NCBI RefSeq assembly: GCF_040954835.1
Contig: NW_027167693.1
Span: forward strand, 134,001-198,000
Direction: 5' to 3'
Length of the DNA: 64,000 nt
From: Lepisosteus oculatus
Lineage: Eukaryota; Chordata; Actinopteri; Semionotiformes; Lepisosteidae
Below, one piece after another: positions 1 through 64,000 of the stretch. The notes under the pieces were generated by a model. That model did not search any database. It saw nothing but the letters and a program-made list of their open reading frames with translations, and was not told where the DNA came from. Made by a program: the position numbers and the translations under genes. Numbering within the stretch: the first letter of the stretch is position 1; every line of letters begins with the position of its first letter.

Positions 1-249
1 AAAGCTTTAAAAACAAGTAAAAGAACTTTCAAATTTATCCTAGATAATACAGGTGACCAGTGAAGTTTTTTCAAAACAGGAATGATATTCTCTTTCTTGT
101 ATTTGTTAGGATCTGTGCTACTGCATTTCGAACAAGTAGTAAGGGATTTATTGTTTTCTTGGGAAGCCCACAAAACAGAGCATTATAATCATATCCACAT
201 CAATGTGAGCAATGGAGAAGTCAAATTAACGTGTCTAAATATCATCTAG

Positions 250-1721
250 TTCTATCCCAGGGAAGAGGGCTGTTGCCTACACAGACGACAAGACACAAAA
301 CGCTCAACTGTGCAAAACACGCATAAGGACATCAGTCAGGAGGAACAAGGTAAAGTGTTTTTTCTTCTTCACCATGGTCATGTAGTTTCACTCCAAGCAC
401 TGTCATATGAAATAACTGTGGAAACGACCTCCCCAACGTTTTGGGTTGTTGCATTTTGCTTCAATGAATTTTAACCTTTTCTTTTAGACATTAAGAGGAA
501 GGACACATTCACCCTTGGTAGAGATTCAGTTGTTCTATGAGATGTCAAGGTGAGAATTAACCACTTCAGGGATAAGTCAATCCACATAACTGAAAAAGGG
601 GCAATGAACAGGATATGGGGATTTTGCTAGTTATAAAGTACAATAATCATCATTACATGATCTAAGACTACTGAAGTATAAGCTGTGTCCCTGACTGATT
701 AATTAGCAAATTCATCTTTGTAGAGTGCAGCTACTATCTATTCAGTGGCATTTCCTTAAAACAATTGTATTCCCACATTCTGAATATGGAGTGAGATCAT
801 GTAGAGAATGTTGGACTTGTAATAACTAATTGAAGGATAATAATAATCAACGAAAGTGCTTAAAAGTATCAACAAATGCCTTCAAAGTACTTGACACGTA
901 CTTTGCTTTCAAAAGTGAAACATAATTAATGCTTACGTAAGATTTCTCTTGACTTCTCAGGAGTATACTAACTCCAAGGACAAGTAACATCACAAACCAT
1001 TATTTAAGTGCTGATGTTGGAGCTGCAATACTACTACCAAGACAAAAAATGATACAGGTAACACTGCTTTCAGATTTCTAAGAATTGCTAAAATAGTATG
1101 TTTACAGAGCATTCAGAGTTGAGAATATGACAAGTTCCTACCATCTCAAACACTGCCAATCTAGAACAAAAAGAAAGTACTTGAACGCCTGCAGTAATCG
1201 AACACAAACCAGAACATATCAGTGCATGACAAGGAAATGTAGTCACAAAATGATTCTGCCCTTTCAAGTCCCAAAAAGGACCGAGGAACTTACCGGAGGC
1301 GATACCTGGATTTCAAACAGAGTACAATGTAGCCACTGTAGGGGAGAAGATCACAGAGAGCTCTTCTCAGATTGCTCAGAGTCAGCCCCAGCACCCTGTC
1401 CTGACTGAAGCAGACAAAGTGGTCAAACAGGTAGGTAGAAATGAGTAAGGAACAGAGAGTATGGTTATTCTTGCATTGTTTTGTTCGTCTGTCAAAGAAA
1501 AGAGTGCTTCTGACTTTTGTCAATGTTCATCTTTATTTTAGGAGAAGAACAAACGGTGGTATCACACTTTGCTCAAGTGTATGATACCATGTGTGTACAG
1601 CAGACATCACCAAAGGAACAGGAGACACCTGAGTAGAGAACAAGAACATGAAAAGACTGATGAAAAAAAGCACCAGGAGAAATCCATTGAATATGCACAA
1701 TCTCGTACAGTATTTCAATGA
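250..1721 (+). CDS. Unrecognised ampliconic gene, copy 1 (exons 4-8 only, cut by the window start)
   Basis: Exons are 250-349, 488-549, 961-1057, 1269-1430 and 1542-1721 (TGA at 1719). Each has an AG acceptor, the four internal donors are GT, and the phases join without a stop. This part encodes residues 48-246 of the 246-residue product described in full for copy 2. Exons 1-3 should lie about 1.5 kb left of base 1, outside the window. The exon 4 donor (GT at 350) is intact here, unlike copy 2. Exon 4 uses the acceptor ending at 249, not the nearer AG at 260, because only that choice keeps phase with exon 3. The function is unknown. The first AATAAA downstream is at 2329-2334, a possible polyadenylation signal. 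Confidence 0.7.
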
Positions 1722-2609
1722 AAAGTTTCAGTGTTGTTTTTAGTGTCGTCGTATTGCATACATTTAAAACAATGTGTCTTGTTTAATGAACAATTTCATT
1801 TATTTCAGTAAAAAGTGTTGTTTACTGTACTCCTAGCATGGATGCAATTGTTAGAAAAAACTTGAATGAAAAACTGAATGTTTCATACAATATGGGTTTG
1901 TGTTAACCCACACACCTAAGTGAAATGTTTGATTACGTTTACAAGACATAACACATAGTTCAGTTGAGTGTGAAAGGGAACAACAGAGAAAGTCACAAAC
2001 AAAACATTTGTGAAGGACTTGATGAATGTTTTTTCTTTAGAAATGACAAAAAACAAAGAATTTTTCAACAAGATGTCTTTCTATAGCGAGTTTCATTTGA
2101 GATAGTCTTTTCTTAGAAGTGCAAGAGTGGTATTCCCTACAACTTATTCCCCAATTTGATCATTCTCAGAAATTAGGAGACGGAAACCACACCTACTGTA
2201 ATATTAGACCTTGTAACAAGGCAACTAGGTTTCAATGGCTTAAAAGGTGCAGAAAGAGGCTCATTTATAATGACCTCCAGTGTCCCACAGGTTTCCCAAA
2301 TCATTTCTTAGAGTATGGAAAAAGAGGAAATAAAGTGTCTACAGAAAGTGTATACCCCCTTGAACTTTGTTCAGTTTGTTGCGCCAGTGCCAGAGTTTCA
2401 TGCAATTAAATGAGGACCTCTTTCTCACACCACATATGTTATACTTTCAAAGGGAAAAAAGGAAATATTACAATTGTATACATTTTCACCCATATGTTAA
2501 TATCTGGTAGAAGCCCTTTTCACAGCAATTTCAGCTGTGAGTCTGTTGGTAATGGGCTCCACCACCTCTGAACTAACAAGATTTGATAATATTTGAGAAT
2601 TTCAGAGGT

Positions 2610-2639
2610 CTGTCTGGTTTAGCTGAAGAATCAGCTAAG
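2610..2639 (+). pseudogene. Relic of exon 1 of the unrecognised gene (repeated at 8435-8464)
   Basis: A 30-bp segment matches exon 1 (4279-4308) with few changes and is followed by the same donor and intron start (gtaagtttcagg). The start codon is CTG instead of ATG, and the frame reads LSGLAEESAK against MSGLVEESAK in true exon 1. Similarity is confined to roughly 40 bp around the exon and its donor. It lies downstream of the gene body, so it is either a relic or an alternative 5' exon for the next copy. Segments at 17346-17375 (+) and 29576-29605 (-) are further copies. Confidence 0.6.
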
Positions 2640-3191
2640 GTAAGTTTCAGGAAGAGCATCTGATTTCTTTCAATAAAGCAGAACAGAGAAAAAACACACA
2701 ATACAAAATCATGAGAATTTGTATCCATATGACACTTTGACTCGAATACTTTTATCAGACCTACACAGAGTATATACTGTACACACTTTTTCAGCCCAGG
2801 TTTATACATTTGATACATTTGGAACTGCCATTTGTAGGTGTTTTTGTGTCTTAGCTCAACACTGTGAAACCTGTAGTTACAAACATGGAGGATGAAGACA
2901 TGAAGACATATATTGTACCTCTGACCGGCCTACCTTCCAAGAGGTGAAAGATGAAACTTTTCCTTTATCGTCAACTCAGTGAATGTCTTTAAACTTTCGA
3001 AAACTGTAACAAAGAATAAGTTAAAAAACTTATTTTCATTGGACCCACAGAAAAGTCAAAGTTGTCCATAGAAATGCCCGTCTAAATCAGAAATCTACAG
3101 CACAAAGGCAGTGGCCTTTCGGGACATAAAAATGAAATCAGACTTTACTCAGACGAATTGCCCTTGGTCACGGACATCTTGCTATCAGTCA

Positions 3192-3388
3192 CTACAAAGA
3201 TGTTTTCTCTCGTCCCATGGCTTGCCTGACTTGCTTCTTCTGCTGGATGGCTTCTGGTCGCTGGTCAGGATCGACAGCCAGCATGTCCTGGAGCAGTGTC
3301 CTTTGCTCCGTGCTTATGGCTCTATTTACTTTCAGGGGGATGTGGAACTGCAGCCAGGGGTTCTCATCCAGGGCCTCTCCAACAGGCC
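3192..3388 (-). pseudogene. Orphan terminal-exon-like frame, weakly kinase-tail-like
   Basis: Read on the minus strand, an AG acceptor lies just upstream (at 3389-3390) and the frame stays open for about 65 codons to a stop at 3192. It contains ENPWLQFHIPLKVNR and LLQDMLAVDPDQRP, the latter loosely like the end of a protein-kinase C-lobe, and ends in a basic Gln/Lys-rich tail. I could find no matching upstream exons before the next gene. In the second amplicon (9017-9213) a CAA codon has become TAA, ending the frame at 9056. It is most likely a transposed or relic last exon. The family is not recognised. Confidence 0.35.
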
Positions 3389-4278
3389 CTGACAGACATA
3401 TGCTCCTGTATCGGAAACACACTTTAGTTCAATTCTAAAATATTTCTCATAGGACTGAAGGAACCTTTGCCTGTTAAGAGTTAACAATTAGGTCCTCAAG
3501 AACTGTTTTACGGTTTTCTACACTCCTGGCTGGCCAAGGTCTCTTTAAGGTCTCTTAAGTGGAGGTGTAACTCATGTATCCTACATGTGATTTAGCAACA
3601 TGAAAGGGAATAGCTTCTTATCGGATTATGGTCTTGGTTAACTGCCTAAGGCTGACCTAAGTGCCTAACTTTCTGACTTTCTTTATACCTTATATGTTAA
3701 GAAGCTTCTTCTGACCAATCAGAAATGTATGCTTTATGTATGAACATTTTGCTCATCAAAGTGAGTGAGAGACAAGGTTAACAGAAATTAGCCACGGCAG
3801 TAAATGACAGCATATTTTTGGGTTCTTAAATGGTCTCTACCTGGCACACCTGCAGTGCAAACTGACACACACTGTTTAGAGAAACAGCTACTCTATTACT
3901 AATATTAATGAAACATTTCTTATTCTATGGAACAAAAACAAACAGTAAAACTAAAACACAGATCTCTTAGCTTCCTATTTCATGAACCAGATGACTGAAT
4001 GACCAAGCCTAACTAGTAGCCAGAACCCCAGTTAACCCTCCGTAACACAAACTTTAACCACACGACAAGAACTCTTTCAAACTGAGTGAAAATCATAAAT
4101 GGATCCATAACTTTACATCAATTTACTATGTTGTGCCAATACCTGCATTTACATTTAGAACGAATGATGTCATAGAACCAGCATCACACCAGTTCCAGGT
4201 GTCTCCAAGGAGACAACAGAACTTCAGTTGTGTTTGCTAAAATACACACTTTGAAACATACTGTAACACTTAGTTAAC

Positions 4279-7200
4279 ATGTCTGGTTTAGTTGAAGAAT
4301 CGGCTAAGGTAAGTTTCAGGGTTTAATGGTGGGATGGCACCTGTGCTTTTTTCCCCCAACCGCTAGAATATGATTCGCACCAAACCCAAAAGAAATACTG
4401 CACAGTTCAGGAACTTCATCAACCTAGCAACTGTAAAATAAGCTTACAAACAACTGAATTGAAATGCCAAAAAGTTCAGAGAAAGGCACAAACTATGTTT
4501 ACTTGGGGTTTACAAAATTAAAGCTAACTAAAACTGTAATGATAAACAATCATGCTGCCAATGGACAGAGAAATATCATGTTTTTTGAATAATGTATTAT
4601 TTGTTACATAGGAACCCAGTATAAGGGAATCCCTTGCGATCCTGTCTGCAGAGATAAAGGTAAGTATTGTTTTCTCTTTAGCTCTGTCACTCCAAGAAAT
4701 ATAATGAACATAAATATATTTGCCAATCTTTTCATAGTAATCCAAACAACTCTGCGTGTATCTGACATTTGTAATATTTATCTACCGCAGTATAACTCTT
4801 CTGGCAAGGCGATTGGTATTGTACCTTGAAAGAAAACTGATTGGAAATGTCATGTACTCTATGGTTTCTATTGATGTCAAGTGGCAAATGTTGACTGGTG
4901 ATGTTATGTGAATCTTAGGAAATGGTCATTTTTCAATCGAGTCTATGTTTCTCAGAATTTGAGACAGAGAGGTCAATCTCTGCAATTCGAGCTGAGGGCA
5001 TTTCTTGGAATGGAAAGGTAAGAGCAACTTGTTCTTTGATATTCTCTTAAGACTCTTCGCCAGATTTAACGATGAAAACTGTAAATAATAATAACAAACA
5101 TTATTTTATATAGTGCCTTGAAAGGTGGCTTCTTTACAGAATGACAAAACCAACTACAATAAATAATACACAAGATATGCATGATGACAATACACAGTTA
5201 GAGGAGACAGTAGATGGTCATTGTCAGTGTATTCTGAAGGTAGTTTTCCAATTTTTTGGAACGGGGTAAAAGAGGCCACCTCTACTAGAATCTTTGTCCT
5301 AACCAAAAATGTAACAAAGTATAATAATAATATTAAAAATAATAATAATAAACTTTATCTATAGAGCACCTTTCATACAAATAGTGCTTTGGTGCTTTAA
5401 AAACCAAGCGTAAAAATAAAATATTAAAATTGAGAGATATACTCTCAGTTGTAAAGGAAAATACAGCAATACAGTAAAGCAACATACATGTCAATTAAAT
5501 AAATAAAAATTAGGAAAGTCGTAATAAAATAAGAACAATTAAAGACAACTAAAAAAAGAAACAGAAATAGAAAGAACAAAGAACCACTTTAACTAAAAGC
5601 AACATTTTCAAATGTTTTTTAAAACAATGTACCGAGCTTGACTGCCTAATAAAAAGTGGAAGTGAGTTTCATAATTTGGAAGCATAAAAACAAAAAGCAG
5701 CCTCTCCACTCTTTCTGCATTTCACATGTGGTATTTGCAGTAGGCCAGTATGTGCAGATCTCAGGTCACGTATAGGAACATATGAAGACAGACATTCAGT
5801 AAGGTACAGACGTGCTAGGTCGCTTAAAGCTTTAAAAACAAGTAAAAGAACTTTCAAATTTATCCTAGATAATACAGGTGACCAGTGAAGTTTTTTCAAA
5901 ACAGGAATGATATTCTCTTTCTTGTATTTGTTAGGATCTGTGCTACTGCATTTCGAACAAGTAGTAAGGGATTTATTGTTTTCTTGGGAAGCCCACAAAA
6001 CAGAGCATTATAATCATATCCACATCAATGTGAGCAATGGAGAAGTCAAATTAACGTGTCTAAATATCATCTAGTTCTATCCCAGGGAAGAGGGCTGTTG
6101 CCTACACAGACGACAAGACACAAAACGCTCAACTGTGCAAAACACGCATAAGGACATCAGTCAGGAGGAACAAGATAAAGTGTTTTTTCTTCTTCACCAT
6201 GGTCATGTAGTTTCACTCCAAGCACTGTCATATGAAATAACTGTGGAAACGACCTCCCCAACGTTTTGGGTTGTTGCATTTTGCTTCAATGAATTTTAAC
6301 CTTTTCTTTTAGACATTAAGAGGAAGGACACATTCACCCTTGGTAGAGATTCAGTTGTTCTATGAGATGTCAAGGTGAGAATTAACCACTTCAGGGATAA
6401 GTCAATCCACATAACTGAAAAAGGGGCAATGAACAGGATATGGGGATTTTGCTAGTTATAAAGTACAATAATCATCATTACATGATCTAAGACTACTGAA
6501 GTATAAGCTGTGTCCCTGACTGATTAATTAGCAAATTCATCTTTGTAGAGTGCAGCTACTATCTATTCAGTGGCATTTCCTTAAAACAATTGTATTCCCA
6601 CATTCTGAATATGGAGTGAGATCATGTAGAGAATGTTGGACTTGTAATAACTAATTGAAGGATAATAATAATCAACGAAAGTGCTTAAAAGTATCAACAA
6701 ATGCCTTCAAAGTACTTGACACGTACTTTGCTTTCAAAAGTGAAACATAATTAATGCTTACGTAAGATTTCTCTTGACTTCTCAGGAGTATACTAACTCC
6801 AAGGACAAGTAACATCACAAACCATTATTTAAGTGCTGATGTTGGAGCTGCAATACTACTACCAAGACAAAAAATGATACAGGTAACACTGCTTTCAGAT
6901 TTCTAAGAATTGCTAAAATAGTATGTTTACAGAGCATTCAGAGTTGAGAATATGACAAGTTCCTACCATCTCAAACACTGCCAATCTAGAACAAAAAGAA
7001 AGTACTTGAACGCCTGCAGTAATCAAACACAAACCAGAACATATCAGTGCATGACAATGAAATGTAGTCACAAAATGATTCTACCCTTTCAAGTCCCAAA
7101 AAAGACCGAGGAACTTACCGGAGGCGATACCTGGATTTCAAACAGAGTACAATGTAGCCACTGTAGGGGAGAAGATCACAGAGAGCTCTTCTCAGATTGC

Positions 7201-7546
7201 TCAGAGTCAGCCCCAGCACCCTGTCCTGACTGAAGCAGACAAAGTGGTCAAACAGGTAGGTAGAAATGAGTAAGGAACAGAGAGTATGGTTATTCTTGCA
7301 TTGTTTTGTTCGTCTGTCAAAGAAAAGAGTGCTTCTGACTTTTGTCAATGTTCATCTTTATTTTAGGAGAAGAACAAACGGTGGTATCACACTTTGCTCA
7401 AGTGTATGATACCATGTGTGTACAGCAGACATCACCAAAGGAACAGGAGACACCTGAGTAGAGAACAAGAACATGAAAAGACTGATGAAAAAAAGCACCA
7501 GGAGAAATCCATTGAATATGCACAATCTCGTACAGTATTTCAATGA
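4279..7546 (+). CDS. Unrecognised ampliconic gene, copy 2 (all eight exons, exon 4 donor mutated)
   Basis: Exons are 4279-4308, 4612-4659, 4956-5017, 6075-6174, 6313-6374, 6786-6882, 7094-7255 and 7367-7546 (stop TGA). The joins are phase 0, 0, 2, 0, 2, 0, 0 with no internal stop, giving 246 residues. Exon 1 encodes MSGLVEESAK and exon 2 EPSIRESLAILSAEIK. Residues about 17-46 could form an amphipathic helix or short coiled coil. Residues about 72-90 are strongly basic. Exon 7 (134-187) is Gln/Ser-rich and ends LTEADKVVKQ. Exon 8 is Lys/Glu/His-rich. I see no signal peptide, membrane segment or known domain. In this copy the exon 4 donor is AT instead of GT (G to A at 6175), so normal splicing is probably impaired. 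Exon 7 has Gly to Arg at residue 137. Intron 3 holds a SINE-like tail and an L2-like LINE. The function is not known. Confidence 0.7.
5085..5215 (-). mobile_element. SINE/LINE-tail-like dispersed repeat
   Basis: Read on the minus strand, this segment ends in a tail of the form (gccacctttcaaggcact)...(ATT)n, typical of retroposed elements. Very similar copies occur at 10910-11040, 17765-17925, 28995-29160 (reverse) and 41545-41690 (reverse). A short related piece is at 22885-22925. It lies in intron 3 of the amplicon gene. The family is not identified. Confidence 0.6.
5322..5998 (-). mobile_element. L2-like LINE, 3' fragment with reverse-transcriptase C-terminus
   Basis: The minus-strand frame 5669-5998 contains PVLKKLHWSPVLSRINLK and VLLLVFKALSDLA, typical of the C-terminal end of the reverse transcriptase of L2/CR1-group non-LTR elements in fish. 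It is followed by an AT-rich 3' region ending in a stem-like (aaaggtgctctatagataaagtttatta) tail with (ATT)n at about 5,322. Only the 3' end is present. It sits inside intron 3 in antisense. Equivalent copies are 1-173 (cut by the window edge), 11147-11823 and, reversed, 40765-41445. A separate copy of the same family lies in the loop at 24901-26850. Confidence 0.85.
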
Positions 7547-10103
7547 AAAGTTTCAGTGTTGTTTTTAGTGTCGTCGTATTGCATACATTTAAAACAATGT
7601 GTCTTGTTTAATGAACAATTTCATTTACTTCAGTAAAAAGTGTTGTTTACTGTACTCCTAGCATGGATGCAATTGTTAGAAAAAACTTGAATGAAAAACT
7701 GAATGTTTCATACAATATGGGTTTGTGTTAACCCACACACCTAAGTGAAATGTTTGATTACGTTTACAAGACATAACACATAGTTCAGTTGAGTGAGAAA
7801 GGGAACAACAGAGAAAGTCACAAACAAAACATTTGTGAAGGACTTGATGAATGTTTTTTCTTTAGAAATGACAAAAAACAAAGAATTTTTCAACACGATG
7901 TCTTTCTATAGCGAGTTTCATTTGAGATAGTCTTTTCTTAGAAGTGCAAGAGTGGTATTCCCTACAACTTATTCCCCAATTTGATCATTCTCAGAAATTA
8001 GGAGACGGAAACCACACCTACTGTAATATTAGAACTTGTAATAAGGCAACTAGGTTTCAATGGCTTAAAAGGTGCAGAAAGAGGCTCATTTATAATGACC
8101 TCCAGTGTCCCACAGGTTTCCCAAATCATTTCTTAGAGTATGGAAAAAGAGGAAATAAAGTGTCTACAGAAAGCGTATACCCCCTTGAACTTTGTTCAGT
8201 TTGTTGCGCCAGTGCCAGAGTTTCATGCAATTAAATGAGGACCTCTTTCTCACACCACATATGTTATACTTTCAAAGGGAAAAAAGGAAATATTACAATT
8301 GTATACATTTTCACCCATATGTTAATATCTGGTAGAAGCCCTTTTCACAGCAATTTCAGCTGTGAGTCTGTTGGTAATGGGCTCCACCACCTCTGAACCA
8401 ACAAGATTTGATAATATTTGAGAATTTCAGAGGTCTGTCTGGTTTAGCTGAAGAATCAGCTAAGGTAAGTTTCAGGAAGAGCATCTGATTTCTTTCAATA
8501 AAGCAGAACAGAGAAAAAACACACAATACAAAATCATGAGAATTTGTATCCATATGACACTTTGACTCGAATACTTTTATCAGACCTACACAGAGTATAT
8601 ACTGTACACACTTTTTCAGCCCAGGTTTATACATTTGATACATTTGGAACTGCCATTTGTAGGTGTTTTTGTGTCTTAGCTCAACACTGTGAAACCTGTA
8701 GTTACAAACATGGAGGATGAAGACATGAAGACATATATTGTACCTCTGACCGGCCTACCTTCCAAGAGGTGAAAGATGAAACTTTTCCTTTATCGTCAAC
8801 TCAGTGAATGTCTTTAAACTTTCGAAAACTGTAACAAAGAATAAGTTAAAAAACTTATTTTCATTGGACCCACAGAAAAGTCAAAGTTGTCCATAGAAAT
8901 GCCCGTCTAAATCAGAAATCTACAGCACAAAGGCAGTGGCCTTTCGGGACATAAAAATGAAATCAGACTTTACTCAGACGAATTGCCCTTGGTCACGGAC
9001 ATCTTGCTATCAGTCACTACAAAGATGTTTTCTCTCGTGCCATGGCTTGCCTGACTTACTTCTTCTGCTGGATGGCTTCTGGTCGCTGGTCAGGATCGAC
9101 AGCCAGCATGTCCTGGAGCAGTGTCCTTTGCTCCGTGCTTATGGCTCTATTTACTTTCAGGGGGATGTGGAACTGCAGCCAGGGGTTCTCATCCAGGGCC
9201 TCTCCAACAGGCCCTGACAGACATATGCTCCTGTATCGGAAACACACTTTAGTTCAATTCTAAAATATTTCTCATAGGACTGAAGGAACCTTTGCCTGTT
9301 AAGAGTTAACAATTAGGTCCTCAAGAACTGTTTTACGGTTTTCTACACTCCTGGCTGGCCAAGGTCTCTTTAAGGTCTCTTAAGTGGAGGTGTAACTCAT
9401 GTATCCTACATGTGATTTAGCAACATGAAAGGGAATAGCTTCTTATCGGATTATGGTCTTGGTTAACTGCCTAAGGCTGACCTAAGTGCCTAACTTTCTG
9501 ACTTTCTTTATACCTTATATGTTAAGAAGCTTCTTCTGACCAATCAGAAATGTATGCTTTATGTATGAACATTTTGCTCATCAAAGTGAGTGAGAGACAA
9601 GGTTAACAGAAATTAGCCACGGCAGTAAATGACAGCATATTTTTGGGTTCTTAAATGGTCTCTACCTGGCACACCTGCAGTGCAAACTGACACACACTGT
9701 TTAGAGAAACAGCTACTCTATTACTAATAATAATGAAACATTTCTTATTCTATGGAACAAAAACAAACAGTAAAACTAAAACACAGATCTCTTAGCTTCC
9801 TATTTCATGAACCAGATGACTGAATGACCAAGCCTAACTAGTAGCCAGAACTCCAGTTAACCCTCCGTAACACAAACTTTAACCACACGACAGGAACTCT
9901 TTCAAACTGAGTGAAAATCATAAATGGATCCATAACTTTACATCAATTTACTATGTTGTGCCAATACCTGCATTTACATTTAGAACGAATGATGTCATAG
10001 AACCAGCATCACACCAGTTCCAGGTGTCTCCAAGGAGACAACAGAACTTCAGTTGTGTTTGCTAAAATACACACTTTGAAACATACTGTAACACTTAGTT
10101 AAC
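7547..10103. other. Spacer between gene copies 2 and 3
   Basis: This is equivalent to 1722-4278. It contains the exon-1 relic at 8435-8464 and the orphan minus-strand exon-like frame at 9017-9213, here with a nonsense codon at 9056-9058. Nothing else was recognised. Confidence 0.6.
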
Positions 10104-13100
10104 ATGTCTGGTTTACTTGAAGAATCGGCTAAGGTAAGTTTCAGGGTTTAATGGTGGGATGGCACCTGTGTTTTTTTCCCCCAACCGCTAGAATATGATT
10201 CGCACCAAACCCAAAAGAAATACTGCACAGTTCAGGAACTTCATCAACCTAGCAACTGTAAAATAAGCTTACAAACAACTGAATTGAAATGCCAAAAAGT
10301 TCAGAGAAAGGCACAAACTATGTTTACTTGGGGTTTACAAAATTAAAGCTAACTAAAACTGTAATGATAAACAATCATGCTGTCAATGGACAGAGAAATA
10401 TCATGTTTTTTGAATAATGTATTATTTGTTACATAGGAACCCAGTATAAGGGAATCCCTTGCGATCCTGTCTGCAGAGATAAAGGTAAGTATTGTTTTCT
10501 CTTTAGCTCTGTCACTCCAAGAAATATAATGAACATAAATATATTTGCCAATCTTTTCATAGTAATCCAAACAACTCTGCGTGTATCTGACATTTGTAAT
10601 ATTTATCTACCGCAGTATAACTCTTCTGGCAAGGCGATTGGTATTGTACCTTGAAAGAAAACTGATTGGAAATGTCATGTACTCTATGGTTTCTATTGAT
10701 GTCAAGTGGCAAATGTTGACTGGTGATGTTATGTGAATCTTAGGAAATGGTCATTTTTCAATCGAGTCTATGTTTCTCAGAATTTGAGACAGAGAGGTCA
10801 ATCTCTGCAATCCGAGCTGAGGGCATTTCTTGGAATGGAAAGGTAAGAGCAACGTGTTCTTTGATATTCTCTTAAGACTCTTCGCCAGATTTAACGATGA
10901 AAAATGTAAATAATAATAACAAACATTATTTTATATAGTGCCTTGAAAGGTGGCTTCTTTACAGAATGACAAAACCAACTACAATAAATAATACACAAGA
11001 TATGCATGATGACAATACACAGTTAGAGGAGACAGTAGATGGTCATTGTCAGTGTATTCTGAAGGTAGTTTTCCAATTTTTTGGAACGGGGTAAAAGAGG
11101 CCACCTCTACTAGAATCTTTGTCCTAACCAAAAATGTAACAAAGTATAATAATAATATTAAAAATAATAATAATAAACTTTATCTATAGAGCACCTTTCA
11201 TACAAATAGTGCTTTGGTGCTTTAAAAACCAAGCGTAAAAATAAAATATTAAAATTGAGAGATATACTCTCAGTTGTAAAGGAAAATACAGCAATACAGT
11301 AAAGCAACATACATGTCAATTAAATAAATAAAAATTAGGAAAGTCGTAATAAAATAAGAACAATTAAAGACAACTAAAAAAAGAAACAGAAATAGAAAGA
11401 ACAAAGAACCACTTTAACTAAAAGCAACATTTTCAAATGTTTTTTAAAACAATGTACCGAGCTTGACTGCCTAATAAAAAGTGGAAGTGAGTTTCATAAT
11501 TTGGAAGCATAAAAACAAAAAGCAGCCTCTCCACTCTTTCTGCATTTCACATGTGGTATTTGCAGTAGGCCAGTATGTGCAGATCTCAGGTCACGTATAG
11601 GAACATATGAAGACAGACATTCAGTAAGGTACAGACGTGCTAGGTCGCTTAAAGCTTTAAAAACAAGTAAAAGAACTTTCAAATTTATCCTAGATAATAC
11701 AGGTGACCAGTGAAGTTTTTTCAAAACAGGAATGATATTCTCTTTCTTGTATTTGTTAGGATCTGTGCTACTGCATTTCGAACAAGTAGTAAGGGATTTA
11801 TTGTTTTCTTGGGAAGCCCACAAAACAGAGCATTATAATCATATCCACATCAATGTGAGCAATGGAGAAGTCAAATTAACGTGTCTAAATATCATCTAGT
11901 TCTATCCCAGGGAAGAGGGCTGTTGCCTACACAGACGACAAGACACAAAACGCTCAACTGTGCAAAACACGCATAAGGACATCAGTCAGGAGGAACAAGG
12001 TAAAGTGTTTTTTCTTCTTCACCATGGTCATGTAGTTTCACTCCAAGCACTGTCATATGAAATAACTGTGGAAACGACCTCCCCAACGTTTTGGGTTGTT
12101 GCATTTTGCTTCAATGAATTTTAACCTTTTCTTTTAGACATTAAGAGGAAGGACACATTCACCCTTGGTAGAGATTCAGTTGTTCTATGAGATGTCAAGG
12201 TGAGAATTAACCACTTCAGGGATAAGTCAATCCACATAACTGAAAAAGGGGCAATGAACAGGATATGGGGATTTTGCTAGTTATAAAGTACAATAATCAT
12301 CATTACATGATCTAAGACTACTGAAGTATAAGCTGTGTCCCTGACTGATTAATTAGCAAATTCATCTTTGTAGAGTGCAGCTACTATCTATTCAGTGGCA
12401 TTTCCTTAAAACAATTGTATTCCCACATTCTGAATATGGAGTGAGATCATGTAGAGAATGTTGGACTTGTAATAACTAATTGAAGGATAATAATAATCAA
12501 CGAAAGTGCTTAAAAGTATCAACAAATGCCTTCAAAGTACTTGACACGTACTTTGCTTTCAAAAGTGAAACATAATTAATGCTTACGTAAGATTTCTCTT
12601 GACTTCTCAGGAGTATACTAACTCCAAGGACAAGTAACATCACAAACCATTATTTAAGTGCTGATGTTGGAGCTGCAATACTACTACCAAGACAAAAAAT
12701 GATACAGGTAACACTGCTTTCAGATTTCTAAGAATTGCTAAAATAGTATGTTTACAGAGCATTCAGAGTTGAGAATATGACAAGTTCCTACCATCTCAAA
12801 CACTGCCAATCTAGAACAAAAAGAAAGTACTTGAACGCCTGCAGTAATCGAACACAAACCAGAACATATCAGTGCATGACAAGGAAATGTAGTCACAAAA
12901 TGATTCTGCCCTTTCAAGTCCCAAAAAGGACCGAGGAACTTACCGGAGGCGATACCTGGATTTCAAACAGAGTACAATGTAGCCACTGTAGGGGAGAAGA
13001 TCACAGAGAGCTCTTCTCAGATTGCTCAGAGTCAGCCCCAGCACCCTGTCCTGACTGAAGCAGACAAAGTGGTCAAACAGGTAGGTAGAAATGAGTAAGG

Positions 13101-13371
13101 AACAGAGAGTATGGTTATTCTTGCATTGTTTTGTTCGTCTGTCAAAGAAAAGAGTGCTTCTGACTTTTGTCAATGTTCATCTTTATTTTAGGAGAAGAAC
13201 AAACGGTGGTATCACACTTTGCTCAAGTGTATGATACCATGTGTGTACAGCAGACATCACCAAAGGAACAGGAGACACCTGAGTAGAGAACAAGAACATG
13301 AAAAGACTGATGAAAAAAAGCACCAGGAGAAATCCATTGAATATGCACAATCTCGTACAGTATTTCAATGA
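10104..13371 (+). CDS. Unrecognised ampliconic gene, copy 3 (complete and intact)
   Basis: Exons are 10104-10133, 10437-10484, 10781-10842, 11900-11999, 12138-12199, 12611-12707, 12919-13080 and 13192-13371. All seven introns are GT...AG, including the exon 4 donor lost in copy 2, and the 246-codon frame is open throughout. Differences from copy 2 include Val5 to Leu in exon 1 (MSGLLEESAK) and Phe to Ser in exon 3 (codon TTC to TCC). This is the best candidate for a functional member in the window. Exons 3-8 fall within the left arm of the palindrome and have an inverted counterpart at 39251-41807. Function is unrecognised; the domain description is under copy 2. Confidence 0.72.
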
Positions 13372-14133
13372 AAAGTTTCAGTGTTGTTTTTAGTGTCGTC
13401 GTATTGCATACATTTAAAACAATGTGTCTTGTTTAATGAACAATTTCATTTACTTTAGTAAAAAGTGTTGTTTACTGTAGTCCTAGCATGGATGCAATTG
13501 TTAGAAAAAACTTGAATGAAATCCTGAATGTTTCATACAATATGGGTTTGTGTTAACCCACACACCTAAGTGAAATGTTTGATTACGTTTACAAGACATA
13601 ACACATAGTTCAGTTGAGTGTGAAAGGGAACAACAGAGAAAGTCACAAACAAAACATTTGTGAAGGACTTGATGAATGTTTTTTCTTTAGAAATGACAAA
13701 AAATAAAGAATTTTTCAACAAGATGTCTTTCTATAGCGAGTTTCATTTGAGATAGTCTTTTCTTAGAAGTGCAAGAGTGGTATTCCCTACAACTTATTCC
13801 CCAATTTGATCATTCTCAGAAATTAGGAGACGGAAACCACACCTACTGTAATATTAGACCTTGTAACAAGGCAACTAGGTTTCAATGGCTTAAAAGGTGC
13901 AGAAAGAGGCTCATGTATAATGACCTCCAGTGTCCCACAGGTTTCCCAAATCATTTCTTAGAGTATGGAAAAAGAGGAAATAAAGTGTCTACAGAAAGCG
14001 TATACCCCCTTGAACTTTGTTCAGTTTGTTGCGCCAGTGCCAGAGTTTCATGCAATTAAATGAGGACCTCTTTTTCACACCACATATGTTATACTTTCAA
14101 TGGGAAAAAAGGAAATATTACAATTGTATACAT

Positions 14134-14567
14134 TTTAAAGCCATGTGTTCATATTTGGTAGAAGCCCTAAAAACACCTAAAAAACACCTAACAACGGGTG
14201 CAGGACCGAATTAGGGCAATACCCACTATTGATAAACATACAGAAAACAATATTAAAGTACTGGCTTTAATATTAGCCAGACACAGCTGGATGAGCTCTA
14301 CCAGCCAGGACAGGAGGCTCTACTGTACACAGAGAGGGGAGGGAGGGGGGAACAAGCTGCCCAGCCGTGTGGAATGCTACAGAACCCTAAACAGACAAAA
14401 CATACTACCTGAATATTTGACCAAGATATCCAGACATAGCTAGATGAGCTCCACTAGTCAGGACAGGCTAATAAGATACAATCCACAGACATTCACAACA
14501 GTGACATATCATAAACACTTGAATTACTTATCTAGTCTCTCGAAACAAAATTTCGAGAAAAAACACA
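14134..14567. repeat. Fragment of the 120-bp minisatellite family and associated 28-bp motif
   Basis: After the amplicon ends at 14,134, bases 14283-14370 match one unit of the 120-bp tandem repeat in the loop (22351-22800): cagctggatgagctc, then tactgtacacagagaggg, then aacaagctgcccagccg. A second partial unit lies at 14428-14465. Next to it, 14471-14498 is the reverse complement of a motif (ttgtgaatgtctg...tatcttat) that also occurs at 21761, 22101 and 38278. The block is mirrored at 38216-38500. Confidence 0.7.
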
Positions 14568-14842
14568 TTGCCCAACGTTAGAAAGCACCTTGCATTACAT
14601 TGCTTGAAAAACAATTTTATTTCGAAGGAATTATGGATCGGGAATTCTTCGAGGAAGTCGGGGTCACACAGCATGCCGCCCCATATATCAGGGAGCACAT
14701 TGGATCAAGGCACCGTCTCTTTCAAGACAACGATCCGAAACACACAGCAGCAAGGGCGAGGCTTATAGCAGAACGAGTGAACTGGGTGAAAACTCCAGCC
14801 GAATCTCCAGATTTAAATCCAATAGAGATGGTATGGCATTAG
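14568..14842 (+). mobile_element. Tc1/mariner transposase, C-terminal remnant
   Basis: The frame from about 14600 to 14842 contains [10 protein letters not shown] and [12 protein letters not shown], the second and third acidic positions of the Tc1/mariner DDE catalytic domain. It ends in a stop directly after the last motif. The N-terminal DNA-binding half and both terminal inverted repeats are absent, so it is an inactive fragment. The inverted copy is at 37934-38208. Confidence 0.9.
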
Positions 14843-15194
14843 CTGAAAGACTATGTTTGGAAAACTCCTAAACCCAGCACAAAGCAAGAACTGATACTGA
14901 TACAATGTCTGTTGATACTGATACTGTATGAGTAGGGCTGTTTCACCACTCCTTTTTTTTTGTTGCATACAGCAGTACTTCTTATGGTAGTACTTAAGTA
15001 CAGTACAGTAGGTACTTACATTAGTACTTCTCACGTTAAAAAAGTTAGGTGTTAGCATAAACTATTAGTAAATAAAAAATATTAAACTTAGCACTGTAAT
15101 AAATTATGCTAATATTAAATTCGATTCTGCTCTGAGAATGTAGGGGGAAGGAAAAATGCCAGTGGTCTTTTCACTGATGAACTTGTGCCTGATG
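14843..15194. other. No recognisable gene
   Basis: AT-rich sequence with a run of GTACTTAAGTAC-like short inverted repeats near 14,985-15,030. The same stretch is mirrored at 37590-37930. I see no exon or known element. Confidence 0.5.
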
Positions 15195-16036
15195 AACACC
15201 ACTGCGTCACACCACACAGCTGCGAGTGCACCTCACTGTGCCCGGCCACCACTGCATCACACAACTGCCAGCGCACCTCACCATACCAGGCCACCACTGC
15301 GTCACACAGCTGCAAGCACACCTCACCGTGCCAGGCCACCACGGCGTCACAACACACAGCTGCCAGCGCACCTCACCGTGCCAGGCCACCACTGCGTCAC
15401 ACAGCTGCCAGCGCACCTCACCGTGCCAGGCCACCACTGCGTCACACCACACAGCCACCAGTGCACCTCACCGTGCCAAGCCACCACTGCGTCACACAGC
15501 TGCCAGCACACCTCACCGTACCAGGCCACAACTGCGTCACACAGGTGCCAGCACACCTCACCGAGCACGGCCACAGCTGCATCAAGCAGCTGCCAGCGCA
15601 CCTCACCGTATTCTGCCACTACTGAATCACACTACACAGGTGGCAGAGCACCGTACCAGACCACCACTGCGTCACACAGGTGCCAGTGCACCTCACCATG
15701 CCAGCCACCACTGCGTCGCACCACACAGCTGCCAGCGCACCTCACCGTGCCAGGCCACCACTGCGTCAGACCACACACAGCTGAAAGCGCACCTCACCGT
15801 GCCAAGCCACCACTGCATCACACAGCTGCCAGCATACCTCACCGTACCAGGCCACCACTGCGTCACACAGCTGCCAGCGCACCTCACCATGCCAGCCACC
15901 ACTGCGTCGCACCACACAGCTGCCAGCGCACCTCACCGTGCCAGGCCACCACTGCGTCAGACCACACACAGCTGAAAGCCCACCTCAACGTGCCAGGCCA
16001 CCACTGTATCCCACAGCTGCAAGCACACCTCATGCC
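15195..16036. repeat. 45-bp minisatellite, short allele (about 18 units)
   Basis: The core unit is 45 bp (cagctgccagcgcacctcac + cgtgccaggccaccactgcg + tcaca). A variant of about 50 bp has an extra accac. Units vary by point changes. Because 45 is a multiple of three and the unit lacks stops in several frames, long open frames appear on both strands (for example 15156-16055), but these are not genes. The mirrored array at 30891-37585 is about eight times longer. Confidence 0.95.
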
Positions 16037-16410
16037 TTGTTATGTGAAACTTTAATTCTCTTTTTAGGATTTTTTGAACATGGTCTTTTTTTCCCCCAAT
16101 CAGAGGCTCACCACAATTCATGCTCAACCACATCACAGATCTACTACACACACCTCAGGATGGTGACGTCACTGCCTTTCATATGGAAACATTTTGACAC
16201 CGCGCTCAACAATCTTAGGAAGATCACAAAACAAGCCTGCTAGCCTGGATTTTACCTAAAAAAAACGCCCGAGAAAGTGAAGTACTGTAGCATTAACTAG
16301 CAAAGGTGTATTGCAGACATAGGTATAGTACGTAAAACAGGCTTTATGAACTCTAATAATATTGTTTCGGCTGTGAATCCTTCTTCAGCTGTGAGGGTCT
16401 TCAGCTCATA

Positions 16411-16686
16411 ATGAAACGCTTGGAGTTTGCAATGTACGGCGCTCTGAACGAGTTCAACTTTAATGCAGGAAAAATGGATTTCCCAGAAGCTATACTGATT
16501 CTTATGGAAGCCCGTTTCCGCCAGGGAGTAGAAAAAATGCGCCCTGGTATTCTCTGGGATGCAGTGCAGTTAAAACTGTTCACTGTTACTGACCATACTG
16601 CCTGCCTGCGGGCACTTTTCCTGTCCGTGGGGGAGGGTGGACTGTCTTTCATTAGAAGGTTAGCCTATTCTACTCGGAGAATGTAG
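16411..16686 (+). other. Unrecognised 91-codon open frame conserved in both palindrome arms
   Basis: The frame reads MKRLEFAMYGALNEFNFN near its start and ends TRRM. It looks protein-like, with an amphipathic middle, no low complexity and a normal residue mix. The inverted copy at 30259-30534 keeps the frame, with one amino-acid change (Leu to Phe) and several silent changes. An AG acceptor-like site precedes it at about 16,395-16,408. It may be an exon or a transposon-derived fragment. No family is recognised. Confidence 0.35.
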
Positions 16687-17321
16687 AGGGGGTGGAAAGT
16701 GCCCGCGGTCATTTAATTAGTATTACAATTCGCACTGATTCCCCTGCGAAGATATGGACATAAGAATATTCGTGCGTGGTCAAAAAATGCCATTAAAACG
16801 ACAAAATGAAGGCTGTGAAAACATTCACAATGTGCTGTATACACAAAGCACGTGTTCTCACAACTCGAGGAGGTTTCGTGAAACTTTATATCGTCACACA
16901 AAATAAAGTTTTTTTGTTTACAAAGACGATTACAAAGAATGTGGACCAGGGTAATACTTTGAGTTTACAGCTTGTCCAAGGTCATTCATTATTAATACTA
17001 TTAGGGATATCTTCGGTAAAGACTGACAGCAGGAACATTCCTGTTCTTTACTCAGCAGCTTATTAAAAACAGGGTGTTCAAAACGTTTTTTTTACCCAGA
17101 AGAGTGACACAGCTTCGCGTTGTGACTCTGTTATTCCGTATTTACAAAGAAAGTGGAATACAGTAATACTACCTGCTATATAGATACATATTTTTAGATA
17201 TTCAGATCCTTAAATTAATATCATTATTCATTTCTTTAGATACGTGATTCCATACTATATTCCCTATTACAAAACCAATAATTCCAGTCCTGAAATCTGA
17301 TTGGCTGACACACATTCGAAG
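16687..17321. other. No gene; contains a short repeat shared with the loop
   Basis: About 57 bp at 16936-16992 (agaatgtggaccaggg...aaggtcattcatta) recurs almost unchanged at 24034-24090 in the loop and, reversed, near 29954-30011. Otherwise this is AT-rich sequence with nothing recognised. Confidence 0.5.
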
Positions 17322-17592
17322 AACATACTGTAACACTTAGTTAACATGTCTGGTTTAGTTGAAGAATCGGCTAAGGTAAGTTTCAGGGTTTAATGGTGGG
17401 ATGGCACCTGTGCTTTTTCCCCCCAACCGTTAGAATATGATTTGCACAAAACCCAAAAGAAATACTGCACAGTTCAAGAACCTAGCAACTGTAAAATAAG
17501 CTTAAAAACAACTGAACTGAAATGCAAAAAAGTTCAGAGAAAGGCACAAAATATGTTTACTTGGGGTTTAAAAAATTAAAACTAACTAAAAC
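17322..17592 (+). pseudogene. Isolated duplicate of exon 1 and intron 1 of the amplicon gene
   Basis: This block of about 270 bp matches 4260-4540, including exon 1 (17346-17375, ATG...AAG) and the GT donor. Similarity then ends abruptly and exons 2-8 do not follow. It has a few indels (for example a 9-bp gap near 17,480). The mirrored copy is 29349-29620 on the minus strand. It may act as an alternative promoter and first exon, or be a dead fragment. Confidence 0.75.
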
Positions 17593-17611
17593 ATTCCAAA
17601 CAGAAGCCGGC

Positions 17612-17887
17612 CTACCTTCTTTTCTTTGTACCTGATAAAGATGAGGATGGCTTTAAAGATACAGCTAAACTTTTGCAGAACCATTCAAGCGCGTTGTTAC
17701 TGTTTATTGTAGAAGCCAAAAATATGAGAATCTCAAAATCTAAAAATCTCATGGCGTCAGAATGTACAACTTTAAAAAAATAAATAATAATAATAATAAT
17801 AAACATTAATTTATATAGCGCCTTGAAAGGTGGCTTCTTAATAGAATGACAAAACCAACAACAATAAATAATACACAAGATATGCAT
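17612..17887 (-). other. Exon-like frame on the minus strand, unrecognised
   Basis: The minus-strand frame contains SNNALEWFCKSLAVSLK and ends SLSGTKKR before a GT donor-like site (gtaggc) at about 17,607. An AG acceptor-like site lies at about 17,700. The upstream half of the frame overlaps the SINE-like tail at 17765-17925 and is probably not coding. The mirrored copy is at about 29180-29330 (+). It is weakly supported as an exon of an unknown gene. Confidence 0.25.
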
Positions 17888-17967
17888 GCTGACAATACAC
17901 AGTTAGAGGAGACAGTAGATGGCGGTAATAAACACAGTGAGAGCAGAAGGATAAAGAACAGGGGTGA

Positions 17968-19244
17968 GTTTCCCGAAAACAACTAATCTTAGAGACTTTC
18001 AAGCAACTTTACGATGTACGTATGTACGTATGTAAACAATCGATTGACAATTCTTTCATTATATGGTGTCGGTTTTGGTCCTTCAGTGGGATGAAATAAA
18101 GTTGTGAAAAGGAATATGAAGTAAACTTGACATCATAGTTTAAGCAAAAGCATATAGATAGGCACAAAAAGGGACCTTATTGTTTCTAAGAGCAAAGAAA
18201 AGAAATGACTGACATGCCGTAAAAGAAAACCAAGATTAACTGCGTGGGCAGTGTATGCGTCCCGCACGACGTCCTTGATTTAAAGCAATATTTTTTGGCG
18301 CGCTGCCATAGTAAGAATCAATATTTCATGAGAAAAAACTGTTATTTATAGTTATTGGGTGTACTGGAACTCAATGGAAACATTAACTACTAAGCTTGGC
18401 ATGTGTCACTCAACAAATACAGGACCTATAATCAAATTTAAAAACAAGTAGATCTAAGCTTTACCGTCAACAATCACGACAGAACATCAAACGGTGTTGA
18501 ACTACGCGGTATCGACCGCGGGTTTGGGTACGGAATGGAGCAGGCGTGGGACTCAGGACTGGGGCTGAACAACACATTTATTAACTCGAATCGGGAAAGG
18601 TACACACACAGGGACAGGGGTTACAGCGCTGCACCTTCACTAACACACACACACACCTGAAGGGAAGAGACTGTATCCCAGCCTCCGTCCCGCTATACAG
18701 TCCGGTAGAACCCAGGTGCTGTTCTCAGCCCGCCTTGCGTGCGCAGGACTAAAGCGCCCTGCGTGGCGCTACATTATAAATACATGTTAGGCCCAATGAT
18801 TTCACTAAAATAATGCATTGCTGCACTTCATACTGAAAATAATATCATCTAGTCAAGTATAAAAATGAATATGAAATATACCCAGGATGACTCATAAATT
18901 CATCACTGTATAAATAAATGTTCTTTTTTCGAATTTCCTCTGACACAGTACAACACAATATCAAAGTCCTTCATATAAACTCTTAGTGTCCTGTATTCCC
19001 AGAGGATGCCCCTGCCGTGAAGTGACTGTGCTCTGTCTGGCGATCTCTGGCGCTCAGGGTGGGCAGGAGGAGGCCAGTTTAAGAAGCACTTAGTGATGAA
19101 CGAGCGGGTCGGGGAGCACGTAGATGACGAAGGATTTAACGTGCTACTTCAGTTACGATGGGTTTTGGGAAACACTCGTCAATTAACGATCGAGCTTAAG
19201 AGCGAGTTTACGATGTTCTTAGCGCTACGACGCTTTCGGGAAAC
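17968..19244. mobile_element. Non-autonomous DNA transposon with inverted ends and a nested LTR
   Basis: The ends are inverted: gtttcccgaaa at 17968 and tttcgggaaac ending at 19244. Weaker inverted similarity continues inward (aagcaactttacgatgt against gagtttacgatgttctt). The style resembles Harbinger-like elements, but the superfamily is not certain. No transposase frame was found. The mirrored copy is 27683-28960. An LTR-like unit (18495-18773) is inserted in it. Confidence 0.55.
18495..18773 (-). mobile_element. Solo LTR-like element, 279 bp
   Basis: On the minus strand it begins TGTAGCGCCACGCAGG and ends in TTCAACA (TG...CA), with an AATAAA-type signal in its 3' half (gttaataaatgtg). It is GC-rich compared with its surroundings and nested in a DNA transposon. 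No clear target duplication was seen. The mirrored copy is 28154-28432 on the plus strand. Confidence 0.6.
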
Positions 19245-20085
19245 AGAATCATATCTAGAAGGATTACCATATATAAAAATAGAAAGAATGATATATGATA
19301 TATACAAGTAATTATATCATATCATATATTATTAACACCATACCCACCATCTATGTACATTCACATGACCACACATATCAGATCAATATCAAATCAATCA
19401 CAATGATTAGAATGCGCGCAGAAATCGCCCCTTTCTCTTCCCATCTTTCAGCACATTATACGTCCTCTCCACGATACAAGCCGATATCCGTTATCTTACT
19501 CTACAATGCACCTTTTCCCGTGTTGTACGTTAACATTTGGTTCATAAAATCGACACACCTGAAATACTAAATAAGAAAGAAAACAATTATAACACAACGG
19601 ATGACAGAGCCTCTAGAACAGAAAACCCGTTGGCGTCACACACGCTGAATGTCTCTCTCTCCTGCTCAGCAAAACACAACATGTGGGTCAACACCGTGTG
19701 AGGCATTAAACATCACCTTCGTGCATTACCGCGATTCATCTGGCACACAACTGTACCACTACAGAAATAATATATATAATGTCGCCACACGAATCTGTAA
19801 TGAAAATAAAATTAAAAATGCCGCTGGCGTCTCACCCGACTGGCGGCCACAGCGCGTCTGAGGGCTCCCCAGAGAAACGAGCCGCCTGTGACCCCAGGGG
19901 CACCTTCACTGGCGCCCCGCCACCAACAAACCCCAAGGGCTGTCGCAAAGCCAACTCCATACAGAAAAACGGAACTCATCTGGGGGAAGTTCACAAAATA
20001 AAATAATAAAATAAAAGATGACATCATATAACCACGGCTCAACGCAGCTGGCTACACGTGTGAGAAGGTGCAGTACTTGAAGTGC
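19245..20085. other. Inner end of the left arm, no gene recognised
   Basis: The sequence holds several short open frames but nothing protein-like. Near 19,910 the left arm has an 18-bp segment (ctggcgccccgccaccaa region) that is missing from the right arm at about 27,015. Confidence 0.5.
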
Positions 20086-21234
20086 GCTGGGCAAACTTCC
20101 GAGGTCAAATTCTTCAGCACGGTTGTACCTTTAAAGCGGAAACCGAAATGTTTTGGCGCGCCTTCTCTTTAAAGCCCTGGCCAAATATGAAGACAGTACG
20201 TACAGTTATAATTCAAACGGAATTAAAAACTACACATCCCAGTTACCATGGTGGTGCTTGTGATCATTGCGTTTAACCAACGAAACAGGGCGAAAAATCA
20301 GTCACATGAATTTGGGGCAGAGTTTCGAAAGCTTAACCTATCAGCAACAAAGCGAAATTTACACGATAGGCTACCTCAAACTGTCAGTTACACGACTGTG
20401 TATGTCGCTTAAGCCACTTCTATTTGGCATTTTAGTTATGGAGGCGAGAAGACGCCCCCCCCCCCACCCCTCTCTGGGTGCCTGATTTGCCGCCATCTTT
20501 AACCGCTTCGTGTCCAAATCGCGTACGAAATAAAGTTCATCCCAGCTACAAAACATATATTTTTGTGGTAAGAGGGAGCAAAACATCAGTATTTACTGCT
20601 ATTAATTAGTGTACGATTTATAGTTGAAATCTGAGCCTAAATATAAAGTTAAAATCTCGACAAAGCAATGTAGGAAATACAGAGAAAATAAATCCTTTCT
20701 GACATCTAAAATCAGTTTTGATCAAGGTCTCTAAAACGAACAAGAAAAAGAGGATTTTCGGAGGGCAATTACGCTGTATTTATATAGAATAAGTGATTTA
20801 TGAGCAATCTAATTTCTTGTTCGTTTAAAACAGTGAAATGTCAGCTGCAAAAGATCGCACCAGAAACAGCACTCTCTCTGCCTGTCATAGACGTTCAGGA
20901 AAGGCTGAATGAAGTCGTGGTGATCAATAATAACAGTTGTAGGACAAGAAACAAAAGATAGTGAAAACTTAAGATTTTTAAGGCTAAAACTCAAATTCAT
21001 TCTACAAATTAAGGCAAATGAAAATTCAGGACGTTAAAGTGCTAGAGGTGTAAAAAAATACAAAAATGCACATGAGCAAAAAGTTTTAGAACTGGAGCAA
21101 ACAGAATAAAAGCCATGCCTATAGTGCAGAAGAGGGATGCAGGAACACTTGCTTAGATATACAACAACATTACTTTATTAACCCTTTACAATTTCTTGCA
21201 TTAGTAATTATCTTTTCGCATACCCCAGCTTGCT

Positions 21235-21380
21235 CTCCATGAGATACACAGACACACAGATGAAAGAGATAGGGAGAGAGCCTGTGGTCAGAGTACAGGG
21301 TCAGCCATTGTACAGCGCCCCTGGAGCAGTTGGGGTTAAGGGCCTTGCTCAGCAGCCCAACGGAGTAGGATTCTTCTGCT
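21235..21380 (+). mobile_element. Fish-type dispersed repeat fragment
   Basis: The stretch acagggtcagccattgtaca + gcgcccctggagcagttggg + gttaagggccttgctcagca is a sequence I recognise as widely dispersed in fish genomes. It is short and has no coding capacity. The family name is not assigned. Confidence 0.55.
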
Positions 21381-21389
21381 GGGTGCGGG

Positions 21390-21731
21390 ATTTATTGTTA
21401 AATTATTACTTTAAATGAATACTTTGAGTTACTGAAACAGCCCGCTAATAAAATTGTCGCAATTTTGTTCTCGTTTGGAAGAGAGAATCAAAAATGAGAC
21501 ATAATGATGGTTTCCGGCTTAGACCTTTAAAGGTACCCCCATCACGGAAGAATTTGACCTCGGAACGTTTACCCAGCGTAATATTGTATTTCATTTCACT
21601 TTGACCGATTGTCTTTAAATCAATTGTTGTCAGAATATCCCCACCTCCAAACAAGAACAAAATTGCAACGATTTTATTAACTGGCTGTTTCAGTAACTTA
21701 AAGTACATATTTAAAGTAATAATTTAACAAG
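21390..21731. mobile_element. MITE-like element with long terminal inverted repeats
   Basis: Bases 21390-21480 and 21645-21731 are inverted copies of one another (left ttgttaaattattactttaa, right mirrored as ttaaagtaataatttaacaa), about 85-90 bp each around a unique core of about 165 bp. There is no coding capacity. The structure suggests a hairpin-forming non-autonomous DNA transposon. Confidence 0.7.
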
Positions 21732-22350
21732 ATATGTAAATGTTTTAAGATATGTATATGTTGTGAATGTCTGTAGATTGTATCTTATGATTTAAATACT
21801 TTTATTTTTTCACAATCTGGCAATGCCAGACAGAATTCAAATGGCCTTGCAGATCAGAAAATCAAGGAACAAAACAATTATTGCGCCCAGCTCCTCAATG
21901 GGATAGCTTTAACTTGCTAATGCGTTGGTGTACAAAAGTAAAAAACAATTACTTTTTGACAATGAAAACTGGTGTGTCTCTCTCTCTTTGCTGGCGCGCG
22001 GGCGCGGTGGGGTGCTGTACCACCCGCACAGAACATTAAAGTGTCCCTTTCCATTCAATGGGTGTCTGAGTTGCTGTGTCCTATCTTCTGACAGTCGCTG
22101 TTGTGAATGTCTGCAGAGTGTATCTTATTTTTAGCATTGTAGCGCATTCGCCCTGGGGGGCGGCTGAAGAACACCCGGCTGGGGTGCGCGGTGAGGGGCA
22201 GGACAGGAGTGGTCAGGGCGGGGTTTAGGTAGGCCGCTGACTATTGCAGCTGCCACACAGTGAAAGGGGCATACGGGCTGGGGAGATCGCCCGTTTTCCA
22301 TGTAAATAGTTCCCTGGTTCCGCACCCCTCTCTCTCTCCCTCTCCAGATA

Positions 22351-22800
22351 CAGCTGTATGAGCTCCACCAGTCAGGACAGGAGGCTTTACTATACGCACA
22401 GAGGGGTGGTAGAGGGGAACAAGTTGCCAGCCGTGGGGTTGAAGCTGATACCCTGGATCCTCTCCAGACACAGCTGTATGAGCTCCACCAGTCAGGAGGG
22501 AGGCTCTACTGTACACAGAGAGGGTTGGGAGGGGGGAACAAGCTACCCAGCCATGGGGTTGAAGCTGATACCCTGGATCCTCTCGAGACACAGCTGTATG
22601 AGCTCCACCAGTCATGAAGGAATGCTCTACTGTACACAGAGGGGGGCAGGAGGGGGGAACATGCTGCCCAGCCGTGGGTTTGAAGCTGATACCCCGCTTG
22701 ATCCTCTCCAGATACAGCTGAATGAGCTCCACCAGTCAAGACAGGAGGCTCTACTGTACACAGAGAGAGGCGGTGGGGGGAACAAGCTGATACCCTGGCT
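22351..22800. repeat. 120-bp minisatellite, about 3.7 units
   Basis: The marker cagctgtatgagctccacca starts at 22351, 22471 and 22591 (period 120) and as a variant at 22714 (period 123). Units also share tactgtacacagag and gttgaagctgataccctgg. Open frames through this block on both strands are by-products of the repeat. Single related units lie in both palindrome arms (14283 and about 38,480). Confidence 0.93.
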
Positions 22801-23378
22801 TCTCACACAAACCTTAAAATCACGTAATAGGTTTATTCCATGCTGAAAAAAAGAAGAAAGAATACACATTCCATAGGAATCAGTGCCTTTATATAGCGCC
22901 TTTAAAGGTGGCTTCTCAAAGCGCCTTATGGGATAAAAACAACAAAAACAATATTGTTTTCCATTGCACTTTGACAGATCATCTTTAAATCAATTGTTGA
23001 TTTAAAGTTTGACAGTAAATGTTTATATTGTAAAGCATACAGCCGCCATTTCTTTCTAAAAATTAAAACAATTGTTTGCGCAGTCTAAGAGGGGGGGGGT
23101 CTGCTGACAATCCCCCATACACTCAAGTGAAATATTAATAACCCCAATGTAAACAGCGTATTTACAATTTGTTGATAATAAAAATGTTAAGTTCTCTAAG
23201 ACTTTGTGATACTTTACCCAGGGAGCTGTGTAAGCATGCGTGGTGACTATTCATTGTTATTAAAAAATGACTTAGATTCGAACATGTTGTGATATTTAGA
23301 AATATAAAAAGTCAATTAATTGTCCATCATATTGCTATTTTATTTTTTCAAAGAAATGCTTGTTAAAAGAAAAGTCAT

Positions 23379-23430
23379 GGCACAGGCTGGATTTGAACAG
23401 CCAACCTCTCACTTACAAGTTCAGCACATG
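23379..23430 (-). other. tRNA-like fragment, possibly SINE head
   Basis: On the minus strand ggctgttcaaatccagcc at 23385-23402 resembles a B box and T-arm of a tRNA. No complete cloverleaf follows. It may be a degenerate tRNA-derived SINE. Confidence 0.25.
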
Positions 23431-24145
23431 AATAGAATTATATCATTATTAATTTCTTTAGATATGCGATTCCATATTATATTCCCTATTAATCAAATTC
23501 TAAAAGTATGCTTGTTTGCTCCTGTATTGAGCGTATTTGCAGAAAAGCTTAAAACTACCACTTTTTATACACACGTTAGTTAAAGACTTCGATGCTTAAT
23601 ATTGTTTAGGGAGAAATGGAATACTGGTGTGTATTTTTGTACCGAGACCAGCCATATACAGTTTACATACTGTAATACTGTATGTTTATGTTCCAAAATT
23701 AATATCGTTTATGGCCTTCACACGCGTTATGCTCCTATTCTTTTTATGCTCAGCTACTAAGATTTCCCTTCAGTGGTAAAATTCCATATAAATATTTAAG
23801 ACTTAAACGGGCACAGTAAAGACATTAAATATACATATACATACTGTATACAGTACAGTTTGCATACAGTAATATGTTTATGTTCCTAAATCAATATCTC
23901 TTATGAGCATGCAAAAGGCATGGTGAATTGGAGATTCTCAAAAATGACTGTACTTTGCATGATTGGAAACAAATGCGTGATTGGATCAACGAAATGCTGT
24001 GGTGTTACTTTTACAAAGACGGTCAATGAAAAAAAGAATGTGGACCAGGGCAATACTTTGAGTTTACAGCTTGTCCAAGGTCATTCATTAGAACATGTGG
24101 TATTATGCGGTACTATGCGAGAATACACGGTATTAATATGGTAAC

Positions 24146-24472
24146 TTGTGTTACACCGCGATAAGCACACCGCAAAATAATGCGGTATCGCCCGCTTGTT
24201 TTGAATGGCTGCATCTGTATATCCCTGCTAGTGATGATGACCATGGTCACCTCACCCTCGCAATACACCAGCTGAAAGAACTTAAGAACAGGGTAAATCA
24301 AGAACAGGGCATTGGCAATAAGTTCCCCTTCTTTTCATGGTTAAAATCATTTTTTGGGTCATGGGGACTGTTTTTCTTAAAGCTATTCATGCCTGTTGTC
24401 GTGTTTTTGCTGTTGTGCTGTTGTCTGACTAGGGTGACCCCTATGAGGACTCTGTGGTATGAACACATTTAA
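24146..24472 (+). pseudogene. Endogenous retrovirus env-like C-terminal remnant
   Basis: The frame has an amphipathic segment, then a strongly hydrophobic stretch of about 25 residues (from about FLKLFMPVVVFLLLCCC), then a short cytoplasmic-like tail and a stop at 24472. It lies immediately before a purine-rich tract and an LTR. That order fits the transmembrane end of a retroviral envelope. Surface-subunit, gag and pol sequences are absent, so it is a broken 3' end. The assignment rests on hydrophobic pattern and position, not on a conserved motif. Confidence 0.5.
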
Positions 24473-24474
24473 GG

Positions 24475-24900
24475 ATAAAAAGGAGGGAATGTAATGAAAA
24501 GTTACTGAGAAAAAGTGTTTTATTCTATGTTGTTTACGGACAGAGCTGTGCTGCAGAAGCAGCTGGATACTTAGAACAAAGTGTGATAGCACCCAACTTG
24601 TCAAGGACACAGGATGTTTTAATACTGTTTATCTCGGCTGCTTGAAGAAGGGAGTGTGAGAAACCATTTGAATAACTGCTCTTCTTTGCTTAAAGCAAAA
24701 ACCTATAAGGAATGGAAAATGACTGCTTTGCCTATCCTTAAAGTGTTGCATCAGCTTAAAAAAAGATATAAAACAAGGGGTCTCCCTGCTTGCTTTTGAA
24801 TCAGCTTTCACTTCTCTGCGCAGACAGGTGATGGCTTTGCAAAATGAATAAAGACCTTACTGAGTGAATGAGTATACCTCTCCTGGCTTAATCCCTTACA
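24475..24900 (+). mobile_element. Retroviral polypurine tract and 3' LTR
   Basis: A purine-rich tract (ggataaaaaggagggaa, about 24,473-24,489) is followed by a unit starting TGTAATGAAAAG at 24490 and ending about 24,900 in TTACA. It contains a TATA-like gatataaaac at 24765-24774 and AATAAA at 24847-24852, in the order expected of an LTR. The 3' limit is ambiguous by about 10 bp because the adjacent LINE also reads atcccttac there. It is inserted in an L2-like LINE. Confidence 0.7.
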
Positions 24901-25345
24901 ACTTGTTCGAAATGCAGTAGCAGAGATCCTAACAAATAAAAGAAAGAGAATATCACTCCTGTTTTGAAAAACCTTCACTGGTCACCTTTATTAACGAGGA
25001 TAAGTTTGAAAGTTCTTTTACTTGTTTTTAAAGCTCTAAACGGCCCAGCGCCTATGTACCTTACTGAATGTCTGTCTTCATATGTTCCTATACGTGACCT
25101 GAGATCTGCACATACTGGCCTACTTCAAATACCACATGTGAAATACAGAAAGAGTGGAGAGGCTGCTTTTTGTTTTTATGCTTCTAAATTATGAAACTCA
25201 CTACCACTTTTTACTAGGCAGTCAAGCTCGGTACATTGTTTTAAAAAACATTTTAAAACAATGAAAATATTTGAAAATATATATTTTTTTAAATTTAGCT
25301 TTTAGTTAAAGTGGTTCTTTGTTCTTTCAATTTAGGTTTCTTTTT
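24901..25345 (+). mobile_element. L2-like LINE, reverse-transcriptase C-terminal part (5' half of a split element)
   Basis: The frame from about 24964 to 25194 reads LHWSPLLTRISLKVLLLVF and matches the LINE in the amplicon. A one-base frame change near 24,955 separates the preceding LVRNAVAEILTNKRKR segment. Its 3' continuation is found at about 26,631 after an insertion. Confidence 0.85.
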
Positions 25346-26630
25346 GTAGCCTCTTACTCCCAGTGACACATTTAGCCAATGTCCGCCTGGAATTTCCTCC
25401 TCTTAAACAATTTGTTATATCGCTGTAGCAGAACATAGCAGGAGCCTGATTCAGGTCTTAAATTGAAGCTAACCCCCGTGGCTTTGAGTGTGAACAGTCA
25501 AATGTCTTATATTTCCTAATGTGTCTACTCAGCAGACAAACATATGAACCCCCCCCCCCACCCCAAAAAAAAGCAGGCGAAAATGTTTTTTGGTCTTCAG
25601 AGGTCAGATTTTTCAACAGATTTTGAAAACCTTGTTCTAGGTGACTACTAGCTTGGATAAAATCTGGGACAAATTGATCAATTAGAAAAAAAATATACAT
25701 CATGTCTTGTGAAGACTGGACCTGGAATGAAATTTCACGCCTATAATAAAAAAACATAAAAATATTGAAAATAATAAGAATAAAAACCATTGCAATTGCT
25801 ATTAAAACCTTTAGACACTGCTAAAGAGCCTTTATCTGTTGTTATGCAATGAAAAAAATCTCAGAGTTGCCTTCTGGTGTGAAAAAAAGGAGCACTGATA
25901 AGAAACTGATCAAAAAACTGATTGATTACTCCTTCCGAGTCAATGATTGACAGCTACTGTAAATATCCTGAGGCTTCTAGAGGAAGTCTTACCCCCTAAG
26001 GGCTCTGAATGGCTGAAAATACAATGAATGACGGTGCTTTTTACCAATCAGATCGCCTTGTTTCTGGCGGTTTTGATTCTGACATTTAGTACAAAGTCAA
26101 TGACGTTTAATAGCCTCCAGGTCTGGGTTACTGTGGATATACAATATGTTATGCTTCAGAATAAGGTAAAAACATGCGATATATATTTTTTTCGCTGGTT
26201 TTGATTGCGTTATCAATGCATATTGGAAGTTTGGAAGTGCATCATCAGATAAAAAGTGACTTTGTGATCGATTGTCTTGGGTTTTTTTAAAGCTCCGGTT
26301 GTCCTTTTTCGATTGATAACATGGTTTTGTTGGTCAAAAACGATGTAAAATGCCGAAGGAATCAAAGGTGGATCTTGATTTCCACCGCAGCCGTGATTTC
26401 CACCGCTGAGGAGAGCACACGTGTGGTGTGGACCTTCTCATGCAATTTCCAAAAGTGGTTTTGTGAAAAACAATTTGACACTTTTTGATTAATAAAAGGT
26501 TATCTGTAAAGGTTATGTATTTCTGGTGATATAAAATAATGAAGTGAAATGGTACTTTTGCGGCAGGTTTTTCCAGAAAACGGGACACCGGCGTTGTCGT
26601 CGGTGACCACGATCCGAACTAAGAGGCTGA
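25346..26630. mobile_element. Non-autonomous DNA transposon inserted in the LINE
   Basis: The LINE 3' region stops at about 25,348 and resumes at about 26,631, leaving an insert of about 1.28 kb. Its ends are inverted: agcctctta at the left and taagaggct at the right, with gtgac/gtcac nearby further in. No transposase was found. A C-rich run lies at 25,550-25,563. The superfamily is undetermined. Confidence 0.5.
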
Positions 26631-26850
26631 TTAGTTCTCTTTTATTTTTCTTATTGTATTAGGAGTTTCCTCATGTGTATTTAATTGACATTTATGTTGC
26701 TTTACTGTATTGCTGTGTATTCCTTTACAACTGAAAGTATATCTCTTAATTTTAAAATTTTATTTTTACACTTGGTTTGTAAAGCACTTTGAGCTGCTAT
26801 TTGTATGAAAGGTGCTCTATAAAGTTTATTATTATTATATTTCTGCTGAG
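26631..26850 (+). mobile_element. L2-like LINE 3' tail
   Basis: This is the continuation of the split LINE, ending in aaaggtgctctataaagttt and (ATT)n at about 26,847. The tail stops within a few bases of the inner boundary of the right palindrome arm. Confidence 0.85.
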
Positions 26851-27682
26851 AGCCGCACTTCAAGTACTGCACCTTCTCACACGTGTAGTCAGCTGTGTTG
26901 AGCCGTGGTTATATGATGTCATCTTTTATTTTATTATTTTATTTTGTGAACTTCCCCCAAATGAGTTCCGTTTTTCTGTATGGAGTTGGCTTTGCGACAG
27001 CCCTTGGGGTTTGTGAAGGTGCCCCTGGGGTCACAGGCGGCTCGTTTCTCTGGGGAGCCCTCAGACGCGCTGTGGCCGCCAGTCGGGTGAGACGCCAGCG
27101 GCATTTTTAATTTTATTTTCATTACAGATTCGTGTGGCGACATTATATATATTATTTCTGTAGTAGTACAGTTGTGTGCCAGATGAATCGCGGTAATGCA
27201 CGAAGGTGATGTTTAATGCCTCACACGGTGTTGACCCACATGTTGTGTTTTGCTGAGCAGGAGAGAGAGAGACATTCAGCGTGTGTGACGCCAACGGGTT
27301 TTCTGTTCTAGAGGCTCTGTCATCCGTTGTGTTATAATTGTTTTCTTTCTTATTTAGTATTTCAGGTGTGTCGATTTTATGAACCAAATGTTAACGTACA
27401 ACACGGGAAAAGGTGCATTGTAGAGTAAGATAACGGATATCGGCTTGTATCGTGGAGAGGACGTATAATGTGCTGAAAGATGGGAAGAGAAAGGGGCGAT
27501 TTCTGCGCGCATTCTAATCATTGTGATTGATTTGATATTGATCTGATATGTGTGGTCATGTGAATGTACATAGATGGTGGGTATGGTGTTAATAATATAT
27601 GATATGATATAATTACTTGTATATATCATATATCATTCTTTCTATTTTTATATATGGTAATCCTTCTAGATATTATGATTCT

Positions 27683-28960
27683 GTTTCCCGAAAGCGTCGT
27701 AGCGCTAAGAACATCGTAAACTCGTTCTTAAGCTCGATCGTTAATTGACGAGTGTTTCCCAAAACCCATCGTAACTGAAGTAGCACGTTAAATCCTTCGT
27801 CATCTACGTGCTCCCCGACCCGCTCGTTCATCACTAAGTGCTTCTTAAACTGGCCTCCTCCTGCCCACCCTGAGCGCCAGAGATCGCCAGACAGAGCACA
27901 GTCACTTCACGGCAGGGGCATCCTCTGGGAATACAGGACACTAAGAGTTTATATGAAGGACTTTGATATTGTGTTGTACTGTGTCAGAGGAAATTCGAAA
28001 AAAGAACATTTATTTATACAGTGATGAATTTATGAGTCATCCTGGGTATATTTCATATTCATTTTTATACTTGACTAGATGATATTATTTTCAGTATGAA
28101 GTGCAGCAATGCATTATTTTAGTGAAATCATTGGGCCTAACATGTATTTATAATGTAGCGCCACGCAGGGCGCTTTAGTCCTGCGCACGCAAGGCGGGCT
28201 GAGAACAGCACCTGGGTTCTACCGGACTGTATAGCGGGACGGAGGCTGGGATACAGTCTCTTCCCTTCAGGTGTGTGTGTGTGTTAGTGAAGGTGCAGCG
28301 CTGTAACCCCTGTCCCTGTGTGTGTACCTTTCCCGATTCGAGTTAATAAATGTGTTGTTCAGCCCCAGTCCTGAGTCCCACGCCTGCTCCATTCCGTACC
28401 CAAACCCGCGGTCGATACCGCGTAGTTCAACACCGTTTGATGTTCTGTCGTGATTGTTGACGGTAAAGCTTAGATCTACTTGTTTTTAAATTTGATTATA
28501 GGTCCTGTATTTGTTGAGTGACACATGCCAAACTTAGTAGTTAATGTTTCCATTGAGTTCCAGTACACCCAATAACTCTAAATAACAGTTTTTTCTCATG
28601 AAATATTGATTCTTAACTATGGCAGCGCGCCAAAAAATATTGCTTTAAATCAAGGACGTCGTGCCGGACGCATACACTGTCCACGCAGTTAATCTTGTTT
28701 TTCTTTTACGGCATGTCAGTCATTTCTTTTCTTTGCTCTTAGAAACAATAAGGTCCCTTTTTGTACCTATCTATATGCTTTTGCTTAAACTATGATGTCA
28801 AGATTACTTCATATTCCTTTTCACAACTTTATTTCATCCCACTGAAGGACCAAAACCGACACCATATAATGAAAGAATTGTCAATCGATTGTTTACATAC
28901 GTACATACGTACATCGTAAAGTTGCTTGAAAGTCTCTAAGATTAGTTGTTTTCGGGAAAC
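27683..28960. mobile_element. Mirrored copy of the DNA transposon with nested LTR (28154-28432)
   Basis: Its ends gtttcccgaaa (27683) and tttcgggaaac (ending about 28,960) match the left-arm element. The nested LTR runs TGTAGCG...TTCAACA on the plus strand, with its AATAAA-type signal near 28,343. The adjacent ATT microsatellite at 29,122-29,158 is longer here than in the left arm. Confidence 0.55.
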
Positions 28961-29122
28961 TCACCCCTGTTCTTTATCCTTCTGCTCTCACTGTGTTTAT
29001 TACCGCCATCTACTGTCTCCTCTAACTGTGTATTGTCAGCATGCATATCTTGTGTATTATATTGTTGTTGGTTTTGTCATTCTATTAAGACGCCACCTTT
29101 CAAGGTGCTATATAAATTAATG

Positions 29123-29158
<36 letters not shown>

Positions 29159-29348
29159 TATTTTTTTAAAGTTTTACATTCTGACGCCATGAGATTTTTA
29201 GATTTTGAGATTCTCATATTTTTGGCTTCTACAGCAAACAGTAACAATGCGCTTGAATGGTTCTGCAAAAGTTTAGCTGTATCTTTAAAGCCATCCTCAT
29301 CTTTATCAGGTACAAAGAAAAGAAGGTAGGCCGGCTTCTGTTTGGAAT

Positions 29349-29620
29349 GTTTTAGTTATTTTTAATTTTTTAAACCCCAAGTAAACATATTTTGTGCCTT
29401 TCTCTGAACTTTTTTGCATTTCAGTTCAGTTGTTTTTAAGCTTATTTTACAGTTGCTAGGTTCTTGAATTGTGCAGTATTTCTTTTGGGTTTTGTGCAAA
29501 TCATATTCTAACGGTTGGGGGGAAAAAGCACAGGTGCCATCCCACCATTAAACCCTGAAACTTACCTTAGCCGATTCTTCAACTAAACCAGACATGTTAA
29601 CTAAGTGTTACAGTATGTTC
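29349..29620 (-). pseudogene. Mirrored isolated exon 1 and intron 1 of the amplicon gene
   Basis: Exon 1 equivalent is 29576-29605 on the minus strand, with ATG and donor preserved. No downstream exons follow in this orientation. It corresponds to 17322-17592. Confidence 0.75.
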
Positions 29621-30258
29621 TTCGAATGTGTGTCAGCCAATCAGATTTCAGGACTGGAATTATTGATTTTGTAATAGGGAATATAGTATGGAATCACGTA
29701 TCTAAAGAAATGAATAATGATATTAATTTAAGGATCTGAATATCTAAAAATATGTATCTATATAGCAGGTAGTATTACTGTATTCCACTTTCTTTGTAAA
29801 TACGGAATAACAGATTCACAACGCGAAGCTGTGTCACTCTTCTGGGTAAAAAAAAAAACATTTTGAACACCCTGTTTTAAATAAGCTGCTGAGTAAAGAA
29901 CAGGAATGTTCCTGCTGTCAGTCTTTACCGAAGATATCCCTAATAGTATTAATAATGAATGACCTTGGACAAGCTGTAAACTCAAAGTATTACCCTGGTC
30001 CACATTCTTTGTAATCGTCTTTGTAAACAAAAAAACTTTATTTTGTGTGACGATATAAAGTTTTCACGAAACCTCCTCGAGTTGTGAGAACACGTGCTTT
30101 GTGTATACAGCACATTGTGAATGTTTTCACAGCCTTCATTTTGTCATTTTTATGGCATTTTTTGACCACGCACTAATATTCTTATGTCCATATCTTCGCA
30201 GGGGAATCAGTGCGAATTGTAATACTAATTAAATGACCGCGGGCACTTTCCACCCCCT

Positions 30259-30534
30259 CTACATTCTCCGAGTAGAATAGGCTAACCTTCTAATGAAAGA
30301 CAGTCCACCCTCCCCCACGGAAAGGAAAAATGCCCGCAGGCAGGCAGTATGATCAGTAACAGTGAACAGTTTTAACTGCACTGCATCCCAGAGAATACCA
30401 GGGCGCATTTTTTCTACTCCCTGGCGGAAACGGGCTTCCATAAGAATCAGTATAGCTTCTGGGAAATCCATTTTTCCTGCATTAAAGTTGAACTCGTTCA
30501 GAGCGCCGTACATTGCAAACTCCAAGCGTTTCAT
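30259..30534 (-). other. Mirrored copy of the unrecognised 91-codon frame
   Basis: The frame is retained relative to 16411-16686, with one missense and several silent differences. See that entry. Confidence 0.35.
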
Positions 30535-30890
30535 TATGAGCTGAAGACCCTCACAGCTGAAGAAGGATTCACAGCCTAAACAATATTATTAGAGTTCATA
30601 AAGCCTGTATTACGTACTATGCCTATGTCTGCAATACACCTTTGCTAGTTAATGCTACAGTACTTCACTTTCTCGGGTGGGATTTTTTTAGGTAAAATCC
30701 AGGCTAGCAGGCTTGTTTTGTGATTTTCCTAAGATTGTTGAGCGCGGTGTCAAAATGTTTCCATATGAAAGGCAGTGACGTCACCATCCTGAGGTGTGTG
30801 TAGTAGATCTGTGATGTGGTTGAGCGTGAATTGTGGTTCACGAATTGTAATTCTCCTAAAAAGAGAATTAAAGTTTCACATAACAAGGCA

Positions 30891-33800
30891 TGAGGTGTGC
30901 TGGCAGCTGTGGGATGCAGTGGTGGCCTGGCACGTTGAGGTGGGCTTTCAGCTGTGTGTGGTCTGATGCAGTGGTGGCCTGGCATGTTGAGGTGTGCTGG
31001 CAGCTGTTTGACGCAGTGGTGGCCTGGTACGGTGAGGTGCGCTTTCAGCTGTGTGTGGTCTGACGCAGTGGTGGCCTGGCACGGTCAGGTGCGCTGGCAG
31101 CTGTTTGACGGAGTGGTGGCTTGGCACGGTGAGGTGCGCTTTCAGCTGTGTGTGGTCTGACGCAGTGGTGGCCTGGCACGGTGAGGTGTGCTGGCAGCTG
31201 TGTGGTGTGACGCAGTGGTGGCCTGGCACGGTGAGGTGCGCTGGCAGCTGTGTGACGCAGTGGTGGCCTTGCACGCTCAGGTGTTCTGGCAGGTGTGTGA
31301 CGCAGTGGTGGCCTGGCACGGTGAGGTGCACTGGCATCTGTGTGGTGTGACACAGTGGTGGCCTGGCACGGTGAGGTGCGCTGGTGGCTGTGTGGTGTGA
31401 CGCAGTGGCGGCCTGGCACGGTGAGTTGTGCTTTCAGCTGTGTGATGCAGTGGCTGCTGGGCACAGTGAGGTGCTCTGGCACCTGTGTGATGCAGTGGTG
31501 GCTTGGCACGGTGAAGTGCGATTTCAGCTGTGTGGCGCAGTGGTGGCCTGGCACAGTGATGTGCGCTGGGGGCTGTGTGGAGTGACGCAGTGGTGGCCTG
31601 GCACGGTGAGGTGCGCTGGCAGCTGTGTGACACAGTGGTGGCCTTGCACGGTCAGGTGTACTGGCAGTTGTATGATGAAGTGGTGGCCGGGCACGGTGAG
31701 GTGTGCTGGCAGCTGTGTGACGCAGTGGTGGCTGGGCACGGTGAGGTGCGTTGGCAGATGTGTGACGTAGTGGTGGCCTGGCACAGTGAGGTGCGCTGGC
31801 AGCTGTGTGACGCAGTTGTGTCAGAATACGGTGAGGTGCGCTGGTAGCTGCGTGATGCAGCTGTGGCCGTGCTCGGTGAGGTGTGCTGGCACCTGTGTGA
31901 CGCAGTGGTGGTCTGGTACGGTGCGCTGCCACCTGTGTGGTGTGATTCAGTAGTGGCCGGGAACTTTGAGGTGCGCTTGCAGCTGTGTGATGCAGTGGTG
32001 GCTGGGCATGGTGAGGTGCGCTGGTAGATGTGTGACGCACCTGTGACAGGGTTCAGTGAGGTGCGTTGGCAGATGTGTGACGCAGTGGTGGCCTGGCACG
32101 GTGAGGTGCGCTGGTGGCAGTGTGGTGTGACGCAGTGGTGGCCTGACACGGTGAGGTGCGCTGGTGGCTGTGTGGTGTGACTCAGTGGTGGCCTGGCACG
32201 GTGAGGTGCGCTGGTGGTTGTGTGGTGTGACTCAGTGGCGGCCTGGCACGCTGAGGTGCACTGGCAGCTGTGTGGTGTGACGCAGTGGTGGCCAGGCACG
32301 GTGAGGTGTGCTGGCAGATGTGTGGTGTGACTCTGTGTGTGCCTGGCATGGTGAGGTGTGCTGGCAGCTGTGTGGTGTGACACAGTGGTGTCCTGGCACG
32401 GTGAGTTGTGCTTTCAGCTTTGTGATGCAGTGGCTGCTAGGCACAGTGAGGTGCACTGGCACCTGTGTGGTTTGACGCAGTGGTGGCCTGGCACTGTGAG
32501 GTGTGCTGGCAGCTCTGTGACGCAGTGGTGGCCTGGCACGGTGAGGTGCGCTGGCAGCTGTGTGACGCAGTGGTGGCCTGGCACGGTGAGGTGCGCTGGC
32601 AGCTGTGTGACGCAGTGGTGGCCTTGCATGGTCAGGTGTACTGGCAGTTGTATGATGAAGTGGTGGCTGGGTACGGTGAGGTGCGTTGGCAGATGTGTGA
32701 CGTAGTGGTGGCCTGGCACGGTGAGGTGCGCTGGCAGCTGCGTGATGCAGCTGTGGCCGTGCTCGGTGAGGTGTGCTGGCACCTGTGTGACGCAGTGGTG
32801 GTCTGGTACGGTGTGCTGCCACCTGTGTGGTGTGATTCAGTAGTGGCCGGGAACTTTGAGGTGCGCTTGCAGCTGTGTGATGCAGTGGTGGCCTGGCACA
32901 GTGAGGTGCGCTGGCGGCTGTGTGGTGTGACGCAGTGGTGGCCTGGCACGTTGAGGTGCGCTGGCAGCTGTGTGGTGTGACGCACTGGTGGCCGGGTACT
33001 TTGAGGTGCGCTGGCAGCTGTGTGGTGTGATGCAGTGGTGGCCTGGCATGGTGAGGTGCGCTGGCAGCTGTGTGACGCAGTGGTGGCCTGGCATGGTGAG
33101 GTGCGCTGGCAGCTGTGTGTTGTGACGCCGTGGTGGCTTGGCACGGTGAGGTGCGCTTTCAGCTGTGTGTGGTCTGACGCAGTGGTGGCCTGGTACGGTG
33201 AGGTGCGCTGGCAGCTTTGTGGTATGACGCAGTGGTGGCCTGACACGCTGAGGTGCACTGGTAGCTGTTTGGTGTGACGCAGTGGTGGCCTGGCACGGTG
33301 AGGTCTACTGGCAGCTGTGTGACGCAGTTGTGGCTTGGCACGGTGAAGTGCGATTTCAGCTGCGTGATGCAGCTGTGGCCGTGCTCGGTGAGGTGTGCTG
33401 GCAGCTGTGTGACGCAGTTGTGGCCTGGTACGGTGAGGTGTGCTGGCAGCTGTGTGACGCAGTGGTGGCTTGGCACGGTGAGGTGCGCTGGCAGCTGTGT
33501 GGTGTGACGCAGTGGTGGCCTGGCACGGTGAGGTGCGCTGGCAGCTGTGTGACGCAGTGGTGGCCTGGCACGGTGAGGTGCGCTGGCAGCTGTGTGACGC
33601 AGTGGTGGCCTTGCATGGTCAGGTGTACTGGCAGTTGTATGATGAAGTGGTGGCTGGGTACGGTGAGGTGCGTTGGCAGATGTGTGACGTAGTGGTGGCC
33701 TGGCACGGTGAGGTGCGCTGGCAGCTGCGTGATGCAGCTGTGGCCGTGCTCGGTGAGGTGTGCTGGCACCTGTGTGACGCAGTGGTGGTCTGGTACGGTG

Positions 33801-36800
33801 TGCTGCCACCTGTGTGGTGTGATTCAGTAGTGGCCGGGAACTTTGAGGTGCGCTTGCAGCTGTGTGATGCAGTGGTGGCCTGGCACAGTGAGGTGCGCTG
33901 GCGGCTGTGTGGTGTGACGCAGTGGTGGCCTGGCACGTTGAGGTGCGCTGGCAGCTGTGTGGTGTGACGCACTGGTGGCCGGGTACTTTGAGGTGCGCTG
34001 GCAGCTGTGTGGTGTGATGCAGTGGTGGCCTGGCATGGTGAGGTGCGCTGGCAGCTGTGTGACGCAGTGGTGGCCTGGCATGGTGAGGTGCGCTGGCAGC
34101 TGTGTGTTGTGACGCCGTGGTGGCTTGGCACGGTGAGGTGCGCTTTCAGCTGTGTGTGGTCTGACGCAGTGGTGGCCTGGTACGGTGAGGTGCGCTGGCA
34201 GCTTTGTGGTATGACGCAGTGGTGGCCTGACACGCTGAGGTGCACTGGTAGCTGTTTGGTGTGACGCAGTGGTGGCCTGGCACGGTGAGGTCTACTGGCA
34301 GCTGTGTGACGCAGTTGTGGCTTGGCACGGTGAAGTGCGATTTCAGCTGCGTGATGCAGCTGTGGCCGTGCTCGGTGAGGTGTGCTGGCAGCTGTGTGAC
34401 GCAGTTGTGGCCTGGTACGGTGAGGTGTGCTGGCAGCTGTGTGACGCAGTGGTGGCTTGGCACGGTGAGGTGCGCTGGCAGCTGTGTGGTGTGACGCAGT
34501 GGTGGCCTGGCACGGTGAGGTGCGCTGGCAGCTGTATGACGCAGCTGTGGCAGGGTACGGTGAGGTGCGCTGGCAGCTGTGTGATGCAGCTGTGGCCGGG
34601 CTCGGTGAGGTGTGCTGGCATCTGTGTGACGCAGTGGTGGCCTGGCACGGTGAGGTGCGCTTTCAGCTGTGTGACGCAGTGGTGGCCTGGCACAGTGAGG
34701 TGCGCTGGCGGCTGTGTGGTGTGACTCAGTGGTGGCCTGGCACGGTGAGGTGCGCTGGCGGCTGTGTGGTTTGACGTAGTGGTGACCTGTTATGGTGAGG
34801 TGCGCTGGCAGCTGTGTGACGCAGTGGTAGCTGGGCACAGTGAGGTGCACTGGCACCTGTGTGGTTTGACGCAGTGGTGGCCTGGCACTGTGAGGTGTGC
34901 TGGCAGCTGTGTGACGCAGTGGTGGCCTGGCACGGTGAGGTGCGCTGGCAGCTGTGTGACGCAGTGGTGGCCTTGCAGGGTCAGGTGTGCTGGCAGTTGT
35001 ATGATGAAGTGGTGGCCGGGCACGGTGAGGTGTGCTGGCAGCTGTGTGACGCAGTGGTGGCCTGGTACGGTGAGGTGCGTTGGCAGATGTGTGACGTAGT
35101 GGTGTCCTGGCATGGTGAGGTGCACTGGCAGCTGTGTGGTGTGACACAGTGGTGGCCTGGCATGGTGAGGTGCACTGGCAGCTGTGTGGTGTGACACAGT
35201 GGTGTCCTGGCACGGTGAGTTGTGCTTTCAGCTGTGTGATGCAGTGGCTGCTAGGCACAGTGAGGTGCACTGGCACCTGTGTGGTTTGACGCAGTGGTGG
35301 CCTGGCACTGTGAGGTGTGCTGGCAGCTGTGTGACGCAGTGGTGGCCTGGTACGGTGAGTTGCGTTGGCAGATGTGTGACGTAGTGGTGGCCTGGCACTG
35401 TGAGGTGCGCTGGTAGCTGTGTGACGCAGTTGTGGCAGAATACGGTGAGGTGCGCTGGTAGCTGCGTGATGCAGCTGTGGCCGTGCTCGGTGAGGTGTGC
35501 TGCCAGCTGTGTGACGCAGTTGTGGCCTGCTACGGTGAGGTGTGCTGGCAGCTGTGTGACGCAGTGGTGGCTTGGCACGGTGAGGTGCACTGGCGGCTGT
35601 GTGGTGTGACGCAGTGGTGGCCTGGCATGGTGAGGTGTGCTGGCAGCTGTGTGACTCAGTGGTAGCCTTGTACGGTCAGGTGTACTGGCAGTTGTATGAT
35701 GAAGTGGTGGCCGGGCACGGTGAGGTGCACTGGCACCTGTGTGACGCAGTGGTGTTCTGGTACGGTGCGCTGCCACCTGTGTGGTGTGATTCAGTAGTGG
35801 CCGGGAACTTTGAGGTGCGCTTGCAGCTGTGTGACGCAGTTGTGGCTTGGCACTGTGAGGTGCGCTTTCAGCTGTGTGACGCAGTGGTGGCCTGGCACAG
35901 TGAGGTGCGCTGGCGGCTGTGTGGTGTGACGCAGTGGTGGCCTGGCACGGTGAGTTGTGCTGGCAGCTGTGTGACGCAGTGGTAGCTGGGCACAGTGAGG
36001 TGCACTGGCACCTGTGTGGTTTGACGCAGTGGTGGCCTGGCACTGTGAGGTGTGCTGGCAGCTGTGTGACGCAGTGATAGCCTGGCACGGTGAGGTGCGC
36101 TGGCAGCTGTGTGGTGTGACACAGTGGTGGCCTGGCATGGTGAGGTGCACTGGCAGCTGTGTGGTGTGACACAGTGGTGTCCTGGCACGGTGAGTTGTGC
36201 TTTCAGCTGTGTGATGCAGTGGCTGCTAGGCACAGTGAGGTGCACTGGCACCTGTGTGGTTTGACGCAGTGGTGGCCTGGCACTGTGAGGTGTGCTGGCA
36301 GCTGTGTGACGCAGTGGTGGCCTGGCACGGTGAGGTGCGCTGGCAGCTGTGTGATGCAGTGGTGGCCTTGCAGGGTCAGGTGTGCTGGCAGTTGTATGAT
36401 GAAGTGGTGGCCGGGCACGGTGAGGTGTGCTGGCAGCTGTGTGACGCAGTGGTGGCCTGGTACGGTGAGGTGCGTTGGCAGATGTGTGACGTAGTGGTGT
36501 CCTGGCATGGTGAGGTGCACTGGCAGCTGTGTGGTGTGACACAGTGGTGGCCTGGCATGGTGAGGTGCACTGGCAGCTGTGTGGTGTGACACAGTGGTGT
36601 CCTGGCACGGTGAGTTGTGCTTTCAGCTGTGTGATGCGGTGGCTGCTGGGCACAGTGAGGTGCACTGGCACCTGTGTGGTTTGACGCAGTGGTGGCCTGG
36701 CACTGTGAGGTGTGCTGGCAGCTGTGTGACGCAGTGGTGGCCTGGTACGGTGAGTTGCGTTGGCAGATGTGTGACGTAGTGGTGGCCTGGCACAGTGAGG

Positions 36801-37585
36801 TGCGCTGGCAGCTGTGTGACGCAGCTGTGGCAGAATACGGTGAGGTGCGCTGGTCGCTGCGTGATGCAGCTGTGGCCGTGCTCGGTGAGGTGTGCTGGCA
36901 GCTGTGTGACGCAGTTGTGGCCTGCTACGGTGAGGTGTGCTGGCAGCTGTGTGACGCAGTGGTGGCTTGGCACGGTGAGGTGCACTGGCGGCTGTGTGGT
37001 GTGACGCAGTGGTGGCCTGGCATGGTGAGGTGTGCTGGCAGCTGTGTGACTCAGTGGTGGCCTTGTACGGTCAGGTGTACTGGCAGTTGTATGATGAAGT
37101 GGTGGCCGGGCACGGTGAGGTGCACTGGCACCTGTGTGACGCAGTGGTGGTCTGGTACGGTGCGCTGCCACCTGTGTGGTGTGATTCAGTAGTGGCCGGG
37201 AACTTTGAGGTGCGCTTGCAGCTGTGTGACGCAGTTGTGGCTTGGCACGGTGAGGTGCGCTTTCAGCTGTGTGACGCAGTGGTGGCCTGGCACAGTGAGG
37301 TGTGCTGGCGGCTGTGTGGTGTGACGCAGTGGTGGCCTGGCACGGTGAGGTGCGCTGGCAGCTGTATGGTGTGACTCAGTGCTGGCCTGGCATGGTGAGC
37401 TGCGCTGGCAGGTGCGTGGTGTGACGCACTGGTGGCCGGGTACTTTGAGGTGCGCTGGGAGCTGTGTGGTGTGACGCAGTGGTGGCCTGGCACGGTGAGG
37501 TGTGCTTGCAGCTGTGTGACGCAGTGGTGGCCGGGCACAGTGAGGTGCACTCGCAGCTGTGTGGTGTGACGCAGTGGTGTTCATC
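30891..37585. repeat. 45-bp minisatellite, long array (about 145 units) with higher-order repeats
   Basis: The same 45-bp unit as at 15195-16036 runs for about 6.7 kb on the opposite strand sense. Two blocks show higher-order duplication: 32,510-34,530 repeats with a period of 987 bp (about 22 units), and about 34,850-37,390 with a period of 1,395 bp (31 units). Each unit carries cagctg or cacctg E-box-like cores and gtgacgca, which resembles half of a CRE. Open frames up to about 376 codons on both strands come from the stop-free 45-bp period and are not annotated as genes. Confidence 0.95.
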
Positions 37586-37933
37586 AGGCACAAGTTCATC
37601 AGTGAAAAGACCACTGGCATTTTTCCTTCCCCCTACATTCTCAGAGCAGAATCAAATTTAATATTAGCATAATTTATTACAGTGTTAAGTTTAATATTTT
37701 TTATTTACTAATAGTTTATGCTAACACCTAACTTTTTTAACGTGAGAAGTACTAATGTAAGTACCTACTGTACTGTACTTAAGTACTACCATAAGAAGTA
37801 CTGCTGTATGCAACAAAAAAAAAGGAGTGGTGAAACAGCCCTACTCATACAGTATCAGTATCAACAGACATTGTATCAGTATCAGTTCTTGCTTTGTGCT
37901 GGGTTTAGGAGTTTTCCAAACATAGTCTTTCAG

Positions 37934-38208
37934 CTAATGCCATACCATCTCTATTGGATTTAAATCTGGAGATTCGGCTGGAGTTTTCACCCAGTTCACT
38001 CGTTCTGCTATAAGCCTCGCCCTTGCTGCTGTGTGTTTCGGATCGTTGTCTTGAAAGAGACGGTGCCTTGATCCAATGTGCTCCCTGATATATGGGGCGG
38101 CATGCTGTGTGACCCCGACTTCCTCGAAGAATTCCCGATCCATAATTCCTTCGAAAAAAAATTGTTTTTCAAGCAATGTAATGCAAGGTGCTTTCTAACG
38201 TTGGGCAA
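37934..38208 (-). mobile_element. Mirrored Tc1/mariner transposase remnant
   Basis: Minus-strand frame with DNDPKHTA and SPDLNPIE motifs, matching 14568-14842 with small changes (an FFFEG for FYFEG stretch). It is inactive and lacks termini. Confidence 0.9.
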
Positions 38209-39250
38209 TGTGTTTTTTCTCGAAATTTTGTTTCGAGAGACTAGATAAGTAATTCAAGTGTTTATGATATGTCACTGTTGTGAATGTCTGTGGAGTGTAT
38301 CTTATTAGCCTGTCCTGACTGGTGGAGCTCATCCAGCTGTGTCTGGATATCTTGGTCAAATATTCGGGTAGTATGTTTTGTCTGTTTAGGGTTCTGTAGC
38401 ATTCCACACGGCTGGGCAGCTTGTTCCCCCCTCCCACCCCTCTCTGTGTACAGTAGAGCCTCCTGTCCTGGCTGGTAGAGCTCATCCAGCTGTGTCTGGC
38501 TAATATTAAAGCCAGTACTTTAATATTGTTTTCTGTATGTTTATCAATAGTGGGTACTGCCCTAATTCGGTCCTGCACCCGTTGTTAGGTGTTTTTTAGG
38601 TGTTGTTAGGGCTTCTACCAAATATGAACACATGGCTTTAAAATGTATACAATTGTAATATTTCCTTTTTTCCCATTGAAAGTATAACATATGTGGTGTG
38701 AGAAAGAGGTCCTCATTTAATTGCATGAAACTCTGGCACTGGCGCAACAAACTGAACAATGTTCAAGGGGGTAAACGCTTTCTGTAGACACTTTATTTCC
38801 TCTTTTTCCATACTCTAAGAAATGATTTGGGAAACCCGTGGGACACTGGAGGTCATTATACATGAGCCTCTTTCTGCACCTTTTAAGCCATTGAAACCTA
38901 GTTGCCTTGTTACAAGGTCTAATATTACAGTAGGTGTGGTTTCCGTCTCCTAATTTCTGAGAATGATCAAATTGGGGAATAAGTTGTAGGAAATACCACT
39001 CTTGCACTTCTAAGAAAAGACTATCTCAAATGAAACTCGCTATAGAAAGACATCTTGTTGAAAAATTCTTTATTTTTTGTCATTTCTGAAGAAAAAACAT
39101 TTTAATTCACGTTTTTTGTAACAATTGCATCCATGCTAGGACTACAGTAAACAACACTTTTTACTAAAGTAAATCAAATTGTTCATTAAACAAGACACAT
39201 TGTTTTAAATGTATGCAATACGACGACACTAAAAACAACACTGAAACTTT
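38209..39250. other. Mirrored minisatellite fragment and 3' flank of gene copy 4
   Basis: This stretch contains the 120-bp repeat fragment (about 38,310-38,500), the 28-bp motif at 38278-38305 and the 3' flank of the inverted gene. About 154 bp present in the other copies (for example around 13,520-13,675) is missing here near 39,095-39,110. Confidence 0.6.
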
Positions 39251-41807
39251 TCATTGAAATACTGGATGAGATTGTGCATATTCAATGGATTTCTCCTGGT
39301 GCTTTTTTTCATCAGTCTTTTCATATTCTTGTTCTCTACTCAGGTGTCTCCTGTTCCTTTGGTGATGTCTGCTGTACACACATGGTATCATACACTTGAG
39401 CAAAGTGTGATACCACCGTTTGTTCTTCTCCTAAAATAAAGATGAACATTGACAAAAGTCAGAAGCACTCTTTTCTTTGACAGACGAACAAAACAATGCA
39501 AGAATAACCATACTCTCTGTTCCTTACTCATTTCTACCTACCTGTTTGACCACTTTGTCTGCTTCAGTCAGGACAGGGTGCTGGGGCTGACTCTGAGCAA
39601 TCTGAGAAGAGCTCTCTGTGATCTTCTCCCCTACAGTGGCTACATTGTACTCTGTTTGAAATCCAGGTATCGTCTCCGGTAAGTTCCTCGGTCCTTTTTG
39701 GGACTTGAAAGGGTAGAATCATTTTGTGACTACATTTCCTTGTCATGCACTGATATGTTCTGGTTTGTGTTCGATTACTGCAGGCGTTCAAGTACTTTCT
39801 TTTTGTTCTAGATTGGCAGTGTTTGAGATGGTAGGAACTTGTCATATTCTCAACTCTGAATGCTCTGTAAACATACTATTTTAGCAATTCTTAGAAATCT
39901 GAAAGCAGTGTTACCTGTATCATTTTTTGTCTTGGTAGTAGTATTGCAGCTCCAACATCAGCACTTAAATAATGGTTTGTGATGTTACTTGTCCTTGGAG
40001 TTAGTATACTCCTGAGAAGTCAAGAGAAATCTTACGTAAGCATTAATTATGTTTCACTTTTGAAAGCAAAGTACGTGTCAAGTACTTTGAAGGCATTTGT
40101 TGATACTTTTAAGCACTTTCGTTGATTATTATTATCCTTCAATTAGTTATTACAAGTTATTACAAGTCCAACATTCCCTACATGATCTCACTCCATATTC
40201 AGTGTAGCTCCACTCTACGAAGATGAATTTGCTAATTAATCAGTCAGGGACACAGCTTATACTTCAGTAGTCTTAGATCATTTAATGATGATTATTGTAC
40301 TTTATAACTAGCAAAATCCCCATATCCTGTTCATTGCCCCATTTCCGGTCATGTGGATTGACTTATGCCTGAAGTGGTTAATTCTCACCTTGACATCTCA
40401 TAGAATAACTGAATCTCTGCCAAGGGTGAATGTGTCCTTCCTCTTAATGTCTAAAAGAAAGGGTTAAAATTCATTGAAGCAAAATGCAACAACCCAAAAT
40501 GTTGGGGAGGTCGTTTCCACAGTTATTTCATAAGACAGTGCTTGGAGTGAAACTACATGACCATGGTGAAGAAGTAAAAACACTTTACCTTGTTCCTCCT
40601 GACTGATGTCCTTATGCGTGTTTTGCACAGTTGAGCGTTTTGTGTCTTGTCGTCTGTGTAGGCAACAGCCCTCTTCCCTGGGATAGAACTAGATGATATT
40701 TAGACACGTTAATTTGACTTCTCCATTGCTCACATTGATGTGGATATGATTATAATGCTCTGTTTTGTGGGCTTCCCAAGAAAACAATAAATCCCTTACT
40801 ACTTGTTCGAAATGCAGTAGCACAGATCCTAACAAATACAAGAAAGAGAATATCATTCCTGTTTTGAAAAAACTTCACTGGTCACCTGTATTATCTAGGA
40901 TAAATTTGAAAGTTCTTTTACTTGTTTTTAAAGCTTTAAGCGACCTAGCACGTCTGTAACTTACTGAATGTCTGTCTTCATATGTTCCTATACGTGACCT
41001 GAGATCTGCACATACTGGCCTACTGCAAATACCACATGTGAATTGCAGAAAGAGTGGAGAGGCTGCTTTTTGTTTTTATGCTTCCAAATTATGAAACTCA
41101 CTTCCACTTTTTATTAGGCAGTCAAGCTCGGTACATTGTTTTAAAAAACATTTGAAAATGTTGCTTTTAGTTAAAGTGGTTCTTTGTTCTTTCTATTTCT
41201 GTTTCTTTTTTTAGTTCTCTTTAATTGTTCTTATTTTATTACGACTTTCCTAATTTTTATTTATTTAATTGACATGTATGTTGCTTTAGTGTATTGCTGT
41301 ATTTTCCTTTACAACTGAAAGTATATCTCTCAATTTTAATATTTTATTTTTACGCTTGGTTTTTAAAGCACCAAAGCACTATTTGTATGAAAGGTGCTCT
41401 ATAGATAAAGTTTATCATTATTATTTTTAATATTATTATTATACTTTGTTACATTTTTGGTTAGGACAAAGATTCTAGTAGAGGTGGCCTCTTTTACCCC
41501 GTTCCAAAAAATTGGAAAACTACCTTCAGAGTACACTGACTAAGACCATCTACTGTCTCCTCTAACTGTGTATTGTCATCATGCATATCTTGTGTATTAT
41601 TTATTGTAGTTGGTTTTGTCATTCTGTAAAGAAGCCACCTTTCAAGGCACTATATAAAATAATGTTTGTTATTATTATTTACATTTTTCATCGTTAAATC
41701 TGGCGAAGAGTCTTAAGAGAATATCAAAGAACACGTTGCTCTTACCTTTCCATTCCAAGAAATGCCCTCAGCTCGGATTGCAGAGATTGACCTCTCTGTC
41801 TCAAATT
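39251..41807 (-). pseudogene. Unrecognised ampliconic gene, copy 4 (inverted, exons 3-8 only)
   Basis: Exons on the minus strand are 41746-41807 (exon 3), 40589-40688 (4), 40389-40450 (5), 39915-40011 (6), 39542-39703 (7) and 39251-39430 (8, stop at 39251-39253). All retained splice sites are canonical and the frame is open. Exons 1 and 2 are missing because the palindrome arm ends at 41,889, where an LTR begins. Missense changes include Ala to Thr in exon 7 and Arg-Thr to His-Pro near the C-terminus. Without its first exons it is probably non-functional unless the LTR region or another start drives it. Confidence 0.7.
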
Positions 41808-41889
41808 CTGAGAAACATAGACTCGATTGAAAAATGACCATTTCCTAAGATTCACATAACATCACCAGTCAACATTTGCCACTTGACAT

Positions 41890-42298
41890 TGAAGAATGAT
41901 GTGAAGACGGGGGTTTGAATTTAATTCTTTCTGTAGGGGGTTTAGACTTCTAAGTCACAAGCTGGGGTTTATGGCAGGAAAGGGGGTTAACTGATAAGGA
42001 CTGCAGATGCAAGCTAGGAACCCTCCTGGGTGTAATCTTAAACTGACCATTTGCCCAGAACATCGTAAACTGGCCAAATACCATGAACCCCCCTCTTTAC
42101 CATCAGACCGAGTGACGTCAGAAACGGAGAAGAAAACTGTATATAACCCAAAAGTTTGTAACAGTACGGCTAACAATACTTCGGTTTTGTTGTTTCTTGC
42201 GGGAAACAAGACTTCGGCTTTATTGTTCCTTGCATGCAATAAACTCATTTGTTTTACTTCATCTCGGGATCAAGAACCTTATTTCTTCTGTTACAACA
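41890..42298 (+). mobile_element. Solo LTR at the junction of the palindrome and the second amplicon array
   Basis: The unit begins about TGAAGAATGATGTG and ends TTACAACA. It has a TATA box (tatataa, 42140-42146) followed by AATAAA (42238-42243), the order expected in an LTR. It differs from the loop LTR. No target-site duplication is seen: the left flank is palindrome sequence and the right flank is the interior of a ZC2HC1C exon, so it sits on a rearrangement junction. Its sense matches the downstream gene fragment. The left limit is uncertain by about 10 bp. Confidence 0.7.
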
Positions 42299-43204
42299 GT
42301 CCCCTACAAGTCTGATGTGCCCTACCGCTGAGCAATTTCCATATGAGAATAGCCAGAGTGGAAACCCTCAGCTGGTGCCCTGTGAACTGTGTCACAGGAA
42401 GTTTGCTGTAGAGAGGTTGGAGAAACACAGCAAGATCTGCAAGAAGCTTCAGAATTCAAAGAGGAAGGTTTTTGACTCTTTCAAGCTCAGGGCCAAGGGA
42501 ACAGAACTGGAGACATACATCCATAAGAAGAAGGTTAGACCGCCAATCGTGGTAAGGGCTATCCTTAAACTCTTTCCAAGCTTCCCTTGTTTTCTCCTAG
42601 AGTCAGACTAAGCTTATAAATCAATGTAAACAATAAATAAGTGTTTTATGAAGTACTCTTCTGAAAAACTGCCGCAAAGGCACATTTGCCAGACAGAATA
42701 AATGGGTCTTAGTGACTTCTGAATTCTGTTGTAAAAATCTACATGAGATATCAAGCAAATAGCACTCACGGGAAACAAAACCATAACTAAATTGTACTCT
42801 CTACCCAATGACATGAAAGGTAGGCCCAGAAAGCTAAGTTATTACTGTATTGATATTTTCTTGCCTTGTGAATGGTTTGCGACCAGACTGTGTACGCAGT
42901 GCTAGTCTGGACTTTTTCTGGAAGCTGTTTCATTGGTTTCATTTCCTGTTCCCAGCTGAGAAAGAACAACTGGAGGCAGAAGCACGAGGATTTCATTCGG
43001 AGCATCAAATAGGCCAGGGAGGTGCAGCAGGTGATCACGCAAGGAGGGAAGGTTGTGAACCTGCCCCAGCCCCCCGCGAATCCAAACCCCGACTACGTGC
43101 CCTGCCCTCACTGCGGCCGGCGCTTTGCCCCCAGGCCGGCACAGAGGCACATCCCCAAGTGTCAGCACATCAGGAGCCGCCCTCCTCCTCCTCCTCACAG
43201 ATGA
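42299..43204 (+). pseudogene. ZC2HC1C: ZC2HC1C-like copy A, 5'-truncated with a nonsense codon
   Basis: The match to copy B starts abruptly at 42299 (equivalent to 50500) inside the penultimate coding exon. It keeps the first C2HC finger (CELCHRKF...HSKIC), the donor after 42551 and the last exon from 42956. In the last exon CAG has become TAG at 43010-43012, removing the second finger (PCPHCGRRF...KC), which lies downstream. AATAAA follows at 43332-43337. The N-terminal coiled-coil part is missing. An LTR promoter lies just upstream in the same sense and could still transcribe it. Confidence 0.9.
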
Positions 43205-44564
43205 AAACTGATGTGAAGAAGAGTAAAAGAGTCATGATCTTGGCTCACGACTCATGTCCTGCTTTTTCTTTTTAGAAATATATTTAGCACAGTTCATCCG
43301 TATGATGATAAAAAAAATGTTACCTTGTTTTAATAAAATGTTTTTTTTTTGGTGGACTGGTGTTTGCGTAACTGTGGTTATTTCAGTTTTTTTCCCTTGC
43401 GAAAATGTGTGTCGACCGTGAAAATAAATTTCAAGCTGTTCTTATCATTCATACACCTTGACCTCCTAAAAATAATTGTTCAACCTAGAACGTACAATTA
43501 GCAGGCAATAGAACAGGTCACATTGGCCTTGGAACCATCAAAAAGTAGTATTCACACATTCTCTGCATCAATTTTCCTTTAAAACAACTGAAAAAGCAAG
43601 GTAAAGTGTGATTGATTTTTTTAATTAAAGTTATTTGATTTAATTTATTTAATTTTCATAATATTTGAATATGTTGGGATTAATGTGACTCAATATTATC
43701 TGCAGCTCTTACACTCCAGGCACCTGATAAAGTGGAACGCAGTGTCTTTGCCTTACATGGCGCTCAGCTCTTCCTCAATCCCAGCAGAAGCAGCAGCCTC
43801 CGGGTCCTGCCTCATGCACAGCTTAAAATGCAACACCGAGTAATACAACAAAAAACAGGGAAAACCATTCACGATCAGACACATCCGTTGATTGCTGGCT
43901 CTCAGTAAAGGGACATTGCTGTGGTCCACGCATGAATCTGTTTTCTAAGTGCCTTATCCAATACAGTGTTGAGGCCAGTTTTCCCAGAAGCCATCTAAAG
44001 GAGAACACACAATAACTTGTACAACCTCCAATTTACATCACAAAATAGACTACATTTCAAGGTTAAAGAATTATCATGTTCTGCGATTCAGAACGAGGCA
44101 GCAAAACTTCCTGTGATCTGATGTGGCCCTGTGACATTGTAAAGGAGCAGGCTTGTGAATACATCTCGTTTAATCCAATGGAAATATTGCTCTCAACTTT
44201 TTTACGTTTTTGCCAAAAAATAATATTACATTGTTAACTCTGCATAAAGAACCTTGGAATGGAACGTTTTTTGCAGTGAAATGTTTGCTGCATAACCTAT
44301 ACCTTTTCTCTCCTACATCACATTGCATTAGTCATTACAGTGATTAGTGAGCAGGAAGGGCTGCATCACATCGCAATTTGTGTGGAACTTGAATGCGAAT
44401 TTGTTACAACATGGCGTAACTTACAGTACTTTCACAAAATTCATGATTTTGTGCTCAATTTTGAGTTTGTAAAGTTTTTCTATAATGTCAATGATTTTAT
44501 TTTGTGACTGAAATTAAATACTTTTGTGTCTGCAAAATTGGGACTGTAGTTCCACCTTAACCTA

Positions 44565-44705
44565 CTAGTACTGTATGTCTTTGGACTGTGGGAAGAAACT
44601 GGAGCACCTGGAAGAAATCCACACAAATGAAGGGAGAACATACAATTCCATCCAGACTGCACCCCAGGAATTGAACCCAGGACCCCAGCTCTGTGAACCA
44701 CAGTG
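44565..44705 (-). mobile_element. Fish-type dispersed repeat (copies at 52624-52764 and 60696-60836)
   Basis: The stretch tgtctttggactgtgggaag, then gagcacctggaagaaatcca, then gaattgaacccaggacccc belongs to a very common dispersed repeat of fish genomes. It is non-coding here despite an open frame across it. Confidence 0.7.
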
Positions 44706-46129
44706 CCACCTCATTGCTATAGTCACTATAATTAATGTCAAAACTCATTTGCAAATGAGCAGCCTGGGATCCAAAAGGATCAAGACAAGGATCCAAACAA
44801 AGCACTATCCCAAAGCTTGGCTTTGTACAGTATATCATACAGGGCTTGATGCAGAAGGCAGATAATCTAATTCCATGCAATAATTGCTAAGGGAAAGTGA
44901 CTTTGTGTTTTTGGAGGGAAGTCACTCAACATGGAGCTGTGTTAGTGAAATGATTGTTCTGATGTACGGCTGATGTCCAAACACTGAAAACATGATTGTG
45001 TATGCAATCGCACTCCCGAGCTCCATTGGGTATGGTTAAAATAACTTTTTATAGTTCATCACATTCAAAGTGTGTGTACCTGATGAAAGTGTAACACGCA
45101 TTTGGAGGAGTTATTCAGGATTTTCTTTCATTCAACTATTTCAAGACCCATTATTTTCAGATGTTGTAGTATACGTGAATAATGAAAGGCCTTCATATTA
45201 CACAATGAAGGAATGACTTCGCAGGTGTGAAGAATAAAAGATTAATTCAGCTCACTTTGGGGAGTTTCACAATGGCCCTCCTTAAAGAAATGTGGGTTTG
45301 ATTAAAGGAGTGAAGAAAAAGCACTGAATAATATTTGCTTCTGTAAACGTAATCATCTCAAAATATGGTTAAAGAAAATAAAGAAGGTTAAACATAATCC
45401 AAAACGTATAAGGTCAATTTAAATACACCCAGAATTCTAGTGTTTATGCAATGCATCTGTGGGTTGATATGAAATACGGCCGTTCTTAAACTAAACGAGG
45501 TTATCGAGAGCATATTCCGAGTACGGCTGTGGCCAGTTGTACTGTGAACTGCGAGGACCGTATCTTATCCCGAATTGACTGTGCGAATACCGTCCTCTGC
45601 TGGCAGAAGGAATAGATTACAACGGCACTGTATTGGCGATTAGTCCTATTGCTAGAATATTGAAACAACAAGGAGTCCGCGGAGTCAAGCAATGCTGAAT
45701 AAACAAGTACCTGAAATTCAATAGGATTTTGTGTATTGATTACAAATAGGTGTGAATTTCTCATGTACAGTGGTATTCATGGATTCCTTACACAAGCAGC
45801 CGTTGTTATGATACTTTCGTAATCTGAATATAAATCTGTTATCTACTTGAAACTGTAATTATTGAATAGATTAATGTCTTTGAAATGCTTCATTAACTGG
45901 GCAGTTTCCATGTTTGGAAATGTTTTTATTTTGATTGCTGATTGCTAGATACTGTATGTTTAATAGGCATGGTGTTCATATTTTCTACAAGAGCCAAATA
46001 AGACAGTTATGCTGTAGTAAGTTCTATATAAGTTATATAACATAAGTTATATTTTGTTCTGAGGTCAATTTGAATCTCATACTAAATAACTGGTGTCCTT
46101 TTATCTGAGAAACACTACCTGATTGATCA

Positions 46130-46495
46130 CCTGATGCCTAGAAATTAGCATGCACAGTAGCCCAGCGTTTAGCATTGCTAGCTCACAGTGCTGAGGCCCT
46201 GGGTACACTTCTGGACCTGGGGTGCTATCTGTATGGAGCTTGTATGTTCTCCCCATGTTTGCATGAGTTTGCTTTGGGTGCTCCGGCTTCCTCCCACAGT
46301 TCAAAGAACTACTGGTAGGTTAATTGGCTTCTGGGATAATTGGTGAGTGTCTGTGTCTTCCCTGCATTGGACTACCATCCAGTCCCAGGTATCTCCTGCT
46401 TATTACTTTCTGAGGCTCTGGCTCCCCCGTGCCCCGCGACCCCCTGACCCCCTGACCCTGAATTGGATGAAGCGGTTAGAAAATGGGTGGTTTCT
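46130..46495 (+). mobile_element. Fish-type dispersed repeat, longer copy (also about 54190-54555 and 62260-62625)
   Basis: This contains the same family in the other orientation: agctcacagtgctgaggccc, ctgtatggagcttgtatgtt, ctccggcttcctcccacagt, and an ending with gaccctgaattggatgaagc then ggttagaaaatgggtgg. It spans about 365 bp and is non-coding. Confidence 0.75.
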
Positions 46496-46519
46496 GTTAT
46501 GCTCTGGTCATGCTCTGCC

Positions 46520-46880
46520 ATAGCAACAACTTGTAAAAAATGCAGATGCTAGGATTTAACTCAAAGAAGGAGCTCAGATCACTGTGTTGGCATCACTGTA
46601 CAGGTGTCCGGTGTGTTTTAGAACATGTGCTAAAATCTTATTTACTAACTTCTAGACTTTTTACCCCCCATATCAGTCTGCAGGTGCACAGTGGTCTGTG
46701 GACACCCTCCTTGCTCTGTCGTAAAAGAGGAAATAAAAAGCAACTGGTTTTGACTTTAATGCACTGAGACTGTGGAACTCACAGAACTCTCTTGTCAGAA
46801 AGGCAGCTTCTAACAGCTTTTAAGTGAAGACTAAGAACACTTTTCTATTTTATTAAAATAGATGATATATGTTTTGTTTA
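46520..46880 (+). mobile_element. Degraded L2/CR1-like LINE 3' fragment
   Basis: The pattern of broken frames (CWHH, then VLKSYLLTSRLFTP, then LWNSQNSL-like in another frame) followed by an A/T-rich tail suggests the eroded C-terminal end of a LINE reverse transcriptase. Repeated at about 54,580 and 62,650. Weakly supported. Confidence 0.4.
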
Positions 46881-48317
46881 AATATATGTTATAAATGTTA
46901 AAACGACAGCTCGTATAAGCTTGTATTTTTACCTTTCGATCATTTTTAGAATTGCTTTGAGTTGCTTTTACCATGATAAACAGTACAAAATATGAGGTGT
47001 TGAACTTGTCTAAAGTTTTAAAGCGCTTTATGACGTAAAGTGTGATGACAGTCCTTGGCGGTCTATGTAACAATTCTTCTTGAAGTAGGTCATCGGGCCA
47101 ACAGTATACAAACATTACAGCTCAAGTGCTTTTGTATCTGAACGCTTTTAGGTAAGTTATTTAGCAGCTGCGGTATTAATAATGATTTTAATGGCAAATT
47201 CAATTGCAGGTAAAATAAAAATGGCGGATAACTTTCTTTCTAGCTTCGTGAAGCGGTCGCGCTATATTATACATATATACCATAATAAGAAACATAATAT
47301 GTACAGTAGAATTTTTCACTTTAAGCTGGCATTATCCAGAACCGGGTCAGGGAACGGACCCGGACCGTGCAGTGTGGTCCGTCGGCCTTCTAAAGATGTT
47401 TAGGAGATCGAGGCGCCCTTGGATTTGATTAGAAACTTGCATAATTTCTTAACTTGACCCCATTATCTTAAAAAAAACGGCCAGGCCAAGACCAAAGCAT
47501 GAAGGCTGCGAGGATCGGGGGACTCTCATTTTTGGTCACAGCGTACAGTAGTAGATCAGTAACCTCTGTTTATCGTGATAACCTTTAATTATTTTCCAGT
47601 ACTTTTTTAAATGATAAAACACATTGTCTCGCCAGTTTTGCTAAAGATACGGTTTTAGTGTTTACGCATAAATTTGTAAGCCGTAGGTTTAAATCTCGTG
47701 GTCTTATTTTCTGCATTTTCATCGTAAGGGAAGGCGGTCGTTTGCGATTTACGCGCTGAATATTGTAAGCAGAGGAGCCTTAAGGCACAGCCTCGCCTTA
47801 ACACCATCGTTTGCATTGTCATTGTCATCCAGAAAAGCAGTCGTAAGAAAATGAATCTGTGGCGGCTCCGAACATTAAAAAAACTATATCTAGACTGCAA
47901 ATACATCCCAATCTTACTATCAACACGTTTTAAGAGCCCTCTCCTTTCCACCGGTATACAAGCTAAGAGAGAAATATTGGAAATCCCATCTGAAGTAGCC
48001 CTCGTCTCACCTTCGGAGCTGTGAGCGATGGGGATCATAATTAAAAGGGGTACAGTTACTTTGAAAATGTGTATGTGATACTTAAATTTAAATAAAATAA
48101 AAAGATAAATTATATAACACAGACTGCTATCTATGTCCATGTGTTTAAGACGTATGAATCGGTTTTAAAACAGGCACACCCCTTTACTTCCCACAAATCC
48201 AACTGGAGTCTCAGTCCGTCGTCGCGATGAATTAGGAGCTCAGATGTAGGCTAAGTGATTGCAATTTACTTATTTAAAAGAACCACTTCAAATCAAAAGG
48301 GAGACATTTTGTAATGG

Positions 48318-48362
48318 TAGTTATCGTATTATAGTATACGATAACTGTATACGTAGTATACG
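48318..48362. other. AT-rich hairpin (also about 56390-56434)
   Basis: The segment gttatcgta...tacgataac forms a near-perfect inverted repeat around a loop of about 8 bases. It is followed by a second palindromic stretch (gtatacgtagtatac). It lies about 300 bp upstream of the putative ZC2HC1C promoter in copies A/B and B/C. Confidence 0.5.
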
Positions 48363-48619
48363 TAATTGTAGATATACAGTACATAAAGGGTATGAATAGG
48401 TGTGAGCTTTTACTGTATATTTAATATTTTATCTGACCCACTTGTAGAAACCGCCTACTCAGATTTATTTAAGTGGTCTGCCACCATAAAGACAGAAAAA
48501 TATAATGACACCCTGTTACATTAACTGTAAAATAAACGCCGTAACTGCGGCCATATGAAAATTTGGATAAAGATTATACAAACATCCTAAGGAGCTCTAT
48601 GACATATGAGCGTCGTAAT

Positions 48620-48767
48620 AATGGTTGGTGACCTGACGTAACAGTGCTCCCTGAATTACGTGATCTGTATATACCCAAATACAGATATATCACATAGGGA
48701 GATGCAGTCAAACATTGCATTGCTATCGTCGTGGTGAACTATTTCTCCGCTGTTTAAAACTTGTTTG
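48620..48767 (+). promoter_or_regulatory. Putative promoter and 5' UTR exon of ZC2HC1C copy B
   Basis: A CRE-like tgacgtaac lies at 48634-48642 and a TATA-like tgtatatacc at about 48,666-48,675. A strong donor (g|gtaagtgtc) follows after 48767. A non-coding first exon of about 70 bp (about 48,697-48,767) is inferred, spliced to the acceptor before the coding exon at about 49,250. The TATA-like site lies in a near-palindrome (gtgatctgta...tacagatatatcac). Confidence 0.45.
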
Positions 48768-49287
48768 GTAAGTGTCATCAAATATGCTTGTCAATTTGTA
48801 GCGAAATCGATATACTGTATCATAATCCTTCAGCTATCTATAATGTAGTGAAACGGCTAATTAATATTGATAAATTCCCTTATTCACAGTGACTTTTGCT
48901 CAAACCCCTGTTGCATAATGGGTTAATTTTATATAAAAAAACATTTATATCATAGATATAATACAAGCTTTGAAATGAAATAGCACATTTCCAGGTTTCA
49001 GTTAAACATTTTTAAAAAAGCTCATGACTTTAAGCATTCAGAACATTGAGAATGTTATTTGGGAAACAAATGTTTATTATAATGTTTATGTTTAGGATCT
49101 GTCTCCTACTGAGTCAGCATGCAGCATTCAACACCATTAGGTTTAATATTAAAAAGTTGTGTATTTCCTGAATTGTTTTTTTTTATTCTTTTCTATTAGA
49201 CCATACTAGACTGTGCAGGATATCATTTATTTGCCATTTTTGCCTTTTCCAGATACCTGGGAAACAAAGCTCATATCTCATTTGCCA

Positions 49288-51404
49288 ATGGAGCCCAGTC
49301 CTAAGCCTGGTGCTCTGTCCCCCTCCCCGAAGGACACAGACTCGAATCGACCCGCGCCCTTAAGGCAACAGGATCTGATCTCCACGTACTGCCCGCCTCC
49401 CAAGATACAGCTTCTGAAGGACACCTTCGAAGAGAAACTGATGCAGGAAAAGGAGAAAAAAATGATCGCCATGTACAATCGGCGGCAGGAGGCAGCTCTA
49501 CAGAAGATGAGAAAATGTTTCCAATATGTCAAATGCGCTGCGGAGAAGAAGATGGGGAACAGCTATCGCTTCCAAGCCCAACAGGGCCCCGAGAAGAACA
49601 TTGTGGGGTATGATCGGTCTTACCCCCTGAAGCCTATGGGTAACAGGAAAGTCTCCGGCCCTGGTGAGGTTCGGGCTGTGGACCGCCCGGACGCACAGAG
49701 TGATTCCTTGTTTGCCCCCACCCCGCCTCAGGATGGTCATGAGAGGCCCTGCGAGAGGCAGGGCAGGAGGGGCTCAAGAGTACGCAAACCTAAGGACAGG
49801 ACTGTCCTCCCCATGGTGGCGACCCCTCCAGGGCAATGCCCTTCTCATGCCAATGGGAAGGAGCACTTTCAGTTGCAAGAGGAGCTACGAAAAGTGGCCG
49901 AGGCAGAGGCCGCGCTGAAGGAGGAGCATCGCCGGAGGGAGGCCAGCCTGCAGGATGAGATGCGCCGGAAGGAGGCCATGATGAAGGACGAGATTCGCCA
50001 GAAGGAGGCCATGATGCAGGCGAAGCTCTTCAGAGCTCAGGAGGAGCTGAGGATGGTTCCGAGAGAGATGGAAGACTCCAGAGAGGTGGCCGGAAGGGAA
50101 AATAGAGGCGAGGCAGAGCGAGCTTTGCCCCAGAGGACCATGGGCCAACCACCGCTCTAAGGCCGTGCCTCTTCTGACCTGCAGAATGGAGAAGCAAAAA
50201 GCCTTCACTCCAAGGAAAGCCCTTCCTATCAGAGGAGACAACCTTGATTATGGTTCTCCAATGGAAGATGGCGGATGCGCAGAATCGCACTTTCCCTCTG
50301 CGCTTTCCCATCAGGAGAGACGTCAAGTGAGCCCTTGCAGCCGTGGGCTAGAAGACGTCCCCTGTGGAAGGAGAAAGTATCTCAAGAAAGCAAGGCTCCC
50401 TGAAAGCGACGTGTCAGCGGCACAGGCCGCGCAGGGCCACTTCAGAAATAACACCACATGTCTGGATGAACAAACTCTGTCAGTGGAAAACAGATATTTG
50501 TCCCCTACAAGTCTGATGTGCCCTACCGCTGAGCAATTTCCATATGAGAATAGCCAGAGTGGAAACCCTCAGCTGGTGCCCTGTGAACTGTGTCACGGGA
50601 AGTTTGCTGTAGAGAGGCTGGAGAAACACAGCAAGATCTGCAAGAAGCTTCAGAATTCAAAGAGGAAGGTTTTTGACTCTTTCAAGCACAGGGCCAAGGG
50701 AACAGAACTGGAGACATACATCCATAAGAAGAAGGTTAAACCGCCAATCGTGGTAAGGGCTATCCTTAAACTCTTTCCAAGCTTCCCTTTTTTTCTCCTA
50801 GAGTCAGACTCAGCTTATAAATCAATGTAAACAATAAATAAGTGTTTTATGAAGTACTCTTCTGAAAAACTGCCGCAAAGGCACATTTGCCAGACAGAAT
50901 AAATGGGTCTTAGTGACTTCTGAATTCTGTTGTAAAAATCTACATATCAAGCAAATAGCACTCACAGGAAACAAAACCATAACTACGTAAATTGTACTCT
51001 CTACCCAATGACCTGAAAGGTAGCCCCAGAAAGCTACGTTATTACTGTATTGATATTTTCTTGCCTTGTGAATGGTTTGCGACCAGACTGTGTACGCAGT
51101 GCTAGTCTGGACTTTTTCTGGAAGCTGTTTTATTGGTTTCATTTCCTGTTCCCAGCTGAGAAAGAACAACTGGAGGCAGAAGCACGAGGATTTCATTCGG
51201 AGCATCAAACAGGCCAGGGAGGTGCAGCAGGTGATCACGCAAGGAGGGAAAGTTGTGAACCTGCCCCAGCCCCCCGCGAATCCAAACCCCGACTACGTGC
51301 CCTGCCCTCACTGCGGCCGGCGCTTTGCCCCCAGGCCGGCACAGAGGCACTTCCCCAAGTGTCAGCACATCAGGAGCCGCCCTCCTCCTCCTCCTCGCAG
51401 ATGA
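49288..51404 (+). CDS. ZC2HC1C: ZC2HC1C-like zinc finger C2HC domain protein, copy B
   Basis: The start is ATG 49288, just after an AG acceptor. The first frame (to TAA 50158-50160, 290 codons) holds a basic N-terminal part and a Glu/Lys/Arg-rich coiled coil at about residues 192-275, with the internal repeat DEMRRKEAMM/DEIRQKEAMM. Coding continues in the +1 frame from before 50160 to the donor after 50752, with the first finger CELC...HSKIC (CX2CX11HX3C). The last exon 51156-51404 has the second finger (PCPHCGRRF...KC) and ends RPPPPPRR-stop. The domain order matches ZC2HC1C (FAM164C), whose molecular role is poorly known. The frame change could be a 1-nt frameshift or a small intron (for example donor after 50084 to AG at about 50160). 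ATTAAA at 51535-51540 is a possible polyadenylation signal. Confidence 0.85.
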
Positions 51405-54400
51405 AAACTGATGTGAAGAAGAGCAAAAGAGTCATGATCTTGGCTCACGACTCACGTCCTGCTTTTTCTTTTTAGAAACACATGTAGCACAGTTCATCCG
51501 TATGATGATGAAAAAAAAATGTTACCTTATTTTAATTAAATGATTTTTTTTTGGTGGACTGGTGTTTGCGTAGCTGTGGTTATTTCAGTTTTTCTCTTAT
51601 CATTCATACACCTTGACCTCCTAAAAATAATTTTTCAACCTGGAACGTACAATTAGCAGGCAATAGAACAGGTCACATTGGTCTTGGAACCATCAAAAAG
51701 CAGTATTCACACATTCTCGGCATCAATTTTCCTTAAAAACAACTGAAAAAGCAAGGTAAAGAGTGATTGATTTTTTTAATGAAAGTTATTTGATTTAATT
51801 TATTTAATTTTCATAATATTTGAAATATGTTGGGATTAATGTGACTCAATATTATCTGCAGCTCTTACACTCCAGGCACCTGATAAAGTGGAACGCAGTG
51901 TCTTTGCCTTACATGGCGCTCAGCTCTTCCTCAATCCCAGCAGAAGCACCAGCAGAAGCAGCAGCCTCCGGGTCCTGCCTCATGCACAGCTTAAAATGCA
52001 ACACCAAGTAATACAACAAACAACAGGGAAAACCATTCACGATCAGACACATCCGTTGATTGCTGGCTCTCAGTAAAGGGACATTGCATCATTACATCAC
52101 AAAATAGACTACATTTCAAGGTTAAAGAATTACCATGTTCTGCGATTCAGAACGAGGCAGCAAAACTTCCTATAATCTGTTGTGGCCCTATGACATTGTA
52201 AAGGAGCAGGCTTGTGAATACATCTCGTTTAATCCAATGGAAATATAACTCTCAACTTTTTTACGTTTTTGCCAATAAATAATACTACATTGTTAACTCT
52301 GCATAAAGAACCTTGGAATGGAACGTTTTTTGCAGTGAAATGTTTGCTGCATAACCTATACCCTTTCTCTCCTACATCACATTGCATTAGTCATTACAGT
52401 GATTAGTGAGCAGGAAGGGCTGCATCACATCGCAATTTGTGTGGAACTTGAATGCGAATTTGTTACAACATGGCGTAACTTACAGTCCTTTCACAAAATT
52501 CATGATTTTGTGCTCAATTTTGAGTTTGTAAAGTTTTTCTATAATGTCAATGATTTTATTTTGTGACTGAAATTAAATAATTATGTGTCTGCAAAATTGG
52601 GACTGTAGTTCCACCTTAACCTACTAGTACTGTATGTCTTTGGACTGTGGGAAGAAACTGGAGCACCTGGAAGAAATCCACACAAATGAAGGGAGAACAT
52701 ACAATTCCATCCAGACTGCACCCCAGGAATTGAACCCAGGACCCCAGCTCTGTGAACCACAGTGCCAGCTCATTGCTATAGTCACTATAATTAATGTCAA
52801 AACTCATTTGCAAATGAGCAGCCTGGGATCCAAAAGGATCAAGACAAGGATCCAAACAAAGCACTATCCCAAAGCTTGGCTTTGTACCGTATATAATACA
52901 GGGCTTGATGCAGAAGGCAGATAATCAAAGTCCATGCAATAATTGCTAAGGGAAAGTGACTTTGTGTTCTTGGAGGGAAGTCACTCAACACGGAGCTGTG
53001 TTAGTGATATGATTGTTCTGATGTACGGCTGATGTCCAAACACTGAAAACATGATTGTGTATGCAATCGCACTCCTGAGCTCCATTGGGTATGGTTAAAA
53101 TAACTTTTTATAGTTCATCACATTCAAAGTGTGTGTACTTGATGAAAGTGTAACACGCATTTGGAGGAGTTATTCAGGATTTTCTTTCATTCAACTATTT
53201 CAAGACCCATTATTTTCAGATGTTGTAGTATACGTGAATAATGAAAGGCCTTCATATTACACAATGAAGGAATGACTTCGCAGGTGTGAAGAATAAAAGA
53301 TTTATTCAGCTCACTTTGGGGAGTTTCACAATGGCCCTCCTTATAGAAATGTGGGTTTGATTAAAGGAGTGAAGAAAAAGCACTGAATAATATTTGCTTC
53401 TGTAAACGTAATCATCTCAAAATATGGTTGAAGAAATTGAAGAAGGTTAAACATAATCCAAAACGTATAAGGTCAATTTAAGTACAACCAGAATTCTAGT
53501 GTTTATGCAATGCATCTGTGGGTTGATATGAAATATGGCCGTACTTAAACTAAACGAGGTTATCGAGAGCATATTCCGAATACGGCTTTGGCCAGTTGTG
53601 CTGTGAACTGCGAGGACCGTATCTTATCCTGAACTGACTGTGCGAATACCGTCCTCTGCTGGCAGAAGGAATAGATTACAACGGCACTGTATTGGCGATT
53701 AGTCCTATTGCTAGAATATTGAAACAACAAGGAGTCCGCGGAGTCAAGCAATGCTGAATAAACAAGTACCTGAAATTCAATAGGATTTTGTGTATTGATT
53801 ACAAATAGGTGTGAAATTCTCATGTACAGTGGTATTCATGGATTCCTTACACAAGCAGCAGTTGTTATGATGCTTTCGTAATCTGAATATAAATCTGTTA
53901 TCTACTTAAAACTGTAATTATTGAATAGATTAATGTCTTTGAAATGCTTCATTAACTGGGCAGTTTCCATGTTTGGAAATGTTTTTATTTTGATTGCTGA
54001 TTGCTAGATACTGTATGTTTAATAGGCATGCTGTTAATATTTTCTACAAGAGCCAAATAAGACAGTTATGCTGTAGTAAGTTCTATATAAGTTATATAAC
54101 ATAAGTTATATTTTGTTCTGAGGTCAATTTGAATCTCATACTAAATAACTGGTGTCCTTTTATCTGAGAAACACTACCTGATTGATCACCTGATGCCTAG
54201 AAATTAGCATGCACAGTAGCCCAGCGTTTAGCATTGCTAGCTCACAGTGCTGAGGCCCTGGGTACACTTCTGGACCTGGGGTGCTATCTGTATGGAGCTT
54301 GTATGTTCTCCCCATGTTTGCATGAGTTTGCTTTGGGTGCTCCGGCTTCCTCCCACAGTTCAAAGAACTACTGGTAGGTTAATTGGCTTCTGGGATAATT

Positions 54401-56690
54401 GGTGAGTGTCTGTGTCTTCCCTGCATTGGACTACCATCCAGTCCCAGGTATCTCCTGCTTATTACTTTCTGAGGCTCTGGCTCCCCCGTGCCCCGCGACC
54501 CCCTGACCCCCTGACCCTGAATTGGATGAAGCGGTTAGAAAATGGGTGGTTTCTGTTATGCTCTGGTCATGCTCTGCCATAGCAACAACTTGTAAAAAAT
54601 GCAGATGCTAGGATTTAACTCAAAGAAGGAGCTCAGATCACTGTGTTGGCATCACTGTACAGGCGTCCGGTTTGTTTTAGAACATGTGCTAAAATCTTAT
54701 TTACTAACTTCTAGACTTTTTACCCCCCATATCAGCCTGCAGGTGCACAGTGGTCTGTGGACACCCTCCTTGCTCTGTCGTAAAAGAGGAAATAAAAAGC
54801 AACTGGTTTTGACTTTAATGCACTGAGACTGTGGAACTCACAGAACTCTCTTGTCAGAAAGGCAGCTTCTAACAGCTTTTAAGTGAAGACTAAGAACACT
54901 TTTCTATTTTATTAAAATAGATGATATATGTTTTGTTTAAATATATGTTATAAATGTTAAAACGACAGCTCGTATAAGCTTGTATTTTTACCTTTCGATC
55001 ATTTTTATAATGAGTTATAAAATGAGTTATATTTTGAGTTGCTTTTACCATGATAAACAGTACAAAATATGAGGTGTTGAACTTGTCTAAAGTTTTAAAG
55101 CGCTTTATGACGTAAAGTGTGATGACAGTCCTTGGCGGTCTATGTAACAATTCTTCTTGAAGTAGGTCATCGGGCCAACAGTATACAAACATTACAGCTC
55201 AAGTGCTTTTGTATCTGAACGCTTTTAGGTAAGTTATTTAGCAGCTGCGGTATTAATAATGATTTTAATGGCAAATTCAATTGCAGGTAAAATAAAAATG
55301 GCGGATAACTTTCATTCTAGCTTCGTGAAGTGGTCGCGCTATATTATACATATATACCATAATAAGAAACATAATATGTACAGTAGAATTTTTCACTTTA
55401 AGCTGGCATTATCCAGAACCGGGTCAGGGCCCGGACCCGGACCGTGCAGTGTGGTCCGCCGGCCTTCTAAAGATGTTTAGGAGATCGAGGCGCCCTTGGA
55501 TTTGATTAGAAACTTGCATAATTTCTTAACTTGACCCCATTATCTTAAAAAAAACGGCCAGGCCAAGACCAAAGCATGAAGGCTGCGAGGATCGGGGGAC
55601 TCTCATTTTTGGTCACAGCGTACAGTAGTAGATCAGTAACCTCTGTTTATCGTGATAACCTTTAATTATTTTCCAGTACTTTTTTAAATGATAAAACACA
55701 TTGTCTCGCCAGTTTTGCTAAAGATACGGTTTTAGTGTTTACGCATAAATTTGTAAGCCGTAGGTTTAAATCTCGTGGTCTTATTTTCTGCATTTTCATC
55801 GTAAGGGAAGGCGCTCGTTTGCGATTTACGCGCTGAATATTGTAAGCAGAGGAGCCTTAAGGCACAGCCTCGCCTTAACACCATCGTTTGCATTGTCATT
55901 GTCATCCAGAAAAGCAGTCGTAAGAAAATGAATCTGTGGCGGCTCCGAACATTAAAAAAACTATATCTAGACTTCAAATACATCCCAATCTTACTATCAA
56001 CACGTTTTAAGACCCCTCTCCTTTCCACCGGTATACAAGCTAAGAGAGAAATATTGGAAATCCCATCTGAAGTAGCCCTCGTCTCACCTTCGGAGCTGTG
56101 AGCGATGGGGATCATAATTAAAAGGGGTCCAGTTACTTTGAAAATGTGTATGTGATACTTAAATTTAAATAAAATAAAAAGATAAATTATATAACACAGA
56201 CTGCTATCTATGTCCATGTGTTTAAGACGTATGAATCGGTTTTAAAACAGGCACACCCCTTCTCACAAATCCGACTGGAGTCTCAGTCCGTCGTCGCGAT
56301 GAATTAGGAGCTCAGATGTAGGCTAAGTGATTGCAATTTACTTATTTAAAAGAACCACTTCAAATCAAAAGGGAGACATTTTGTAATGGTAGTTATCGTA
56401 TTATAGTATACGATAACTGTATACGTAGTATACGTAATTGTAGATATACAGTACATAAAGGGTATGAATAGGTGTGAGCTTTTACTGTATATTTAATATT
56501 TTATCTGACCCACTTGTAGAAACCGCCTACTCAGATTTATTTAAGTGGTCTGCCACCATAAAGACAGAAAAATATAATGACACCCTGTAACATTAACTGT
56601 AAAATAAACGCCGTAACTGCGGCCATATGAAAATTTGGATAAAGATTATACAAACATCCTAAGGAGCTCTATGACATATGAGCGTCGTAA
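51405..56690. other. Spacer of amplicon B
   Basis: Equivalent to 43205-48600, with the same dispersed repeats and LINE fragment. It lacks about 115 bp near 52,085 relative to copy A and has an extra 18 bp or so near 55,010-55,035 (ataatgagttataaaatgag). Fields near 51,820-52,076 and elsewhere are open by chance. No gene was recognised. Confidence 0.6.
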
Positions 56691-56691
56691 T

Positions 56692-56839
56692 AATGGTTGG
56701 TGACCTGACGTAACAGTGCTCCCTGAATTACGTGATCTGTATATACCCAAATACAGATATATCACATAGGGAGATGCAGTCAAACATTGCATTGCTATCG
56801 TCGTGGTGAACTATTTCTCCGCTGTTTAAAACTTGTTTG
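56692..56839 (+). promoter_or_regulatory. Putative promoter and 5' UTR exon of ZC2HC1C copy C
   Basis: Same elements as in copy B: a CRE-like tgacgtaac near 56,706, a TATA-like tgtatatacc near 56,738, and a donor after 56839. Inferred from position only. Confidence 0.45.
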
Positions 56840-57359
56840 GTAAGTGTCATCAAATATGCTTGTCAATTTGTAGCGAAATCGATATACTGTCTCATAATCC
56901 TTCAGCTATCTATAATGTAGTGAAACGGCTAATTAATATTGATAAATTCCCTTATTCACAGTGACTTTTGCTCAAACCCCTGTTGCATAATGGGTTAATT
57001 TTATATAAAAAAACATTTATATCATAGATATAATACAAGCTTTGAAATGAAATAGCACATTTCCAGGTTTCAGTTAAACATTTTTAAAAAAGCTCATGAC
57101 TTTAAGCATTCTGAACATTGAGAATGTTATTTGGGAAACAAATGTTTATTATAATGTTTATGTTTAGGATCTGTCTCCTACTGAGTCAGCATGCAGCATT
57201 CAACACCATTAGGTTTAATATTAAAAAGTTGTGTATTTCCTGAATTGTTTTTTTTTATTCTTTTCTATTAGACCATACTAGACTGTGCAGGATATCATTT
57301 ATTTGCCATTTTTGCCTTTTCCAGATACCTGGGAAACAAAGCTCATATCTCATTTGCCA

Positions 57360-59476
57360 ATGGAGCCCAGTCCTAAGCCTGGTGCTCTGTCCCCCTCCCC
57401 GAAGGACACAGACTCGAATCGACCCGCGCCCTTAAGGCAACAGGATCTGATCTCCACGTACTGCCCGCCTCCCAAGATACAGCTTCTGAAGGACACCTTC
57501 GAAGAGAAACTGATGCAGGAAAAGGAGAAAAAAATGATCGCCATGTACAATCGGCGGCAGGAGGCAGCTCTACAGAAGATGAGAAAATGTTTCCAATATG
57601 TCAAATACGCTGCGGAGAAGAAGATGGGGAACAGCTATCGCTTCCAAGCCCAACAGGGCCCCGAGAAGAACATTGTGGGGTATGATCGGTCTTACCCCCT
57701 GAAGCCTATGGGTAACAGGAAAGTCTCCGGCCCTGGTGAGGTTCGGGCTGTGGACCGCCCGGACGCACAGAGTGATTCCTTGTTTGCCCCCACCCCGCCT
57801 CAGGATGGTCATGAGAGGCCCTGCGAGAGGCCGGGCAGGAGGGGCTCAAGAGTACGCAAACCTAAGGACAGGACTGTCCTCCCCATGGTGGCGACCCCTC
57901 CAGGGCAATGCCCTTCTCATGCCAATGGGAAGGAGCACTTTCAGTTGCAAGAGGAGCTACGAAAAGTGGCCGAAGCAGAGGCCGCGCTGAAGGAGGAGCA
58001 TCGCCGGAGGGAGGCCAGCCTGCAGGATGAGATGCGCCGGAAGGAGGCCATGATGAAGGACGAGATTCGCCAGAAGGAGGCCATGATGCAGGCGAAGCTC
58101 TTCAGAGCTCAGGAGGAGCTGAGGATGGTTCCGAGAGAGATGGAAGACTCCAGAGAGGTGGCCGGAAGGGAAAATAGAGGCGAGGCAGAGCGAGCTTTGC
58201 CCCAGAGGACCATGGGCCAACCACCGCTCTAAGGCCGTGCCTCTTCTGACCTGCAGAATGGAGAAGCAAAAAGCCTTCACTCCAAGGAAAGCCCTTCCTA
58301 TCAGAGGAGACAACCTTGATTATGGTTCTCCAATGGAAGATGGCGGATGCGCAGAATCGCACTTTCCCTCTGCGCTTTCCCATCAGGAGAGACGTCAAGT
58401 GAGCCCTTGCAGCCGTGGGCTAGAAGACGTCCCCTGTGGAAGGAGAAAGTATCTCAAGAAAGCAAGGCTCCCTGAAAGCGACGTGTCAGCGGCACAGGCC
58501 GCGCAGGGCCACTTCAGAAATAACACCACATGTCTGGATGAACAAACTCTGTCAGTGGAAAACAGATATTTGTCCCCTACAAGTCTGATGTGCCCTACCG
58601 CTGAGCAATTTCCATATGAGAATAGCCAGAGTGGAAACCCTCAGCTGGTGCCCTGTGAACTGTGTCACGGGAAGTTTGCTGTAGAGAGGCTGGAGAAACA
58701 CAGCAAGATCTGCAAGAAGCTTCAGAATTCAAAGAGGAAGGTTTTTGACTCTTTCAAGCACAGGGCCAAGGGAACAGAACTGGAGACATACATCCATAAG
58801 AAGAAGGTTAAACCGCCAATCGTGGTAAGGGCTATCCTTAAACTCTTTCCAAGCTTCCCTTTTTTTCTCCTAGAGTCAGACTCAGCTTATAAATCAATGT
58901 AAACAATAAATAAGTGTTTTATGAAGTACTCTTCTGAAAAACTGCCGCAAAGGCACATTTGCCAGACAGAATAAATGTGTCTTAGTGACTTCTGAATTCT
59001 GTTGTAAAAATCTACATATCAAGCAAATAGCACTCACAGGAAACAAAACCATAACTACGTAAATTGTACTCTCTACCCAATGACCTGAAAGGTAGCCCCA
59101 GAAAGCTACGTTATTACTGTATTGATATTTTCTTGCCTTGTGAATGGTTTGCGACCAGACTGTGTACGCAGTGCTAGTCTGGACTTTTTCTGGAAGCTGT
59201 TTTATTGGTTTCATTTCCTGTTCCCAGCTGAGAAAGAACAACTGGAGGCAGAAGCACGAGGATTTCATTCGGAGCATCAAACAGGCCAGGGAGGTGCAGC
59301 AGGTGATCACGCAAGGAGGGAAAGTTGTGAACCTGCCCCAGCCCCCCGCGAATCCAAACCCCGACTACGTGCCCTGCCCTCACTGCGGCCGGCGCTTTGC
59401 CCCCAGGCCGGCACAGAGGCACTTCCCCAAGTGTCAGCACATCAGGAGCCGCCCTCCTCCTCCTCCTCGCAGATGA
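57360..59476 (+). CDS. ZC2HC1C: ZC2HC1C-like zinc finger C2HC domain protein, copy C
   Basis: Start ATG 57360; first frame to the stop at 58232; second frame to the donor after 58824; last exon 59228-59476. It has the same coiled coil, two CX2CX11HX3C fingers and proline/arginine tail as copy B. It differs by very few residues (Cys to Tyr in the KYAAEKK region, Gln to Pro in CERPGRR). It carries the identical frame change between the first and second parts, so the event predates the B/C duplication or is a normal small intron. The near-identity implies very recent duplication or gene conversion. Confidence 0.85.
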
Positions 59477-62400
59477 AAACTGATGTGAAGAAGAGCAAAA
59501 GAGTCATGATCTTGGCTCACGACTCACGTCCTGCTTTTTCTTTTTAGAAACACATTTAGCACAGTTCATCCGTATGATGATGAAAAAAAAATGTTACCTT
59601 ATTTTAATTAAATGATTTTTTTTTGGTGGACTGGTGTTTGCGTAGCTGTGGTTATTTCAGTTTTTCTCTTATCATTCATATACCTTGACCTCCTAAAAAT
59701 AATTTTTCAACCTGGAACGTACAATTAGCAGGCAATAGAACAGGTCACATTGGTCTTGGAACCATCAAAAAGCAGTATTCACACATTCTCGGCATCAATT
59801 TTCCTTAAAAACAACTGAAAAAGCAAGGTAAAGAGTGATTGATTTTTTTAATGAAAGTTATTTGATTTAATTTATTTAATTTTCATAATATTTGAAATAT
59901 GTTGGGATTAATGTGACTCAATATTATCTGCAGCTCTTACACTCCAGGCACCTGATAAAGTGGAACGCAGTGTCTTTGCCTTACATGGCGCTCAGCTCTT
60001 CCTCAATCCCAGCAGAAGCACCAGCAGAAGCAGCAGCCTCCGGGTCCTGCCTCATGCACAGCTTAAAATGCAACACCAAGTAATACAACAAACAACAGGG
60101 AAAACCATTCACGATCAGACACATCCGTTGATTGCTGGCTCTCAGTAAAGGGACATTGCATCATTACATCACAAAATAGACTACATTTCAAGGTTAAAGA
60201 ATTACCATGTTCTGCGATTCAGAACGAGGCAGCAAAACTTCCTATAATCTGTTGTGGCCCTATGACATTGTAAAGGAGCAGGCTTGTGAATACATCTCGT
60301 TTAATCCAATGGAAATATAACTCTCAACTTTTTTACGTTTTTGCCAATAAATAATACTACATTGTTAACTCTGCATAAAGAACCTTGGAATGGAACGTTT
60401 TTTGCAGTGAAATGTTTGCTGCATAACCTATACCCTTTCTCTCCTACATCACATTGCATTAGTCATTACAGTGATTAGTGAGCAGGAAGGGCTGCATCAC
60501 ATCGCAATTTGTGTGGAACTTGAATGCGAATTTGTTACAACATGGCGTAACTTACAGTCCTTTCACAAAATTCATGATTTTGTGCTCAATTTTGAGTTTG
60601 TAAAGTTTTTCTATAATGTCAATGATTTTATTTTGTGACTGAAATTAAATAATTATGTGTCTGCAAAATTGGGACTGTAGTTCCACCTTAACCTACTAGT
60701 ACTGTATGTCTTTGGACTGTGGGAAGAAACTGGAGCACCTGGAAGAAATCCACACAAATGAAGGGAGAACATACAATTCCATCCAGACTGCACCCCAGGA
60801 ATTGAACCCAGGACCCCAGCTATGTGAACCACAGTGCCAGCTCATTGCTATAGTCACTATAATTAATGTCAAAACTCATTTGCAAATGAGCAGCCTGGGA
60901 TCCAAAAGGATCAAGACAAGGATCCAAACAAAGCACTATCCCAAAGCTTGGCTTTGTACCGTATATAATACAGGGCTTGATGCAGAAGGCAGATAATCAA
61001 AGTCCATGCAATAATTGCTAAGGGAAAGTGACTTTGTGTTCTTGGAGGGAAGTCACTCAACACGGAGCTGTGTTAGTGATATGATTGTTCTGATGTACGG
61101 CTGATGTCCAAACACTGAAAACATGATTGTGTATGCAATCGCACTCCTGAGCTCCATTGGGTATGGTTAAAATAACTTTTTATAGTTCATCACATTCAAA
61201 GTGTGTGTACTTGATGAAAGTGTAACACGCATTTGGAGGAGTTATTCAGGATTTTCTTTCATTCAACTATTTCAAGACCCATTATTTTCAGATGTTGTAG
61301 TATACGTGAATAATGAAAGGCCTTCATATTACACAATGAAGGAATGACTTCGCAGGTGTGAAGAATAAAAGATTTATTCAGCTCACTTTGGGGAGTTTCA
61401 CAATGGCCCTCCTTATAGAAATGTGGGTTTGATTAAAGGAGTGAAGAAAAAGCACTGAATAATATTTGCTTCTGTAAACGTAATCATCTCAAAATATGGT
61501 TGAAGAAATTGAAGAAGGTTAAACATAATCCAAAACGTATAAGGTCAATTTAAGTACAACCAGAATTCTAGTGTTTATGCAATGCATCTGTGGGTTGATA
61601 TGAAATATGGCCGTACTTAAACTAAACGAGGTTATCGAGAGCATATTCCGAATACGGCTTTGGCCAGTTGTGCTGTGAACTGCGAGGACCGTATCTTATC
61701 CTGAACTGACTGTGCGAATACCGTCCTCTGCTGGCAGAAGGAATAGATTACAACGGCACTGTATTGGCGATTAGTCCTATTGCTAGAATATTGAAACAAC
61801 AAGGAGTCCGCGGAGTCAAGCAATGCTGAATAAACAAGTACCTGAAATTCAATAGGATTTTGTGTATTGATTACAAATAGGTGTGAAATTCTCATGTACA
61901 GTGGTATTCATGGATTCCTTACACAAGCAGCAGTTGTTATGATGCTTTCGTAATCTGAATATAAATCTGTTATCTACTTAAAACTGTAATTATTGAATAG
62001 ATTAATGTCTTTGAAATGCTTCATTAACTGGGCAGTTTCCATGTTTGGAAATGTTTTTATTTTGATTGCTGATTGCTAGATACTGTATGTTTAATAGGCA
62101 TGCTGTTAATATTTTCTACAAGAGCCAAATAAGACAGTTATGCTGTAGTAAGTTCTATATAAGTTATATAACATAAGTTATATTTTGTTCTGAGGTCAAT
62201 TTGAATCTCATACTAAATAACTGGTGTCCTTTTATCTGAGAAACACTACCTGATTGATCACCTGATGCCTAGAAATTAGCATGCACAGTAGCCCAGCGTT
62301 TAGCATTGCTAGCTCACAGTGCTGAGGCCCTGGGTACACTTCTGGACCTGGGGTGCTATCTGTATGGAGCTTGTATGTTCTCCCCATGTTTGCATGAGTT

Positions 62401-64000
62401 TGCTTTGGGTGCTCCGGCTTCCTCCCACAGTTCAAAGAACTACTGGTAGATTAATTGGCTTCTGGGATAATTGGTGAGTGTCTGTGTCTTCCCTGCATTG
62501 GACTACCATCCAGTCCCAGGTATCTCCTGCTTATTACTTTCTGAGGCTCTGGCTCCCCCGTGCCCCGCGACCCCCTGACCCCCTGACCCTGAATTGGATG
62601 AAGCGGTTAGAAAATGGGTGGTTTCTGTTATGCTCTGGTCATGCTCTGCCATAGCAACAACTTGTAAAAAATGCAGATGCTAGGATTTAACTCAAAGAAG
62701 GAGCTCAGAGCACTGTGTTGGCATCACTGTACAGGTGTCCGGTTTGTTTTAGAACATGTGCTAAAATCTTATTTACTAACTTCTAGACTTTTTACCCCCC
62801 ATATCAGTCTGCAGGTGCACAGTGGTCTGTGGACACCCTCCTTGCTCTGTCGTAAAACAGGAAATAAAAAGCAACTGGTTTTGACTTTAATGCACTGAGA
62901 CTGTGGAACTCACAGAACTCTCTTGTCAGAAAGGCAGCTTCTAACAGCTTTTAAGTGAAGACTAAGAACACTTTTCTATTTTATTAAAATAGATTATATA
63001 TGTTTTGTTTAAATATATGTTATAAATGTTAAAACGACATCTCGTATAAGCTTGTATTTTTACCTTTCGATCATTTTTAGAATTGCTTTGAGTTGCTTTT
63101 ACCATGATAAACAGTACAAAATATGAGGTGTTGAACTTGTCTAAAGTTTTAAAGCGCTTTATGACGTAAAGTGTGATGACAGTCCTTGGCGGTCTATGTA
63201 ACAATTCTTCTTGAAGTAGGTCATCGGGCCAACAGTATACAAACATTACAGCTCAAGTGCTTTTGTATCTGAACGCTTTTAGGTAAGTTATTTAGCAGCT
63301 GCGGTATTAATAATGATTTTAATGGCAAATTCAATTGCAGGTAAAATAAAAATGGCGGATAACTTTCTTTCTAGCTTCGTGAAGCGGTCGCGCTATATTA
63401 TACATATATACCATAATAAGAAACATAATATGTACAGTAGAATTTTTCACTTTAAGCTGGCATTATCCAGAACCGGGTCAGGGCCCCGACCCGGACCGTG
63501 CAGTGTGGTCCGTCGGCCTTCTAAAGATGTTTAGGAGATCGGGGCGCCCTTGGATTTGATTAGAAACTTGCATAATTTCTTAACTTGACCCCATTATCTT
63601 AAAAAAAACGGCCAGGCCAAGACCAAAGCATGAAGGCTGCGAGGATCGGGGGACTCTCATTTTTGGTCACAGCGTACAGTAGTAGATCAGTAACCTCTGT
63701 TTATCGTGATAACCTTTAATTATTTTCCAGTACTTTTTTAAATGATAAAACACATTGTCTCGCCAGTTTTGCTAAAGATACGGTTTTAGTGTTTACGCAT
63801 AAATTTGTAAGCCGTAGGTTTAAATCTCGTGGTCTTATTTTCTGCATTTTCAAAGTAAGAGAGGCGCTCGTTTGCGATTTACGCGCTGAACATTGTAAGC
63901 AGAGGAGCCTTAAGGCACAGCCTCGCCTTAACACCATCGTTTGCATTGTCATTGTCATCCAGAAAAGCAGTCGTAAGAAAATGAATCTGTGGCGGCTCCG
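59477..64000. other. Spacer of amplicon C, running off the window
   Basis: Same layout as the other spacers (dispersed repeats at about 60,700 and 62,260, LINE fragment at about 62,650). The window ends within the equivalent of the 57-codon frame (ATG at 63981). A small variant is seen at about 63,850 (caaagtaagaga), where the copies otherwise read catcgtaaggga. Confidence 0.6.

Follow-up and report, generated by a model that had tools for sequence, protein, structure and literature searches.

A repeated chain of short exons in a 64,000-nucleotide stretch of gar DNA (the window) raises the question of whether it is a working gene, the decaying copy of one or an accident of splice-like sites. 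An earlier note on this DNA had proposed a single gene at positions 4279–13371, with eight exons and 246 codons, as the core of an amplified family. We re-examined the exon chain, its copies within the window and across the genome, and the variation among those copies.

The exon chain of a tandemly repeated unit

The window begins with a tandem array of a 5.8-kb unit, called unit A (Table 1), wherein positions 1–8342 match positions 5826–14168 with 99.4% identity. One complete copy (copy A) carries a start-to-stop chain of seven short exons on the plus strand that are bordered by GT and AG, agree in phase and together give 225 codons. The predicted product, judged by eye, has a helical-looking N-terminal part and a basic C-terminal part. 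The next complete copy (copy B) has three exonic differences from copy A and a stop at codon 226.

Table 1 Features of unit A and its neighbour in the window
Feature	Positions	Strand	Remarks
Tandem array of unit A	1–14168	+	Period 5825 bp, about 2.4 units
Partial copy, window edge	488–1721	+	Exons 4–7
Second exon-1-like element	2606–2639	+	Own acceptor, no ATG; read by eye
Exon-like stretch (acceptor, open frame, donor)	2855–2943	+	Read by eye; joins no closable chain
Antisense ORF, 78 aa	3195–3428	−	Most coding-like stretch of unit
Copy A, complete	4279–7546	+	Seven exons
Copy A exon 1	4279–4308	+	Carries ATG start
Copy A exon 2	4612–4659	+	GT/AG-bordered, phase-agreeing chain
Copy A exon 3	4919–5017	+	Chain search favours alternative start at 4956
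Copy A exon 4	6313–6374	+	GT/AG-bordered, phase-agreeing chain
Copy A exon 5	6786–6882	+	GT/AG-bordered, phase-agreeing chain
Copy A exon 6	7094–7255	+	Top coding-like plus-strand frame outside 3.1–3.4 kb
Copy A exon 7	7367–7546	+	Includes stop codon
Copy B, complete	10104–13371	+	Seven exons shifted by 5825
Isolated exon-1 copy and start of intron 1	17346–17375	+	
Isolated exon-1 copy, inverted	within 29349–29633		
Inverted partial copy	39251–41844	−	Exons 3–7; without exons 1–2
Tandem array of unit B	44033–64000	+	Unit of about 8.06 kb; zf-C2HC_2 (ZC2HC1-like) gene

The spliced chain proposed earlier therefore survives, but its dimensions do not. The right-phase 63-nucleotide candidates for an eighth exon listed for the introns all have weak donors, and the span read as one gene comprises two tandem copies. 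The four copies counted previously are two complete and two partial ones. Similarly, the claim that unused frames are closed is only partly correct, as a second plus-strand frame is open in each of exons 2 and 3. Among the smaller elements, the second exon-1-like stretch recurs in the next unit at 8431–8464, as seen in 41-base BLAST matches. No Rfam family matched within the window at gathering thresholds. In the genome as a whole, COX1 gave no match and RAG1 gave two, as befits a jawed vertebrate; a split RAG1 may point to a ray-finned fish.

Splice sites, codon usage and gene structures were scored with approximate matrices and an approximate codon table. By these matrices, the successive donors of copy A rank 2, 2, 5, 4, 11 and 3 among 298 GTs, and the acceptors rank 19, 67, 20, 1, 23 and 6 among 375 AGs. 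The top chain in positions 4000–7999 reproduces exons 1, 2, 4, 5, 6 and 7 without change, uses a different acceptor for exon 3 and adds three fill-in exons. At penalty 7 this chain scores 57.3, whereas the dinucleotide shuffles (n = 400) peak at 29.9 and the 32 control scans, which cover both strands of 16 overlapping 4-kb windows in other parts of the window, peak at 31.6. Moreover, 0 of 400 shuffles reached the top-chain score at each of three penalties. Because the chain exceeds all 400 shuffles and all 32 control scans, its descent from a genuine split gene is very likely, and the earlier judgement that chance would hardly produce it is upheld.

Amplification of unit A and its neighbour

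The proposal of an amplified, gene-like family is also borne out, with a copy number in the genome far beyond the four seen in the window. A 24-mer from intron 3 occurs exactly at 1,695 places, and a 24-mer from exon 7, with no more than 2 mismatches allowed, occurs at 1,936 places (914 forward and 1,022 reverse), whereas the reversed-pattern control for each gave 0. These counts, possibly inflated by assembly redundancy, place unit A with a period of roughly 5.82 kb on contigs C18 and C5 and on many smaller contigs. Of the 46 distances below 7 kb between neighbouring sites on C18, 45 fall in the range 5,720–5,846. When C76 and C82 were tested jointly for a mirror arrangement, the outcome was ambiguous, as tandem shifts gave equal counts.

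Identity among the 62 aligned copies is 94–100%, and 60 of them share an identity of at least 97% with copy A, introns included; the lowest values, 94.3 and 94.5%, belong to two copies on C5 (L050 and L051). Unit A has the kilobase-scale head-to-tail unit and homogenized copies of a macrosatellite, along with the many near-identical copies and inverted arrangement of an ampliconic family.

We searched for relatives of the 225-amino-acid product in four libraries. The best Pfam match has E = 0.1, below the cut-off, PDB and NCBIfam give none at E ≤ 1, and PHROGs yields nothing convincing (one PHROG of unknown function, E = 0.034). This agrees with the failure of the earlier note to match the product to any family. 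In a protein search of the gar genome itself, 150 candidates were scored out of 8,136 from a first look. The 150 places listed among 302 matches, at 93–98% identity, look like array copies, so that this search could not reveal a diverged parent. No parental single-copy gene was present among the scored candidates, so the capture of a gene is argued from the exon chain alone. Of the C5 copies considered as candidate parents, L049–L051 are strays with partial inversions or deletions and L052 is a member of a small array; none resembles a parent. Intronless copies with joined exons were likewise absent from the 40 of 643 candidates scored, whose 81 matches each lie within one exon (±two bases).

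The second array in the window, built of unit B, carries a zf-C2HC_2 domain that scores above the cut-off of 27 bits (29.3 and 33.6 bits). Arrays of this gene are amplified in the genome on many of the same contigs as unit A, and 65 of the 150 scored places lie in a frame of at least 490 amino acids. A copy of unit B with about 96% identity is located at C8:21.39 Mb; its similarity extends to the left end of the 9.9 kb examined, which leaves its status as the parent unproven. The unit B gene may be ZC2HC1C rather than a paralogue. Expression of ZC2HC1C is described as predominantly in testis (PMC12029121), and the diplotene markers tabulated in PMC8416306 include Zc2hc1c. In the library searched, no paper combined ZC2HC1C with a sex chromosome and copies, and no title listed addressed its amplification.

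Variation among copies and competing readings

Array rates were derived from 39 of the 62 aligned rows, after removal of 20 near-identical neighbours (L009–L028) and the C5 copies L049–L051. Counts of distinct variants add five copies (L052 and L054–L057) that were located with the 24-mer from intron 3 or with the antisense ORF and not by way of exon 7. Most other copies were picked for their resemblance in exon 7, a choice that tilts this exon, and perhaps exons 5 and 6, towards conservation.

Nucleotide diversity across all exons (0.0064) is half that of introns and flanks (0.0126), and changed cells are fewer in exons 1–4 (0.0044) than in introns 1–3 (0.0076). This lower exon diversity may reflect real constraint, albeit among copies mostly selected by exon 7. 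Distinct variants per site are nearly equal in exons 1–4 and introns 1–3 (0.130 versus 0.133) and are lower in exons 5–7 than in introns 4–6 (0.052 versus 0.089, p = 0.038), again in mostly exon-7-selected copies. Some non-exonic stretches of unit A vary as little as its quietest exons, and the splice dinucleotides are unprotected (6 variants in 24 sites).

The consensus frame of the chain is intact, and 15 of 20 complete copies retain an unbroken frame from start to stop together with the splice sites, with GC donors accepted. The remaining 5 are disabled, compared with 6.6 expected neutrally. The ratio of nonsynonymous to synonymous changes is 33:20 (p = 0.17), about 0.66 of the neutral ratio and not significantly different from 1; with disabled copies present as well, half of what the earlier note named as evidence against a gene was observed. 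Compared with copy A, L052 from the C5 array has 10 differences in 654 exon sites and 27 in 2,589 intron sites. Differences from the consensus are 2.0% in exons and 1.3% in introns for L049 (a small inversion in exon 6 inflates the exon figure), 2.7 and 2.6% for L050, and 4.0 and 4.8% for L051.

Divergence among copies is low, and therefore the selection tests have little power. Their results are mixed, and the average copy of unit A carries no clear sign of constraint. The earlier claim of a real gene thus holds for the gene-like chain, whereas selection on its putative protein is equivocal, with halved exon diversity set against unprotected splice sites and disabling at the level of drift. 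Unit B has no clear constraint either; between the window and the C8 copy, synonymous, nonsynonymous and stop codon differences number 4, 9 and 1, 5, 7 and 0, and 2, 5 and 0 in three stretches.

On balance, we favour the reading that unit A is a gene-derived ampliconic macrosatellite that was intact at its expansion and is now largely drifting. A seven-exon gene of 225 codons and no recognized family would have been caught in a segment of about 5.82 kb, together with an antisense stretch that is perhaps the tail of a kinase gene. Tandem and larger inverted or segmental duplication would then have multiplied this segment until its near-identical copies numbered well over a thousand, intermingled with the roughly 8-kb arrays of the zf-C2HC (ZC2HC1-like) gene. 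Unequal exchange and conversion presumably keep the copies alike. The frame was probably intact when expansion began, with the average copy drifting since, so that a protein, if made, would be supplied by some of the copies or would rely on their bulk dosage. The domain of units A and B may, more tentatively, be connected with the germline or linked to sex, which is frequent among co-amplified arrays of this kind.

A less probable, although tenable, alternative is that unit A is a working, lineage-specific germline family, wherein many copies make the 225-amino-acid protein in testis or ovary. Dosage selection, for example through sex-chromosome conflict, would then drive co-amplification with the zf-C2HC gene. 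The strong splice sites, the intact consensus frame and three-quarters of the complete copies accord with this model, as do the reduced exon diversity and the fewer variants in exons 5–7. So does the amplified ZC2HC1-like neighbour on many shared contigs, whose mammalian namesake is described as testis-predominant, and X/Y co-amplification is a recurrent theme among spermatogenesis families (PMC10618873). However, distinct variants indicate no excess constraint in exons 1–4 or at splice sites, disabling proceeds at the neutral level, and no intronless copy, which would be a sign of germline transcription, was present among the candidates scored. We consider unlikely the bolder proposal that an undescribed germline protein family, occupying about 1% of the genome, was co-amplified thousandfold with a testis-type zinc-finger gene, in a vertebrate that is not a mammal, through sex-chromosome or other transmission conflict.

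It is improbable that unit A codes instead on its other strand, with a kinase-like gene that ends in the antisense ORF as its last exon, and with a plus-strand chain that is incidental or a spliced non-coding RNA. This ORF has the highest coding score of the unit (41.7 bits), and the best codon-weighted structure falls on its stretch rather than on the plus-strand chain. All 150 scored copies, at 97–100% identity, keep it open, but they are the top-ranking ones among 1,843 candidates and this openness is therefore selected. Weak similarity to the C-terminal part of protein kinases occurs at the same place in three libraries, although Pfam Pkinase (E = 0.095, 12.5 bits against a curated cut-off of 31.7) and the NCBIfam MADS6 kinase (E = 0.011) are both below cut-off, the kinase PHROG has E = 0.16, and the top Pfam match is NT_N (E = 0.043). 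PDB returns only designed TIM barrels, and none of the 26 best-scoring ORFs listed resembles another kinase exon by eye. Furthermore, the 199-bp stretch of the ORF belongs to the more variable segments of unit A (pi 0.020), and the proposal leaves the plus-strand chain unexplained.

Codon usage is coding-like in exon 6 and marginally in exon 2, but is below background in exons 1, 3, 4, 5 and 7, and a stricter score with codon usage gives the hand-read chain −24.4 while other structures win. Both results would fit splice-like sites that fell into line by chance in AT-rich DNA, but such an accident is very hard to reconcile with the shuffles and control scans and is the most doubtful of the readings.

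Comparison with known amplified systems

Gene-bearing macrosatellites include D4Z4/DUX4 and DXZ4. Unit A, read as a gene-derived macrosatellite, resembles these in its kilobase-scale head-to-tail unit, strong homogenization and gene-like content per unit. It differs in having split, seven-exon content rather than a single-exon ORF, in occupying over a thousand sites on many contigs, and in being interleaved with a second amplified gene and including inverted copies. Four-figure gene arrays are the extreme end of ampliconic evolution and are known mainly from the sex chromosomes of rodents and flies.

Mouse Slx/Slxl1 and Sly (PMC7743899, PMC3441658 and PMC10618873) offer a parallel in massive co-amplification of near-identical genes with copies on both strands, and one partner here, unit B, is of a testis-linked type. 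In contrast, sex linkage, expression and drive are conjectural for units A and B, and the predicted product of unit A has no convincing match in the libraries searched. The likeness to ZC2HC1C and other zf-C2HC_2 genes belongs to the neighbouring unit B and not to the seven-exon unit A. The papers listed on gar sex chromosomes and on ampliconic arrays in fish contain no match to the combined system.

If the arrays are transcribed in the germline, they would provide a case outside rodents and flies in which the type of partner, a ZC2HC1-like gene, is already tied to testis. If they are not, unit A illustrates well how a split gene can become a macrosatellite, and it warns annotators against counting well over a thousand genes. 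Unit A belongs to a known class and is striking mainly for its scale.

The seven-exon chain against chance

Seven short exons with GT/AG borders and agreeing phases join into a frame of 225 codons and a stop, and the chain recurs 5825 bases downstream with three exonic differences (table). These are two tandem copies within successive units of about 5.82 kb (unit A), where an earlier note had described an eight-exon, 246-residue gene family over the span 4279–13371; neither an eighth exon nor a frame of 246 codons was recovered. The left edge of the window also carries exons 4–7, and exons 3–7 recur in inverted orientation.

Chains were scored on splice-site strength and open frame only, taking the best start-to-stop chain. 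At a penalty of 7, positions 4000–7999 score 57.3, compared with a mean of 13.3 and a maximum of 29.9 for 400 dinucleotide shuffles, 19.3 for the opposite strand and a maximum of 31.6 in 32 control scans elsewhere in the window (16 overlapping 4-kb stretches on both strands, some including the zf-C2HC gene). Penalties of 6 and 8 agree, with 0 of 400 shuffles reaching the segment score at each. The earlier observation of a gene-like exon chain is largely right. At penalties of 7 and 8 the best chain matches the hand reading exactly in exons 1, 2, 4, 5, 6 and 7, but it uses a different acceptor for exon 3 and inserts three filler exons into intron 3. At a penalty of 6 it departs further, and so the chain's middle is uncertain in detail. 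Against the chain, once codon usage is scored and the penalty raised, the hand-read version receives −24.4 and the best structure falls on the stretch of an antisense open reading frame (ORF). Among the seven exons, composition is clearly coding-like in exon 6 only.

The predicted product could be assigned to no recognised family: nothing passed the cut-off in Pfam or NCBIfam, PDB gave no match at E ≤ 1, and the single PHROG match (E = 0.034) is a family whose function is unknown.

The antisense ORF has the best codon score of unit A and stays open in each of the 150 copies scored (the best 150 of 1,843 candidates). The DNA that it occupies ranks with the more variable parts of the unit. Three libraries give weak kinase matches at one place, and the ORF could represent a kinase gene's tail exon captured in unit A; against this reading, its best Pfam match is NT_N (E = 0.043) and its PDB matches are designed TIM barrels only. 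Separately, an element in intron 3, whose family we take to be LINE-like reverse transcriptase, gave no Pfam match and has a relative in the spacer.

Features of the window by position
Feature	Positions	Strand	Remark
Antisense ORF	3195–3428	−	78 aa
Seven-exon chain, copy A	4279–7546	+	
LINE-like tails, intron 3	5669–6007; 11494–11832	−	
Seven-exon chain, copy B	10104–13371	+	
45-bp minisatellite	15213–16032; 30891–37563		GC-rich, strong strand skew
Inverted repeat arms	15213–20086; 26854–31719		94.9% identity, flanking the middle spacer
Open frame, transmembrane-like end	24137–24472	+	
Relative of LINE-like tail	24890–25258		spacer
Chain exons 3–7	39251–41844		inverted
Unit B, ~8.06-kb tandem	44033–64000		zf-C2HC_2 gene, domain over cut-off

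Scale of the amplification

The assembly comprises 1.20 Gb in 813 contigs, with the window at C74:134001–198000. RAG1 is present in it, which marks a jawed vertebrate; intron patterns make a ray-finned fish a plausible guess. It contains an exon-7 24-mer, allowing up to two mismatches, at 914 places on the plus strand and 1,022 on the reverse, and an exact intron-3 24-mer at 796 and 899, with 0 for both controls. At 5.82 kb each, unit A would total about 10–11 Mb, or 0.8–0.9% of the assembly, a greater scale than the four copies from which amplification was first claimed. The 150 places listed from a protein search spread over 24 contigs. Contig C18 holds several arrays, where 45 of the 46 spacings shorter than 7 kb fall at 5,720–5,846, and C5 holds a small array and stray copies. 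Four zf-C2HC positions mirror each other between contigs C48 and C158, as do the coordinates of three between C76 and C82; either palindromic arms or haplotype duplication could account for these pairs, and the true number of units is perhaps lower because such mirroring may inflate the counts.

Conflicting measures of selection

Measures of whether the gene is kept working disagree. Across 39 aligned copies, nucleotide diversity in exons (0.0064) is half that in introns and flanks (0.0126), although some non-exonic stretches equal the quietest exons. When distinct variants are counted with five further copies (L052, L054–L057), exons 1–4 (31 of 239 sites) match introns 1–3 (245 of 1,845; p = 1.0), whereas exons 5–7 (23 of 439) carry fewer than introns 4–6 (64 of 721; p = 0.038). 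This hints at constraint on the last exons, perhaps as an artefact because copies were sampled by exon 7. Splice dinucleotides, with six variants at 24 sites, are not below introns (p = 0.13 in the opposite direction); one of the six is a GT-to-GC donor change, which may be harmless. Nonsynonymous and synonymous variants number 33:20, with one stop, against a chance expectation of 2.5:1 (p = 0.17). Of 20 complete copies, 5 are disabled, where the divergence of their own introns predicts 6.6 (P = 0.30). A 24-base deletion in L052 keeps the frame, and the divergent C5 copies differ similarly in exons and introns.

With only about 1% divergence among copies these tests are weak, and selection in the average copy is not firmly shown. 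The intact consensus suggests an undamaged gene at the onset of the present expansion. Of the real, undescribed gene that had been proposed, the non-random exon chain stands; a working gene that yields a protein is unproven.

Neighbouring elements and possible origin

By the look of its sequence, the unit B gene may be ZC2HC1C itself. Its zf-C2HC_2 domain is amplified on many contigs that also carry unit A. Among the best 150 of 4,342 first-look candidates, frames of at least 490 aa occur at 65 scored places, and frames of exactly 549 aa at 45 places elsewhere in the assembly. In the window the open frame is divided between two frames, and the array is ~96% like a chromosomal copy at C8:21384000–21393900. 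ZC2HC1C expression is described as mainly in testis (PMC12029121), and Zc2hc1c is among the diplotene markers tabulated in another paper (PMC8416306).

Elsewhere, the open frame with the transmembrane-like end has a weak match, under the cut-off at E = 0.032, to the family of the baculovirus F protein and is followed by ~400 bases that are LTR-like by eye; together they look like an endogenous-retrovirus-like remnant. One array of the minisatellite has 142 units and its inverted partner 17; the long open frames that run through the repeat are probably artefacts of its periodicity.

Most probably, a segment holding a split gene, perhaps with a foreign gene tail, became a unit repeated in tandem. 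Unit A would have spread together with unit B through unequal exchange and through inverted duplications on a larger scale, homogenisation would keep copies alike, and redundancy would leave individual copies free to drift.

The arrangement of units A and B is similar to that of co-amplified sex-linked families such as Slx/Sly. Those families are defined by sex linkage and germline expression; going by sequence, we file the feature here only as a gene-derived tandem array.
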